Source: Bremia lactucae (taxonomy: Eukaryota > Oomycota > Peronosporomycetes > Peronosporales > Peronosporaceae). From it: 64,000 nt of DNA. Positions 1 through 64,000 of the stretch are shown one piece after another (the first letter of the stretch is position 1; every line of letters begins with the position of its first letter). The stretch covers positions 3,301,475-3,365,474 of the forward strand of contig NC_090612.1 of NCBI RefSeq assembly GCF_004359215.1, read 5' to 3'. The notes beneath the pieces are model-generated. The model saw only the letters and a program-made list of their open reading frames with translations. It searched no databases and was not told the DNA's origin. Made by a program: the position numbers and the translations under genes.

Positions 1-316
1 TTGTAGAGGCACCGGTCTTGGCATTGCCAGACGCGGATAAGAGCCCTTTAGCGTCGTCTGCGATGCAAGTAATTTTGCAATCGGCAGCGTGTTCATGCAG
101 AAGGATGACGACGGCGTTGACCGTGTCATCTCTTATCAGTCCCGACTTTCAAAAGCGGCGGAACTGCGGACCGCAATAAATACACCGCAACTCTCGCCTA
201 GAATGGGAAGATGGCTCACATTCTTCTCTGAATTTAATATCAAAGTTCGATATGAGCCGGGTAAGTCGAATGTCTTGGCTGACGCTTTATCGCGCAGACC
301 AGACTTCGAGGTTTAG
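1..316 (+). pseudogene. RT/RNase H remnant of element A1
   Basis: The fragment ends in the Ty3/Gypsy RNase H signature: a 'RVISYQSR' stretch, then 'MGRWLTFFSEFNIKVRYEPG', then 'ADALSRRPDFE', which marks the RNase H to integrase junction. It corresponds to the C-terminal third of the RT-RNase H module, which copies element RNA into DNA and degrades the RNA strand. A stop follows at about 314. The segment between the RNase H start and 'AELRTAINTPQLS' looks shortened against the family B copies in this window, so a deletion is likely. Confidence 0.8.
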
Positions 317-376
317 TTTTAGACACCAGGAAAGTGTGTCTAGTGCGAATGCACAATACAATTTCAGCCGTCGACG

Positions 377-1206
377 TTGGCAGCAATGAAGGCATACCAC
401 GTGACGAGCTCATTGGCCTCTGAGATAAAAGAAAGCTACAGTCAGGACGACCACTGTCGCCTGCTGTTGAATTCCTTCGGTGGACGAAAGGTAACCCTTC
501 CGTCGCACCTGGAAGCTAAGCTAAATCGCTTTTACTACAACGATGGCCTGTTATGGCATCAGCTGTCACCTTGTGATCCCTTGAGAATCTATGTGCCTGA
601 TTACACAGATCTCAAGCTGATGATCCTTCACGAGCACCATGACGCGCCATCTAGTGGGCACCTGGGCCGTGAAAAGACATTCTTACGAGTGTCAGAGAAA
701 TTTTGGTGGCCACACCTATACAGATGGGTGGCCAACCATATTTGCTCTTGCGAACAGTGTCAGCGCATTAAGCCTGCACCGTCCAGCAGTGTGCCACTGA
801 AGCCGCTACCGATTGGGCTGATGCCCGAGTCCATAGTATCGAACCGGGGTGATCCACGTTTTACGTCTGGTTTCTATGCACATGTGTTTGAGCTGCTAGG
901 TAGCAAGCTCCACATGTCGACCGCAGATCATCCACAGACCCAATGGCCAAACAGAACGTGTCAATGGGGTCGTGGTGGATGTCTTGCGCACTATAGCAAC
1001 CCCCAAAAGAGTGGAGCAAGCAGTTGCCCTTTGTGGAGTTCGCTATAAATAGCAGTGTCCACGCCAGTACGGGTGAGACACCGTTTTATAATAACGGACT
1101 GCGCCATCCTCTGACGCCAGTCCCGTTTGTGCGCAGCCCGAGTCTTAGCGAGGGAGGGCCCTCACTATGCTTGGTGCAAAAGAGGGACATAGTTTCGTCA
1201 ATATGA
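377..1206 (+). pseudogene. Integrase (zinc finger and truncated core) of element A1
   Basis: The first part holds the HHCC zinc-binding module: 'HEHHDAPSSGHLGREKTF' followed by 'CSCEQCQRIKP'. The catalytic core is damaged. The sequence jumps from the proline-rich 'PLKPLPIGLMPES' straight to 'IVSNRGDPRFTSGFY', so the first catalytic Asp region is missing, and the second Asp (SDRG in the family B copy at 63.3 kb) reads Asn. A frame shift near 940 precedes the 'VEFAINSSVHASTGETPF' block in another frame. The enzyme would normally insert element DNA into the host chromosome; this copy cannot. Confidence 0.8.
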
Positions 1207-1555
1207 CGATGACCCATTAGGCTATCATCTTAACGACTGAAACTTGCCCTAGTGACCCTGTCAGTTTTGCAGTAGTCAATAAAACTACGTCCTATGACCG
1301 ATCTCTCGGCGGTATCATAGGCAAGTTTGATGCTAAAAGCGTGAGCGAGGCTCAACGCTTTGTAAAGGAGCGATTAGCCATCACACGAAAGTCCGTGACG
1401 CGATGGCAAGCGCACCGGACAAGCAAGAAAGATATGCGGACCGAAGTGGTTGCAAATATAATGAACGCTTTAGAGTGGGTGAAAATTTACTATTCAGTAC
1501 TGCTACCCTACCTTAAAATGCAATATCTGTACTACCTAGAGGTAATACGAAGTCG

Positions 1556-2287
1556 TTGCCGCGTTTCATTGGGCTCTTTACGGTGGTCGAAGAGGTTGGC
1601 GACCTAAATTATATGCTCACCCTTCCACTGTATATGAAGCTCCCTTGTATTTACGGGGGTTGTCTGAAACGGTATGCATACCCAAATGAGGTCACATACC
1701 CCCATCCGTCTAAGGAGACCGATGGTGACGCCAACTGTGAGTCGAGCGTCGTTCGGGTGAGGGGACTGAGAAGGCGAAAAACTTTCAGCCGAATGACTCC
1801 TCCACCACAAAAGGACTCGGAGAGCGAGGAATACAACGCGAGTAACGCGAATCCCTCAGCATTATCGTCTCAAAGAGGTCCAAGTGAGTGTTCAGGCATT
1901 CATAACCCTGACGAGCCTTCGCTCGGACATCACAAAGATCCGAGCTCAGACGCGAGATTTGACCCTCGAGATCCGCAATACGTCATTCAGCAGCGCTCAA
2001 CGCCTGTGACTGAACGGACGAAGGTAAAGTAGCCGCGAGTAGGTGGGCGAGATCGCCACTCCTATCGGGCGCCGCCTGCACTGATGGTTGCGGGTGGGAA
2101 CCAGCGCTTCCTTGTTGGAAGGCTGCTTGCCCACCGCTCCGTGAGGCAGACATATCAGGTCCTCGTCCATTAGAGAGGTTATTCGAAGAGTTTTGACTCT
2201 TGGGAACCGATCGATACCCTACGTATTGATGTGCCCGGCTTTGTGGCTGCCTGTGAAAAGGAGCACCAGCTGTGGTCTCTTCGCTAG
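1556..2287 (+). pseudogene. Integrase C-terminus, linker and chromodomain of element A1
   Basis: 'PRFIGLFTVVEEVGDLNYML' is the GPF/V-type integrase C-terminal module. It is followed by a long Ser/Pro/Asp-rich linker up to about 2030, a stop, and then an in-frame chromodomain-like stretch with 'QRFLVGRLLAHRSV' and 'SFDSWEPIDTL'. Chromodomains of chromoviruses are known to steer integration to marked heterochromatin. The aromatic cage and WKGY block is damaged here ('H*RGYSKS'). The linker is fully overlapped on the minus strand by the antisense frame described separately. Confidence 0.75.
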
Positions 2288-3056
2288 TCTCAAATGGGAC
2301 TAGCAGAAGTTGCGTTGTGACAAAAACGGGGGTGCAGTACCGCCCATGCTTTTTCTTACACGCAAGCGGGCGAAATTAATCCCCTGCGACCGCTATTTCA
2401 TCGCATCTGAATGCGGATGAATGCGGCGCGTGAATTCCGCCTCGTATTGGTCGGGAGTTTCATTAGAACGCAACGCGACCGGGATCGGGAAAATACGCCC
2501 AAGCGATTTTCCCTGAGCCCTCCATGATTTAAAGACGCCAAAATAATTATGCGCGTCTACAAGAGCGCGCTCTAGGAGCGACGCTCTTGGCTCGTTCAAA
2601 TGAGGCCATTGAGATGGAGGGGGCATCTTTGGAATGCCACCCGTCACATAGCCACGTTCTAAACGACTGGCTTGTGACACCGACTGAGCAGGTTCACGTG
2701 TCGTCGGCGGAGCTTTAGGCTCCGAATCCTCTATGTCAGAACCATTATGGATTATGGTCTGAGCATAAGGCGATGTAGTTATACCCAACGGAGAAGCGGC
2801 TGCGCCTTTATGGGCAGCGCTCTCATTACCTGTCGCTGCGCTTTCCAGCGCAGACGACGAGACAGCATTCGTAAATGCTGCTGTCTCCATATTGTGAGGC
2901 ATGAGAGAAGTTTGGATGGGCAATAATGTGCCATCATCCATCCTCATGAGCTCCTTGTCTGCATTACTACTATGAGATAACGGCAACGGTGTCGACTCAT
3001 TGTAGTCGACAGTGAGCGACGGATCAACATCCTCACTGTAAAGTGGGATGGATCCT
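1740..3056 (-). CDS. Antisense ORF (aORF-A1) at 3' end of element A1, broken
   Basis: The minus strand carries an open frame from about 3056 to 2393, with its longest Met-started part from 2986 (197 aa). It starts beside the polypurine tract and runs towards pol. The N-terminal end holds a DPSLTVDYNE motif, then 'LMRMDDGTLLPIQTSL' and an Ala/Ser-rich region. Further along, opposite the pol linker (about 1980-1745), is a Leu/Arg/Asp-rich coiled-coil stretch beginning RIADLEGQ and an 'RSPSPF' tail. Equivalent frames occur in A2 and A3. Function unknown. It is not gag: family A gag with a zinc knuckle is in the normal sense (22806-23117). Whether it is translated cannot be told from sequence alone. 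Confidence 0.5.
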
Positions 3057-3130
3057 TAGCCCTGTTATGCGACAAAGCAGCTCGCAGTCCCTCCTTCCTC
3101 TTTGACGAAATTGAAAACGTAAATTCGTTT

Positions 3131-3144
3131 TGAAGGGGGGATGG
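3131..3144 (+). other. Polypurine tract of element A1
   Basis: The purine-rich run TGAAGGGGGGATGG lies directly before the LTR start. The same tract is found beside the LTRs of A2 and A3 on the opposite strand. Polypurine tracts prime plus-strand DNA synthesis in LTR elements, and this one fixes the element's direction as plus. Confidence 0.75.
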
Positions 3145-3592
3145 TGAAACGGGTTAAAGTTTTTTAATGTTACACAGTCCCTGTTAAGTACACTTGGTGT
3201 ACTTAAAGGTGGTCAACTCTTTAAGAAAGTAATTAGACCCACCACAGGGGTATGGTTCACATTGTGACCTACCTTTGTGTATGTGATGCATATAGGTACA
3301 TTCACATTAGGAGGGATGACGGCTAGCGTCATCCGTTACGCAAGGTATCTAGAAAGATACGCTTGCAATACATATTGAGTGTTATCTACAGAGATATCAT
3401 TTTAATTGGTAAAAATAGGTATTTATATTTAATTTTATTAAATATAAATCAGTCTGAAAACTACTTCCTACTTAGTAAGTGCGCACGAGGAGTCGGATCA
3501 CCGCTCCCGTGACGACACATTACTAGAGAACTTAGTGCGTTAAGTGAGGTCGCTAAAGCCCCCGCCACAACTATCTCACGGCTTACGGGAGT
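3145..3592 (+). repeat. LTR-A (3' LTR of A1), truncated
   Basis: It begins TGAAACGGG, a one-base variant of the family start TGTAACGGG, and follows the LTR-A consensus visible at 26206-26742 (reverse strand) until about 3592. The usual end GTGCCCGCCTACA is missing. A family B LTR begins at 3593, so the LTR was cut by insertion or recombination. A hairpin at 3340-3366 carries a compensatory change relative to the other copies. Confidence 0.8.
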
Positions 3593-4034
3593 TGTAACGG
3601 GGTGTATCGTTACATGAAATTAACACTTAAGGTTGTAAATTAATATATAATCTAAAAGGTAGAGAACATTTGGAAAATATTACTTTATATAGTAATGCTC
3701 GGAAATCATATCCATTAATAGGTATAAGCCGCTATATCTATTTATCCCGCAGACGAGTCAGCTGTAAACGTAAACAAATTGAGAGAGACATATTACATTT
3801 CAATTGCATTTTTAGTATTAATTTATAATTAAGTTAGCATTAACAGATAGAAAGAAGAGAAACTTAATCATATTAATACAGTTTTCATTTAACCCTCTTT
3901 AAGGTAGTTGTCTTAAAGATAAGTCTTTCTCTGCACGTACTAGTGTACCTGAAGTGACGTAAGGCACCACTCGCAACTGAAGCAGTGCGGTGTGGACTTG
4001 TACTGAAGCAGTACAAGTCGTAGTGCCCCGTTAC
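3593..4034 (+). repeat. LTR-B (5' LTR of element B1)
   Basis: It starts TGTAACGGGGTGTATCG and ends GTAGTGCCCCGTTAC, with the 10-bp inverted ends (TGTAACGGGG/CCCCGTTACA) seen in all family B LTRs. Directly after it comes the primer-binding region CCTGGTAGCACTTTG, which also follows other family B 5' LTRs (14663-15114 reverse, 46843-47278). The TGG at its start suits the CCA tail of a tRNA; the tRNA was not identified. Confidence 0.85.
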
Positions 4035-4951
4035 TCCTGGTAGCACTTTGTAGTCCGTCAAAGGACCACATTTCCTTCATCTAACAGAGACACGACAGAT
4101 GAAAGTGGGAATACGCATCACGTTGATACTCCTTTCTAAGTGACATAGAAAGGAGTGCGGTCGAACGAATGAGTTCGACCGTAGGGAACGATGCCATTTT
4201 GGCCATGCTGTCCGGTTTGGACAGAGATCCCTCCATTCAACCATCGCCAAGTTCATACAACATGAACTTGACGAGGTGAAGGAGATTGTAGCCTTGCTGA
4301 ATCAGTAAGGCTATCAGCCGGCAGAACTGTTGAGGTTACAACAGGTACAGATCCCTGTAACTGGGATGACGCAAACGTGTCGTCCCGAAATCTTAAAGAT
4401 TGACATCTCTAAGTATAGGGGAGTCGAAGAAGACTCCCTCTTGAGATGGTTTGTCGAGTTAGACGATGCCATAAGGGCACGTCACATCATCGACGAGCAA
4501 ATGCAAGTCGCATTCGCTCAATCAAATCTGGCAGGTCGCGCCAAAACTTGGGCATTGGGCCTTAAGTTGCGCGACCCATACGTCTTTGGGTCGCTAGAGG
4601 CTTTTAAAGCCCGGCTCAAACAGACGTTTGAACCACCAAGGGCTGAGTTCAGAGCTCGTTCAGAGCTTCTGAAACTCAAGCAAGGCAAGCGTGATGTGCA
4701 CGCATATGCCCAGCACATACGACTCTTAGCGAGTTGTATTACAAATAACCCAGTCCATGAACACACGTTGATTACGGTGTGCATGCAAGCTCTTACGGAT
4801 GGTCCCGTAAAGACCCACCTGTTCCGCTTGGAACTGGATACGCTTATTGAAGCAATATCCGTTGCAGAACAGGAGGACTTTAGCTTGAGACCGGCTCAAG
4901 CTAGTTCGTCATCGACACGAGTTAGGAGGTCCAGAACCCATGGACCTCTCT
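4035..4951 (+). pseudogene. Gag fragment of family B element B1
   Basis: The main open part (from 4330) carries the Ty3-type capsid region: 'ISKYRGVEEDSLLRWFVELD', 'AQSNLAGRAKTWALG', 'LKQTFEPPRAEFRARSELLK' and 'GKRDVHAYAQHIRLLA'. Upstream, 4170-4330 encodes the N-terminal part in shifted frames. Gag would form the virus-like particle of the element. The frame ends at 4951, where an LTR-A sequence replaces the expected zinc knuckle region, so no pol follows. Confidence 0.85.
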
Positions 4952-5493
4952 TGTAGGCGGGCACGTCGTAATGCGGCCACGCTCTACTTAAGCACACACC
5001 CTAGCACAGCGAGGAAGCGGTTTGCACCTGCTTCTCTTGCGTGCAGTGAGGTAGTTGTGGTGGGCGCGCAAGCGACCTCACCCAACACACTAAGAACTCT
5101 GGTGAAGTGACGTCACGGGAGCGGTAATCCGTCTCCTCGTGCGCACTTACCAAGTAGGTAGTAAATTTCAGACTGATTTATATTTAATAGAATTAAATAC
5201 AAATACCTATTTTTACCAATTAAAATGATATCTCTATAGATATCATTTAATATGTATTGCGAGCGTATCTTTATAGATACCTCGCGTAACTGATGCATGG
5301 ATAACGCTAGGCGTCATCCCTCCTAATGTGAATGCACCCATGTGCATCACATACACAAGGGTTGGTCACAAATGTAAACAACAATCGAGTGCTCTGTCCA
5401 ATTACTTTAATCTAGAAATTCACCAACCCCTTAAGTACACCAAGTATACTTTACGGGGACTGTGTAACATTTTGGCAACTTTAGCCCGTTACA
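4952..5493 (-). repeat. Solo LTR-A
   Basis: Read on the plus strand it opens TGTAGGCGGGCACGTCG and closes TTTAGCCCGTTACA, which is a complete LTR-A in minus orientation (compare 26206-26742). No internal sequence of family A is attached on either side. It sits between family B gag and a truncated family B LTR, and the flanks (TCTCT and ACCTC) do not form a target-site duplication. It is therefore a solo LTR or one side of a recombination event. Confidence 0.8.
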
Positions 5494-5920
5494 ACCTCGC
5501 ACTTCCTCAGTGCGAGTGGTGTCTCATGTCACTTCACGTACACTTGTACGTGCAGAGGAAGACTCTCTTTAAAATACTTGCTTTAAAGAGAGTTCTTTAA
5601 ACCGTACTAATATCATTAACTTATTTTGTTATTGTCTACTTAATACTAACTTAAATATAATCCAATACAAAACATGTAATAAAGTATTATCTGTCTTTCT
5701 CTTTGCGCGCGTCCAGCGCTGATTGGACCGCGGAGAAATTAGATATAATGGTCTATATCTAGCAATGAATAGGCTTTTAAAATACTATCATCTTAAGAAA
5801 TACTTTCCAAATATCATCAACTTTTTAGATAATATATTAATTAAAAGCCTATAAGTGTAAATTTCATGTAACGATACCTCTCTCTTCAGAAGCAGTACAA
5901 GAAAAGGATGCCCCGTTACA
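5494..5920 (-). repeat. Truncated LTR-B
   Basis: This is minus-oriented LTR-B sequence starting about 50 bases inside the LTR, so the TGTAACGGGGCACTACG end is missing and abuts the end of LTR-A. It runs to ATGCCCCGTTACA at 5920. A short extra segment (CTCTCTTCAGAAGCAGTACAAG...) near 5880-5910 disrupts the usual end. Confidence 0.7.
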
Positions 5921-7735
5921 ATGTACCTTGAAGAGGCTTTTAGTTGCTACAGATCACAGCACAAAGCTTTGCAAGACACGTAACGCTTTAAGATCAAAGG
6001 AAAATTAAGCCTTTATATGCTATGCATGTGTAAACGTTACCTGATTACCATACATGGGTCTTGCCGCAAGAACTCTTTGTAGTTGCTCATACGTGTTTCA
6101 CTCATAAAAATAATCTGAAGTTACTATTGTTAATAAATATTTTTGTGAATTTTACTCGGTAAGAAACGAAATGTGCTTTGTTAGACAATACACTTTCCTT
6201 GACACGAATAAAAATATCGGTCAGGAATGATGGCATCATTCAGTTTCAGAATTAAGATCTTATCTTGGTCATATATGGGAGCTTTATGGTTTCAGTCAAC
6301 TTAATATGTCAATCAGTGTATGATTCACAGTTTGCTAGTCACAACATGCCGAGGGTGAGGTCATTACACTCGAGGTGATCGAGACTCTTTGAGTTTTATC
6401 CTGTGTAAATGTCCTAAAGCTCTCAAATCTGTAAATGTGAGAGAGCTTTCGCAATTAGTCAATTGCACACGTATGCCGATTATTTAAGCTATGCTTGATG
6501 TTCGTAGCATACCACGACGAGTTTTCAATCCTGCTTGCAGTTGTCGCTCTGCAAATATAGTTGCTCGAGGCGCACGACCTCAGTAAGATCAAACATATGG
6601 CTTAACCCCACAAACGAGGTCAACCGACGTCGGTAGCTTAGAGGTTATGGGGTCGAGGTGACTGTCATTGTTTAGCAGCCTCCTGTCCAGCAAGTGCCTG
6701 GGTGGGTGACGGGGCTAACATGAATGGAAATCCCGGCAAGTACCACCCCTGGGTCCGGCGCCGGGAGGTGTAATGCACGACGCGGGCGCCGGGAAGGGAG
6801 ACGCTACGTCGTGAAGCATATTGTGTCACGATAGGTGAACTGCCTTGTCTCGGGCCCGGACCCGAAAACCACCGAAGTTACTGTGGGAACAACCCATCCT
6901 CCTGGGGGCGGCTGGAAATTGAAAATAACCACAAATGAGAGCAAAGCACGTGTTCAACTCAATTTTAAAAAACGCTTAAATTTCTTAAACCCGCTCATAA
7001 ACATAAGCGTTCCTTTCAAATGGAAATCGAGCACCTAAATCTGACTAGTAGCAAAGCTCTGTCTCGAGCTCGAAAATCGTCGATTACTTTTCTATTTTTG
7101 TGATCACTGCCATAAGCAGCCTCTCAATGCTTCCTTTAGGAAGTCCTCGATTGACATCGCGCTAATTATAAGCCCGATTCAAAATCGGGCTAGCATTGAA
7201 TAGCTTCAACTATATTTCGTTCAATAAATTCCGCACTGTTGTACCACTAGCAAGCTCATGCCGCGCCGCGAATGGCGGAGCAACAAAAAGGTTTAGGTAG
7301 CTTTGCAAGGGTGACTGTTTGTTGGCGCAGCCGGCTCAAATTCAGGTTGCAACATAGAGCATTGACGCGTAATGCCAAACATGTAAATAAATAACGGTCT
7401 AGCGGAACAAAAGGACCTAAAGTGAGTGCATCTATGTATCAGATTTGAAAGTAAGCGCTCGCTCGACCGTTGCAGTAAAGATGATAGCTTATTACATAAA
7501 TGTTCTCGAATCCCTCTTCAAGGGCAAGTAGACAGTTTCAGCCAATGTATCAAAATTAAGAATCCACGGCGTGTGCTCATCCGACCACAGACATCCGACC
7601 GAAAAATTGCAACCAAGTAGATGATTCAAATAGCTTGACTGTGTCCACAAGTACTATCTTCTCTACATGATGCAAGGCAGCAGTGTCGCAACATCAGTCG
7701 CCTGACTACCTACGACCATATACCAGAATCCAGGT
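5921..7735. other. Intergenic stretch without a recognisable gene
   Basis: Short open frames at 6835-7038 and 7426-7620 show no family resemblance. A GC-rich block at about 6640-6830 stands out against its AT-rich surroundings. It contains 'CCTGGGTGGGTGAC', which resembles part of the 5S rRNA internal control region, preceded by a TAGCTTAGAGG stretch resembling a pol III A box. It could be an old SINE-like copy, but neither a tRNA fold nor a full 5S gene is present. Confidence 0.4.
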
Positions 7736-8173
7736 TGTAACGGGGCACTACGACTTTACTGCTTCAGTACAAGTCCACTTCGCACTGCTTCAGTTGCGAG
7801 TGGTGCCTTACGTTAATTGACGTACACCGTACGTGCGATAGACTTCTGTTACGACAACTAGACTTAAGAGGGTGAAATGGAAACTGTATTAAATATAATT
7901 AAGTGTCTCTTGTTCTATCTTTGTAAATGCTAACTTAATTATAAACCAATACTAAAGATGTAAATAAATTCTTATCTATAACTCTCTTTGATTACTTCTA
8001 CAGCTGATTAGTCTGCGGATCAAATAGATACAATGGTCTATACCTATTTGTGGATAAGAATTCTGAATATTACTATATAAAGTAATATCCTCCAAATATT
8101 ATCTACCTTTTAAAAAATATATTAATTAACAACCTTTAAGTGCTAATTTCATGTAACGATACACCCCGTTACA
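7736..8173 (-). repeat. LTR-B (3' LTR of B2) with adjacent polypurine tract
   Basis: The plus strand shows TGTAACGGGGCACTACG at the left end and TACACCCCGTTACA at the right. Immediately right, TCACCCCTCCCTTAAA reads on the minus strand as a purine tract directly before the LTR, marking this as the 3' LTR of a minus-strand element. Confidence 0.85.
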
Positions 8174-8292
8174 TCACCCCTCCCTTAAACGACAATCACT
8201 CTGAATGTCATTGGATGGAGTGGTTGCTATGTGACCACTTCATTTTTAAATATGTGTTGATTGGTCAGATCCATCATTTTAAATTCCATCGC

Positions 8293-8709
8293 ATGAAGGA
8301 TCAACTCATGCCGGGTGACGATAGTGCTGCGCCTTCGGCTGCGGTTCGTGCAGCCGCGGGTCACGCACTGTTATCTCTTGCGGCAGGCGGAACGGCTGCC
8401 GTAGTGTCTTCCACTCGCACAACACTAGATGGTGCGAGTGCACGTGGTGATTCACCACGTGTTAACGACCCCTCTTTGGAGGTCGACTACGAATGCGAGT
8501 CGGATGAAGTGGCCGACTCGGGGAGAATGGAACAGTCGCCTGAAATACGTCAGGCGGCTGACTACGAGCCTTCGAATGAGAGGGCTCATTCTAATAGACG
8601 AGTAAAGAGTCTATTTGGATCCGACGGTGAGGATGATCCCTCATCGCCCGTACCATCTCTCATACGGTCACCTGCACGTATCTCTGTGCAAGGTGACGAC
8701 GATGCGTAA
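8293..8709 (+). CDS. Antisense ORF (aORF-B2), N-terminal part
   Basis: This 138-aa plus-strand frame begins MKDQLMPGDDSAAPS, about 120 bases from the 3' LTR, and runs opposite to pol. It is Ala-rich, then acidic, with NDPSLEVDYECESDE (compare DPSLTVDYNE and DPSLIVDYNE in family A and CDPSLKVDYKCESDE in B3). No catalytic motif, signal peptide or membrane segment is visible. The coiled-coil continuation lies at 9020-9325 in broken frames, and about 530 bases present in B3 are missing between the two. Function unknown. Confidence 0.5.
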   Translation: MKDQLMPGDDSAAPSAAVRAAAGHALLSLAAGGTAAVVSSTRTTLDGASARGDSPRVNDPSLEVDYECESDEVADSGRMEQSPEIRQAADYEPSNERAHSNRRVKSLFGSDGEDDPSSPVPSLIRSPARISVQGDDDA

Positions 8710-8758
8710 CCCATCGTAAGAAAAGTTTTTGTGGTACCCCTGCTTCAGTGGGTACTAC

Positions 8759-8971
8759 TCAAGGGAGTGAACCAATAAAATGTCTCATCTGATCCATCGG
8801 ATGAGTCTCGTCATACTGACAGACAAGGCCCTCAACGTCAACAACCAGCTGGGAACAATGCTCCCATGTGTCATGCGAAGGTGGATAACCACTCCAGCGA
8901 ACCAGACGACTCGTTCGCTGCCCCTTCAAATCACGGGGTTTAGAATACGTTCCACTAAAAAACAGTGACAA
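8759..8971 (-). pseudogene. Chromodomain of element B2
   Basis: The minus-strand stretch 'DLKGQRTSRLVRWSGYPPSH' followed by 'DTWEHCSQL' is the chromodomain core, with its VRW-GYP strand and DTWE/DSWE motif. The upstream strand 'FLVERILNPVI' (to 8926) is in another frame, so a frame shift splits the domain. It belongs to the C-terminal end of pol. Confidence 0.75.
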
Positions 8972-9019
8972 CCGTGGTAATTCACCAGTGGTTGTGGTGG
9001 CGGATTAAAAGTTAGATCC

Positions 9020-9325
9020 GAACCGTGCGTCGGATCTAGAGTCGAAGATCGACAAACACGACCGCTAGCCTTATTTATTGGGAGGAGGGTTTGAACACGA
9101 GCACGGTAAGCGTCAACCATTGGAGTAGACGGTGCAGGTTCACCATATCGAACGGTTGAAAACCGTTCAAAGAGTGCGTTCTCAATGACGGAGTACGAAC
9201 GGACTTATCACGCTCTTCGCGATGAACCGTCGCTAGATTATCACGGTTCCGAGGACCTTCGGACCCGATATGAAAATCTCCAGATTCAGCATAAGAATGT
9301 GGTTCGTGACCACGAGAATCTTGCA
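9020..9325 (+). pseudogene. Antisense coiled-coil segment of aORF-B2
   Basis: On the plus strand, opposite the pol linker, the pieces 'SDLESKIDKHD', 'VHHIERLK' and 'DLRTRYENLQIQHKNVVRDH' match the more continuous coiled coil at 36541-36859 in B3. Stops and shifts separate the pieces here. The matching minus-strand linker is Ser/Arg/His-rich and also largely open. Confidence 0.45.
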
Positions 9326-9374
9326 TGAATTCTTAAAAGAGATGGTCGGATCTGTCCTCGTAAGTAACCGCGTA

Positions 9375-10376
9375 CTAATGGTACGGGCGGAGCCCACAAA
9401 CGTAAAACGTAGGATGTATTCGCATCCTACGTGGCAATTCTATTGTGTACGCAATGCCTCTGCGATGCAGTACACAGAAAGGCCCAATGAACTTGGGTAG
9501 TAGTTTACTGCCACTCACATTAGTGACCAAACGCTTAGGTAAATTTACCGTAGAGAGTAGCACTAGATCATTAATTTTAAATGAAAGAGCGTTTGCTCTT
9601 CCATGTTTGTCTGCGTTCCGTTTCTGACGGTCCACTGCGTTAGCAATGAAATCCTGTATGAAACGGATTACTGATTCTCGAGCCAGCAGGAATCTCTCTG
9701 CTGACTAATTTGTTTTGACTTTTTCAGTGCGCTTTGTGCGCACTGCCATGAGATTTATCTCATCTTCGATGTCGAAGCAATCGACATCGACCTCATTCGC
9801 GTCGTTGTTAACTTCGACGCATGATGAGCATGCGCCAGAAATGGTTTTGCTCGTGCGAGCCCCCCCCCCTTAAACAAGAGGATCCCTCTAATTGGATGGA
9901 AATGAGAGGATGGCGTAAGTCATTCACGAAGATGAGTGTTTGCGTTGTTGACGCATGCACCTAATTATTGATGGCGAATTCGACCATCAACTAAAACTCG
10001 CATTAATTCGGATACGATTGGACGTAATCTCGAAGTATCTCTTCAAACACGCGATTTACCGTTCTGATTGACCATCCGTTTCTGGGCGATCGGGTATTGA
10101 CATAGTCAGCCGTGTTCCGATCTCTCGGAACACGGATTGACAGAACTCCATTGTGAATCGATGATCTCAATCCGATACCAATTCACGGGGTAAACCGTGG
10201 AGTTTGAAAACCATGTCGATAAGACACGGGCACAACCCGGAGCCGTAATCGACTCCGGTACTGCAGCAAGATGTACCATCTTGCTGAATCTGTCTACAAA
10301 AACAAGGATTCCATTGTTTTTGTGATCGTCTTCGGGAAATCCGAAAATGAATTCGATAAATACCGACTGCCAACAC
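9375..10376 (-). pseudogene. Integrase remnants of element B2
   Basis: The C-terminal module at 9375-9635 reads 'KLLPKFIGPFCVLHRRG' and ends 'HPTFYVCGLRPYH', the typical integrase end before the linker. The core region around 10167-10376 contains fragments such as 'DMVFKLHGLPRELVSD', where the last Asp is the second catalytic residue. A run of nine or more C near 9861 (G on the coding strand) encodes Gly codons between core and C-terminal module. Many stops intervene. Confidence 0.75.
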
Positions 10377-10708
10377 TCTGTCGGGAGTGGTAGAGGTTAA
10401 AGACGCGCACGGGTAGAAGGTCTGGCGTCACCAGGCGTCACCCGTTGAACCTCGCAAGCACGAACTGATACTGGCGGGGCCAGTAAAAGTCGCGACTTAT
10501 TGTGAGATAAGTCTTGTCACGTCCACAATGTTCACTTGTTGTTGCATCGTGACCAACTCATACACGATGCGCAAGTGCAAATCATTGTGAGTTGGGACGA
10601 AGGCCCGTGGAGTGTCGCCGGTAACGGCTGTGAAATGCAATAAATTATTGCGTGTCGTGTATCAATCGGATGACGATCGTAATGCAATAAATTATTGCGT
10701 GTCGTGTA

Positions 10709-12225
10709 TCAATCGGATGACGATCGATACAAAGCCGGTAAATCTTTAAAAGATTTATCGGATGGATTCATTAAATGATCCATCAAACATAGAAGGTCCT
10801 TATCTTCTTTATAGGTTTTCTTTATGTCATCAACTAAGGTTGATGACGGAGCACTAGTAGTGAGTGTTGCAACAGTAAGATCACTTTCACTGTTGGGGTG
10901 CACAGCTGACTCGAAATCGGGTCGGCGTGATAACGCATCAGCGACGACATTAAGCCGTCCTGGTTTATATTCGACGTAGAAGTTATACTTCGCGAAGAAG
11001 GACAGCCACCTCGCCATTCTTTGCGAGAGGTGTGGACTGTTTACGGCCGTGCGTAATGACGCAAGGTCCGTATATACGATGAACGATCTATCTCCGAGGA
11101 GATAGACCCTAAATTTAGATAATGCATATTTCATGGCAAAGAACTCCTTGTCATGCACTGGGTAATTGCGTTCAGCTGGTTGTAGCTGACGCGATTGGTA
11201 ACTGACGACGCGCTCCGCGCCGTCTGTGTCGTATTGCATTATCGCGCAGCCGATTGCGAAATTGCTGGCGTCACAGACCACATGGAATGGTCTGTCTTGA
11301 TCTGGAATCGCCATATGGGCGAATGCATCAAGCTTTGCTTGATACCTTGAAAGGAGCGCTGACAACCAGCGTTCCATATCCATTTCTTGTATTTTTTTCG
11401 AGACGAGAGAGATGAATTGTCATCTCGGCATAATTGCGTGAGTACTTGTGCAAGTACGCCGCTAAACCAAGGAACTTTCTAAGTTCCATGACATCGACTG
11501 GAACTGGCCAGTCGGTGATCACCTTTATCATTTCGGGATCAGGGCGCAAGCCGTGTTTGCCTACAATGCACCCAAGAAGTGGTATTTCGATTGCAGCGAA
11601 TTTCACTTCTTGAAATTTGCTTACAACTTATGCTTTTGCAAAAGTTTAAGAACCTGACTAACGTGAGTTTTATGAACTTCTACGTCCGTCTTTCCATCCA
11701 TGGACCGGCTATGGACGAATACATCGTCATAACAATCCGGTACAAATTCTCGCACCAGTCACAAAAGAATCGTTACGCATCCGTTATATGTTGCAGGGGC
11801 GTTACTAAGCCCCTGCGGCATTACTAGTCATTCCCTGAGCATCCCATTGGGAGTGCTCACTGCTGTGTACGGAATGTCCCGTTCACGCATATGGATTTGA
11901 TAGAACCCATCCATCAGATCCATAGACGAAAAGATCGTACTCTTAGTATAATGCTGCAACGGTACCGGCTCAACGCCGATACCTATTCAGTTTGTTGAGT
12001 GAGTGCACTATCCGCCACCCTCCTGTGGCCTTTTGCACACAAAAGGTCGGAGAGCTATGTGGGGAGGTTGAATCCCTTACATGGCCCGCTTTAATTCGAT
12101 CGGTTAAGAATTTATCGATCACAAGTACATGTTCACGAGGCAGTGGCTACTGCTTCATGACACAGTACTTTGAGCTTGGTTTGAGCTCGATGTCATGTCG
12201 AGTGCCTCTATCCTTAGGCAACTAG
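10709..12225 (-). pseudogene. Reverse transcriptase-RNase H remnants of element B2
   Basis: 10709-11383 encodes RNase H: 'DRPFHVVCDASNFAIGCAIM', 'NYPVHDKEFFAMKYALSKF', 'YTDLASLRTAVNSPHLS' and 'VVADALSRRPDFE'. 11328-11606 gives the RT thumb/connection with 'LRKFLGLAAYLHKYSRNYAE'. Further upstream on the minus strand to about 12.2 kb are palm fragments in broken frames. The direct repeat CAATAAATTATTGCGTGTCG, with its flanks, occurs twice near 10640-10725, a local tandem duplication of about 45 bases. Confidence 0.8.
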
Positions 12226-12594
12226 CATGAAAATGTTTCAGGGAATACATCCCAAAACTCAATCGAATTCTTGTATTAAGGGTTTGTATTAAGTGACCAG
12301 TTTTACGTTTTCCCAAAATATACAACTGGTCACTTAAGACAAACGCTTTATACAACCGCTGACCGAATATCGATAACGTCTTCGTCCTCTGCGACGAGTA
12401 CGCAGATCTCTCAAGAACTGATCAGGTGTCTCCGAAATTGACTTCGGAGGCGTATACAGATCAAGAGTATAAGCGCCTGCTCTTGATCCGTAAGTAACCA
12501 AGACATCAAATGTCTCGATTTTTCATGGGACCCCTTTTTCACAGCCTGCCGAGAGATTTATCCCTCGTGATGCTGAAGTCTAGTCACTTCAGTA

Positions 12595-13620
12595 TTAACT
12601 ATTGTGAGGAGATTTCTCCTCAAGTACGTGGGGACTTATTCCCTCAACGACTTTTGACTGTGGTTGCGCTATCACAGTCGGGTCCTCTATGGTCGACTCT
12701 CTACTCGACCTAGGATCGTCATGATGTCCTTTTTGGGCAATCGATATCTTCCTTGAATGTCGCCTGCTAGGTGTACATTCATGTCTCGATCCACTCGACA
12801 AATTCGAGTGGTTGACCTTCGGCGCTGCCTGTGCATTCGCACAGCCACCGGCAAATGACTCCACAGGGTGATTAATAATCACACTGTGATCTTGTGCAGT
12901 CGTACTAACGACCGTACCACAAGTGAGGCCATCGCACTCAGTCGTAGTACATCCACACGCTTGAGGACGCTCCAAGACGTTCATCAGATGGTCATCTGTT
13001 GAACAAGTGACAGGCATCTTACGGATCGATGCTGCCAGCTGATCCTTGGCTCGTATTTTCTGAGCCAAGGTAAACAAAGAATGACATCAAATTTGTCATT
13101 CAAATCCAGTACGATAAAATCATCATCGTACTGTTAATCTTTTAACGTGTGGTGAAATCTCACTACGCGTTTCATTACTGTTATCGATACGCTTGTCGCT
13201 AGACGCACCGTCATCCTCGTTGGGGGGATGTCGCGCGCCTACGACCTCAAGCGTCTGGCGACGAATAAAGTTATTCGTCTTTCCATTGCACCCGTTAACG
13301 TTTATACGTCTGATGACACGCTCGCAGTCCAATAGGGCTCCAAGTGGCAGAGTTTGTGTCACTTTTAACTTTAAGGTGATGAGGGATACCTCATCGCCAG
13401 GCGCAGAGACCCAAAATGACTGTGTGTCTGGAGCAACTTTTGTCAAAAGATTTGCAAATTCTCTTGAGGTTGCTATATCAGTAGGACGTTGCGCCCCTAC
13501 TGACCCCGACCGTTTTTTTTGCGGTCCGCTTCGCTTTTGCGATTTCTCAACAACGTCGGACCCGCGACCGTTGCTCTTTTTGGCATTCGGTCCATAATTA
13601 CGTTCAGTACCTCTCGGTAC
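12595..13620 (-). pseudogene. Protease and protease-RT linker region of element B2
   Basis: 12595-13077 and the minus frames up to about 13.6 kb correspond to the stretch between gag and RT that in copy B4 includes 'DLDDKFDVILGLPWLKKYEP', a retropepsin-like C-terminal motif. In B2 the motif is broken, and only flanking segments such as 'RAKDQLAASIRKMPVTCS' are readable. The protease would mature Gag-Pol. Confidence 0.6.
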
Positions 13621-14612
13621 TGGGCGTGGAGCACTACACTCATGAGCGTAATGTCCTAACTTTGACAGCAATTGCATTTCTGCAATCGCTAATTGTTCGA
13701 TAAGCGAGGTTAATCGCTTTTGACAAAAGAGAGGTCCATAGGTTCTGGACCTCCAAGCTTGTTTCGTCTTGAAGGACGATATGATGACAAACCAGCTTGA
13801 GCCTGTCACAAGCTTAAGTCCTCCTATTCCGCAACTGGTAATGCTTCTTCAAGCGTATCTAGTACCAAGCGGAACAGGTGGGTCTTTACGGGACCATCCG
13901 CAAGACCTTGCATGAACACCGTAATACACGTGTGTTCATGAATGTTTGCGATACAAATCGCTAAGAGTCGTATGTGCTGGGCATATGCGTGAACATCACG
14001 CTTGCCTTGCTTGAGTTTCAGAAGCTCTGATCGAGCTCTGAACTCAGCCTTAGGAAGTTCAAACATCTGTTTGAGCCGGGCTTTAAAAGCTAGCGACCTA
14101 AAGACATATGGGTCGCGCAACTTGTGGCCCAATGCCCAAGTTTTGGCACGACCTGCCAAGTTTGATTGAGCAAATGCGATTTGCAGTTGCTCGTCGACGA
14201 TGTGACGAGCACTTATGGCATCGTCCAACTCGACAAACCATCTTTAGAGGGAGCCTTCTTCGACTCCCCTATACTTAGAGATGTCAATCTTTAAGGTTTC
14301 GGGACGACGCGTGTGCGTCATCTTAGGTATAGGGGTCTATACCTGTTGTACCCTCAACAGTTCTGCCTGTTGAGGGCCTTGCGAATTCAGCAAAGCTACC
14401 TTTTCCTTCATCTCGTCAAGTTTATGTTGTATGAACTTGGCGATGACTGAATGGAGGGCATCTCTGTCCAAATTGGACAGCATTGCCAAAATTGCATCGT
14501 TTCCTACGGTCGAACTCATTCGTTCAACCGCACTCCTTTCTATGTCACTTAGAATGGAGTAGCTTTCCGGGGAAACATGATGCGGATTCCCACTATCATC
14601 TAACATGTCCAT
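13620..14612 (-). pseudogene. Gag of element B2, interrupted
   Basis: 14337-14612 is the N-terminal part starting MDMLDDSGNPHHVSPESYS; 13824-14228 is the capsid core ('AQSNLAGRAKTWALGHKLR', 'ELLKLKQGKRDVHAYAQHIR'). The zinc knuckle area near 13.65 kb keeps 'KLGHYAHEC', but the first two Cys (CHCCQK in the copy at 63.7 kb) have been lost. Stops separate the blocks. Confidence 0.8.
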
Positions 14613-14662
14613 CTTAGATGTGGGAAATGTGGTCCTTGGACGGACTACAAAGTGCTACCAGG

Positions 14663-15114
14663 TGTAACGGGGCACTACGACTTGTACTGCTTCAGTAAAA
14701 GTTTAGTTCGCACTGCTTCAGTTGCGAGTGGTGCCCTACGTTAATATCACGTACACTAGTACGTGCAGAGGAAGACTTCTCTTTAAGGTAACTAGCTTAA
14801 AGAGGGTAAAATGAAAACTGTATTAATATAATTAATTGTCTCTTTTTCTATCTTTGGAAATGCTAACTTAACTTATAATCTAATACTAAACATGTAATTG
14901 AATTCTTATCTTATCTGTAGCTCTCTCTTTGATTACTCCTACAGCTGATTAGTCTGCGGAATAAATAGGTATAATGGTGTATACCTATTTATGGATAAGA
15001 ATTCCTAATATTACTATATAAAGTAATATCCTGCAAATATTATCTACCTTTTAGATAATATATTAATTAACAACCTTTAAGTGTTAATTTCATGTAACGA
15101 TACACCCCGTTACA
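14663..15114 (-). repeat. LTR-B (5' LTR of B2) and primer-binding region
   Basis: Plus-strand ends are TGTAACGGGGCACTACG and ATACACCCCGTTACA. On its left, GGACTACAAAGTGCTACCAGG is the complement of the primer-binding stretch that starts TGGTAGCACTTTG, so this is the 5' LTR of a minus-strand element. Confidence 0.85.
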
Positions 15115-16252
15115 GCGATGCTTCTAGATTCTTACAGTCGGACACGGTTCATGTGGATTGTAGTCACCTCCTCCAAAAAAATGTTATATTAGTAGAATGT
15201 ATTTAAATATTCACGCTACAACATACAGCCTGCAGTTAGCATACCTGTCGGAAGGTATATATAGTGGCTCCTGTTTTCTGTATATAATGCAAGGGGTCTT
15301 GTAAGTATCAAACCTATGCTTCAAAAACGTTATCGAATGTATAAGTGGTCCATCCTTTAATACAATATTCAAACAATAAAGACTAAAATATCCTTGACTT
15401 TTCGACAGCAATGATAAAATGCCAACTTATCTCATCAGAAATGTATGTGTGACAATTTTCAGTTTACGCCTTTAATTACATGAAGCGTCTCTTGCGCTAC
15501 AAGGAAGTACCATCTGCTTTGAAGGCATCAACAATGGCAAACTTTTAAAAGTCATTGCCATTTTGTGAATTCAATTGGACAAATTGTGATAATCTCGGTG
15601 CGCGTGGAAAACGGAAGCAAAATTGTCAACTGTTTTATAAGAATAAGTTCTGAGTGCTTCAGGAAGCGAGATGAAGGGTGGATGATGAAATTATTTGATC
15701 CTTTCGTTCATAACTCATGCAAAATGCCGCATTCCTTAGCATTTGAAGGTAGTGGATAGTTTGGTTCAAACGATCCAAGATTACGGTTCTAAATCGAAGT
15801 TCGTGAGCAGGGGTGTTGCGTCTGTTGCGACTTTTTCATATATCCAGTTCGATCGCTGTGGCTAATATCTTGCCTAATTTTTACTGATTGTCACGTCGAG
15901 AGGGACATGCTCAGTTAGTCCTATTTTCTGACACGTCGCCGTATTAAAACCACGTTCTATACACTTCCCACCATTAGTTGCCATGACAATATGGCAATTG
16001 ACGAGCCAAGCGCATCTTTTTGCTTTTAAGCTTTGCTCGTGAGTTACGTATTATCAGCTTGACATGAATGTGACCCAAGATCTACGTGTTACAAACAACG
16101 AGGTATACAAAATTCCGGCGACTTTACATAGTGTGCTTTGCTTTAACATATTTCACTTCCGGTAAATTTGTACATTTTATACACGGCCGTTTATTCAGGT
16201 TGCAGCTTCGCACCGTGGGCATGGGATGGGGAGGTCAATGCTGCTATCCTCA
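15115..16252. other. Intergenic stretch between element B2 and the phosphatase gene
   Basis: AT-rich DNA with a few frames of about 65 codons (for example 15211-15411 minus and 15565-15759 plus) lacking recognisable motifs. No RNA gene or repeat was seen. Confidence 0.5.
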
Positions 16253-16274
16253 CTCACTTCTTCTTCAATTGTCT
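16253..16274 (+). promoter_or_regulatory. Possible oomycete-type Inr/FPR transcription start region
   Basis: CTCACTTC (16253-16260) fits the oomycete initiator consensus YTCANTYY. It is followed closely by CAATTGTC, which differs at one base from the flanking-promoter-region consensus MAWTTTNC. The pair lies about 45 bases before the phosphatase ATG, a usual distance in oomycetes. Confidence 0.4.
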
Positions 16275-16307
16275 TGATAAAAGTCGTGACGACAGCCTCT
16301 TCCGGCT

Positions 16308-17327
16308 ATGAATGCCGCCCAATACTTGCTGGGCCGCATGCGCACATGCAGGGTTTTGCAAGAGCTCGGTGACAAGAAGTCAATTAGCTGCTTCTCGTCC
16401 GTCGGCAGTGCCTCGCACTCGTATCACGGCGATGATGCCGTGGGCTACGGACCGGGTTACATGGTTGTAGCAGATGGCGTCTCGGGCACCATGAAGGCAT
16501 CCGGCGTACTAGCGCGCATATTAGTGGCAGAAACGCTATCGTCGCTGGCCAAGCTGCGCAAGCGCTCGCGGGAGAAGTCTCCGTGCGCCGAGGACTTTCG
16601 CCAGAGTTTGCAAACAGCGATTAAAAATGCGCGTAAATTGGTCAAACGCAAAGGAAGACTCGATTCGACCATATCAGCTGTTTACTTTGATGAAACTACA
16701 AGTCAGATGTTTGTCTTTACGATCGGCGATTGCAAGTGCGTGGTATTTCGTGGGTCGCAACTCGTGTACGAGAGCGACTCGATTATTTACGATTTTAACG
16801 TCCCCGCGGTCGTGTCGAGCAATCAATCGATTAATTATGCGACGGATGTCCCGATCCAGACATTTGAGTACGAAGCTGGCGACTTGTGTCTCTTGTTTAC
16901 CGACGGTGTGCATGACAATTTGTACGTTGATGACATTGTCGCATGCGTCGATTCGGAAACGTGCTCCCGGTCGTTTCGATCGAAAGGTGGGGCCGCCGAG
17001 GACATTGCACGAAGGATAGTGCAATGTGCCAAAGACACCTTTACATGCACATCCAATTACATTCCGTTTGCGGTCTCCGCGGCGGGCTTTTGCCGCGAAG
17101 CATTGGCCGAGCTTGCAGCAACTCAAGTGGCAACTGACGACGAATTTGAGCGTTTTCGCATAAAGTGTAACGCCATTCCGTCGCAACATGTGCAGCGCAC
17201 TATCTTTGCAAAGGAACGACGTGTTCGGCAATTGGCCTATTATAGTGCCTCGAATCTTCTCGCTTTTGCGTATAAGAAGCAAGGAAAGCGGGACGATATT
17301 TCTGTGTGTGCAGCTGTTCTCGCGTGA
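16308..17327 (+). CDS. PP2C-family protein phosphatase, PTC7/PPTC7-like
   Basis: This 339-aa single-exon frame has the compact PTC7-type PP2C layout. Around residues 41-60 are GDDAVGYG and MVVADGVSG; GDCK is at 140-143, TDGV at 198-201, and the closing GKRDDISVCAAVL at 326-338. Asp42/43, Asp56, Asp199 and Asp329/330 are the expected metal-binding acidic residues. Such enzymes remove phosphate from Ser/Thr with Mn2+/Mg2+. Yeast Ptc7 and its relatives are mitochondrial, and the basic N-terminus (MNAAQYLLGRMRTCRVLQEL) could be a mitochondrial presequence, although location is an inference. Length is normal for the family. The next gene starts 130 bases downstream on the same strand. Long frames on the opposite strand are shadows. 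Confidence 0.9.
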   Translation: MNAAQYLLGRMRTCRVLQELGDKKSISCFSSVGSASHSYHGDDAVGYGPGYMVVADGVSGTMKASGVLARILVAETLSSLAKLRKRSREKSPCAEDFRQSLQTAIKNARKLVKRKGRLDSTISAVYFDETTSQMFVFTIGDCKCVVFRGSQLVYESDSIIYDFNVPAVVSSNQSINYATDVPIQTFEYEAGDLCLLFTDGVHDNLYVDDIVACVDSETCSRSFRSKGGAAEDIARRIVQCAKDTFTCTSNYIPFAVSAAGFCREALAELAATQVATDDEFERFRIKCNAIPSQHVQRTIFAKERRVRQLAYYSASNLLAFAYKKQGKRDDISVCAAVLA

Positions 17328-17456
17328 AAAGGATAAAAAATAGGAAAAATAGCGGTTGTTAATTTCTAGAAAAGTGCCAAATTACGGTCATAATATAAAT
17401 CGTCGCGTCACGTTTTGTAAAGAGCTCTTGAGTGGTTGGTTGGTTCGGGAGAAATT

Positions 17457-19780
17457 ATGACGAAACGATCGCGATATGGGCGACGCAGTGGCGGTCGTGG
17501 CCAGAAAAAGTCTCGTGCTGACGGGACTCGAGATGACTGGCGTGTCGACAAATTTGCTGACTGGGTGTATGAGAACGAAAACTTTGACGCCTATTACAAG
17601 GCCCAGAACATCATGAGTGACAGCGACTGGCCAGCATTCAAGAAAGCGCTTGCTACGCCATTGCCAACAACTTTTCGCATTAATAGCTCGTGTTTATTTG
17701 CGGAACGGTACGTGATATCAATGTTGCTTGGTGATTGTTTATAAATGTAAGCTTTCGTTTCATGATGCAGGATCCGTGAACACATTGATCAGGATTTCAA
17801 GTTTGATACACTTGTATTGGAAAATGAACCGGTGGAGCCTATTCGTGCCATGTCGTGGTACCCTGACAATCGTGGCTTCACGTGGTCGGTCGAGCGCCGT
17901 CGTGTGCGCAAATTGCCAATTCTAAAGGAGTTCCAGACGTGGCTTGTAGGACTCTCTACTAGTGGCAGTATCACCCGTCAAGAGGCCGTGAGTATGATTC
18001 CACCGCTCGTATTAGGAGTCAAGTCACACCACAAAGTCCTGGATATGTGTGCAGCTCCTGGCTCCAAGACGTCGCAACTGCTCGAGTCGCTCCATTCGCA
18101 AGAGCTCGCAACTGGTCAGACTCCCACCGGACTTGTCGTCGCTAACGACGTGGATCTTAAGCGTGCGTACATGCTCGTCCACCAGTCAAAGCGCATTAGC
18201 TCGCCAGCACTCGTTGTTACGTGCCACGAAGCTCAGAATCTCCCGTTTCTAGGCCAAGAGGGAACCGAACACGACGGTGTCTTTGATCGCATCTTGTGCG
18301 ATGTCCCCTGTAGTGGGGATGGCACACTTCGTAAGAATCCACTCATTTGGAAAAGCTGGAGTGCCAAAAATGGCATTGTATTGCATCCGTTGCAGCTCCA
18401 AATTGCCAAGCGTGGAGCAGCGCTACTTAAAGTAGGTGGAACCCTTTGCTACTCGACTTGCACGTTTAATCCCCTTGAGAATGAAGCTGTGGTAGCTGAG
18501 CTCTTACGATGGGGCCACGGATCGCTCGAGCTCGTCGATGTCTCGACGACATTACCATTGCTACAACGCCGTGCTGGTCTTAGTACTTGGAAAGTCATGA
18601 ATTCCGAATTAAGAGAATATTTGTCGTATGAGCAGTACGTACAAGAAAACATCAAAGACAAGAGTCAAGACAAACTACGTGCTACGATGTTTCCACCCAC
18701 CGACATGGAGCGCGTCGATTTTCATCTTGAACGATGTATGCGGTGTCTTCCTCAGGACGAAAACACGGGTGGTTTTTTTATTTGTTTGTTCCAAAAGGTC
18801 GGTCGAACACCGCATGACAAGGAGATCAAACTTGATGAGGCGACAGATGGAGCTATTAAGGCAAAAGAAGCGGTTAATGCAGTCGAGGGGATGCAAGAGG
18901 CAACAAAGGCTGATGACGCGATTGCGAGTACGAAAGCTCGTGTGGAGATAATGAAGACACGACAAAGCCGCCGCGAGGATCGAAACAAGAAGAATGGGGA
19001 AGTTTATGTGTCGTTTCGTCCGGAGAAGTGGGCAGAGATACGTGAATCGTACGCGATTGCCCCGTCATTCTCGGGAGATCAGCTCCTTACTCGGTCCGAC
19101 GATGCAAAGTCCGTCACGTTTGTCACCAAGAGCATTACCATGACTTTAGTCGAAGAGATGAAACGCAAGAACATCCATGTTGTGTATGCGGGTTTAAAGA
19201 TGTTTGAGCGGAATGAGACTGTCGAGGGTGGCACGATTTATCGCGTCTGTCAAGCCGGTGTGCCACACATTCTTCCATTTATGAATAAACGAACAACAAA
19301 AGTCGCGGCAAAAGACTTTCAAATGATGCTAGAGCGACTGGGGGATTTATTCGATTTTGACGAATTTGAGGCTTCTACACGTGACTATTTCGAAAAGACT
19401 TCGATTGGAAGCGTTGTATGCATGCTTGATTATCCGGGCCTGTCGAATGTTGCGTACGTACTTGCATCTTATAGTTTGATAAAGATGGTGCTTAGGATGT
19501 TGTTCATTGGTTGGACAGGTTAAAGGTTATGAATTTGGTTGTTTGGCGAGGTCGTAATTCTGTTAATGTGATGGCTGCTAAAGCGGATGTGGCTGTGTTA
19601 GTGGGAACGATGAAAGAATTAAAGATGTACGACGAAGCTGTACAGGAAACTATTGTGAATGCTAAAAGGATAAAGGACGCCGAGCGGGCTACTCGTAACG
19701 AGTTGAAGGAGGTGGAAACAGCACAAGGCAAGAAGGAAAACGATAGAATGGAAGACGCTATTACTACGACCGCTACTTGA
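17457..19780 (+). CDS. NSUN2: tRNA (cytosine-5-)-methyltransferase, NSUN2/Trm4-like, three exons
   Basis: Three exons (17457-17707, 17771-19453, 19519-19780) give a 731-aa protein. It transfers methyl from S-adenosylmethionine to carbon 5 of cytosines in tRNA. Visible motifs: N-terminal PTTFRINSS region; SAM motif I MCAAPGSK (about residues 176-183); DVPCSGDGT with Cys264; STCTFNPLENEAVVAELL with Cys314. These are the two active-site cysteines of the NOL1/NOP2/Sun family. The third exon supplies the conserved 'NLVVWRGRNSVNV' segment and a charged Lys/Glu-rich tail. Without splicing, the frame would read through into unrelated residues at both junctions. ATG 17457 was chosen over an in-frame TTG at 17436. 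The charged insert about 340-400 residues in is variable in this family. Confidence 0.9.
17708..17770 (+). other. Intron 1 of the NSUN2-like gene (63 bp)
   Basis: Donor GTACGTGA and acceptor TGATGCAG. Splicing joins ...LFAER to IREHIDQDF... with a phase-2 codon and restores one frame. Confidence 0.85.
19454..19518 (+). other. Intron 2 of the NSUN2-like gene (65 bp)
   Basis: Donor GTACGTAC and acceptor TTGGACAG. Splicing joins ...GLSNVA to LKVMNLVVWRG..., again phase 2. Confidence 0.85.
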
Positions 19781-20563
19781 CTGAATAACGGCTAACAAAG
19801 CTGCTAGCTTGGGACTTCGTCGGACGGGTGTCTATGGTACAGAAACGACCGGTTTATGATACTTTGTTGACGATATGTCGAATGAGTTTGTGATCTAATG
19901 AGCAATACGGTCATAGCTCCTACTATTGCTCGATTGTCAAATGATTTTCGTTTGTTTTATTAAACTTATTATGCAGAAAACACGAGATACGCTTTATTAG
20001 AGTTTACAAAGGTTTACAACAACAGCAGAACCCCTCTGTTTTAATAAGTGGGATCGGCCTTGTCTGATTAAAAGGAAAAGGATATTAAATAAGAAGGGTT
20101 AAGTGAGGAGAAAGAAAAAGGATCGCGTAAGATAAAATCGAGAACTACAACTGTGATATCGGATTAGTACATTCTGCATTTTTCGTGGCTTCTCGCCAGC
20201 CTAAAATAAGGTACAAAAGCATTCCTCATAACTATTATTACATTAACGACACTGGGATAAAATATGTCCCGCCGTGTGTCATTGCGCCAAGCGCTCACTG
20301 ATCATATCTCTCAACCGTTGCTAGCTTTGGAAGGATGCCGTCAAGCAAAATAACTTTGATTCCTATATAGTGATGCGCCACAACAGTCAGCACGATTTTA
20401 TTTGCCCACACACGCGTAGCCCGTGACCGACAAGCCGAGACCTTCAAGTTCCTCAGGGATCTACAGGCCAAAAAGTCCAAACTGCTTCATGTGTGATGGG
20501 ACACATTAAAGGATTAACACAAACAAAATAAATAAACAATTACATTTGTAGATAGGTGCTGTG
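19781..20563. other. Intergenic stretch downstream of the NSUN2-like gene
   Basis: Nothing recognisable. One 61-codon minus frame (20295-20480) has no features of note. Confidence 0.5.
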
Positions 20564-20615
20564 TCTAGGCGGGCACGTCTTAATGCGGCCACACTATACT
20601 TAGACACACACCCTA
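20564..20615 (-). repeat. Partial tandem copy of the LTR-A end (52 bp)
   Basis: CTAGGCGGGCACGTCTTAAT... up to CACACACCCTA repeats the terminal part of the LTR that begins at 20616 (TGTAGGCGAGCACGTCG... CATACACCCTA). It is a short head-to-tail duplication of one LTR end. Confidence 0.65.
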
Positions 20616-21162
20616 TGTAGGCGAGCACGTCGTACTGCGGCCACGCTCTACTTAGACATACACCCTAGCACAGCGAGGAAGCGTTCTAACCAGCTTCTCT
20701 TACGTGCAGTGAGGTAATTGTGGTGGGCGCGTTAGCGACCTCACCCAACGCACTAAGTTCTTTGGTTAAGTGTCGTCACGGAAGCGGTAATCCGGCTCCT
20801 CGTGCGCAATTACCAAGTAGGAATCAGTTTGAAGACTGATTTATATATTGATCGCATTAAATATAAATACCTATTTCTACCAATCAAAATGTCATCTCTA
20901 TAGATAACACTTAATATGTATTGCGAGCGTATCTTTCTAGATACCTCGCGTAACGGATGACGCTAGCAACCATCACGAATGACGCTAGGCGTCGTCCCTC
21001 TTAATGTGAATGCACCCATGTGCATAACATACACAAGAGCTGGTCACAAATGTGCACCACACCGGTCTAATTACTATAATTTAGAAATTGACCATCCCCT
21101 TAAGTACACCAAGTGTACTTAACGAGGACTGTGTAAAATTAAGGCAACTTTAGCCCGTTACA
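20616..21162 (-). repeat. LTR-A (3' LTR of A2)
   Basis: Plus-strand ends TGTAGGCGAGCACGTCG and TTTAGCCCGTTACA, 547 bases. The adjacent CCATCCCCCCCTTTA is the minus-strand polypurine tract. The hairpin GCGAG...CTCGC is at 20923-20949. Confidence 0.85.
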
Positions 21163-21437
21163 CCATCCCCCCCTTTAACAACGAATTAACATATTTAAAT
21201 TCGTCAAAGAGGAGCGAGGAACTGCGAGCAGCTTTACGCGCCGCTAGTTCACTCAATCACTCTAGCGACCTGTGTTTCTATACACGGCGCCAAAGTACCA
21301 CCTTATAGGGGCCACGGTGGTGGGTCGACTGCGAAGACGCCCATTCAACCTCAGACTTAGCGCACGCGCCGCGTTAATTCGCCGGCCGCGTCCAATGCCT
21401 TAGTCGAACCACCGACAGCTGCTAAATGATCCATCCC

Positions 21438-21943
21438 ACTTTAATAGTGAGGATGCTGATCCATCGCTCATTTTCGACTACAATGAGTCGACACCGTTGC
21501 CGTCACCTCAAAGTAGTGATGCGGACAACAAGCTCATGAGGAAGGATGATGGCGCATTATTGCCCATCCAAACTTCTCTCATGGCTCACAACATGGAGAC
21601 AGCAAAATTTACGAATCCTGTCTCATCGTCTGCGCTGGATAGCGCAGCGACAGGTAATGAGAGCGCTGACCATAAAGGCGCAGCCGCTTCTCAGTTGGGT
21701 ATAACCATAACGCCTAATGCTCAGACCAAAATCCATAATGGTTCTGACATAGAAGATTCGGAGCCTAAAGCTCCGCCGACGACACGTGAACGTGCTCAGT
21801 TGGTGTCACAAGCCAGTCGTTTTGAACGTGGCTATGCGACGGGTGGCATACCAAAGATGCCCCCTCGATCTAAATGGCCTCGTTTAAACGAACTAAGAGC
21901 GTCGCTTCTAGAGCGCGCTATTCTAGACGCACATAAATATTAA
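21438..21943 (+). CDS. Antisense ORF (aORF-A2), N-terminal part
   Basis: This plus-strand frame opposite to pol starts beside the 3' LTR. It carries SEDADPSLIFDYNE, then 'LMRKDDGALLPIQTSLMAHN', an Ala/Ser/Asn-rich middle and 'KMPPRSKWPRLNELRASLLE'. It ends at a stop at 21941 after 'DAHKY', where a deletion brings in the coiled-coil segment. The Met-started part is 148 aa from 21497. No known domain; low-complexity composition suggests disorder. Confidence 0.5.
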
Positions 21944-21951
21944 AGCGTCTT

Positions 21952-22560
21952 TCAGTCTCGAGGGTCAAGTCTCGCGACTGACCTCGGATCTCGTTGATGT
22001 CCGAGCGAAGGCTCGTCAGGGTTATGAACGCCTAAAGACTCACTTGAACCTCTCTGAGACGATGATGCTGAGGGATCCGCGTTACTCGCGTGAGGTCCCT
22101 CGCTCTCCAAGTCCTTTTCGTGGTGGTAGGAGGCATCGGGACGATAGCTTTTCGCCTTCACCGTCCCCCTCACCCGAATGACGCTCGACTCACAGTCGGC
22201 ATCACCATCGGTCTCCTTAGACGGATGGGGGTATGTGACCTCATTTAGGTCTACTTACCGTTTCAGACGACTCACGTAAAATACGGGGTGCGTCTTCATA
22301 GACGGGGGAAGGGTGAGCCTATAGTTTAGGTCTCCAACCTCTTTTACCACCGTAAAGGGCCCAATGAAACGCGGTAGCAACTTCGTAGTACCTCCAGGTA
22401 GTACTGAAATTGCATTTTAGGAAGGGTAGCAGTACTTAATAGTACTTTTCACCCACTCTATAGCGTTCATTTTTTTGCGACCATTTCGGTCCGCATATTC
22501 TTCTTGCTTGTCCTGTGCGCTTGCCATCGCCTCGTACTTGAGCGCCATAAACCAGCAGGG
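21952..22560 (-). pseudogene. Integrase C-terminus and linker of element A2
   Basis: Minus-strand fragments match the '[20 protein letters not shown]' module seen intact at 28414-28500 and the linker with 'NPDEPSLGHQRDPRS'. The chromodomain itself is missing because of the deletion at about 21950. Confidence 0.7.
21958..22180 (+). CDS. Antisense coiled-coil and Ser-Pro tail of aORF-A2
   Basis: An open plus-strand segment with 'LTSDLVDVRAKARQGYERLK' and 'LRDPRYSREVPRSPSP', then an Arg/Asp/Ser-Pro-rich tail. It is uninterrupted here, whereas A3 has one stop in the same stretch. The minus strand opposite is the integrase-chromodomain linker (21952-22173), also open. Confidence 0.45.
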
Positions 22561-22805
22561 TTAAGGTCCGAAATTTTTAAGACCTCAGGGACAAACCCTC
22601 CCCATTTGTTCCTTAACTATGAACTTCGGGGTAGCTTAAGAGTCCGCGTCAGTAGGGCATCCCGCCCCTACTGCGCTCCTGCATTTCCCGGCCCCTCAGT
22701 GGTCGATGCAGAACTCATGCGTCTCGCACGCTGGTTCTTGCCATCGCCCTTTGGGTAGGGAGTCCTCTTGCTGGGCATCTTTGCCCCAGCAGGGATTCTG
22801 GCATA

Positions 22806-23117
22806 TCAGCGAGCCATCATATGGCCGCGCTTGCCGCATTTATAGCAAACAACGTCTGCATTGCCCAACTCCATGGGAGTGGCATCTGCTCTCTCGGCTG
22901 ACGGCGGCTTATACCAAGCTGTCGCGGAGGCACTGTTGTAGGATTGCTCCTCAACTAAGGCAATTTGGGTTGCCTCTTCCATCGTCGACGGCACTTTTTT
23001 GAAAAGAGCCTGCCACGATGGGCCATGCCGTAGTCCGTTCAAAAACGTGGGCACCTTAATGTATTCCGGAATCGGACCTACGGTAATGGACGATGATAGC
23101 GAGCGCATCTCTTGCAC
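22806..23117 (-). pseudogene. Gag C-terminal part with CCHC zinc knuckle (family A)
   Basis: The minus-strand 103-aa frame shows 'YIKVPTFLNGLRHGPSWQAL', a typical retrotransposon gag helix, and ends with the zinc knuckle CYKCGKRGHMMAR (C-x2-C-x4-H, last Cys replaced by Arg in the visible frame). It shows that family A has a normal sense-strand gag. The frame is cut on both sides. Confidence 0.75.
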
Positions 23118-23200
23118 ATAATCTTGCAGAGATCACTTTGCCTGTTGCGCTCCAAAGATGCGCTCCTGAAGCAACAATTCGTTGTTCGGCGGCTGGCACA

Positions 23201-23876
23201 TGGCACGGATCTTTGACTTTAAAAAAAATCGCCCATGTAGGAACGCCTTATCGTCCTTCACAAGCGCTGAGTAAGCGCACTCTGCGCAGGTGTGACATGG
23301 CGTACGTAAAGAATACGCGTACTTTGCTTCCCCGCGTGTAAATTCAGTGGAAATTTAGAGCCAGAGAACGCTAGTTGTCCAAGAGATGCCAGTCTTACGC
23401 TGCAGTAAGGATCGAAGCCAATTTGTTTGCCTCTCAACTTCTTGCATAAAAGAAAGTACATCAAGGGTTATTTCAGAGTGGACTAAGCGCTGTCTAATGA
23501 ACAAGCTATTACACTCACATTAGAAAGCAAGCACTTGTAGATGCAACGACCTTGGCACTTTCAGCCGCATATATACCTTCAATATGATCTCCATCATGGG
23601 TTTCATCGTCTTAAATAGCACTGTTACGCAGGCTTATGACAACAGTTTTACTTTTTTATATATCGTATTATTTCCAGCACCTGAAACATACTCTTTTATC
23701 CATAGAAGACATAACTTTTGATCAAGTTTGCTCTACGAGTGCACCTGTTGGCTACGAACATTTGTGATTTGCACGGGCTGTGAAATCTGTGGGCCGTAAA
23801 AAGCTTCACGCACCTATCGACTAGGAAGGAGAATCATTAATTAACTAAATTTGAGCTTGACTTTAGGAAATGATGA
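23201..23876. other. Intergenic stretch before the prolyl-hydroxylase-like gene
   Basis: No gene recognised. Short frames such as 23258-23464 minus have no visible family features. Confidence 0.45.
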
Positions 23877-25453
23877 ATGTCTAGCGCCTTGGTTAGTGCT
23901 TTATGCAAAAAGTATGACGTTAAGCAATCATGGAAGGATCGTGGGCTTCGCATTGCGGATCAGGTTNNNNNNNNNNNNNNNNNNNNNNNNNNNNNNNNNN
24001 NNNNNNNNNNNNNNNNNNNNNNNNNNNNNNNNNNNNNNNNNNNNNNNNNNNNNNNNNNNNNNNNNNAAAAGCAATTGCATGCGAGTCGCTAAATGACTGG
24101 CGCAACGCAATTGCCGCATATGAACAAATTTTGCGGTTAGCAGAAGTTCAATCGTCTTCAGAGGCAACAAAAGCGGCAGAGAGAGTCAAAGTTTTGAAAA
24201 AAAAGATTGGAACACAAAATATCGTAAGGAAGGGGTTTCTAACGGGTGAAGTGAAGGGCTCTTTATATTCTGAAAAGGAGGGTATGGATCAAGATGCAAC
24301 TTGGCGGTCATGGAAATTGATGCTAAGTAAGTTACTTGACGGTTGTAATAAGCGAGGAAAAAATAGTTGTGGAGAAAGTGTGGTTCTTAATGACGGCATA
24401 TTTGCTAAATTGTTGCAAGAAGATGAATTTCAACGGCTGATATATCCAGGTATTCCGAAAGAGCAACTTGTTTATGCACCTAAAAATTTGCAAATGTTAC
24501 TCGAAGACCCGTGGTATGAACAAGAATTGTTGACTTTGATGCCAAAAGTCCAAGCAAAAGCGGCAAGTGTGTTGATAAACGTGAAGAAAAAGGGGGCAGA
24601 TCAGGGCGATGTCATGGACATGGCAACCGAACGCATGTTCATGCCACAGGTGCTACAGGAAGCTTTTGGTCGAGAAGTGCTTGCGATGGTGCATCGCGTA
24701 AATCATCAGAAGCATGTCCAACTAGCAAATGATACTCGATTGCTAGCGGACATAAACTCCGACTTTGCGTCATGGGATCAATTAAATGAAACTTTTGTCG
24801 ACGAGTTGCTTAATGATCAGGGTAACGAGCGTGGAGTTGCCGTGATGGATAATTTTATGGGCAACGAATGGACCCAATTGCTTTTGAACGATGTGACAAG
24901 AATGGCCAAAAATGGGTTGTTTATGTCACCAGTACCCAATATCGGTGCAGTACGTCGGCAAACAGTTGGCAGTGAAACTGTGGCAGGTGCAAAGTTATGT
25001 TTTGTAGAGCTTCAGGACTGTAAGATCGAGTATCCTGCATTAGCTGAGCTGATCGAAAAATTGCATGCGCTTCCGTACGAGATCAATAAAAAGCGTCCAA
25101 CAAAAGCCAAGCTCTGTGCCCAATTTGGGCATTCTACAGCTATTCAGTACCTGCCGTCGGGGCACATGCAGCCATTGCGGTTGGATTGTGGTACTGGCGA
25201 TAAGGATAATGGGGTAAAAATCACGTGCATTTATTTTTTTAATCAGATTGCGGCAGAAAAAACGAGTATACTCCGATTGCAAATGAATGCAGTTAAAAAT
25301 GCATCTGTCAGGGACATTATTCCTAAAGCTGATTGCCTTGTTGCATTTCAAAGTCAATCCGTACTTAACGAGATCACGGTGGTGCCAGATGGTGAAGATC
25401 TTTTCTACCTTTCGTTTTGGATCCACGGCAGAGCAATCGTAATGACAAAATAG
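23877..25453 (+). CDS. TPR and prolyl-4-hydroxylase-like protein, gap-interrupted, probable pseudo-enzyme
   Basis: The start is ATG 23877 (MSSALVSALCKKYDVKQSW). The reading resumes after a 100-N gap as KAIACESLNDWRNAIAAYEQ, a tetratricopeptide-like helix pair, and runs to 25453. The C-terminal 110 residues resemble the double-stranded beta-helix of EGLN/PHD-type 2-oxoglutarate oxygenases: 'HSTAIQYLPSGHMQPLRLD', 'GVKITCIYFFN', 'LFYLSFWIHG'. The iron and 2-oxoglutarate ligands are absent. HxD reads Arg-Leu-Asp (25178-25186), the distal His position reads Asn in LNEI (25367-25369), and the Arg that binds 2-oxoglutarate is not seen. The fold may thus serve binding rather than hydroxylation. Exon structure across the gap is unknown. 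Family assignment is by motif reading only. Confidence 0.65.
23967..24066. other. Assembly gap (100 N)
   Basis: Exactly 100 N inside a gene, so a placeholder of unknown true length. The frame cannot be carried across it. Confidence 0.95.
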
Positions 25454-26205
25454 CCGCTTAAAGAGTCTGACGTGCTCTAGTATACTATGTATACTCGGCT
25501 GGCATGTCTGATCGATACTAGGTTATATTAAAGCGTGTAAACATAAAAAAATGTAAACTTTGTGCTCACGCTTTAAGCTTTTGTTTTGATGAATCATTGG
25601 ATGTCGAAAATCTAGATGTATCATTGTAGGAAATTGTACTGTGAAAACGCGATAGTCTAGCGCTCTCTCTACACGCACCGACATAACTATGCAAATGGGC
25701 ATGACTCGAATGGGGTACTCCAAGAGATTCTTTGCGCATCATTCAACTAAATTACTCGCACCGTAATCACACTATTCAGAATTATCTTTGGACAACATTT
25801 AATTGCGCCGTAAAAAAAATAGATTTGGACCAAATTAATTAACAGAACTTCAACTTCAAATCTATTTCCTCGGCCATGTCCATTTCCTTTATCCAGAATA
25901 GTCAGAACACAATTAAAACTTGCTTTAAGGAGGTTCACGCTACCACCTTCTCTGTTGCTTAAGGTCTTGTAAATTTACTGTCGCTGGCTAACCCTCAGCA
26001 AAGCTCAGCTCTAATTACTCGGTCGCTCACTGGAAGCCGCTAAGGAAAGTGACCAAAGAGCTGTATGCCGGCAGAGCCAATTGTTGAGCATGCATACGTT
26101 TACAATTATTATTTTCCCGTCATGGTAAAACTGGGCCAAGTGGACTATGTCCAAGAACTTGCGATTTCTTTTTGATGCCGTGCAGCTTATACCATTTACA
26201 TAAAG
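25454..26205. other. Intergenic stretch
   Basis: AT-rich; no gene or repeat seen. Short minus frames (25523-25723, 25747-25938) are featureless. Confidence 0.5.
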
Positions 26206-26742
26206 TGTAGGCGGGCACGTCGTAATGCGGCCACACTCTACTTAGACACACACCCTAGCACAGCGAGGAAGCGGTTTAACCTGCTTCTCTTGCGTGCAGA
26301 GAGGTAGTTGTGGTGGGCGCGTTAGCGACCTCACCTAACACACTAAGTACTTTTATTAAGAGTCGTCACGGGAGCGGTAAAAAAATCCGGCTCCTCGTGC
26401 GCACTTATCAAGTAGGTAGAATTTTCAGACAGATTTATATTTAATCGCATTAAATATAAATATTTATTTTTACCAATAAAAATGTCATCTCTATAGATAA
26501 CACTTAATATGTATTGCGAGCGTATCTTTCTAGATACCTCGCGTAACGGATGACGCTAGGCGTCATCTCTCCTAATGTGAATGCACCCATGTGCATCACA
26601 TACACAAGGGTTGGTCACAAATGTGAACCACACCCGAGTGCTGGGTCTAATCACTATTATTTAGTAATTGACCATTCCCTTAAAAAGACTTAGTGTTTTA
26701 AACGGGGACTGTGTAACATTAGGGCAACTTGATCCTGTTACA
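26206..26742 (-). repeat. LTR-A (3' LTR of A3)
   Basis: Plus-strand ends TGTAGGCGGGCACGTCG and TTGATCCTGTTACA, 537 bases; CCATCCCCCCATTTA beside it is the minus-strand polypurine tract. Hairpins are visible at 26516-26542 and next to it (GATGACGC/GCGTCATC). Confidence 0.9.
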
Positions 26743-27000
26743 CCATCCCCCCATTTAGAACGAATTTACATTTTTAAATTCGTCAAAGAGGAGAGAGGAA
26801 CTGCGAGCAGCTTTACGCACCGCTAGTTCACTCAATCATTCTAGCGCACGTGTTTCCATACACGGCGCCCAAGATGCCACCTAAATGGGGCCACGTTGAT
26901 GGGTCGTCTGCGAAGACGCCCACTCAACCTCAAACTAATCGCACGCGCCGCGTTGATTCGCCGGCTGCGTCTAATTCTCGTTAACATGGCTAAAGGATCG

Positions 27001-27679
27001 ATCCCACTTTAATAGTGAGGATGCTGATCCGTCGCTCATTGTCGACTACAATGAGTTGACAACGTTGCCGTCACCACATAGTAGTGATGCGGATAACGAG
27101 CTCATGAGGAAGGATGATGGCACATTATTGCACATCCAAACTTCTCTCATGGCTCACAACATGGAGACAGCAGCATTTACGAATGCTGTCTCGTCGTCTG
27201 CGCAGAAAAGCGCAGCGACAGGTAATGAGAGCGCTGCCCATAAAGGTGCAGCCGCTTCTCCGTTGGGTATAATTACAAAGCCTTATGCTCAGACCATAGT
27301 CCATTATGGCTATGACATAAAGGATTCGGAGCTTAAAGCTCCGCCGACGACACGTGAACGTGCTCAGCCGGTGTCACAAGCCAGTCATTCAGAACGTGGC
27401 TATGTGAAGGGTGGCATACCCAAGATGCCCTCTCCATCTAAATGTCCTCGTTTAAACGGACCAAGAGCGTCGCTCCTAGAGCGCGCTCGTGTAGACGCAC
27501 ATAATTATTATGGCGTCTTTCAATCACGGAGGGCTCAGGGAAAATCGCTTGGGCGTATTTTCCCGATCCCGGTCGTGTTGCGTTCAAATGAAACGCCCGA
27601 CCAATACGAGGCGGAATTCCTGCGCCGCATTCATCGGCATTCCGATGCGATGAAACAACGGTGCAGCGATTTAACTTAG
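27001..27679 (+). CDS. Antisense ORF (aORF-A3), N-terminal part
   Basis: Open plus-strand frame from about 27001, longest Met/TTG-started part 207 aa from 27056. It has DADPSLIVDYNE, then 'LMRKDDGTLLHIQTSLMAHN', an Ala-rich stretch, 'KMPSPSKCPRLNGPRASLLE' and a basic end 'SRRAQGKSLGRIFPIPVVLR' followed by 'RSNETPDQYEAEFLRRIHRH'. A1 has the same end. No signal peptide or membrane segment. The frame points from the 3' LTR back into the element, opposite to pol. Function unknown. Confidence 0.55.
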
Positions 27680-27761
27680 CCCACTTGCGTGTGAAAAAAT
27701 CATGGGCGGTACTCTACCCCTGTTTCTTCTCACAACGCTAGTTCTGCTAGTCCATTTGAGA

Positions 27762-28292
27762 CTATTGAAGAGGCCTCAGCTGGTGCTCCTTTTCATAGGC
27801 AGCCACCAAGCCGGGCACATCAATACGTAGGGTATTGATCAATTCCCAAGAGTCAGAACTCTTCGGGTAACCTTTCCATTGGACGAGGATATGATACCCT
27901 TGCCTCACGGAGCGATGGGCAAGCAACCTTCCAACAAGAAAGCTTTGATTCCCACCCGCATCCGTCAGTGCAGGAGGCGCCCAATAGGAGTGGCGATCTC
28001 GCCCAACTACTCGAGGCTGCCTTACCTTCGCTCGTTCAGTCACAGGTGTTAAGCGCTGCTGAACGACGTATTGCGGATCTCGAGGGTCAAGTCTTACGAC
28101 TAACCTCGGATCTCGTTGATGTCTGAGCGAAGGCTCGTCAGGGTTCTGAACGCCTGAAGACTCGCTTGGACCTTTTTGAACGGATAATGCTGAGGGATCC
28201 GCGTTACTCGCGTGATGTCCCTCGCTCTCCAAGTCCTGTTCGTGGAGGGAGGAATCGATCCGATAGCTTTTCGACTTCACCGTCCCCCTCAT
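27762..28292 (-). pseudogene. Integrase linker and chromodomain of element A3
   Basis: An uninterrupted 176-codon minus frame. The linker has 'NPDEPSLRHQRDPRLVVRLD'; the chromodomain has 'QSFLVGRLLAHRSVRQGYH', 'ILVQWKGYPKSSDSWELI' and ends 'AAYEKEHQLRP'. The WKGYP and DSWE motifs are complete, so this chromodomain may still fold. It is the C-terminal end of pol and should tether integrase to chromatin. The whole segment is overlapped by the plus-strand antisense frame. Confidence 0.85.
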
Positions 28293-28360
28293 CCGAACAA
28301 CGCTCGACTCACAGTCGGCGTCACCATCGGTCTCCTTAGCCTAATGGGGATATGTGACCT
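28050..28360 (+). CDS. Antisense coiled-coil and Arg/Ser-rich tail of aORF-A3
   Basis: Plus-strand reading: 'SAAERRIADLEGQVLRLTSD', one stop at the codon that is Arg in A2, 'AKARQGSERLKTRLDL', 'LRDPRYSRDVPRSPSP', then a tail rich in Arg, Ser and His. It is a heptad-like Leu/Ile pattern followed by an SR-like tail. Between 27680 and 28050 the plus frame is broken but still Ser/Pro/Gln-rich. Confidence 0.45.
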
Positions 28361-28413
28361 TATTTGGGTCTACATACCGTTTCAGACGACCCATGTAAAA
28401 TGCAGGTGCGTCT

Positions 28414-28598
28414 TCATATACGGGGAAGGCTGATCCTATAATTTAGGTCTCCAACCTCTTTTACCACCGTAAAGGGTCCAATGAAACGCGGCAACAACTT
28501 CGTAGTACCTTCAGGTAGTGCAGAAATTGCATTTTTAGGTAGGGTAGCAGTACTTAATAGTACTTTTTCACCCACTCTAAAGCGTTCATTGTTTTTGC
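28414..28598 (-). pseudogene. Integrase C-terminal module of element A3
   Basis: Minus frame '[19 protein letters not shown]', then '[20 protein letters not shown]' and 'YRISLPRI'. This is the standard GPF/V-type module before the linker; the rest of integrase is lost in the gap. Confidence 0.8.
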
Positions 28599-28698
28599 NN
28601 NNNNNNNNNNNNNNNNNNNNNNNNNNNNNNNNNNNNNNNNNNNNNNNNNNNNNNNNNNNNNNNNNNNNNNNNNNNNNNNNNNNNNNNNNNNNNNNNNN
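28599..28698. other. Assembly gap (100 N)
   Basis: Exactly 100 N within repeat sequence. Left is a family A integrase, right is a family B LTR end. Confidence 0.95.
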
Positions 28699-28768
28699 CA
28701 CCACTCACATCTGAAGCAGTGTGAAGTGGACTTGTACTGAAACAGTACAAGTCGCAGTGCCCCGTTAC
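28699..28768 (+). repeat. LTR-B end fragment
   Basis: Seventy bases ending GCAGTGCCCCGTTACA. They appear identical to 39993-40063, which also follows a gap. Confidence 0.8.
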
Positions 28769-29051
28769 ATATAGAGATAACATTTTAATTAATTAAATAG
28801 GTATTTGTATTTAATTCTATAAAATATAAATCAGTCTGAAAACTACTTTCTTGGTAAGTCCGCACGAGGAGACGGATTACCACTCCCGTGACGACACTTA
28901 ACCAGAGTTCTTAGTGTGTTGGGTGAGGTCGCTAACGCGCCCACCACAACTGCCTTTCTGCACGCAAGAGAAGCAGGTTTGACCGCTTCCTCGCTGTGCT
29001 AGGGTGTGTGCCTAAGCAGAGCGTGGCCGCATTTCGACGTGCCTGCCTACA
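28769..29051 (+). repeat. LTR-A fragment (plus orientation)
   Basis: Second half of LTR-A ending GACGTGCCTGCCTACA at 29051; the first half is replaced by the LTR-B fragment at 28768. Confidence 0.8.
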
Positions 29052-29655
29052 ACGAGCGTAGAGTAACGTCATCCGCTTTTTTATACATGGGCGATGCCCA
29101 CGTGGCTCGAAGCCACCACCTTGGATCTAAGTTAGAGATTAATCGCGAGTCGTATGGGCTTGGGATCTCAGCTCATGTCAAACTCACTTTTGTAAAGTTG
29201 TCAATTCTAACGAAGAGATGTCCTATTTTAATTAAGTGCAGGCATATCTAAACGAACACGTAGCTAATGCAATGATAGCTGTAGTCAATAGAGATTTATT
29301 GCTTCGGCAATAAAATACGGTCTATGCATTCGCTTCCGGTGCAGCAAGAAGGGCTTCACCCATCAAAGCTACAAACGATGAGGGATGGCGATTAAAAATG
29401 GCGATTAGGAATGGTGCAGTGCACTATGTAGAAGAGAAAACCTGTTTAAAAAACGAATTACCACAAGAAAATTTATTTTCAAAAATAATTTTAACATCAA
29501 GCAACCAATAATGACAAGCCTTTTTTAGGCAGCGCTTGCACGGAAGTCCACGGACTTGCAATTATGATAGAACACACTATAAAAGTGTCATATCTGATTT
29601 TTTCGCCTCAAGGTGTATGTTGAGTACAAGTATGATTTGCATCGCATATTTCCTT
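29052..29655. other. Intergenic stretch
   Basis: No gene recognised. Two short plus frames lack family features. Confidence 0.5.
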
Positions 29656-29660
29656 CGTAC

Positions 29661-29866
29661 TATTGGTTTCGGATGGACGGTTATGAAACTTTCATCGGAC
29701 AATTTGCTTCGAATGGACCGTTACGAAACCGGCGTTGGTCGCCCACTCTCGCATTTGCACAGATTACGTTTAGCAAGGTTGTTTGTGATAGTGCAAGGCA
29801 TTAAGGTAGGAATTGCAAAATGTAATCACCTCTACTTCTTTTCTTATTTACCTTTTGTGTCTAACA
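29661..29866 (+). repeat. 5' LTR of the Copia element
   Basis: Begins TATTGGTTTCGGATGG and ends TTTTGTGTCTAACA (206 bases). The matching 3' LTR is 193 bases, and the two differ at many positions. The usual TG start is TA in both. Confidence 0.85.
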
Positions 29867-29877
29867 GGTTATGAGCC
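29867..29877 (+). other. Primer-binding site of the Copia element, anticodon-arm type
   Basis: GGTTATGAGCC directly follows the LTR end. It is complementary to GGCTCATAACC, the anticodon arm of initiator tRNA-Met, not to a tRNA 3' end. Drosophila copia is known to use a half-tRNA-iMet primer at the corresponding site. The site contains the ATG of the gag frame (29871). Confidence 0.7.
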
Positions 29878-30670
29878 AAGGCGAAGATGAGGCTGCTGGC
29901 CACGAAGGTCGTCAGCAACCGATGGCAAATGCCGGTCGTGAATCGGCCGACGCTCAAGGAGAGAACGTAGAGGTCAAGGGAGATCAAGGGAATATGCAAC
30001 AGCGGCTGCTTGACCTCCTTGTGGGCCTAAATAAGCGAATTGATCGCATGGAGGTATCACACGAGGAGAAGGAGCGCGTGAATGGCCTCGAGGTCAGCTT
30101 GTTCGGCTCAGTGCCGGGAGGGGCAAGCCTATGAGCAGAGAGGCACTTGACGTAACGCCGCATGGGCATGTGTCTTAAGGGTGTCGCCAAACACGTATTG
30201 TGGCGTGCACCAACGTGGATACGCTGATGCAACTGCCACCGTGGAAATGGCACATGCACCACAGCCGCCGTTACCTCAGTATATTCAGCCACAACCAGCT
30301 TACCAACCGCTAGTGCCACAGCAGTATGCACCCGAAACTCAGTTGGAGCGTGTGCCGGATACTCGTCAGCGGGAGCTGGATATTCGCTCTTTCGACGGTA
30401 AAGAGTTATGTCAAACATTAAAGAGCAGTTTCTTATCCTGGGGTTAAAAGTTTGCTCGACAATACATTTTCTAGAAAGGGCATGCGGCTTTTTGTGGAGT
30501 GAAGACATAAAGGTTGACATTATTGGTCACCAGAAATTTTGGACGAGACGTCGTCAGTATCGTATAGACTGGCAGAATGGATCATGACGTTGTCAGTAAC
30601 GTACAGGCTGGCAAATTAGATGCGCGCAAGTTTCAAGTGTGGAAATACGGGACATCTCAAGGCGTCATGC
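29871..30670 (+). pseudogene. Copia gag remnant
   Basis: Starts MSQGEDEAAGHEGRQQP; a charged helix 'RLLDLLVGLNKRIDRMEVSH' suggests a coiled coil. A stop at about 30132 and later shifts break it. A Gln/Pro-rich piece continues at 30181-30447. At 30629-30670 a zinc knuckle reads S-F-K-C-G-N-T-G-H-L-K-A-S-C, with the first Cys changed to Ser. Confidence 0.7.
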
Positions 30671-30754
30671 CTGATAAGAGAAGAGGATTTTCTTAGTCTT
30701 GAGTAGCTATTTTTTTTCGCACTGGCTATTCAAGGGACAAGCAATGAAAAGGGT

Positions 30755-30994
30755 ATATGGGTGCTAGACACCGGCTCAATTGATCATCTTGTTTACAAGG
30801 TTGACTTGCTGGAGGACGCAGAGGGTTGTGTGATCAAATATGTCACCGCTGATGGAGGAGCACTGCGTATTACGAGTCATTACACTGAATTAATCAGCGT
30901 AACAGTTAAGGAATGGCTGTCAAGATGCGACTACTCGATGGTTATGCAGAGAATTGGAAGGGAATATCATTTCGTACGGTCTACTCGAGGCTAA
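30755..30994 (+). pseudogene. Copia protease remnant
   Basis: WVLDTGSIDHLV contains the aspartic protease active-site triad DTG, followed by 'VTADGGALRITSHYTE'. In this class the protease releases Gag and Pol products. The frame ends at 30992. Confidence 0.75.
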
Positions 30995-31158
30995 CGAATA
31001 TGGTATTACTTATCGCGGGCATCTTCGCGCGGTCGCCGGAATACATGGCGAACCTGCTATTTTTGATGTCGAGACCTACAATAATGTCCTAGTTGTGCGT
31101 GCGCTAGACTAAGATCGTGCAAAGAGTAATGGCGACGTCTTACTGTCCGGTATTGCCC

Positions 31159-31180
31159 AAAAAAAAAAAAAAAAAAAAAA
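31159..31180 (+). repeat. Run of 22 A inside the Copia element
   Basis: A 22-base homopolymer between protease and integrase sequence; no other retrotransposed sequence is attached to it. Confidence 0.9.
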
Positions 31181-31219
31181 CCTAGGCAAAGGTGTCGCAA
31201 GAGCTCAAAAAGGATCATT

Positions 31220-31800
31220 GATGCACTTTAACCGACGTTGGAGACATTGAATTACGACACAATCATGCGCATGGCTAAGGATCTTACTTCTAAAATTGTA
31301 CCTACGAACGTTCAGCGTGCAAATTGCCTAGCTTGCGCGCAAGAAAATAGACTAAGATTTAGCAATCTCGCATCGATACGGGAGGCTACTCGCCGATAGA
31401 CGTCATTGGCGGGGCGATCTGCTCAGATTTAAAAGGGGCCAATGACACCGAAAGATCGCCTTGGTAATCGGTACATGGCTGAATTTCATCGACCATCGCA
31501 CTAATTACTGCAGTGTTTTTCGGACTTAAACCAAGAGTGTTGCAGCTCAAAAGTTTAAGCACTTTATGACTTTCTTCGTGCAACAGTTTTAAGTGTCGGA
31601 TACACGTCCTCAGAACAGACGGAGGCGGCGAGTATCAGACGCTGGATTTGTTTTGCAAGGAAACCGGTATTGCGTACCAAGGATCAAGTTAGTGATGGAA
31701 AGGCCGAAAGAATGCACCGCACTACAATGAACATGTTGCGGAAGAGATATTTGCTAGTGGCTACTTTTGAGGTTTTGGGGGGCGCCGCTAAATAGCCGGC
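31220..31800 (+). pseudogene. Copia integrase remnant
   Basis: Plus-strand fragments include 'YDTIMRMAKDLTSKIVPTN' with 'CLACAQEN' (pre-integrase zinc region) and 'VSDGKAERMHRTTMNMLRKR', which fits the DNGxAERxNRT motif ending in the catalytic Glu of Copia integrase. Stops are frequent. Confidence 0.65.
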
Positions 31801-32639
31801 GCACATTCAGAACAGAAGCCCCAGTAAGGTCAATGCAGGCTGCAGTCGCCACTACAAATGCTTACGAACAATACGCTTATAATTTGTAAAATCGTGGGTT
31901 TTGATTCAGCATGTAAGGTACACTGCGACATGAGATACAATCTCTGGGCGAGAGAGGCAAACTGGAATAATTATTGGAAAAGTGACGAAACTAAGGGCTA
32001 TGGAATGTATTTTCCAAAAGAAAGATATACCATTGTGACTCAGCATGTCCGGAATATCGAGATGCTAAAGGCTACACAAAATGAATAGCTCAGACGTTCA
32101 CTTCTCGGAAATGAAGAAATAGCGACTAGATTGACCACTCCAGTGAACGAGATTGGAACAAATTGGTGTGGCAAATCCCGAGGACGGAGGAGTTTTTGGA
32201 CGCGCGATGCCTATGGAACTTGTGCAGTCATACAAAAGGCAAACAGGAAGGTTTCAGGTGAGAAAGCAAATACTAAATCCTATCTACAAGTTTGCGCTGT
32301 GGTGAATAGCGTAAGAGAGGCTGAACTGAAGAACTATGGGTAGGCCATGCGCAGCAGTCAAAAGGACAAGTGGTTTATTACCGTCAAGGAGTAGCTCGGT
32401 GCCTTGAACAAGAATGGCGTACTGGGCTGTGGTTGTGCCACCCAAGGGTAGTCACGTTTTGCACACGAAATGATTGTATAAATTATACAGACGTCAATGG
32501 CGCCATTGTACGATTCAAGGCCAGACCTGAGCCTACGATAACGAGCAGCTGTACAACATTGATTAAGGGCTTATATTTGCGGTGGTCATGAAATTAAGCA
32601 CTGTTAAGCTTGTTTTTGGTTTTGTGCGTCGCTAGGGAG

Positions 32640-33060
32640 TGCCGGCGAAGCAGGGGTACATCGTATCGGTTATGTTAAGGCAGATGAGGACAAGGATATG
32701 GAGATTAACCTTAGTATTTCACAAGAATTTGCATTGCCTTACAGAGATACAAAGGACTTTAACGTGGATGTTTAGAAAGGTCTGGCTTTCCGACTCGTTA
32801 AGTTTCTTTACGGGCTAAAAGCAGGCCGGCAGATTGTGGAGTCGGCTGCCTCATGATAAATTAGAAGAAGCTGGCTTTGTGCGATGTACGACTCAAAATG
32901 TTCTTATATTTTAAGCGTTTGGTATCCGATATGACAATCGTTGGCGTTTGCGTTGACGATTTGCTGGTAATAGCATCTTCTGTCGCGCTAGTATAGGATT
33001 TTTTTCTACGGGGCCCTGTCTATTAAGGACCTTCTAGGGGGTCCGAAAATTTCTGGCATG
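32640..33060 (+). pseudogene. Copia reverse transcriptase remnant
   Basis: 'VKFLYGLKAGRQ' corresponds to the family's KALYGLKQA block and 'GVCVDDLLVIAS' to the catalytic YVDD box (here CVDD). Several shifts separate the motifs. Confidence 0.75.
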
Positions 33061-33239
33061 CGCATTGAGCTGGACAAGAATGATGGGTACACTTTGGATG
33101 AACAAGCAGCAATTGAAGAGCTTTTATTACAAATTAGTTTCGCTAAAGCTAATGGTGTTCATAGACCAATCAGTACCGAAACAATGCATACTGCGAAGAT
33201 GCGGGCCTATAAGAGTACGAGAAGGACGACAAGGGACTA

Positions 33240-33870
33240 ACAGTGCAAGACTTCCAGTCGCTTGTGAAAAGCCAGCTTTAGATCGCCCGCTGCACCCGAC
33301 CCGACACAGCTTTGCGGTTCTTGGGGCAACGCGGCGTACACACCAGCCAACCGTGAGCGACTGGAAGCTTGTCAAACGAATCGTTCGCTGCCTCAAGCAA
33401 ACGAAGTCACTGGAGCTGGGAATGGATGTGACCAAAAATTTGGACAACAGTGTTATTTTGAGCTGCTGGAGTAATACTGTGTACGCTGCAGATGAAGATG
33501 ATATAAAAATCAGTAAGTGGTGGTATTATTACCATTGATGGTGCAATCATATATTGTATATGTAAGAAATAAACAGGTGCGTCCCTGTCAACTATGGAGC
33601 AGAGTTTACGTCTGCCTCGCATGTCGGACGTGAGCTTCTTGGGCTAAGGGGGCTGGTGCGCGAATTTGGTTTCATCGTAACAGAACCTATGTGCACAATG
33701 ATAAACAATTGAGTTCGATTAGGCAGCTTGAATCTGAAGACAGTATGGTACGCGCAAAACACGTGACTGCACTGGTATAAACATTCGTGATTACCCTACG
33801 AAGGGAATCGTCAAGTCTGATTACGTGGAGTCTTGATTGATGAAGGCTGATCTGCTGACCAAGTCACTTC
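33240..33870 (+). pseudogene. Copia RNase H remnant
   Basis: The region shows 'DWKLVKRIVRCLKQTKSLEL' (connection), 'GAEFTSASH'-like sequence near 33600 and the end motif 'ADLLTKSLLAQRMTELRDL' at 33843-33900, equivalent to the family's D-x-LTK-x-L. Frames are broken. Confidence 0.7.
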
Positions 33871-33877
33871 TAGCGCA

Positions 33878-33929
33878 AAGAATGACGGAGCTGCGCGATC
33901 TTGTTGGATTGCGCAGCTCCATCATTCTT
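33878..33929. repeat. Near-perfect inverted repeat at the end of Copia RNase H
   Basis: Arms AAGAATGACGGAGCTGCGC (33878-33896) and GCGCAGCTCCATCATTCTT (33911-33929) pair at 18 of 19 positions around a 14-base loop, about 40 bases before the purine tract. Confidence 0.85.
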
Positions 33930-33976
33930 GGGGTTATTTTACTAAATGAGGCGTCAGATCGACTAGCAAGGAGGAG

Positions 33977-34169
33977 TATTGGTTTCGGATGGACCGTTTT
34001 GAAACTTTCATCGGAGTATTGACTTCGCATGGACCGTTACGAAACCGGCCACTGTCGGTTTTGCATATAATACATTTAGCAAGGCTGTTTGTGATAGCGC
34101 AAGGCATAAGGGTATAGATTGCTATATATATTTAATTCTATTTTAATAATCTACCTCTTGTGTCAACTA
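33977..34169 (+). repeat. 3' LTR of the Copia element
   Basis: Begins TATTGGTTTCGGATGG after the purine tract AAGGAGGAG and ends CTCTTGTGTCAACTA, followed by target duplicate CGTAC. Confidence 0.85.
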
Positions 34170-34174
34170 CGTAC

Positions 34175-34699
34175 TTTGTGTTTATTCTGTGTGACCGGCA
34201 CATGTTCAACGGCACGAACAAGTCCTTTAAGTTATTATTATAAGCTGTTAGAGTTAGCATTATTAGCACATGTCATTTAGCGTGCAATCATTGCTCGCGT
34301 CAAAAATGTAAATGTTTTATTATTAAAGAAAATAAAGAAAAACGCTGAGCGAACCATTCAAAATAGAATAATTCTAAGACTATTAACATACCGAGATTTT
34401 ATTTTATTGTTCTTTATTGATGCTAATTGGTGTTTGAGATATATAAATTCATAAGGGAGCCAGTATAGCCACACCTTTTTTGGTGTAGCCACACATTCTC
34501 CTCGGATTAAAATGTTCTATAAAAACTTTCACTGAATGGGTCATTCCAATGCATCCAAAAATCAACAGTTGTTCCTTTAGAATCGTCTTTAGTGGCTTGT
34601 CGAACATCAGGCCCCCCTTTATTAAATTCAGGAACCGCTTTAGCCACACACCTAAATTATCCTCACGAGAGTAGTGTAACGGACAAGACTGCCCCTGGG
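34175..34699. other. Intergenic stretch
   Basis: AT-rich; nothing recognised. Frames on both strands are short and overlap each other. Confidence 0.5.
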
Positions 34700-35139
34700 T
34701 GTAACGGGCACTGTCGACTTATACTGCTTCAGTACAAGTCCACTTCTCACTGCTACAGTGCGAGTGGTGCCACACGTCACTTCACGTACACTAGTACGTG
34801 AAGGGGGAAACTCTCTTAAAAACGCTTGCTCTAAAAGAGGGTTTCTTAAAATTGTATTTAGTATAATAAAGTTCTTCTGTTCCTTTCTGTATAATCCTAA
34901 CTTAATCATATACGTATACAAAACATGTAATAAAGTCTTATCTGTCTCTCTCGTAGCGCGCGCTCAGCGCTGACTCGATCGCGGAGAAAGTAGATATAAT
35001 GGCCTATATCTACCAATAGATAAGCTTTCCGAACATTACCATGTAAAGAAATAGTCTCCAAACATTATCTACCTTTTAGATAATATATTAATTTACAATT
35101 TTCAACTGCTAATTTCATGCAACGATACACCCGGTTACA
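34700..35139 (-). repeat. LTR-B (3' LTR of B3)
   Basis: Plus-strand ends TGTAACGGGCACTGTCG and ATACACCCGGTTACA; the neighbour TCACATCTCCCTTAAA is the minus-strand purine tract. Confidence 0.85.
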
Positions 35140-35271
35140 TCACATCTCCCTTAAACATCAATCACTTTGAATGTCATTAAACAGAGTTGTCACTATAAGA
35201 TTACTTCATTAAAGACGATGTTGATTGGTCGGAACCATCATTTATAATTCTATCACATCGTTAACAAGTGC

Positions 35272-35673
35272 ATGCGGTATGTGAATAGTGCGGCGCCTTC
35301 GGCTGTGGTAAACACAGCCGCGGGCGACGCATTGTTGTCTTTTGCGGCAGACAGGGCGTCTGCCGTAGTATCATCTTCACAGACAACACTAAATGTTGCG
35401 GTTGCACGTGATGAGCCACCACGTGAATGTGACCCCTCTTTAAAGGTCGACTATAAATGTGAGTCGGACGAAATGGCCGACTCAGGGAGAGCAGAACAGT
35501 CGCCTGATCATCGTCAGGCGGCTGACTATGAGCCTTCGAACGAGGGCACTCAATCGGATAGACGTAATAATAGCTTTCGCTATACCATGTTTGGTTCAGA
35601 CGACGAAGATGATTCCTCATCGCAAGCACCGTCTCACGTGCTGTCATCCCGCACTTATTTCTGTGCGTGGTGA
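35272..35673 (+). CDS. Antisense ORF (aORF-B3), N-terminal part
   Basis: This 133-codon frame opposite to pol starts MRYVNSAAPSAVVNTAAG and contains CDPSLKVDYKCESDEMADSG, then acidic 'FGSDDEDDSSSQAPS'. It matches 8293-8709 in B2 along its length. Weakly conserved frames continue at 35975-36337 (with 'MQAWRRVYSQWEAKAGFK') before the coiled coil at 36541. Disordered, acidic; function unknown. Confidence 0.5.
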   Translation: MRYVNSAAPSAVVNTAAGDALLSFAADRASAVVSSSQTTLNVAVARDEPPRECDPSLKVDYKCESDEMADSGRAEQSPDHRQAADYEPSNEGTQSDRRNNSFRYTMFGSDDEDDSSSQAPSHVLSSRTYFCAW

Positions 35674-36381
35674 TGATGGTGGCTTAAGCCATCGTGATAA
35701 AAATTCTTGTGGTACCCCTGCTTCAGTGGGTATCACTCAGGGGAGCGTAGACGATAAAATGTCTCGTCTTGCCCTTGAGAAAAGCCGTGTCTTTTGCCCG
35801 AATGGCTAGTCAGTAGCTTGTCTGGAAAAACTACACCTCACAATATATATCATATATTCATTGCGACAAAGTTGGATGGCCTCAGCGCGGAAATCTTTCG
35901 CGCTGACGAAGACTATACCTCGATGTTTTCTTAAGCATCGTTGGTATGGTGGCAACAACAAGTGAAATAAAATCTTGCCGATGCAAGCCTGGAGACGTGT
36001 TTATTCGCAATGGGAAGCGAAGGCTGGCTTCAAAAGACTTAACGCGATTCGCGTTAAGTTAAAGAAAAGAATTCCAACCATTGCAAGGTATAAATTGCAT
36101 CGGTTGTCACGTGAGACAGGACTTCCATGCCTCACCTGGGGTGATCCCCGTCCGTGTTGTGTTGACAACACGAAACGAGTAATGGGGAATGTCTATTTCC
36201 ATTCTTCGCCCTGGGGAAGTGCTCGCGTCTTTATCGAGATGCGCGATGCGATTGATGTTTTGCAATCAATTTACAAGCACCAAAGGCGGGTGTTTTCCGA
36301 TAGACCTTCTGATCTATCGTGGGTCTCGTTACACTGACGGACGAGGCCCTCAACGTCAACAACCAGCTGGAAACGAGGTTC

Positions 36382-36564
36382 TCAGCTATCAAGCGACGGG
36401 GGATAACCGCGCCAGCGAACCAGATAACACGTTCGCTGTCCCTTCACATCATTATGGTTTAGATTACGTTCCACAAGGAAAGGTTGACCACCGTGGGAAT
36501 CCGCCAATGATTGTGGTGGAGGAGGAAAAATAAGATCCAAACCGTGTGTCGGATCTAGAGTCAA
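36382..36564 (-). pseudogene. Chromodomain of element B3
   Basis: The minus frame has 'PFLVERNLNHNDVKGQRTC', 'YLVRWRGYPPSLDS' and continues DSWE-like beyond the shift. Same position and type as 8759-8971. Confidence 0.8.
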
Positions 36565-36859
36565 AGATCGACAAACTCGACCACATCCTCCTTGATTTGG
36601 AGGAGGGACTTGACCACGAGCGCGGCAAACGTCGCTCGTTCGAGCAGACGGTGCAGTCTCACACCATATCGAGCGGTTGAAAGACCGTTCGAAGAGTGCG
36701 TACTCAATGTTGGAGAATGAACGGAATTATCACGCTCTTCGTGATGAGCTGTCGTCAGCTCATCGCAGTTTAGAGGATCTTCGCACCCGACATGAGAATC
36801 TCCAGATTCAGTATGAGGATCTGGTTCGTGACCACAAGAAATCTTTTAGAGATTCTTGA
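36541..36859 (+). CDS. Antisense coiled-coil segment of aORF-B3
   Basis: The plus strand reads 'RVSDLESKIDKLDHILLDLE' and 'EGLDHERGKRRSFEQTVQ', then after a one-base shift 'HIERLKDRSKSAYSMLENER', 'YHALRDELSSAHRSLEDLRT' and 'RHENLQIQYEDLVRDHKKS'. Leu/Ile recur with heptad-like spacing across about 100 residues, so a long coiled coil is predicted. B2 has the base that is missing here. The opposite strand encodes the Pro/Gly-rich integrase linker. Confidence 0.5.
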
Positions 36860-37085
36860 AAAGGGTGGTCAGATCCGTCCTCGGAAGAAACCGCGTACTA
36901 ATAATACGGGCGGAGCCGGCCAACGAAAATTGAAGGATGCGTTCGCATCCTACGTGGCCATTCTATTGTGTGCGCATTGCCTCTGCGATGCAGTACACGG
37001 AATGGCTCAATGAATTTGGGTAGTAGTTTACTGCTATCCACATTAGTGACTACACGCTTAGGTAAATTTACCGTCGAGAGTAGTA

Positions 37086-38120
37086 CTAGACAATTAATTG
37101 TAAATGAAAAATATTTGCTCTTCCATGTTTGCCTGCGTTCCGTTTCTGACGGTCTTTAGCATTGGCAATGTAATCCTGTACGAAACGGATTACTGATTCT
37201 CGATCCAGCCGGAATTCCTCTGCTGACTCATTTGTTTTGTCTTTTTTCAGTGCGCTTTGTGCGCACTGCCATGAGATTTTTCTCATCTTCGATGTCGATT
37301 GCTTCGACATCGACATCATTCGCGTCGTTGGAAACATAGACGCGTGATGATCATGAGCCAAAAATGGCTTTGCTTGTGCGAGTCCATCCCCCCCTTAAAT
37401 TAGAGGATCCCTCTTATTGGGTGGGTATGCGTTGTAAACGCATGCTCCGAATTGTTGATGGCGAGCTCGACCATCGATAAAAACTCGCTTTAATTTGGAT
37501 ATGATTGGACATAATCTCGAAGTATCTCTTCGAGACGCGATTTACGCGTTCCGCCTGACCATCAGTCTCTGGATGATTAGAAGTTGACAGAGTCAGCTGT
37601 GTTCCGAGAGATCGAAACACGGATTGCTAAATCTCCGCCGTGAACCGTGAATCTCTGTCCGAGGCTAGTTCACTGGGCAAATCCTTGAGTTTGAATACAG
37701 TGTCGATAAAGGCACGGGCACAGCCCGGAGCCGTGATTGACTCTGTTACTACAATAAAATTTACCATCTTGCTGAATTTCTCTATAAAAACAAGAGTTCC
37801 ATTAATTTGTGATCGTCTTCAGGAAATTCGAAGATGAAGCCCATCGATACGGACCGCCAACATTTTGTTGGAAGTGGTAGGGGTTGAATAGGTGCTCGAG
37901 ATGAAGGGCTAGGCTTCACCTTTGACATACCTTGCAAGAACGAGTGTACTTGCGCACGAAATGATCTAGCGGGGCCAGTAAAAGTCGCAATTTACGATGA
38001 GATAAATTTTCTCACGTCCACAATGCCTTCTTGTCGGTGCATCGTTACGCTCGTACATGATTCGTAAGCGCAAATCATTGGGATTTGGGACGACGATACG
38101 TGGAGTGTCGCCGGCAACGG
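37086..38120 (-). pseudogene. Integrase remnants of element B3
   Basis: 37414-37620 holds core sequence 'LTLSTSNHPETDGQAERVNR', the end of the catalytic core with the DGQxERVN motif. 37086-37361 holds a helix 'SVIRFVQDYIANAKDRQKRN' before the C-terminal module. The zinc finger region near 38.0 kb is visible only in broken pieces. Confidence 0.75.
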
Positions 38121-38212
38121 CTGTGTAGTACAGTAAGCGTTGCGTGTTGTGTATCGATCGGATGACGATCGATATAAAGCCGGGAGATCGTTGAAAGATT
38201 TGTTGGATTAAT

Positions 38213-39504
38213 TCACGGATGATCCTTTAGACGCAGAAGGTCTTTATCTTCTGTGTAGGCTTCCTGTATGTCATCAATCAAAGTTGATGACGTAATACTC
38301 GTAATGATTGTTGGAATTAGTGGGATTATTTCACCGTTGGAGTACGCAGTCAATTCATAATCGGGTCGGCGTGGTAACGCATCAGCGACGACATTAAGTC
38401 GTCCTGGTTTATATTCCACGTAGAAATTATACTCCGCGAAGAAGGATAGCCACCATGCCATTCTTTGCGAGATCTATGGGCTATTACGGCCGTCCGTAAT
38501 GATGCATGGTGCGTATTTACAATGAACGGTTTTTCTCCGAGAAGGTTGTCCCAAAATTAGCCAGTGCATATCACGTGGCAAGAAATTACTTATCCTGCAC
38601 TTGATTATTGCGTTCAGCTTGATGCAGCTGACGTGATTGGTAGCGGACAACGCGCTTCGCGCCGACGTATCGTATTGCATTAACGCACAGCCGATTGCAA
38701 AATCGCTGGAGTCACAGACCACATGGAATGGTCTGTCTTGATCTGCAATCGCCAATATGGGCGGTTGCATCAAGCTTTGCTTGATACCTTTAAACGAACG
38801 CTGACAATTAGCGTTCCATAACCATTTCTCGTCTTTTTTCAAGAGACGAGAGAGATGAACTATCATCTCTGCATAATTGCGAGAGTACATGTGCAAGTAC
38901 GCCGCTAAACCAAGGAACTTCTTAAGTCCCTTGACCTCGACTGAAATTGTCCAGTCGGCAATTGCCTTGATCTCCCGGGATCAGGGCGCACGCCGTGTTT
39001 ACCGACGATGCACTCAAGAAGTGGTATTTTCGCTTGCAGCAAATAAACACTTTTTGTAATTTGCGTACAGCTCATGCTTTCGCATAAGTGTAAAAAACTG
39101 ACAAGCGTTAATTTTATGAACTTCTGCGTCAGTCTTTCCGTCCATAGCCCGGCTATGGACGAATACATCGTCGAAATAACTCGGTGCGACTTCTCGCACC
39201 AGTCTCAACAGATCCGTTACGCATCTGTTGAATGTTGCAGGGGTGTTACTAAGCCTCTTTGGTATTACTAGCCATTCCCAGAGCTTCCCAGTGGGAGTGC
39301 TCACTGCTGTGTACGGGATGTCCCGTTCACGCATAAGGATCTCATAAAATACATCCATCCGATCCATAGACGAAAAGATGGACTCTTAGACATACCATCT
39401 ATGATTACGTCTTTTCTAGGTATCGGCGTTTGTGCCGGTACTGTTGCAGACTTCGGTTTATTGAATGCGTGCGCTATCTGCCACCCTCCTGTGCCCTTTC
39501 GCAC
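38213..39504 (-). pseudogene. Reverse transcriptase-RNase H remnants of element B3
   Basis: 39014-39367 contains the palm with 'VAPSYFDDVFVHSRAMDGKT', where FDD is the catalytic box, and 'FNRCVTDLLRLV'. 38474-38896 contains 'MYSRNYAEMIVHLSRLLKKD' and 'DQDRPFHVVCDSSDFAIGC' (RNase H start). 38213-38461 ends 'VVADALPRRPDYE'. Frame breaks separate them. From about 38723 to 39578 it is exactly the reverse complement of 55431-56286. Confidence 0.8.
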
Positions 39505-39578
39505 GCAGAAGGTCGGACAGCTATGTGGAGGAAGTTGACTCCCTCAAATGGCCCGCTTTTAATTCGATCGTTAAAGAA

Positions 39579-39678
39579 NNNNNNNNNNNNNNNNNNNNNN
39601 NNNNNNNNNNNNNNNNNNNNNNNNNNNNNNNNNNNNNNNNNNNNNNNNNNNNNNNNNNNNNNNNNNNNNNNNNNNNNN
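39579..39678. other. Assembly gap (100 N)
   Basis: Exactly 100 N. Left is minus-strand family B RT, right is a plus-oriented LTR-B, so orientation changes across the gap. Confidence 0.95.
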
Positions 39679-40063
39679 GTAGATAATATTTGGAGGAAAT
39701 TACTTTAAATAGTAATTTCCTGAATTCTTATCCATAAATAGGTATAGACCATTATGTCTATTTATTCCGCAGACTAATCAGCTGTAGAAGTAATCAAAGA
39801 GAGTTACGAGATAAGATAGATAAGAATTCATTTACATGTTTAGTATTAGTTTATAGTTAAGACAACATTTACAAAGATAGATTAACAAGACACTTAACTA
39901 TATTAATACAGTTTTCATTTTACACTCTTAAGCTAACTTGCCTTAAGAGAAGTCTTCCTCTATACGTACAGTGTACGTCACTTAACGAGAGGCACCACTC
40001 ACATCTGAAGCAGTGTGAAGTGGACTTGTACTGAAACAGTACAAGTCGCAGTGCCCCGTTACA
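39679..40063 (+). repeat. LTR-B, 5' end lost in the gap
   Basis: Plus-oriented LTR-B from GTAGATAATATTTGG to GTGCCCCGTTACA. Confidence 0.8.
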
Positions 40064-40222
40064 GCGGAGCAAGTCGATATAATGGCAAATATCTACCAAT
40101 GGATAAGCTTTCCGAATGTTACTACGTAAAGTAATATTCTCCAGATATTATCCACCTTTTAGAGAATATATTGAATAACAACCTTCAAGTGTTTATATTA
40201 TGTAACGATTCGCTTCATTACA
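40064..40222 (-). repeat. LTR-B fragment in opposite orientation
   Basis: GCGGAGCAAGTCGATATAATGG through ATGTAACGATTCG and CTTCATTACA is the minus-oriented second half of LTR-B, directly joined to the plus-oriented copy at 40063. Confidence 0.75.
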
Positions 40223-41127
40223 GTCGCAGTTTTACTTTTTTTTTGCGGCATTATAGGTGATCTAGTTTGGTTATGACTTTTTTAGCACAATGTTTATCTA
40301 ATCTTGACGGAAAAGTCCGTCTTCGGTCATTTTCTTAACTGATTTATCATTCCGCAGTATGCTGCATTATACAGCCTTAGCTGTTAATCTATTCGTTTTC
40401 GATTCATTTGTTTTGTGGCGGTACTGTTTTGTTTGCAGCTCTTACGAAAGCGCATTTAACGCACTCACTCTGCACACCTGTACACGAGGTGGTACTCTCA
40501 AATCACACATCTTTATCCATTTGATTTATCGGGGACAAAAGGTACACTCCCAACTAGATCTTACAATTCCATAATGAAAAAAATATAGCTTTATTCACCA
40601 CTTGAGACTTGTACTGGCTGACACGATGGTCAAATAAATTCTGTGTATGTGGCTTTAAGCTGTAGAAGGGCTGCAGTTGAAGACACCCTGAGGCATAATT
40701 ACCGAGCATGAAAGCTGGTACGTATACCAAAGCTATAATGAGGTGCTTCTCCAAAAGAGACGTCTCTATGAAATTATCGACTATACTTTCTTGCAATCGA
40801 AGCCATTTATCCGCTACGTGGAGCAACTTAGTCGCTACATATTGAAAAATTTCTTTCTGCGTGATTTATGCCATTAACTTTGTAAAGTTGTCAAGTGCTT
40901 TAGAAATTATGAAAACATTAGTGCGTCAAACATGGAGGCTTTTGAAGTCCTCAAACCGGCGTGACGTTTAAAACCTCTACTTGGGCTGTTTCGTAAATGA
41001 ATCGCATATTGCGCTGAATATAGTAGCAGTTTTCCAAGAAATGGAACTTACTGTATAGAACCCAATATTAAAAAAGAAGACGTCACTTTCGAACCTTTTC
41101 AAAGACAAACCCCACTGCTTCACGAGG
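40223..41127. other. Intergenic stretch upstream of the multi-exon gene
   Basis: Frames at 40359-40574 and 40554-40826 have no recognisable features. CGTCACTTTCG near 41083 loosely resembles an initiator. Confidence 0.45.
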
Positions 41128-44100
41128 ATGCCCGTCGCCGCGCTCTACCGCACCGTCGGCCACCCGGAGAAAGCTCGATTAATATTTAATGCTCAGCTAT
41201 ATCAGCATTTGAAGAACATTGCCAAGAATCGGGAAATAACTGCTGTACCGGGCGTACCCACCATTTCGAGCAATAGCAGCATGCGCCCAACGCAATCCAT
41301 GGTCCTTAACGGTGCCGGCCGCTCAACGGAGCTTAATGGCTGGAGCTTAGAGAAAAAGATGATGGCATTGGCCGAGGTTCTTGATCTTCTTCGCTGCCCC
41401 TTCTTCTTCTACCTCGACTTTGGCACAGCAGCAGCGACCAACGCGTCAACCGGAGCAAGCGCCAGCACGTCTGGGGATCGCAAACTAATGTACCATTCGT
41501 ATTTTAAAAAGATGCTACCGCTGCACGTGGGGCAAATTGTACTTCTTGATTTGTGGTACGTTTTTATCGTCAAATGAGTTGGGCATTGGCAAAATGAGCT
41601 CATTGCCCTTGTACCCCATGCGTAGGGTCTATCTTATGGACATGGTCGATCACGTGCCCGTGCGTAATCGTTGCCGTGCATTGTATATGCAGGCAGCAGT
41701 GTATATCTGTCGTCGTGTGGAGTTTATTGAAGGATATCCGCTCGATGGACAACAAGTTCATGTCGACTCTCTTGTGTCCAAGCGATTTAATATATTATTA
41801 GATCGGAGTGTCCGGTATTGCTCCATCAAGATGCGCAAGGCGCGATCGATGGCTGAAGACCATCGCTTCTTTGTCGCGCATATCTTTACTGCTGTATACT
41901 TTCGATTTCCATTTGCGACTCCGAAATTGCTAGAAGCGGTGTTGCAAGGCACGGAAAAACTTGAGGGAGTCGAAGAAGCTTTTGACAATGGTAAAAGTGC
42001 TTTTAATCAAGCTTTAAAAAATGAAAAGACAAGCCTTCGGTCTAGTCAAGCAAAGCGTCAACGAGCTCGCCGTGAAGGTCTTATTCGCAGTTTACGGAGC
42101 CCTCGAAATTATTGCCGTCATTGGAATGATCTCTCTGGTAGATTTTTTTTTTTTAAATTCCGTGATACAGCTTTTGAATTTTTGATTGATCTGACACGTT
42201 TTTTTTGATATGTTGAATGGGATTTTGGTAGAGACAAAGTGTCGTCCTGATCGCATTAGTGGCGTCGACCTGCAGCTCGAGATTTTTTCGTCCTTTTCAC
42301 AGTACAAATCGAATCGCGGGACCGTTCGTTTGGTCGTACCTGTGGACGGTGGTAGCCTTCCAAAGATTCCACGGGATATGGTGATGAAAAGGTCGAGTAC
42401 GCAGTTGATTGACGCTGCATTGGAAGCAGTGTTTCAGCAAGGCATGACTCGTGTTGGTGAGGAACAAGAGGTGACCTTTATCTATCAGCTTCCGTTACTA
42501 TATATTGGCCACAAGCTTCAAAATGACGCATTTGTGAAGCTAACTGTAACTAGTCAAGAAAGGATGGAGGATGGATTGGCTGTTTTTATTGAACGAGTGA
42601 ACTCGCCTGGTCGAGATGACCTTCTGGCCATCACTTTTGTAACGGCGATCTTGAATGATGTGACCACGTGGTGCAATTATCGCTACGGCGATGGACGTAT
42701 GTTGTGGCATTGCGTGCCCGGGTACTTTGCGCTTGTGCGACTGTATGTAGCAGCATTTACGCGCATGTGTCAGCGACGATCACGGTCGACGACTGCTGCT
42801 TCGTCCATGCCTTCGGTCAGTCGTATTCTCTCGATTATTGAGGGCAAAATGAGCGACCCGTGGGAAGATTATTGGAATGATCGAGAAATTGATGCTGTTA
42901 TGGATGCAGGTGGTGAAGTCCTTAAGAACGAAGCACTGGTGAACGTATTCATGCAAGTTATTCTCGAAAGCACCAATATGCACGACCCTACAAGTGTTAA
43001 TTACTCGTTTAATATCTTGCAACGAATGCTTGAAACGGCTTCAATGGCGGCATTGCCTCCTGCCAGCAAAGTTCCTTCTGGAAAAATCAAGAGTCGTGTA
43101 CGTTATTGCCTTGGAGCGGCATTTGATGGTGAATACTTTTTAAGCAACATGCGCAGCGCTTTACAATCGTCTCATGTCCAAACGTTACTGAAAGTTCTGA
43201 CATGTCTTTACAATTGCATTGGTACAGTCAACCTCATGCACTCAGGATGATGTTGATCTTGTTACTGAGTTTATGCTGAATCGTGTTATACTAGACTTAT
43301 TGCCAACTGCTGCCCGCAAACGTCTTGTGGCGGAACTTATATTACGCGACAATTTTTTTCAATTTTTCTTGCACTGGAATGAAGAGGTAAGTGGACTCTT
43401 TCCATTGCTGTGCGTGCGTTTGACCTGAGGTGCTGGAATTGTATGCTTTAATGAATAGATTCGAAAGATCTTTTCGTACATGATTGTATTTAAGACATCC
43501 GCTTCGAATCGATTAAATTTGCCCAGTGCATCAGATCGAATATTGCTCGCACAGACGCCATTTTTTGAAATTGGACCACAGGAACAGACATGTCACTCAA
43601 GTATCTCGGCTGCGTCACCGGCACTGAGTTACTTTAGTGCTCTTAGTGAGCTAGCACAAGCGATGTTGCGCCCTACTGCAGATAGTACAATGGATCCAAT
43701 TAAGAAGGCAGCAGTGGGACAGAAAGCTCTTCGACGCCTCATTAATTGGGATGCTAGTGCGAGGTTAAAGCGCCCATCCACTAGCGGGAATACTGTTTTT
43801 CGAGAAAGTCTTGTTGATGAGGAATTGTCGGTCGATCTTTCAATTGCAAGCAAACTAGATGCGAATTTTAAAATGATTGCCGAGCAAATTGATTTACCAA
43901 AACACCGGGGTGAGATTTTTAAAAAATCTGATGCGAATGGCACTCAGAAGCAATATTTTCCACACGAACTGGAAGCATACGTAGAGCGCGCGTTATTACA
44001 ATACGTGTTGATTCTGTGGGAATATTATGAAGCAGCATTTGAGAATCCGACAAACATGCCCGTTGCTCCGTCTCTTGAATTCACCATTTCCGTGCCATTT

Positions 44101-44242
44101 TTATCCGACTAACTCGAGACGAAAAGTGTATTTACTGCAACTTCTTGTCAATAGCTACTCATTGAGTGGTCCGTGGGATTACAAGGGTCCGCTTAGACTT
44201 GAGCGTATAGACTTAGCTGGTGAAACATTTCTTTTCTGCTGA
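41128..44242 (+). CDS. Large multi-exon protein of unknown function, possibly UPF0592/DUF1765-like
   Basis: A chain of plus-strand frames forms one gene. Exon 1 41128-41555 (starts MPVAALYRTVGHPEKAR); exon 2 41626-42137; a probable intron 42138-42231; an exon to about 43220; another frame to 43386; intron 43387-43458 (GTAAGT...AATAG); last exon from 43459 (IRKIFSYMIVFKTS). Helix-rich, soluble, no catalytic motif seen. The pattern 'LLKVLTCLYNCIG' followed by 'FFQFFLHWNEE' and 'IRKIFSYMIVFK' recalls fungal/oomycete UPF0592 (DUF1765) proteins, but this is a weak recollection. Two joints lack splice signals: near 43222-43245 and at 44100-44112, where reading shifts by one base into 'NSRRKVYLLQLLVNSYSLSG'. 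Sequencing errors or decay could explain both. Confidence 0.55.
41556..41625 (+). other. Intron 1 of the multi-exon gene (70 bp)
   Basis: Donor GTACGTTT, acceptor CCATGCGTAG after a pyrimidine-rich stretch; joins ...LLDLW to VYLMDMVDHV.... Confidence 0.7.
43387..43458 (+). other. Intron of the multi-exon gene (72 bp)
   Basis: Donor GTAAGTGG, acceptor ATGAATAG; joins ...FLHWNEE to IRKIFSYM... in phase 0. Confidence 0.8.
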
Positions 44243-44699
44243 ATACTGTGATTGTTGCGCCCGCTGACAAAATAGAGCAATGTATATTAGCGACGAATTC
44301 TATCAACGCTTTCAGATAAAATCTGATCATCTGTACCATGCAGCGGCTCGGTTGTAAACATTCGCACGTTTCCTAGACGCACACGCTTCCAGTCTCGTTT
44401 TCGACGTGCAAAGAGATTCTCATGCTCCTTTTTGTCTGCTGTGCGGCCTTGACACGACAAGATTGCGAAATGTAAATTAACAATGCCACGAACAAGTTTA
44501 AAGGTCACTTTACTCGGATGATTTTGTTTTCGCTTGTGTGTGGTCCGACAAGTAGAGAGCTGATACAAAAAAAAAAACACACCAGATTACAAATGGTGGA
44601 CATGACTACGCTAATGACACAAAACCGCAGCGTTTGCCTCCAAATCGTCGCGGTTGATCGTATGTTGTACGAATGTACGTAACCACCACTAAATCAAAG
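44243..44699. other. Region between two converging genes
   Basis: Holds presumed 3' UTRs only. A minus frame at 44287-44580 lacks recognisable features. Confidence 0.4.
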
Positions 44700-45400
44700 T
44701 TACAAGAATTCGTCAAACACACGTAATCCTTTCGTAACCTCTTTCTCGCGTACCCGTGCGTCCACATTGCGCAGCAAATGATTCTTGGTGCGTACAACAG
44801 TCGCAAGGAAATTCTCGTCACGCAATTTATCGCGGTTTCCTTCTTCGATACACTTAAGTACGAACTCGCGCAACGGCTGGTACGCGCCCTTGACCAAGTC
44901 AGGACACTCGTGGAGTTCCATAAACTCAAACACTTCCATTTTAAGCACGAGCGGTGCCAATTCATCCGCTAGTCCTCCTTCTACCGTAACGCATACAGTG
45001 TGCACCCCTGCATTCTCGAGACAAATGTCCTGAACGTAGTAGACACCGTTGGGGAAGGCGGTACTGACGCGCTCGTTAAAGACCACCTTGTCCTCATTCT
45101 GAATGGTTACACGAAGCGCTGCCACTGCACGAGATTTCACAACCGTCGGCTTTCCGTTCTCAATGCAAGCCACATAGAAACCCACGTAACTACACTGACA
45201 AAACGATAGGATTTGTCAGCGACTTTTTATTCAAGCAATAATTCAAAGAGAACAGCCGACCGAAAGAATGAAAATTGGAGCGGAATACGCTCCGGCAGCA
45301 ATTCGGCCCACTTGTCGGCAATTGGAAAAAGCTGGTAGCCGTCAGCAAGCGAGAGGTTGCGCTTGATCGTAATTGGTTTGAGGTTCTTGAGCGTCATGTC
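44700..45400 (-). CDS. Unknown small protein, head-to-head with the carrier gene
   Basis: Two minus frames. The first, from about 45398 (MTLKNLKPITIKRNLSLADG), ends at a stop at 45227. The second covers 45185-44700 ('VGFYVACIENGKPTVVKSRA' to 'KGLRVFDEFL'). TTTTGTCAG before the second frame looks like a splice acceptor. A donor GTTCTC about 60 bases upstream would join RSA to CSYVGF in phase 0, giving about 200 aa, but the donor is weak. The middle alternates short hydrophobic strands ('VYYVQDICLENAGVHTVCVT'), suggesting a beta-sandwich; the C-terminal third is helical and charged. No family recognised. The start lies about 140 bases from the carrier ATG, so a shared promoter is likely. Confidence 0.55.
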
Positions 45401-45539
45401 TTGGTAAAATAAAAATTCGTAATTTTCTATCATGACCATTCTAATAGAGAGGGTTTTCAAAAAAAAAAGATGCACGTCATAAAATCCTTTATTGCGGCAC
45501 ATCGATCTTGGAAATTGGTGCCTCTCTTCCTAATATCAA

Positions 45540-46418
45540 ATGTCCCCTCCACCTGCGTCTGGCAAGAAAGTGGGTCCTCGGGATCTTATCAATGGCGGCC
45601 TGTTGCAGTGCGTAGAGGCCGCGACACTCGGTATGCCCTTTGAAGTTTGGAAAACACGCATGGGTCGTTTTCGCACCGAGACAACGCTGCAGGCCTTTCG
45701 CAATGTGATGCAGGAAGGTGGCGGTATTTCTGCCTTCTGGGCGGGTACGGGACCCAAAATGGTCGAGTCAGGCTCGAAAGGGGCTATTTTGCTCTACTCT
45801 AAAGAGGCCATTGCCGACTCGTTACTTGCCGCTGGTGTGGGTAAGAGCGCTACGGGTTTTCTGGCCGGAGCCGGCGGTGGTGTATGCCAGGTCGTAGTCA
45901 TGGGCCCCTGCACCTTTCTAGTTACTGGCGCCGTCACTGGCGACCGCTCTATCTCTACCATGCAGCGCATCCATAACGTATACGGCGCCCACGGTGTTAA
46001 AGGTTTCTACCCTGGCGGCACCGCCATCGCCTTTCGTCAAGCCACGAATTGGGCCTCTCGTCAAGGCTTTACCGAGATTGTTCGTGGCCAATTTAAGGTC
46101 TTATTTCACGGCGACAAGGACGCAAAGCTTACGGTGGCTCAGGAGGCCAGCGCAGGTATAGTGGGTGGTGGCTTAGCGTGTTGGAACCACCCGTTTGAAG
46201 TGGCACGCATTCAGATGCAGAGCGCCGCCGACCGCGGTGAGCCCAAACAAAACATGATGCAAGTGTTTCGTACTGTTATCAAGGAGCAGGGGTACGGCGG
46301 TCTTTTTAAGGGCATCGTACCACGTCTTGGGCTCGGTATTTGGCAGACACTTTTTATGGTCACCGGAGCTAAGCTCGTACGCCAAGCCCTCGAGGATAGG
46401 GAAGCCGGAAAGAAATAG
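45540..46418 (+). CDS. Mitochondrial carrier, citrate/2-oxoglutarate (YHM2-like)
   Basis: 292 aa in a single exon, normal for the mitochondrial carrier family. Repeat 1 carries MPFEVWKTRMG (residues 32-42) and repeat 3 HPFEVARIQMQS (217-228), both fitting Px[DE]xx[KR]; repeat 2 has the degenerate MGPCTFLVTG (121-130). 'AFRQATNWASRQGF' and 'RLGLGIWQTLFMV' match the characteristic positions of yeast Yhm2, which exchanges citrate for 2-oxoglutarate across the inner mitochondrial membrane and so supports cytosolic NADPH. Six membrane helices are expected. Substrate is inferred from similarity. A second complete copy (57109-57987) and a partial one (51616-51930) are present, probably from assembly. 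Confidence 0.88.
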   Translation: MSPPPASGKKVGPRDLINGGLLQCVEAATLGMPFEVWKTRMGRFRTETTLQAFRNVMQEGGGISAFWAGTGPKMVESGSKGAILLYSKEAIADSLLAAGVGKSATGFLAGAGGGVCQVVVMGPCTFLVTGAVTGDRSISTMQRIHNVYGAHGVKGFYPGGTAIAFRQATNWASRQGFTEIVRGQFKVLFHGDKDAKLTVAQEASAGIVGGGLACWNHPFEVARIQMQSAADRGEPKQNMMQVFRTVIKEQGYGGLFKGIVPRLGLGIWQTLFMVTGAKLVRQALEDREAGKK

Positions 46419-46842
46419 CATAAATCTGGTGCGCACGCAAGATGAGATATGAGAATTACGTTTATTCGTTTTTCAAACAAATATTGAAGTAGATTATCTC
46501 GTTTATGGGTATTTTTAACATGGCTAGTTAATTCTGAAGCTAAAGTGTATGCTCCAGATAAGCGTAGTAATTTAATTTCTGTTTCTTAATGACATTGGAG
46601 TTGTCGTGGGTAGGCGAGTGTATGCACTTTTCACGGCAACGTTGTTCATTACTTCGTTCACAATTCAGCAGAAGACGAGTTTGTGAGTCGTCGTAGTGAG
46701 GCAAAAAAGAGTCATAGTTTTCTTAAAAATATATTTTATTCTGCTGTTGAAAATAATTATTTTAGTTGCGTAATTTCTAAATAAATTATAAGTATTTAAT
46801 TTTCATTTTGCTATTAAAAAAGGGAACCCGTTAATGTTTCTG
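46419..46842. other. 3' flank of the carrier gene
   Basis: Non-coding. It is matched by 57988-58411 (near-identical) and by 51931-52349 (clearly diverged, several indels). Confidence 0.6.
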
Positions 46843-47278
46843 ATGTGCCGGTGTATCGTTACATGAAATTATCACTTAAAGGCTGTTAATTAATATATTA
46901 TCTGATAGGAAGATAATATTTGGAATATATTACTTTACGTAGTAATACTCCGATAGCTTATCCACTGGTAGAAATAGGCCATTATATCAAATTGCTCCGC
47001 GGTCCAGCTGGACACGCGCGCAAAGAGAGAGACATATAAAACTTTATTACATGTTTTGTATTAGTATATAATTAGGTTAGTATTAAATAGATAGAAAGAG
47101 AAGAACTTAATTATATGTAATATAGTTTACTTTTAACCCTCTTTTAAAGGAAGTGTTTTAAAGAGAGGCTTCCACTGCACGTACTTAGTGTACATGAAGT
47201 GACGTGAGGTACCACTCGCACTGAAGCAGTGCGAGTGGACTTGTACTGAAGCAGTACAAGTCGGCAATGCCTTGTTTA
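46843..47278 (+). repeat. LTR-B (5' LTR of B4)
   Basis: Starts TGTGCCGGTGTATCG (variant of TGTAACGGGGTGTATCG) and ends ATGCCTTGTTTA, with primer-binding region TCCTGGCAGCACTTTG after it. Two perfect hairpins with AAG loops occupy 47212-47261. Confidence 0.8.
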
Positions 47279-47329
47279 TCCTGGCAGCACTTTGTTGTCC
47301 GTCTAAGGATCACAGTTCTATCATCTAAC

Positions 47330-48343
47330 ATGGACATGTTAGATGATATTGGGAATACGCATCACGTTTTGCGAGATAGCTACTCCTTTCCGAGTGACAT
47401 AGAAAGAATTGCGGTCGAACGAATGAGTTTGACGGTAGCAAAGACGCCACATTGACCATGCTATCCGGTTTGGACAGAGATGCCCTCCATATAGCCATCG
47501 CCAAGTTCATACAATATGAACTTGACGAGGTGAAGGAGAAGGTAGCCTTGCTTAGTCAGCAAGGCTCTCAACAGGCAGAACTGTTGAGGTTACAACAGGT
47601 ACAGACCCCTGTATCTGGGATGACGCACGCGCGTCGTCCCGAAACCTTACAGATAGACATCGCTTATTATCGGGGAGTCGAAGAAGACTCCCTCATTAGA
47701 TGGTTCGTTGAGTTGGACGATGTCATAAGGGTTCGTCACATCGTCGACAGCAAATGCAAGCCGCTTTTGCTCAGTCAAATTTGGCTGGTCGTGCCAAAAC
47801 ATAGGCACTAGGCCTTAAGTTGCGCGACCCATATGTCTTTGGGTCGCAAGAGACTTTTAAAGCCCAGCTCAAACAGACGTTTGAACCGCCTATAGCTGAG
47901 TTCAGAGCTCGATCAGAGCTTCTGAAACTCAAGCAACTCAAGCGTGATGTTCACGCATATGCCCAGCAAATACAACTCTTAGCGAGTTGTATAACAAACA
48001 ATCCAGTCCATGAACACACGTAGGTTACGGTGTTCATGCAAGGGCTACGAATGGTCCCGTAGAGACCCACCTGTTCCGCTTGCAACTGGATACACTTGAA
48101 GAAGCAATATCCGTTGCTGAACAGGAGGACTTTTGTTTTAGACAGGCTCAAGCTAGTTCGTCATCGTATCGTCCTCCAAGACGACACGAGCTTGGAGGTC
48201 CAGAAGCTATGGACCTCTTTTATGTCGAAAGCGAAAAACCTCGCTTTTCGAACAATAAGCGATTGCAGAAACGCAATCGCTGTCAAAAGTTAGGACACTA
48301 CTCTCATGAGTGTAGTGCCACGTTCAGTACCTCTTGGTACTGA
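47330..48343 (+). pseudogene. Gag of element B4, interrupted
   Basis: N-terminus MDMLDDIGNTHHVLRDSYS, capsid blocks 'IAYYRGVEEDSLIRWFVELD' and 'LKQTFEPPIAEFRARSELLK', and the zinc-knuckle region 'RNRCQKLGHYSHEC' near 48.3 kb. At least three frame shifts (about 47455, 47811, 48023). Confidence 0.8.
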
Positions 48344-48499
48344 ACGTAATTATGGACCGGTTGCCGAAAAGGGCAACGGTCGCGGGCCCGACGTTGTTGC
48401 GAAATCGCAACAGCGAGGCGGACCGCCAAAAGACGGTCGGGGTCAGTACGGGCGCAACGCCCTTCTGATCCAGCAACCTCATGAGAATTTGCATATCTC

Positions 48500-49000
48500 T
48501 TGACTAAAGTTGCTCTAAACATACAATCATTATATGTCTCTACACCTGGTGATGAGGTATCCCTGATCACCTTGAAGTGAAAAGTGACAAATGCTTTGTC
48601 ACTTTGAGCCCCAGTGGAATGTGGGGCACCGAATAACTTAATTCGCCAGTCGCTAGAGAATCGTAGGCTCAAATATGTTGAGCGCGACATCCTTCCAACG
48701 AGGGATGACGGTCCGTCTAGCGACAGGCGCATCGTTAACTAATGAAACGCGAAGTGAAATTCCACTAAACGTTAAAATATTACAGTACGATGATGATTTC
48801 ATCGTACTGGATTTGGATGACAAATTTGATGTCATCTTAGGTTTACCTTGGCTCAAAAAATATGAGCCAGGAATGAGCTGGCAGCATCGATCCGTAAAGA
48901 TGCCTGTCACTTGTTCATCAGATAGCCATCTGATGAGCATTTCGGAGCGTCCACAAGCGTGTGGATGTGTGCGAATGCCTCACTTGTGGTACAGTTAGTA
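48500..49000 (+). pseudogene. Retropepsin-like protease region of element B4
   Basis: 'DDFIVLDLDDKFDVILGLPW' fits the D-x-ILG-x-W end of clan AA retropepsins. The active-site DTG/DSG part is not clear: the likely upstream position is shifted out of frame. Confidence 0.6.
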
Positions 49001-49278
49001 CGGCTGCATGTACGTTGCCGGCGGCTGTGCGAGAGCACACGCAGCACCGAAAGTCCACCACTCGAATAAGTAAAGTGGATTTAGACATGAATTTACGCCT
49101 AGCGGGCGACATTCAAGGAATATACTGGTTGTCCAAAAGGGACAACACGATGATCCTAGGTCGAGTAGAGAGTCGACCGTAGACGACCCGACTGTGACAG
49201 CGCAATCACAGTTGGAAGATGCTGAGGGAATAAGTCCCACGTACTTGAGGAGAGACTCCTCAAACAGTTAATGCGAAA

Positions 49279-51614
49279 GTGATTGGACTTCGACATCCCG
49301 AGAGATTTATCCCTCGTCAGCCTGTGGAAAAATCCCAGGAATATATTGAGACATTGAATGTCTTGATTAATGACGGATCAAGAGTAGGGGCTTATACTCT
49401 TGATCTGTATGCGCCTCCAAAGTTAACTTCGGAGATAAAGCAATTACCTACCCTAGATAAAAAGCGGTTCTTGCGAGGTCTGCATAGTGGTAGAATCAAG
49501 CAGATCTGTGTCACAGAGAACGAATACGTAACCGAAATTCATTCAGCGGTAATCTTTGCAGAGAACGAACGTGTCTCAGTAGCTCATCGACGGACGAAAG
49601 TGACCTCGATGTGAAGACGCGATTTGAGAGATATACTAATCAATCCTGGGAGTCAATTATGATAAAACCTTTTTACAAAGATTTGATTGAATTCAGTGAT
49701 GTATTCCGTGAAACAGTTCCATGCAAGATGCCTCAGGATAAAGCACTCGACATGAGATCGAGCTCGAACCGGGCTCTAGGTAATGTGTCATGAGGCATGA
49801 AGCAGTGGCCACTGCCTCGTGAACAAGTTCTTACGATCGACAAATTCTTTATCAATCTATCAAAAGCGGGCCATGTAAGGGTGTCAATCTCCCCACATAG
49901 CTCTCCGAACTTCTAAGTGTGAAAGGCACAGGAGGGTGGCGGATAGTGCACTCATTAAAAATACTGAATGCTGCAACGGTACCGGATCAAACGATGATAC
50001 CTAGAATAGGCGTATTTATCGATGGTATGTCTAAGAGTACCATATTTTCGTCTATTGATCTGATTAATTGATTTTTATTTGATCCTTATACGTGAACGGG
50101 ACATCCCGTAAACAGCAGAGAGCACTCACAGTGGGATGCTCTAAGAATGGCTAGTAATGCCACAGGGGCGTAGTAACGCCCCAGTAACATTTAACATATG
50201 CGAAACAAAATGTGTTGAGACCGGTGCGAATTCTCACACCGAATTATTTTGACGATGTATTCGCCAATATCCGGGCCATGGACGGAAAGACGGACGTGGA
50301 AGTTCGTATAACTCACGTTCGTAAGGCTCTTACACCTTGCGAAAGCATAAGCTGTACGCAAATCTCAAGAAGTGTATATTCGCTGCAAGCGAAATACCAC
50401 TTCTTGGGCTCATCGTCGGTAAACACGACGTGCTCCCTGATCCCGAAAAAGATCAAGGCAATTACCGACTGGTCAGTTTCAGTCGATGCCAAGGGTCTTA
50501 GAGAGTTCCTTGGTTTAGCGGCGTACTTGCACAAGAACTCTCGCAATTATGCCGAGATGACAATTCATCTCTCTTGTCTCTTAAAAAAGACGAGTTATGG
50601 TTTTGGAACACTTATTGTCAGCGTTTGTTTGAAGGTATACAGCAAAGCTTGATGCAATCGCCCATCTTGACGATTGCAGATCAAGACAGACCATTTCATA
50701 TGGTCTGTGACGCCAGCGATTTCGCAATCATCTGTGCGTTAATGCAATAAGATACGGATGACGCGGAGTGCGTTGTCTGTTACCAATCGCATCAGCTGCA
50801 ACGAGCTGAACGCAGTTTCTCAGTGCATGACAAGGAGCTCCTTGCCATGAAATATGCACTGGCTAAATTTAAGGTCAATCTCCTCGGAGATAGACCGTTC
50901 ATCGTAAATACGGACCATGCGTCATTACACACGGCCGTAAACAGCCCACACCTCTCGCAAAGAATGGCGAGGTGGTTATTCTTCTTCGCGGAGTATAATT
51001 TCTCCGTCGAATATAAACCAGGACGACTTAATGTCGTCGCTAATGCGTTATCACGCCGACTTGATTACGAGTCGGCAGTGCACCGCAACAGTGAAAATAA
51101 TCCCACTGTTGCGACACTCACTACGAGTGTTCCGTCATCAACCTTAGTTGATGACATAAAGAAAGCCTATACAGAAGGTAAAGACCTTCTATGTTTAATG
51201 GATCATCTAATGAATCCATCCAATAAATCTTATAAAATTTACCGGCTTTATATTGATCGTCATCCGATCGATACACAACACGCAACGGCTTATTGTATTA
51301 ATTACATAGCCGTTGCCGGCGACACTCCACGTATTGTCGTCCCAACTCACAATGATTTGCGCTTGCGCATCATGTATGAGTGTCACGATGCGCCAACAAG
51401 AGGGCATCGTGGACGTGAGAAGACTTTCCGCACTGTAAGTCGCGACTTTTACTGGCCCCGCCAGTATCAGTTTGTGCGCAAGAACATTCGTGCTTGCGAG
51501 GTTTGTGAACGGGTGAAGCCTAGCCCTTCATCCTGTGCATTTTTCAACCTCTAGCGCTTCCGGCTAAATGTTGGCAGTCCGTATTGATGGACTTCATCTT
51601 CGGATTTCCCGAAG
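49279..51614 (+). pseudogene. RT, RNase H and integrase start of element B4
   Basis: Finger region fragments at 49279-49793; palm 'TPNYFDDVFANIRAMDGKT' (50212-50652) with FDD; RNase H 'HDKELLAMKYALAKF' and 'VVANALSRRLDYE' at 50823 onward; integrase zinc finger 'YECHDAPTRGHRGREKTF' and 'CEVCERVKPSPSS' to 51554; then 'GLHLRIS' up to the N. Confidence 0.8.
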
Positions 51615-51615
51615 N
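51615..51615. other. Single-N contig junction
   Basis: Left: family B integrase. Right: middle of the carrier gene. The joined frame is an artefact, not a fusion gene. Confidence 0.85.
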
Positions 51616-51930
51616 TTTCACGGCGACAAGGACGCAAAGCTTACGGTGGCTCAGGAGGCCAGCGCAGGTATAGTGGGTGGTGGCTTAGCGTGTTGGAACC
51701 ACCCGTTTGAAGTGGCACGCATTCAGATGCAGAGCGCCGCCGACCGCGGTGAGCCCAAACAAAACATGATGCAAGTGTTTCGTACTGTTATCAAGGAGCA
51801 GGGGTACGGCGGTCTTTTTAAGGGCATCGTACCACGTCTTGGGCTCGGTATTTGGCAGACACTTTTTATGGTCACCGGAGCTAAGCTCGTACGCCAAGCC
51901 CTCGAGGATAGGGAAGCTGGAAAGAAATAG
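51616..51930 (+). CDS. Partial copy of the YHM2-like carrier (residues 189-292)
   Basis: The last 104 residues of the carrier, identical in protein to 46104-46418, with one base difference near the end (GAAGCTGG for GAAGCCGG). The 5' part is missing because the piece begins at the N. Confidence 0.85.
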   Translation, partial: FHGDKDAKLTVAQEASAGIVGGGLACWNHPFEVARIQMQSAADRGEPKQNMMQVFRTVIKEQGYGGLFKGIVPRLGLGIWQTLFMVTGAKLVRQALEDREAGKK

Positions 51931-52349
51931 CATATATCTGGTGCGCACGCAAGATGAGATATAAGAAAACGCGCAGCAATTACGTTTATTCGTTTTTCAA
52001 ATAAATATTGAAGTGGATTATCTCGTGCATGGGTATTTTGAATATGGCTAGTATATTCTGAAGCTAAAGTTTATGCTCCATATAAGCGTAGTAATTTATT
52101 TTTTGTTTTTTAATGAGATTGGGGTTGTCGTGGGTAAGCGAGTGTATGCACGTTTCCCGGCAACATTGCTCATTACTTTGTTCACAATTCAGCAGAAGAC
52201 GAGTTTGCGAGGCGTCGTAGTCATACTTTATAAAGCTATTTCATTCTGCTGTTGAAAATAATTATTCTAGTTTCGTAATTTCTAAATATATTATAAGTAT
52301 TTGATATTTAAAAAGGGAACCGGTATCGCCAACGTTTCAGATGTGCCCA
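51931..52349. other. 3' flank of the partial carrier copy
   Basis: Homologous to 46419-46842 but with many substitutions and indels (for example a 13-base insertion near 51965). Confidence 0.6.
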
Positions 52350-52792
52350 TGTAACGGGGTGTATCGTTACATGAAATTAACACTTAAAAAATGTTAATTA
52401 ATATATTCTCTAAAAAGTAGAGAATATTTGGAGAATATTACTTTACATGCTAGTATTTTGAAAGCTTATCGATTGGTAGATATAGACCATTATATCGACT
52501 TGGTCCGCGGTCCTGTCAGCGCTGGACGCGCGCAAAGAGAGAGAAAGATAAAACTTTATTACAAGTTTTGGAATAAGTTAATAATTAATTAGTATAATAT
52601 ACATAGAAACAGAAGAACTTAATTATATTAAATAAAGTCTACTTTTAACCCTCCTTTAAAGGCAAGTGTTTTAAAGAAAGTCTTCCTCTTCACGTACTAG
52701 TGTACATGAATTGACGTGAGGCACCACTCGCACTAAAACAGTGCGAAGTGGGCTTGTACTGAAGCAGTACAAGTCGGCAGTGCCCCGTTACA
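52350..52792 (+). repeat. LTR-B (5' LTR of B5)
   Basis: Ends TGTAACGGGGTGTATCG and CAGTGCCCCGTTACA, followed by CCTGACACCACTTTG in the primer-binding position. Confidence 0.85.
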
Positions 52793-52842
52793 CCTGACAC
52801 CACTTTGCACTCCGTCCAAAGACCACAGTTCTATCATCTAAC

Positions 52843-53860
52843 ATGGACATACTAGATGATAATGGGAATACGCATCACATTTCGCGTGATAGCTACTCCT
52901 TTCTAAGTGACATAGAAAGAACTGCGGTCGAACGAATGAGTTCGACCATAGGAAACGATGTCATCTTGGCCATGCTATCCGGTTTGAACAGAGATGCCCT
53001 CCATTCAACTATCGTTAAGCTCATACAATATGAACTTGACGAGGCGAAGGAAAAGGTAGCCTCGCTTAATCAGCAAGGCTCACAACAGAAAGAACTGCTG
53101 AGGTTACAGCAGGTACAGATTCTGTACTTGGGATGACGCACACGCGTCGTCCCGAAACCTTCCAGATAGACATCTTTAATCATACGGGATTCGAAGAAGA
53201 CTCCCTCATTAGATGGTTTGTTGAGTTGGACGATGTCACAAGGGTTCGTCACATTGTCGACAGCAAACGCAAGCCGCTTTTGCTCAGTCAAAATTGTCAG
53301 GTTGTACCATAACTTGGGCATTGGGCCTTAAGATGCGCGAACCATATGTCTCTTGGTCGCTAGAGGCTTTATAGCCCGGCTCAAACAGACGTTTGAACTG
53401 CCTAAGGTTGAGTTTAGAGCTCGAATAAAGCTTCTGAAACTCAAGTAAAAGCAAGCGTGATGTTTACACTTATGCTCAGCACATACGATTCTAAGCGAGT
53501 TGTATCACAAACAACCCAGTTCATGAACACACGTTAATTGCGGTGTTTATTGGAAGGTCTTACGAATGGTCCCATAAAGACCCACCTGTTCCGCTTGGAA
53601 CTGGATACGCTTGAAAAAGCAATATCCATTGCGGAATAGGAGGACTTTCGCTTTAGACAGGCTCAAGCTAGCTCGTCATCGTATCGTCCTCCAAGACGAC
53701 ACGAGCTTAAAGGTCCAGAGCCTATGGACCTCTTTTATGTCGAAAGCGAGAAACCTCGCTTTTCGAACAATATGCGATTGCAGAAACGCAATCGCTGTCA
53801 AAAGTCACAACGCTAAGCTTATGAGTGTAGTGCCCACGCCCAGTACCGAGAGGTACTGAA
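52843..53860 (+). pseudogene. Gag of element B5, interrupted
   Basis: N-terminus MDILDDNGNTHHISRDSYS to 'LIQYELDEAKEKVASLNQQG' is open (52843-53136); later capsid blocks lie in several frames. The zinc knuckle near 53.8 kb is corrupted. Confidence 0.75.
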
Positions 53861-55429
53861 CGTAATTATGGACCGATTGCTGAAAAGGGCAACGTTCGCG
53901 GGTCCGACGTTGTTGCGAAATCGCAGCAGCGAGGCGGACCGCAAAAAAATTGACGGGGTCAGTAGGGGCGCAATGCCCTACTGATCCAGCAACCTCAAGA
54001 GAATTTGCAAATTTCTTGACTAAAGTTGCTCCAGACACACAATTAATATGTGTCTCTGCCCCTGGCGATGTGTATCTCTCATCACCTTGAAGTAAAAGGG
54101 ACAAATGATTTGTCACTAAGAGCCCTTGTGGAATGTGGGGCGTCGAATAACTTTATTCGTCGCCAGTCGCTAGAGAGTCGAAGGCTTAGAATGTGTTGAG
54201 CGCGATATCTTTCCAACGAAGATGACGGTGCGTCTAGCGACAGGCGCAGCGATACTAGTAATGAAACGTGTAGTTCACTAAACGCTTAAAGATTAAGAGT
54301 GCGATGATGATTTCATCGTACTGGATTTGGATGACAAATTTGCTATCATCCTAGGTTTACCTTGGCTAAAATAATACGAGCCAGGAATCAACTGGCAGCA
54401 TCGATCCGTAAAGATGCCTGCCACTTGTTCATCAGTTCGTCAACTGATGAACGTTTCAGAGCGCTCACAAGCGTATGGATGTCCTACGGGTGTGTGCGAT
54501 GGCCTCGCTTGTGGTACTGTTATTACGACTGCACGCATACTATTAGTACGACCGCACAAAAGATCACAGAGTGATTACCAATCACACTGTGGAGTCGGCT
54601 GCCGGCGGCTGTGCGAAGCACACGCAGCACCGAAGGTCCACCACTCGTATAAGTTGAGTGGATTGAGACATGAATGTACGCCTAGCGGGTGACATTCAAT
54701 GAATTACCGGTTGCCCCACAGGGACAACGCGATGATCCTAGGTCGAGAAGAGAGTCGGCCGTAGAGGACCCGACTGTGATAGCGCAATCACACTCTAAAG
54801 ACGTTGATGGAATAAGTCCCAACGTACTTGAGAAGAAATCTCCTCAAACAGTTAATGCGGAAATGATTGGACTTCAACTTCCCGAGAGATTTATCCCTCG
54901 GCAGCCTCTGGATAAAAATCCCAGGAATAACATAAGACATTGAATGTCTTGGTTAATGACGGATCAAAAGCTGGCGCTTATACTCTTGATCTGTATGCAC
55001 CTCTGAAGTACATTCGGAGATAACTCAATTACCAACCCTTGAGCCCAAGCGATTCTGGAGAGATCTGCATGGTGGTAAAATTAAGCATATCTGCGTACTC
55101 GTCACAGAGGACGAGTACGTAACCGACAATCGGTCAGCGGAATTTTTTGCAGAGAACGAACGGGTTCTCAGCAGCTCATCGATTGACGAAAGTGTCCTCG
55201 ATGTGAAGACTCGGATTGAGAGATATACTACTCAATCCTGTGAGTCACTTAAGACAAACCCTTTATAAGAGGATTTGATCGAATTTAGGAATATATTCCC
55301 TGAAGCAGTTCCATGAGAGTTGCCTAGGATAAAGGCGCTCGACATGAGATCGAGCTCAAACCCGGCTCGATGTACTTTGTCATGAAGCAGTGGCCACTGC
55401 CTCGTGAACAAGTACTTGCGATCGAAAAA

Positions 55430-56405
55430 TTTCTTTAACGATCGAATTAAAAGCGGGCCATTTGAGGGAGTCAACTTCCTCCACATAGCTGTCCGACCTT
55501 CTGCGTGCGAAAGGGCACAGGAGGGTGGCAGATAGCGCACGCATTCAATAAACCGAAGTCTGCAACAGTACCGGCACAAACGCCGATACCTAGAAAAGAC
55601 GTAATCATAGATGGTATGTCTAAGAGTCCATCTTTTCGTCTATGGATCGGATGGATGTATTTTATGAGATCCTTATGCGTGAACGGGACATCCCGTACAC
55701 AGCAGTGAGCACTCCCACTGGGAAGCTCTGGGAATGGCTAGTAATACCAAAGAGGCTTAGTAACACCCCTGCAACATTCAACAGATGCGTAACGGATCTG
55801 TTGAGACTGGTGCGAGAAGTCGCACCGAGTTATTTCGACGATGTATTCGTCCATAGCCGGGCTATGGACGGAAAGACTGACGCAGAAGTTCATAAAATTA
55901 ACGCTTGTCAGTTTTTTACACTTATGCGAAAGCATGAGCTGTACGCAAATTACAAAAAGTGTTTATTTGCTGCAAGCGAAAATACCACTTCTTGAGTGCA
56001 TCGTCGGTAAACACGGCGTGCGCCCTGATCCCGGGAGATCAAGGCAATTGCCGACTGGACAATTTCAGTCGAGGTCAAGGGACTTAAGAAGTTCCTTGGT
56101 TTAGCGGCGTACTTGCACATGTACTCTCGCAATTATGCAGAGATGATAGTTCATCTCTCTCGTCTCTTGAAAAAAGACGAGAAATGGTTATGGAACGCTA
56201 ATTGTCAGCGTTCGTTTAAAGGTATCAAGCAAAGCTTGATGCAACCGCCCATATTGGCGATTGCAGATCAAGACAGACCATTCCATGTGGTCTGTGACGC
56301 CAGCGATTTCGCAATCGGCTGTGCGTTAATGCAATACGATACAGATGGCGCGGAGCGCGTCGTCTGTTACCAATCGCGTCAGCTGCAACCAGCTGAACGC
56401 AATTA
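55430..56405 (+). pseudogene. RT and RNase H start of element B5
   Basis: Palm with 'KLWEWLVIPKRLSNTPATFN' and 'VAPSYFDDVFVHSRAMDGKT', then 'MYSRNYAEMIVHLSRLLKKD' and RNase H 'VVCDASDFAIGCALMQYDTD'. Bases 55431-56286 are the exact reverse complement of 38723-39578. Confidence 0.8.
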
Positions 56406-56406
56406 N
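56406..56406. other. Single-N contig junction
   Basis: Left: family B RNase H. Right: interior of the unknown minus-strand gene (equivalent to position 44839). Confidence 0.85.
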
Positions 56407-56970
56407 CCTTCTTCGATACACTTAAGTACGAACTCGCGCAACGGCTGGTACGCGCCCTTGACCAAGTCAGGACACTCGTGGAGTTCCATAAACTCAAACA
56501 CTTCCATTTTAAGCACGAGCGGTGCCAATTCATCCGCTAGTCCTCCTTCTACCGTAACGCATACAGTGTGCACCCCTGCATTCTCGAGACAAATGTCCTG
56601 AACGTAGTAGACACCGTTGGGGAAGGCGGTACTGACGCGCTCGTTAAAGACCACCTTGTCCTCATTCTGAATGGTTACACGAAGCGCTGCCACTGCACGA
56701 GATTTCACAACCGTCGGCTTTCCGTTCTCAATGCAAGCCACATAGAAACCCACGTAACTACACTGACAAAACGATAGGATTTGTCAGCGACTTTTTATTC
56801 AAGCAATAATTCAAAGAGAACAGCCGACCGAAAGAATGAAAATTGGAGCGGAATACGCTCCGGCAGCAATTCGGCCCACTTGTCGGCAATTGGAAAAAGC
56901 TGGTAGCCGTCAGCAAGCGAGAGGTTGCGCTTGATCGTAATTGGTTTGAGGTTCTTGAGCGTCATGTCTT
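56407..56970 (-). CDS. Second, truncated copy of the unknown small gene
   Basis: Same sequence as 44839-45400 with its 3' end (last 46 codons) cut off by the N. Everything said of that gene applies; this copy is probably an assembly duplicate. Confidence 0.5.
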
Positions 56971-57108
56971 GGTAAAATAAAAATTCGTAATTTTCTATCA
57001 TGACCATTCTAATAGAGAGGGTTTTCAAAAAAAAAAAGATGCACGTCATAAAATCCTTTATTGCGGCACATCGATCTTGGAAATTGGTGCCTCTCTTCCT
57101 AATATCAA

Positions 57109-57987
57109 ATGTCCCCTCCACCTGCGTCTGGCAAGAAAGTGGGTCCTCGGGATCTTATCAATGGCGGCCTGTTGCAGTGCGTAGAGGCCGCGACACTCGG
57201 TATGCCCTTTGAAGTTTGGAAAACACGCATGGGTCGTTTTCGCACCGAGACAACGCTGCAGGCCTTTCGCAATGTGATGCAGGAAGGTGGCGGTATTTCT
57301 GCCTTCTGGGCGGGTACGGGACCCAAAATGGTCGAGTCAGGCTCGAAAGGGGCTATTTTGCTCTACTCTAAAGAGGCCATTGCCGACTCGTTACTTGCCG
57401 CTGGTGTGGGTAAGAGCGCTACGGGTTTTCTGGCCGGAGCCGGCGGTGGTGTATGCCAGGTCGTAGTCATGGGCCCCTGCACCTTTCTAGTTACTGGCGC
57501 CGTCACTGGCGACCGCTCTATCTCTACCATGCAGCGCATCCATAACGTATACGGCGCCCACGGTGTTAAAGGTTTCTACCCTGGCGGCACCGCCATCGCC
57601 TTTCGTCAAGCCACGAATTGGGCCTCTCGTCAAGGCTTTACCGAGATTGTTCGTGGCCAATTTAAGGTCTTATTTCACGGCGACAAGGACGCAAAGCTTA
57701 CGGTGGCTCAGGAGGCCAGCGCAGGTATAGTGGGTGGTGGCTTAGCGTGTTGGAACCACCCGTTTGAAGTGGCACGCATTCAGATGCAGAGCGCCGCCGA
57801 CCGCGGTGAGCCCAAACAAAACATGATGCAAGTGTTTCGTACTGTTATCAAGGAGCAGGGGTACGGCGGTCTTTTTAAGGGCATCGTACCACGTCTTGGG
57901 CTCGGTATTTGGCAGACACTTTTTATGGTCACCGGAGCTAAGCTCGTACGCCAAGCCCTCGAGGATAGGGAAGCCGGAAAGAAATAG
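57109..57987 (+). CDS. Second complete copy of the YHM2-like carrier
   Basis: 292 aa, identical in protein to 45540-46418. The surrounding 6.8 kb are also identical apart from one A-run length and one substitution, so this is more likely the same locus assembled twice than a recent gene duplication. Confidence 0.8.
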   Translation: MSPPPASGKKVGPRDLINGGLLQCVEAATLGMPFEVWKTRMGRFRTETTLQAFRNVMQEGGGISAFWAGTGPKMVESGSKGAILLYSKEAIADSLLAAGVGKSATGFLAGAGGGVCQVVVMGPCTFLVTGAVTGDRSISTMQRIHNVYGAHGVKGFYPGGTAIAFRQATNWASRQGFTEIVRGQFKVLFHGDKDAKLTVAQEASAGIVGGGLACWNHPFEVARIQMQSAADRGEPKQNMMQVFRTVIKEQGYGGLFKGIVPRLGLGIWQTLFMVTGAKLVRQALEDREAGKK

Positions 57988-58411
57988 CATAAATCTGGTG
58001 CGCACGCAAGATGAGATATGAGAATTACGTTTATTCGTTTTTCAAACAAATATTGAAGTAGATTATCTCGTTTATGGGTATTTTTAACATGGCTAGTTAA
58101 TTCTGAAGCTAAAGTGTATGCTCCAGATAAGCGTAGTAATTTAATTTCTGTTTCTTAATGACATTGGAGTTGTCGTGGGTAGGCGAGTGTATGCACTTTT
58201 CACGGCAACGTTGTTCATTACTTCGTTCACAATTCAGCAGAAGACGAGTTTGTGAGTCGTCGTAGTGAGGCAAAAAAGAGTCATAGTTTTCTTAAAAATA
58301 TATTTTATTCTGCTGTTGAAAATAATTATTTTAGTTGCGTAATTTCTAAATAAATTATAAGTATTTAATTTTCATTTTGCTATTAAAAAAGGGAACCCGT
58401 TAATGTTTCTG

Positions 58412-61400
58412 ATGTGCCGGTGTATCGTTACATGAAATTATCACTTAAAGGCTGTTAATTAATATATTATCTGATAGGAAGATAATATTTGGAATATATT
58501 ACTTTACGTAGTAATACTCCGATAGCTTATCCACTGGTAGAAATAGGCCATTATATCAAATTGCTCCGCGGTCCAGCTGGACACGCGCGCAAAGAGAGAG
58601 ACATATAAAACTTTATTACATGTTTTGTATTAGTATATAATTAGGTTAGTATTAAATAGATAGAAAGAGAAGAACTTAATTATATGTAATATAGTTTACT
58701 TTTAACCCTCTTTTAAAGGAAGTGTTTTAAAGAGAGGCTTCCACTGCACGTACTTAGTGTACATGAAGTGACGTGAGGTACCACTCGCACTGAAGCAGTG
58801 CGAGTGGACTTGTACTGAAGCAGTACAAGTCGGCAATGCCTTGTTTATCCTGGCAGCACTTTGTTGTCCGTCTAAGGATCACAGTTCTATCATCTAACAT
58901 GGACATGTTAGATGATATTGGGAATACGCATCACGTTTTGCGAGATAGCTACTCCTTTCCGAGTGACATAGAAAGAATTGCGGTCGAACGAATGAGTTTG
59001 ACGGTAGCAAAGACGCCACATTGACCATGCTATCCGGTTTGGACAGAGATGCCCTCCATATAGCCATCGCCAAGTTCATACAATATGAACTTGACGAGGT
59101 GAAGGAGAAGGTAGCCTTGCTTAGTCAGCAAGGCTCTCAACAGGCAGAACTGTTGAGGTTACAACAGGTACAGACCCCTGTATCTGGGATGACGCACGCG
59201 CGTCGTCCCGAAACCTTACAGATAGACATCGCTTATTATCGGGGAGTCGAAGAAGACTCCCTCATTAGATGGTTCGTTGAGTTGGACGATGTCATAAGGG
59301 TTCGTCACATCGTCGACAGCAAATGCAAGCCGCTTTTGCTCAGTCAAATTTGGCTGGTCGTGCCAAAACATAGGCACTAGGCCTTAAGTTGCGCGACCCA
59401 TATGTCTTTGGGTCGCAAGAGACTTTTAAAGCCCAGCTCAAACAGACGTTTGAACCGCCTATAGCTGAGTTCAGAGCTCGATCAGAGCTTCTGAAACTCA
59501 AGCAACTCAAGCGTGATGTTCACGCATATGCCCAGCAAATACAACTCTTAGCGAGTTGTATAACAAACAATCCAGTCCATGAACACACGTAGGTTACGGT
59601 GTTCATGCAAGGGCTACGAATGGTCCCGTAGAGACCCACCTGTTCCGCTTGCAACTGGATACACTTGAAGAAGCAATATCCGTTGCTGAACAGGAGGACT
59701 TTTGTTTTAGACAGGCTCAAGCTAGTTCGTCATCGTATCGTCCTCCAAGACGACACGAGCTTGGAGGTCCAGAAGCTATGGACCTCTTTTATGTCGAAAG
59801 CGAAAAACCTCGCTTTTCGAACAATAAGCGATTGCAGAAACGCAATCGCTGTCAAAAGTTAGGACACTACTCTCATGAGTGTAGTGCCACGTTCAGTACC
59901 TCTTGGTACTGAACGTAATTATGGACCGGTTGCCGAAAAGGGCAACGGTCGCGGGCCCGACGTTGTTGCGAAATCGCAACAGCGAGGCGGACCGCCAAAA
60001 GACGGTCGGGGTCAGTACGGGCGCAACGCCCTTCTGATCCAGCAACCTCATGAGAATTTGCATATCTCTTGACTAAAGTTGCTCTAAACATACAATCATT
60101 ATATGTCTCTACACCTGGTGATGAGGTATCCCTGATCACCTTGAAGTGAAAAGTGACAAATGCTTTGTCACTTTGAGCCCCAGTGGAATGTGGGGCACCG
60201 AATAACTTAATTCGCCAGTCGCTAGAGAATCGTAGGCTCAAATATGTTGAGCGCGACATCCTTCCAACGAGGGATGACGGTCCGTCTAGCGACAGGCGCA
60301 TCGTTAACTAATGAAACGCGAAGTGAAATTCCACTAAACGTTAAAATATTACAGTACGATGATGATTTCATCGTACTGGATTTGGATGACAAATTTGATG
60401 TCATCTTAGGTTTACCTTGGCTCAAAAAATATGAGCCAGGAATGAGCTGGCAGCATCGATCCGTAAAGATGCCTGTCACTTGTTCATCAGATAGCCATCT
60501 GATGAGCATTTCGGAGCGTCCACAAGCGTGTGGATGTGTGCGAATGCCTCACTTGTGGTACAGTTAGTACGGCTGCATGTACGTTGCCGGCGGCTGTGCG
60601 AGAGCACACGCAGCACCGAAAGTCCACCACTCGAATAAGTAAAGTGGATTTAGACATGAATTTACGCCTAGCGGGCGACATTCAAGGAATATACTGGTTG
60701 TCCAAAAGGGACAACACGATGATCCTAGGTCGAGTAGAGAGTCGACCGTAGACGACCCGACTGTGACAGCGCAATCACAGTTGGAAGATGCTGAGGGAAT
60801 AAGTCCCACGTACTTGAGGAGAGACTCCTCAAACAGTTAATGCGAAAGTGATTGGACTTCGACATCCCGAGAGATTTATCCCTCGTCAGCCTGTGGAAAA
60901 ATCCCAGGAATATATTGAGACATTGAATGTCTTGATTAATGACGGATCAAGAGTAGGGGCTTATACTCTTGATCTGTATGCGCCTCCAAAGTTAACTTCG
61001 GAGATAAAGCAATTACCTACCCTAGATAAAAAGCGGTTCTTGCGAGGTCTGCATAGTGGTAGAATCAAGCAGATCTGTGTCACAGAGAACGAATACGTAA
61101 CCGAAATTCATTCAGCGGTAATCTTTGCAGAGAACGAACGTGTCTCAGTAGCTCATCGACGGACGAAAGTGACCTCGATGTGAAGACGCGATTTGAGAGA
61201 TATACTAATCAATCCTGGGAGTCAATTATGATAAAACCTTTTTACAAAGATTTGATTGAATTCAGTGATGTATTCCGTGAAACAGTTCCATGCAAGATGC
61301 CTCAGGATAAAGCACTCGACATGAGATCGAGCTCGAACCGGGCTCTAGGTAATGTGTCATGAGGCATGAAGCAGTGGCCACTGCCTCGTGAACAAGTTCT

Positions 61401-63626
61401 TACGATCGACAAATTCTTTATCAATCTATCAAAAGCGGGCCATGTAAGGGTGTCAATCTCCCCACATAGCTCTCCGAACTTCTAAGTGTGAAAGGCACAG
61501 GAGGGTGGCGGATAGTGCACTCATTAAAAATACTGAATGCTGCAACGGTACCGGATCAAACGATGATACCTAGAATAGGCGTATTTATCGATGGTATGTC
61601 TAAGAGTACCATATTTTCGTCTATTGATCTGATTAATTGATTTTTATTTGATCCTTATACGTGAACGGGACATCCCGTAAACAGCAGAGAGCACTCACAG
61701 TGGGATGCTCTAAGAATGGCTAGTAATGCCACAGGGGCGTAGTAACGCCCCAGTAACATTTAACATATGCGAAACAAAATGTGTTGAGGCCGGTGCGAAT
61801 TCTCACACCGAATTATTTTGACGATGTATTCGCCAATATCCGGGCCATGGACGGAAAGACGGACGTGGAAGTTCGTATAACTCACGTTCGTAAGGCTCTT
61901 ACACCTTGCGAAAGCATAAGCTGTACGCAAATCTCAAGAAGTGTATATTCGCTGCAAGCGAAATACCACTTCTTGGGCTCATCGTCGGTAAACACGACGT
62001 GCTCCCTGATCCCGAAAAAGATCAAGGCAATTACCGACTGGTCAGTTTCAGTCGATGCCAAGGGTCTTAGAGAGTTCCTTGGTTTAGCGGCGTACTTGCA
62101 CAAGAACTCTCGCAATTATGCCGAGATGACAATTCATCTCTCTTGTCTCTTAAAAAAGACGAGTTATGGTTTTGGAACACTTATTGTCAGCGTTTGTTTG
62201 AAGGTATACAGCAAAGCTTGATGCAATCGCCCATCTTGACGATTGCAGATCAAGACAGACCATTTCATATGGTCTGTGACGCCAGCGATTTCGCAATCAT
62301 CTGTGCGTTAATGCAATAAGATACGGATGACGCGGAGTGCGTTGTCTGTTACCAATCGCATCAGCTGCAACGAGCTGAACGCAGTTTCTCAGTGCATGAC
62401 AAGGAGCTCCTTGCCATGAAATATGCACTGGCTAAATTTAAGGTCAATCTCCTCGGAGATAGACCGTTCATCGTAAATACGGACCATGCGTCATTACACA
62501 CGGCCGTAAACAGCCCACACCTCTCGCAAAGAATGGCGAGGTGGTTATTCTTCTTCGCGGAGTATAATTTCTCCGTCGAATATAAACCAGGACGACTTAA
62601 TGTCGTCGCTAATGCGTTATCACGCCGACTTGATTACGAGTCGGCAGTGCACCGCAACAGTGAAAATAATCCCACTGTTGCGACACTCACTACGAGTGTT
62701 CCGTCATCAACCTTAGTTGATGACATAAAGAAAGCCTATACAGAAGGTAAAGACCTTCTATGTTTAATGGATCATCTAATGAATCCATCCAATAAATCTT
62801 ATAAAATTTACCGGCTTTATATTGATCGTCATCCGATCGATACACAACACGCAACGGCTTATTGTATTAATTACATAGCCGTTGCCGGCGACACTCCACG
62901 TATTGTCGTCCCAACTCACAATGATTTGCGCTTGCGCATCATGTATGAGTGTCACGATGCGCCAACAAGAGGGCATCGTGGACGTGAGAAGACTTTCCGC
63001 ACTGTAAGTCGCGACTTTTACTGGCCCCGCCAGTATCAGTTTGTGCGCAAGAACATTCGTGCTTGCGAGGTTTGTGAACGGGTGAAGCCTAGCCCTTCAT
63101 CCTGTGCATTTTTCAACCTCTAGCGCTTCCGGCTAAATGTTGGCAGTCCGTATTGATGGACTTCATCTTCGGATTTCCCGAAGACGATTACAAAATCAAT
63201 GGAATTCTTGTTATTGTAGACAGATTCAGCAAGATGGTACATCTTGTTGCAGTACTAGATTCAATCACGGCTCCGGGCTCTGCCCGTGTCTTAATCGACA
63301 CGGTATTCAGGCTCCACGGTTAACCCCGAGAACTGGTCTCAGATAGAGATTCACAGATCACGGTGAAGTTTCGGCAATCCGTAATCCGATCTCTCGGAAC
63401 AGGGCTGACTATGTCAACTTTCGATTATCCAGAAACAAGTGTTCAGATGGAACGCGTAAATCGCGTCCTCGAAGAGATACTTCGAGGTTACGTCCAATCG
63501 TATCCGAATTGGAGCGAGTTCTTACCGATGGTCGAATTCGCCATCAATAATTCAGTGCATGCGTCTACACCACATACACCGTTCTTCGTGAATGCTTACG
63601 CCATCCTCGCAAACCCACTCAATTAG
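58412..63626 (+). mobile_element. Second copy of element B4, extending further into integrase
   Basis: 58412-63183 repeats 46843-51614. Beyond, 63184-63626 adds the integrase core: 'RRLQNQWNSCYCRQ' in a shifted frame, 'LVSDRDSQITVKF' with the second catalytic Asp, 'MERVNRVLEEILRGYVQSYP' and 'VEFAINNSVHASTPHTPFFV'. It ends abruptly at about 63640. Confidence 0.8.
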
Positions 63627-63640
63627 AGAAATCATCTAGT

Positions 63641-64000
63641 TTAACGGGGCACTACACTCATGAGCGTAGTGTCCTAATTTTTGGCAGCAATGGCATTTCT
63701 GCAATCGCTTATTGCTCGAGAAGCGAGGCCTCTCGCTTTCGACGCAAGAGAGGTCCATGGTTTCTGGACCTCCTAGCTCGTGTCGTCTTGGAAGACGATA
63801 CGATGACGAACTAGCTTGAGCCTGTCTCAAGCTAAAGTCCGACTGTTCAGCAACGGATATTGCTTCTTCAAGCGTATCCAGTTCCAAGCGGAACAGGTGG
63901 TTCTCTACGGGACCATTCGTAAGCCCTTGCATGAACACCGTAACCTACGTGTGTTCATGGGCTGGGTTGTTTGTTTTACAACTCGCTAAGAGTCGTATGT
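63641..64000 (-). pseudogene. Inverted family B gag fragment (element B6)
   Basis: Minus frame with 'THLFRLELD'-like helix, 'GGPETMDLSCVESERPRFSS' and a complete zinc knuckle CHCCQKLGHYAHEC (C-x2-C-x4-H-x4-C). It runs off the right edge. It is joined to the plus-strand integrase through a short LTR-like piece (TTAACGGGGCACTAC). Confidence 0.8.

What the first reader, a model, noticed from the sequence alone, without database searches (positions are those of the whole stretch)
27001..28360. Gypsy family A carries a convergent antisense gene at its 3' end
In all three family A copies (A1 minus strand 3056-1740, A2 plus 21438-22180, A3 plus 27001-28360) a frame starts beside the 3' LTR and runs opposite to pol, across the chromodomain and integrase linker. 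It encodes a DPSLxVDY-containing disordered region, a basic segment, a coiled coil and a Ser-Pro/Arg tail. It persists even in A2, where most of pol is deleted. Normal sense gag is also present (22806-23117), so it is not a misplaced gag. Antisense genes read from the 3' LTR are known in some retroviruses and plant elements; I know of none described for this group.
Basis: partly seen in the sequence, partly recalled or inferred. Interest (0 to 1): 0.85.

Follow-up and report, generated by a model that had tools for sequence, protein, structure and literature searches.

The report
Antisense gene in downy-mildew retrotransposons
A jumping-gene family of a water-mould genome carries, next to its right-hand end, an extra gene written backwards on the opposite strand and partly overlapping the normal genes; relatives of it occur in other downy mildews, and it may let the element control itself.

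Summary
In 52 examined copies of this chromodomain Gypsy family, the antisense frame beside the 3' LTR has 0 of 493 codons where half or more of the copies carry a stop. The other five frames have 16-37. The ORF starts upstream of the stated coordinates, at 26874, and ends at 28339. Copy A3 is a broken member. Codons 1-301 lie outside pol; codons 302-493 overlap the integrase linker and chromodomain in antisense. The protein (~490 aa: basic N-terminus, conserved core, coiled coil, Ser/Pro/Arg tail) has homologues in Peronospora effusa, P. farinosa and unnamed records (38-90% identity). Two of them show the LTR-proximal start and two others the pol-antisense end. The proposed within-genome dN/dS test is uninformative: 95% of the tree is terminal and the pol frame shows no signal either. 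No transcript or peptide was tested. [quoted passage not shown] My searches found none reported for oomycetes, and this protein matches no Pfam family above cut-off. Best reading: an accessory, probably nuclear, regulatory gene; its function is inferred.

The parts
26206..26742 (-). 3' LTR of copy A3 (pol-sense strand is minus); ends TG...CA
   Evidence: Read; similar stretches at 20616-21201, 3577-3108, 4952-5493 and, inverted, 29051-28764
26743..26756 (-). polypurine tract (AAATGGGGGGATGG on the minus strand) directly before the 3' LTR
   Evidence: Read; run of >=5 C at -126 to -132 from the antisense ATG in 24 of 34 copies with enough upstream DNA
26836..26842 (+). oomycete initiator-like motif YCAYTYY (TCATTCT), 38 nt upstream of the antisense ATG; candidate antisense transcription start
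   Evidence: 24 of 34 copies with 200 nt upstream carry YCAYTYY at -38/-39 (A3 itself not among the 34, read); motif definition from PMC3599244 passages
26874..28339 (+). antisense ORF (493 codons in the open copy L031), start ATG 26874, stop TAG 28337-28339; broken in A3
26874..26975 (+). codons 1-34 of the antisense ORF (basic N-terminus); the 34-nt deletion of A3 lies at 26975/26976
27329..27701 (+). conserved core of the antisense protein (codons 157-281), around PIPVVLRSNET and KQRSQR; predicted helices
   Evidence: 25 of 27 invariant columns of alignment A1 lie here, but several of the 16 rows are truncated, so columns elsewhere could not be invariant; AF2 helices 193-213 and 234-269 of P0006, mapped
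27762..28292 (-). C-terminal open piece of pol (integrase linker + chromodomain); stop at 27762-27764
   Evidence: Chromo PF00385 E 2.4e-8; stop kept in 49 of 50 copies
27789..27935 (-). chromodomain; the antisense protein opposite is predicted disordered
   Evidence: residues 120-168; AF2 pLDDT mostly <50 over the facing stretch of P0006
27986..28195 (+). coiled coil of the antisense protein (codons 377-446), opposite the pol stretch between integrase and chromodomain
   Evidence: AF2 helix 365-435 of P0006, mean pLDDT 92-98 over 381-430, mapped
28247..28336 (+). Ser/Pro/Arg-rich C-terminal tail
   Evidence: S+P+R are 52-72% of the last 50 residues in 6 of 6 proteins measured
1713..3037 (-). 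antisense ORF of copy A1 (two frames)
21295..22217 (+). antisense ORF of copy A2 (three pieces, internal part deleted)
22809..23132 (-). sense gag remnant of A2 with CCHC zinc knuckle

Best explanation
The family carries a real third protein gene, on the strand opposite to gag-pol. It starts about 130 nt inside the 3' LTR and runs back towards pol for about 490 codons, the last 190 of them over pol's integrase linker and chromodomain. The antisense mRNA probably starts at an oomycete initiator-like site 38 nt before the ATG, or in the LTR read backwards. The product is a basic, largely disordered, probably nuclear protein that pairs through its coiled coil. It most likely acts in trans on the element's own transcription or chromatin, as an accessory regulator. 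Shown: family-wide open frame, homologues in other species, position in four of them (start side in two, end side in two others). Inferred: transcription, translation, nuclear location, regulation. My estimates: protein-coding gene 0.93; own LTR-proximal antisense transcript 0.75; nuclear regulatory role 0.45.
For: Antisense frame: 0 of 493 majority-stop codons over 52 copies, others 16-37; in the part outside pol 0 of 301 against 14, 25, 11, 15 and 15. ATG in 34 of 41 copies that have letters there; stop codon in 33 of 34 copies with three letters there. 36 homologues at E<=0.01 among the 7993 candidates scored, 12 of them named (11 Peronospora effusa, 1 P. farinosa); five full-length members (480-559 aa) at 48-73% identity. 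P0008 (P. farinosa) and P0023 run on into DNA that matches the pol-antisense strand in 37 and 31 of 52 copies (best E 3.5e-20 and 4.6e-13); pieces before the ATG of P0001 and P0030 match the LTR/PPT leader in 33 and 11 of 52 (best E 3.3e-10 and 4.8e-6); 10 of the 52 were fetched with only 30 nt of flank and could hardly match. Identity outside pol is uneven along the protein: chi-square p 7.9e-7 to 8.6e-4 in 5 of 5 homologues tested. Coil faces the pol stretch between integrase and chromodomain; a disordered stretch faces the chromodomain. A K[KR]x[KR] motif lies within the first 25 residues in 6 of 6 proteins.
Against: No synonymous excess within the genome: nonsynonymous/synonymous 2.44 on terminal and 2.48 on internal branches outside pol; in the overlap 2.25 and 1.74, p 0.09; shared versus singleton variants likewise. 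Substitutions to homologues are only weakly conservative: in the core 4 of 15 homologues exceed neutral expectation at p<0.05, over codons 1-301 1 of 14. In the overlap identity is even (p 0.055-0.47) and follows codon degeneracy in 4 of 5 homologues, as neutral or pol-driven change would. Homologues are ORF predictions, so absence of stops in them is ascertained. ATG counts lean high, since copies were cut out by protein match. P0031's and P0010's upstream pieces matched no copy at E<=1e-3. No RNA, peptide or localisation data. No Pfam family above cut-off, so function rests on composition and analogy.
Confidence: 0.6

Rival explanations
1. The antisense RNA, not the protein, is what matters: transcription from the 3' LTR side makes RNA complementary to pol, giving dsRNA and small RNAs that damp the element; the frame is a by-product.
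For: Convergent overlap with pol by ~575 nt would make dsRNA if both strands are transcribed (inference). The review PMC7264820 raises this for antisense ORFs (passages).
Against: A by-product frame would not stay open for 301 codons outside pol (0 majority stops against 11-25 in other frames), nor give ~480-aa homologues with uneven residue conservation in other species.
Confidence: 0.15
2. The protein is structural or works in the particle or pre-integration complex (a second nucleic-acid-binding or nuclear-import factor), not in transcription control.
For: pI 9.7-10.4, basic N-terminus and Ser/Pro/Arg tail, coiled coil would also suit RNA/DNA binding in a particle.
Against: The element has its own gag with a zinc knuckle; separate antisense expression suggests timing or control apart from gag-pol (inference).
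Confidence: 0.2
3. Not a gene: a chance frame imposed by the codon pattern of pol on the opposite strand.
For: One third of the frame lies over pol, and there identity to homologues is even along the protein (chi-square p 0.055-0.47) and follows codon degeneracy in 4 of 5 homologues.
Against: Two thirds lie beyond the pol stop, where no sense frame is open (11, 15 and 15 majority stops in the three sense frames); the frame is kept in other species.
Confidence: 0.03

Closest known systems
[quoted passage not shown] PMC7264820, PMC11963269)
   Same: Antisense to gag-pol, between pol and 3' LTR, present in most copies and in several species; Grande's product is nuclear and transcribed from its own promoter (PMC7264820: passages and sections 5 and 7; PMC11963269: abstract and passages).
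   Different: Retand is described as a non-chromovirus lineage with a 2.9-6.6 kb pol-LTR region and mostly the TRP28 domain PF04195. Here the element has a chromodomain, the pol-LTR gap is ~1 kb, the ORF overlaps pol, and no PF04195 match was found at E<=1. The proteins were not compared directly.
Boty of Botrytis/Sclerotinia (PMC7264820, section 5)
   Same: Non-plant element with an antisense ORF between pol and 3' LTR.
   Different: Fungal; its sequence was not compared here.
HTLV-1 HBZ and related antisense retroviral genes
   Same: Antisense gene read from a promoter in the 3' LTR; a nuclear protein (passages of PMC7264820 and PMC11963269; overlap with sense genes recalled).
   Different: No sequence relation tested. 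No bZIP family among the Pfam matches.
Chronos, oomycete Ty3/Gypsy elements with a captured chromodomain and second RNase H (PMC5348765, passages)
   Same: Oomycete Gypsy with chromodomain.
   Different: No antisense ORF is mentioned there ('antisense' 0 occurrences in the main text); a second RNase H was not seen in A1's pol pieces.

Membership tests
[quoted passage not shown]
   Codons 1-301 lie between the pol stop and the LTR; the last third overlaps pol, which goes beyond the definition
Antisense additional ORF between pol and 3' LTR (aORF-3R) | Present in most copies of the family and in several species | tested here: inconclusive
   Homologues in Peronospora. The 52 copies were found by similarity to this very region, so the share of all family copies that carry it was not measured
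Antisense additional ORF between pol and 3' LTR (aORF-3R) | Transcribed antisense, own promoter (as in Grande) | not testable with these tools
   Only an initiator-like motif at -38/-39 in 24 of 34 copies
Retand antisense protein | TRP28 domain PF04195 | tested here: not met
   No match at E<=1 in L031, the A3 piece, P0001, P0002, P0005, P0006, P0007
Chronos | Chromodomain at pol C-terminus | tested here: met
   PF00385 E 2.4e-8
Chronos | Second (plant-type) RNase H in pol | tested here: inconclusive
   A1 pieces 41-313 and 344-1045 show RT_RNaseH then integrase H2C2, no second RNase H; A1 is damaged and only partly in the window
HBZ-like antisense regulator | bZIP domain | tested here: not met
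   No bZIP family in the Pfam scans
Ty3/Gypsy gag | Gag family or CCHC knuckle match in the antisense protein | tested here: not met
   None in the antisense proteins scanned; the knuckle is in the sense gag

The most novel reading that the evidence does not exclude
A new, oomycete family of antisense accessory proteins arose partly by overprinting pol in a chromodomain Gypsy lineage and works like a retroviral antisense regulator, with ordered parts of one protein facing disordered parts of the other: an independent origin of the HBZ/Grande strategy in stramenopiles.
Probability: 0.35. Interest if true: 0.75.

Novelty: new variant of a known kind. Interest (0 to 1): 0.62.

Why it matters
Antisense genes beside the 3' LTR are known from some retroviruses, plant Gypsy elements and a fungal element, with functions mostly unknown in the retrotransposons (PMC7264820). 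One in oomycetes without a Pfam relative suggests that LTR elements gain antisense control genes repeatedly. Here the gene overlaps pol, so the two reading frames constrain each other, which can be measured once DNA from several genera is aligned. Gypsy elements fill more than half of some downy-mildew assemblies (58.6% of contig sequence in Bremia lactucae, PMC6570648 passages), so an accessory protein that sets their activity would bear on genome size and change in these pathogens.

Tried and rejected
Singleton versus shared variants and branch-wise nonsynonymous/synonymous counts (48 of 52 copies, 4 too short dropped): no clear signal in the antisense or the pol frame. In one search two frames without a gene reached p 0.02, which shows the noise. 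Judged powerless, not negative. Conservative-substitution test against a neutral codon model: weak. Divergent families inside the genome: searches with P0007, P0005, P0010, P0002 gave copies at similar distance from each query and none close to it, so no cross-family DNA was at hand; only 88-100 of 4749-5928 candidates were scored per search, so more distant families may exist. Viral contigs and genome contigs: no relative. Solved-structure sequence search: 3 chance-level hits (E 0.54-0.65). The AlphaFold model (mean pLDDT 57, pTM 0.28) was not sent to fold search: one long helix and two short ones would match anything. Misplaced gag and chance frame over pol: rejected (see rivals). Intron: not needed, L031 is open throughout.

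Full report
What is there. The window lies in an oomycete genome of 115.9 Mb in 220 contigs. A PP2C-like host gene at 16308-17327 has its best named match in Phytophthora nicotianae (83%), and the hits that bear an organism name are oomycetes (48 hits listed). I infer Bremia lactucae from the genome size (115 Mb assembly with gaps in PMC6570648, passages) and because no named Bremia was seen among the hits; no tool named it.

Element anatomy. In copy A3 the sense strand is minus. The 3' LTR is 26206-26742 with a polypurine tract at 26743-26756 (read). Pol ends at 27762 after a chromodomain (PF00385, E 2.4e-8). The pol stop is at the same place in 49 of 50 informative copies. That leaves about 1 kb between pol and the LTR.

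The antisense frame. On the plus strand a frame runs from ATG 26874 to TAG 28337-28339. A3 itself is broken: it lacks 34 nt at 26975/26976 that 42 of 44 copies with both flanks have, and has 2 stops and 4 frameshifting indels in the alignment to L031. I fetched 49 further stretches, all found by similarity to this region or its protein, and used them with A1-A3: 52 copies in all. One copy, L031, is naturally open for 493 codons from the ATG. L042 and L045 have neither stop nor short frameshift but lack the 3' end, and L045 has a 264-nt insertion. Over the 52 copies no codon of this frame is a stop in even 20% of copies. The five other frames have 16 to 37 codons that are stops in half or more of the copies. 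In the 301 codons outside pol the figures are 0 against 11 to 25. At about 5% stops per codon, 301 free codons would occur by chance with probability near 1e-7 (my arithmetic, codons taken as independent). The ATG is kept in 34 of 41 copies that have letters there, the terminator in 33 of 34 with three letters; copies were cut out by protein match, so these counts lean high. The reference copy was chosen because it is open, but counting by majority over copies depends little on that choice.

Relatives. A search with L031's protein found 15 proteins at E<=1, and the profile 36 at E<=0.01, each among about 8000 candidates scored: 11 from Peronospora effusa, 1 from P. farinosa, 24 unnamed (21 'ena', 3 'lgn'). 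Five full-length members (P0001, P0002, P0005, P0006, P0007) share 48-73% identity with L031; over all 36 identity is 38-90%. In the core (codons 157-281) lie 25 of 27 invariant columns, but truncated rows bar invariant columns elsewhere; in the full-length pairs the N-terminus and the DPSLxVDY block are also well kept, while codons ~75-120 are poorly kept. Position is conserved too. P0008 of P. farinosa and unnamed P0023 run past the terminator into a stretch that matches the pol-antisense strand of 37 and 31 of 52 copies (best E 3.5e-20, 4.6e-13). The pieces before the ATG in P0001 and P0030 match the LTR/PPT leader of 33 and 11 of 52 copies (best E 3.3e-10, 4.8e-6); those of P0031 and P0010 (13 aa) match none at E<=1e-3. 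Ten of the 52 had only 30 nt of flank.

Selection tests, for and against. Shared versus singleton variants: N/S 2.60 versus 2.90 outside pol, p 0.56; in the overlap 2.04 versus 3.00, p 0.09, and for the pol frame there 2.44 versus 3.67, p 0.08. Internal versus terminal branches (48 of 52 copies): 2.48 versus 2.44 outside pol; in the overlap 1.74 versus 2.25, p 0.09, and pol frame 2.54 versus 2.43. None is convincing, for pol no more than for the antisense frame, and 95% of tree length is terminal; nearly all changes happened in dead copies. So the test cannot decide. Across species only proteins were at hand. Identity along codons 1-301 is uneven compared with a neutral codon model (p 7.9e-7, 5e-6, 2.6e-4, 8.6e-4, 2.7e-4 for five homologues), and not clearly so in the overlap (p 0.055-0.47), where identity follows codon degeneracy in 4 of 5 homologues. 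The model expects 3.2-5.3 stops in codons 1-301 for these five where there is none, but proteins in a database are stop-free by selection. Replacement residues are only weakly conservative: p<0.05 in 1 of 14 homologues over codons 1-301 and 4 of 15 over the core. The case for a protein therefore rests on family-wide openness, frame conservation between genera and uneven conservation outside pol, not on dN/dS; inside the overlap it rests on openness alone.

Protein. Basic (pI 9.7-10.4 in six proteins), with a K[KR]x[KR] motif near the N-terminus in 6 of 6 and a Ser/Pro/Arg tail. AlphaFold2 on P0006 with 36 sequences gives a confident helix (365-435, mean pLDDT 92-98 over 381-430; I read it as a coiled coil), a moderate helix at 234-269 (73-87), a weak one at 193-213 (55-66), and mostly disorder elsewhere (mean pLDDT 57, pTM 0.28). 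Mapped on the element, a disordered stretch lies opposite the chromodomain and the coil opposite the pol stretch between integrase and chromodomain. This is the pattern expected if two overlapping genes share the burden, but I did not test it statistically, and disorder of the pol stretch was not predicted. Pfam gives no match above cut-off.

Expression. Oomycete promoters use an initiator YCAYTYY (PMC3599244, passages). 24 of 34 copies have it at -38/-39 from the ATG. One such motif in ~130 nt has roughly a one in eight chance (my estimate), so this is a hint only. No RNA data were available.

Placement among the known. [quoted passage not shown] PMC11963269, abstract and passages). Function is unknown there; Grande's protein is nuclear, and Retand's mostly has TRP28. 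This element fits the kind by position, but its protein shows no Pfam relative, it belongs to a chromodomain element, and it overlaps pol. Searches for an oomycete report (listings, plus passages of PMC5348765, PMC11540230 and PMC6570648) gave none; the library is open-access only.

Noticed in passing
44839-51614 and 56407-63183: Two stretches of 6.8 kb, 99.97% identical, with single Ns at 51615 and 56406; they hold a mitochondrial carrier gene and Gypsy pol pieces. Recent duplication or assembly artefact.
   Followed up: partly
23967-24066, 28599-28698, 39579-39678: Three gaps of exactly 100 N; the one at 28599 cuts off the pol of copy A3.
   Followed up: no
28764-29051: Inverted LTR fragment of the same family just beyond the 28599 gap, so A3's right side may be a nested, rearranged or misjoined copy.
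   Followed up: no
4952-5493: Another LTR of the same family, 86% identical to A3's, possibly solo.
   Followed up: no
16308-19523: Open host genes between the elements: PP2C/SpoIIE-like phosphatase and an NSUN2-like RNA methyltransferase. Phytophthora nicotianae record P0078, listed with the NSUN2 domain PF25376, also matches 48% of the phosphatase query, so the two may be fused or mis-annotated there.
   Followed up: no
G000 C105:223435-224517 and C129:1483931-1485013; C13:2578474 and C13:2587635: Pairs of antisense-gene copies with identical scores and stops, suggesting segmental or assembly duplicates.
   Followed up: no
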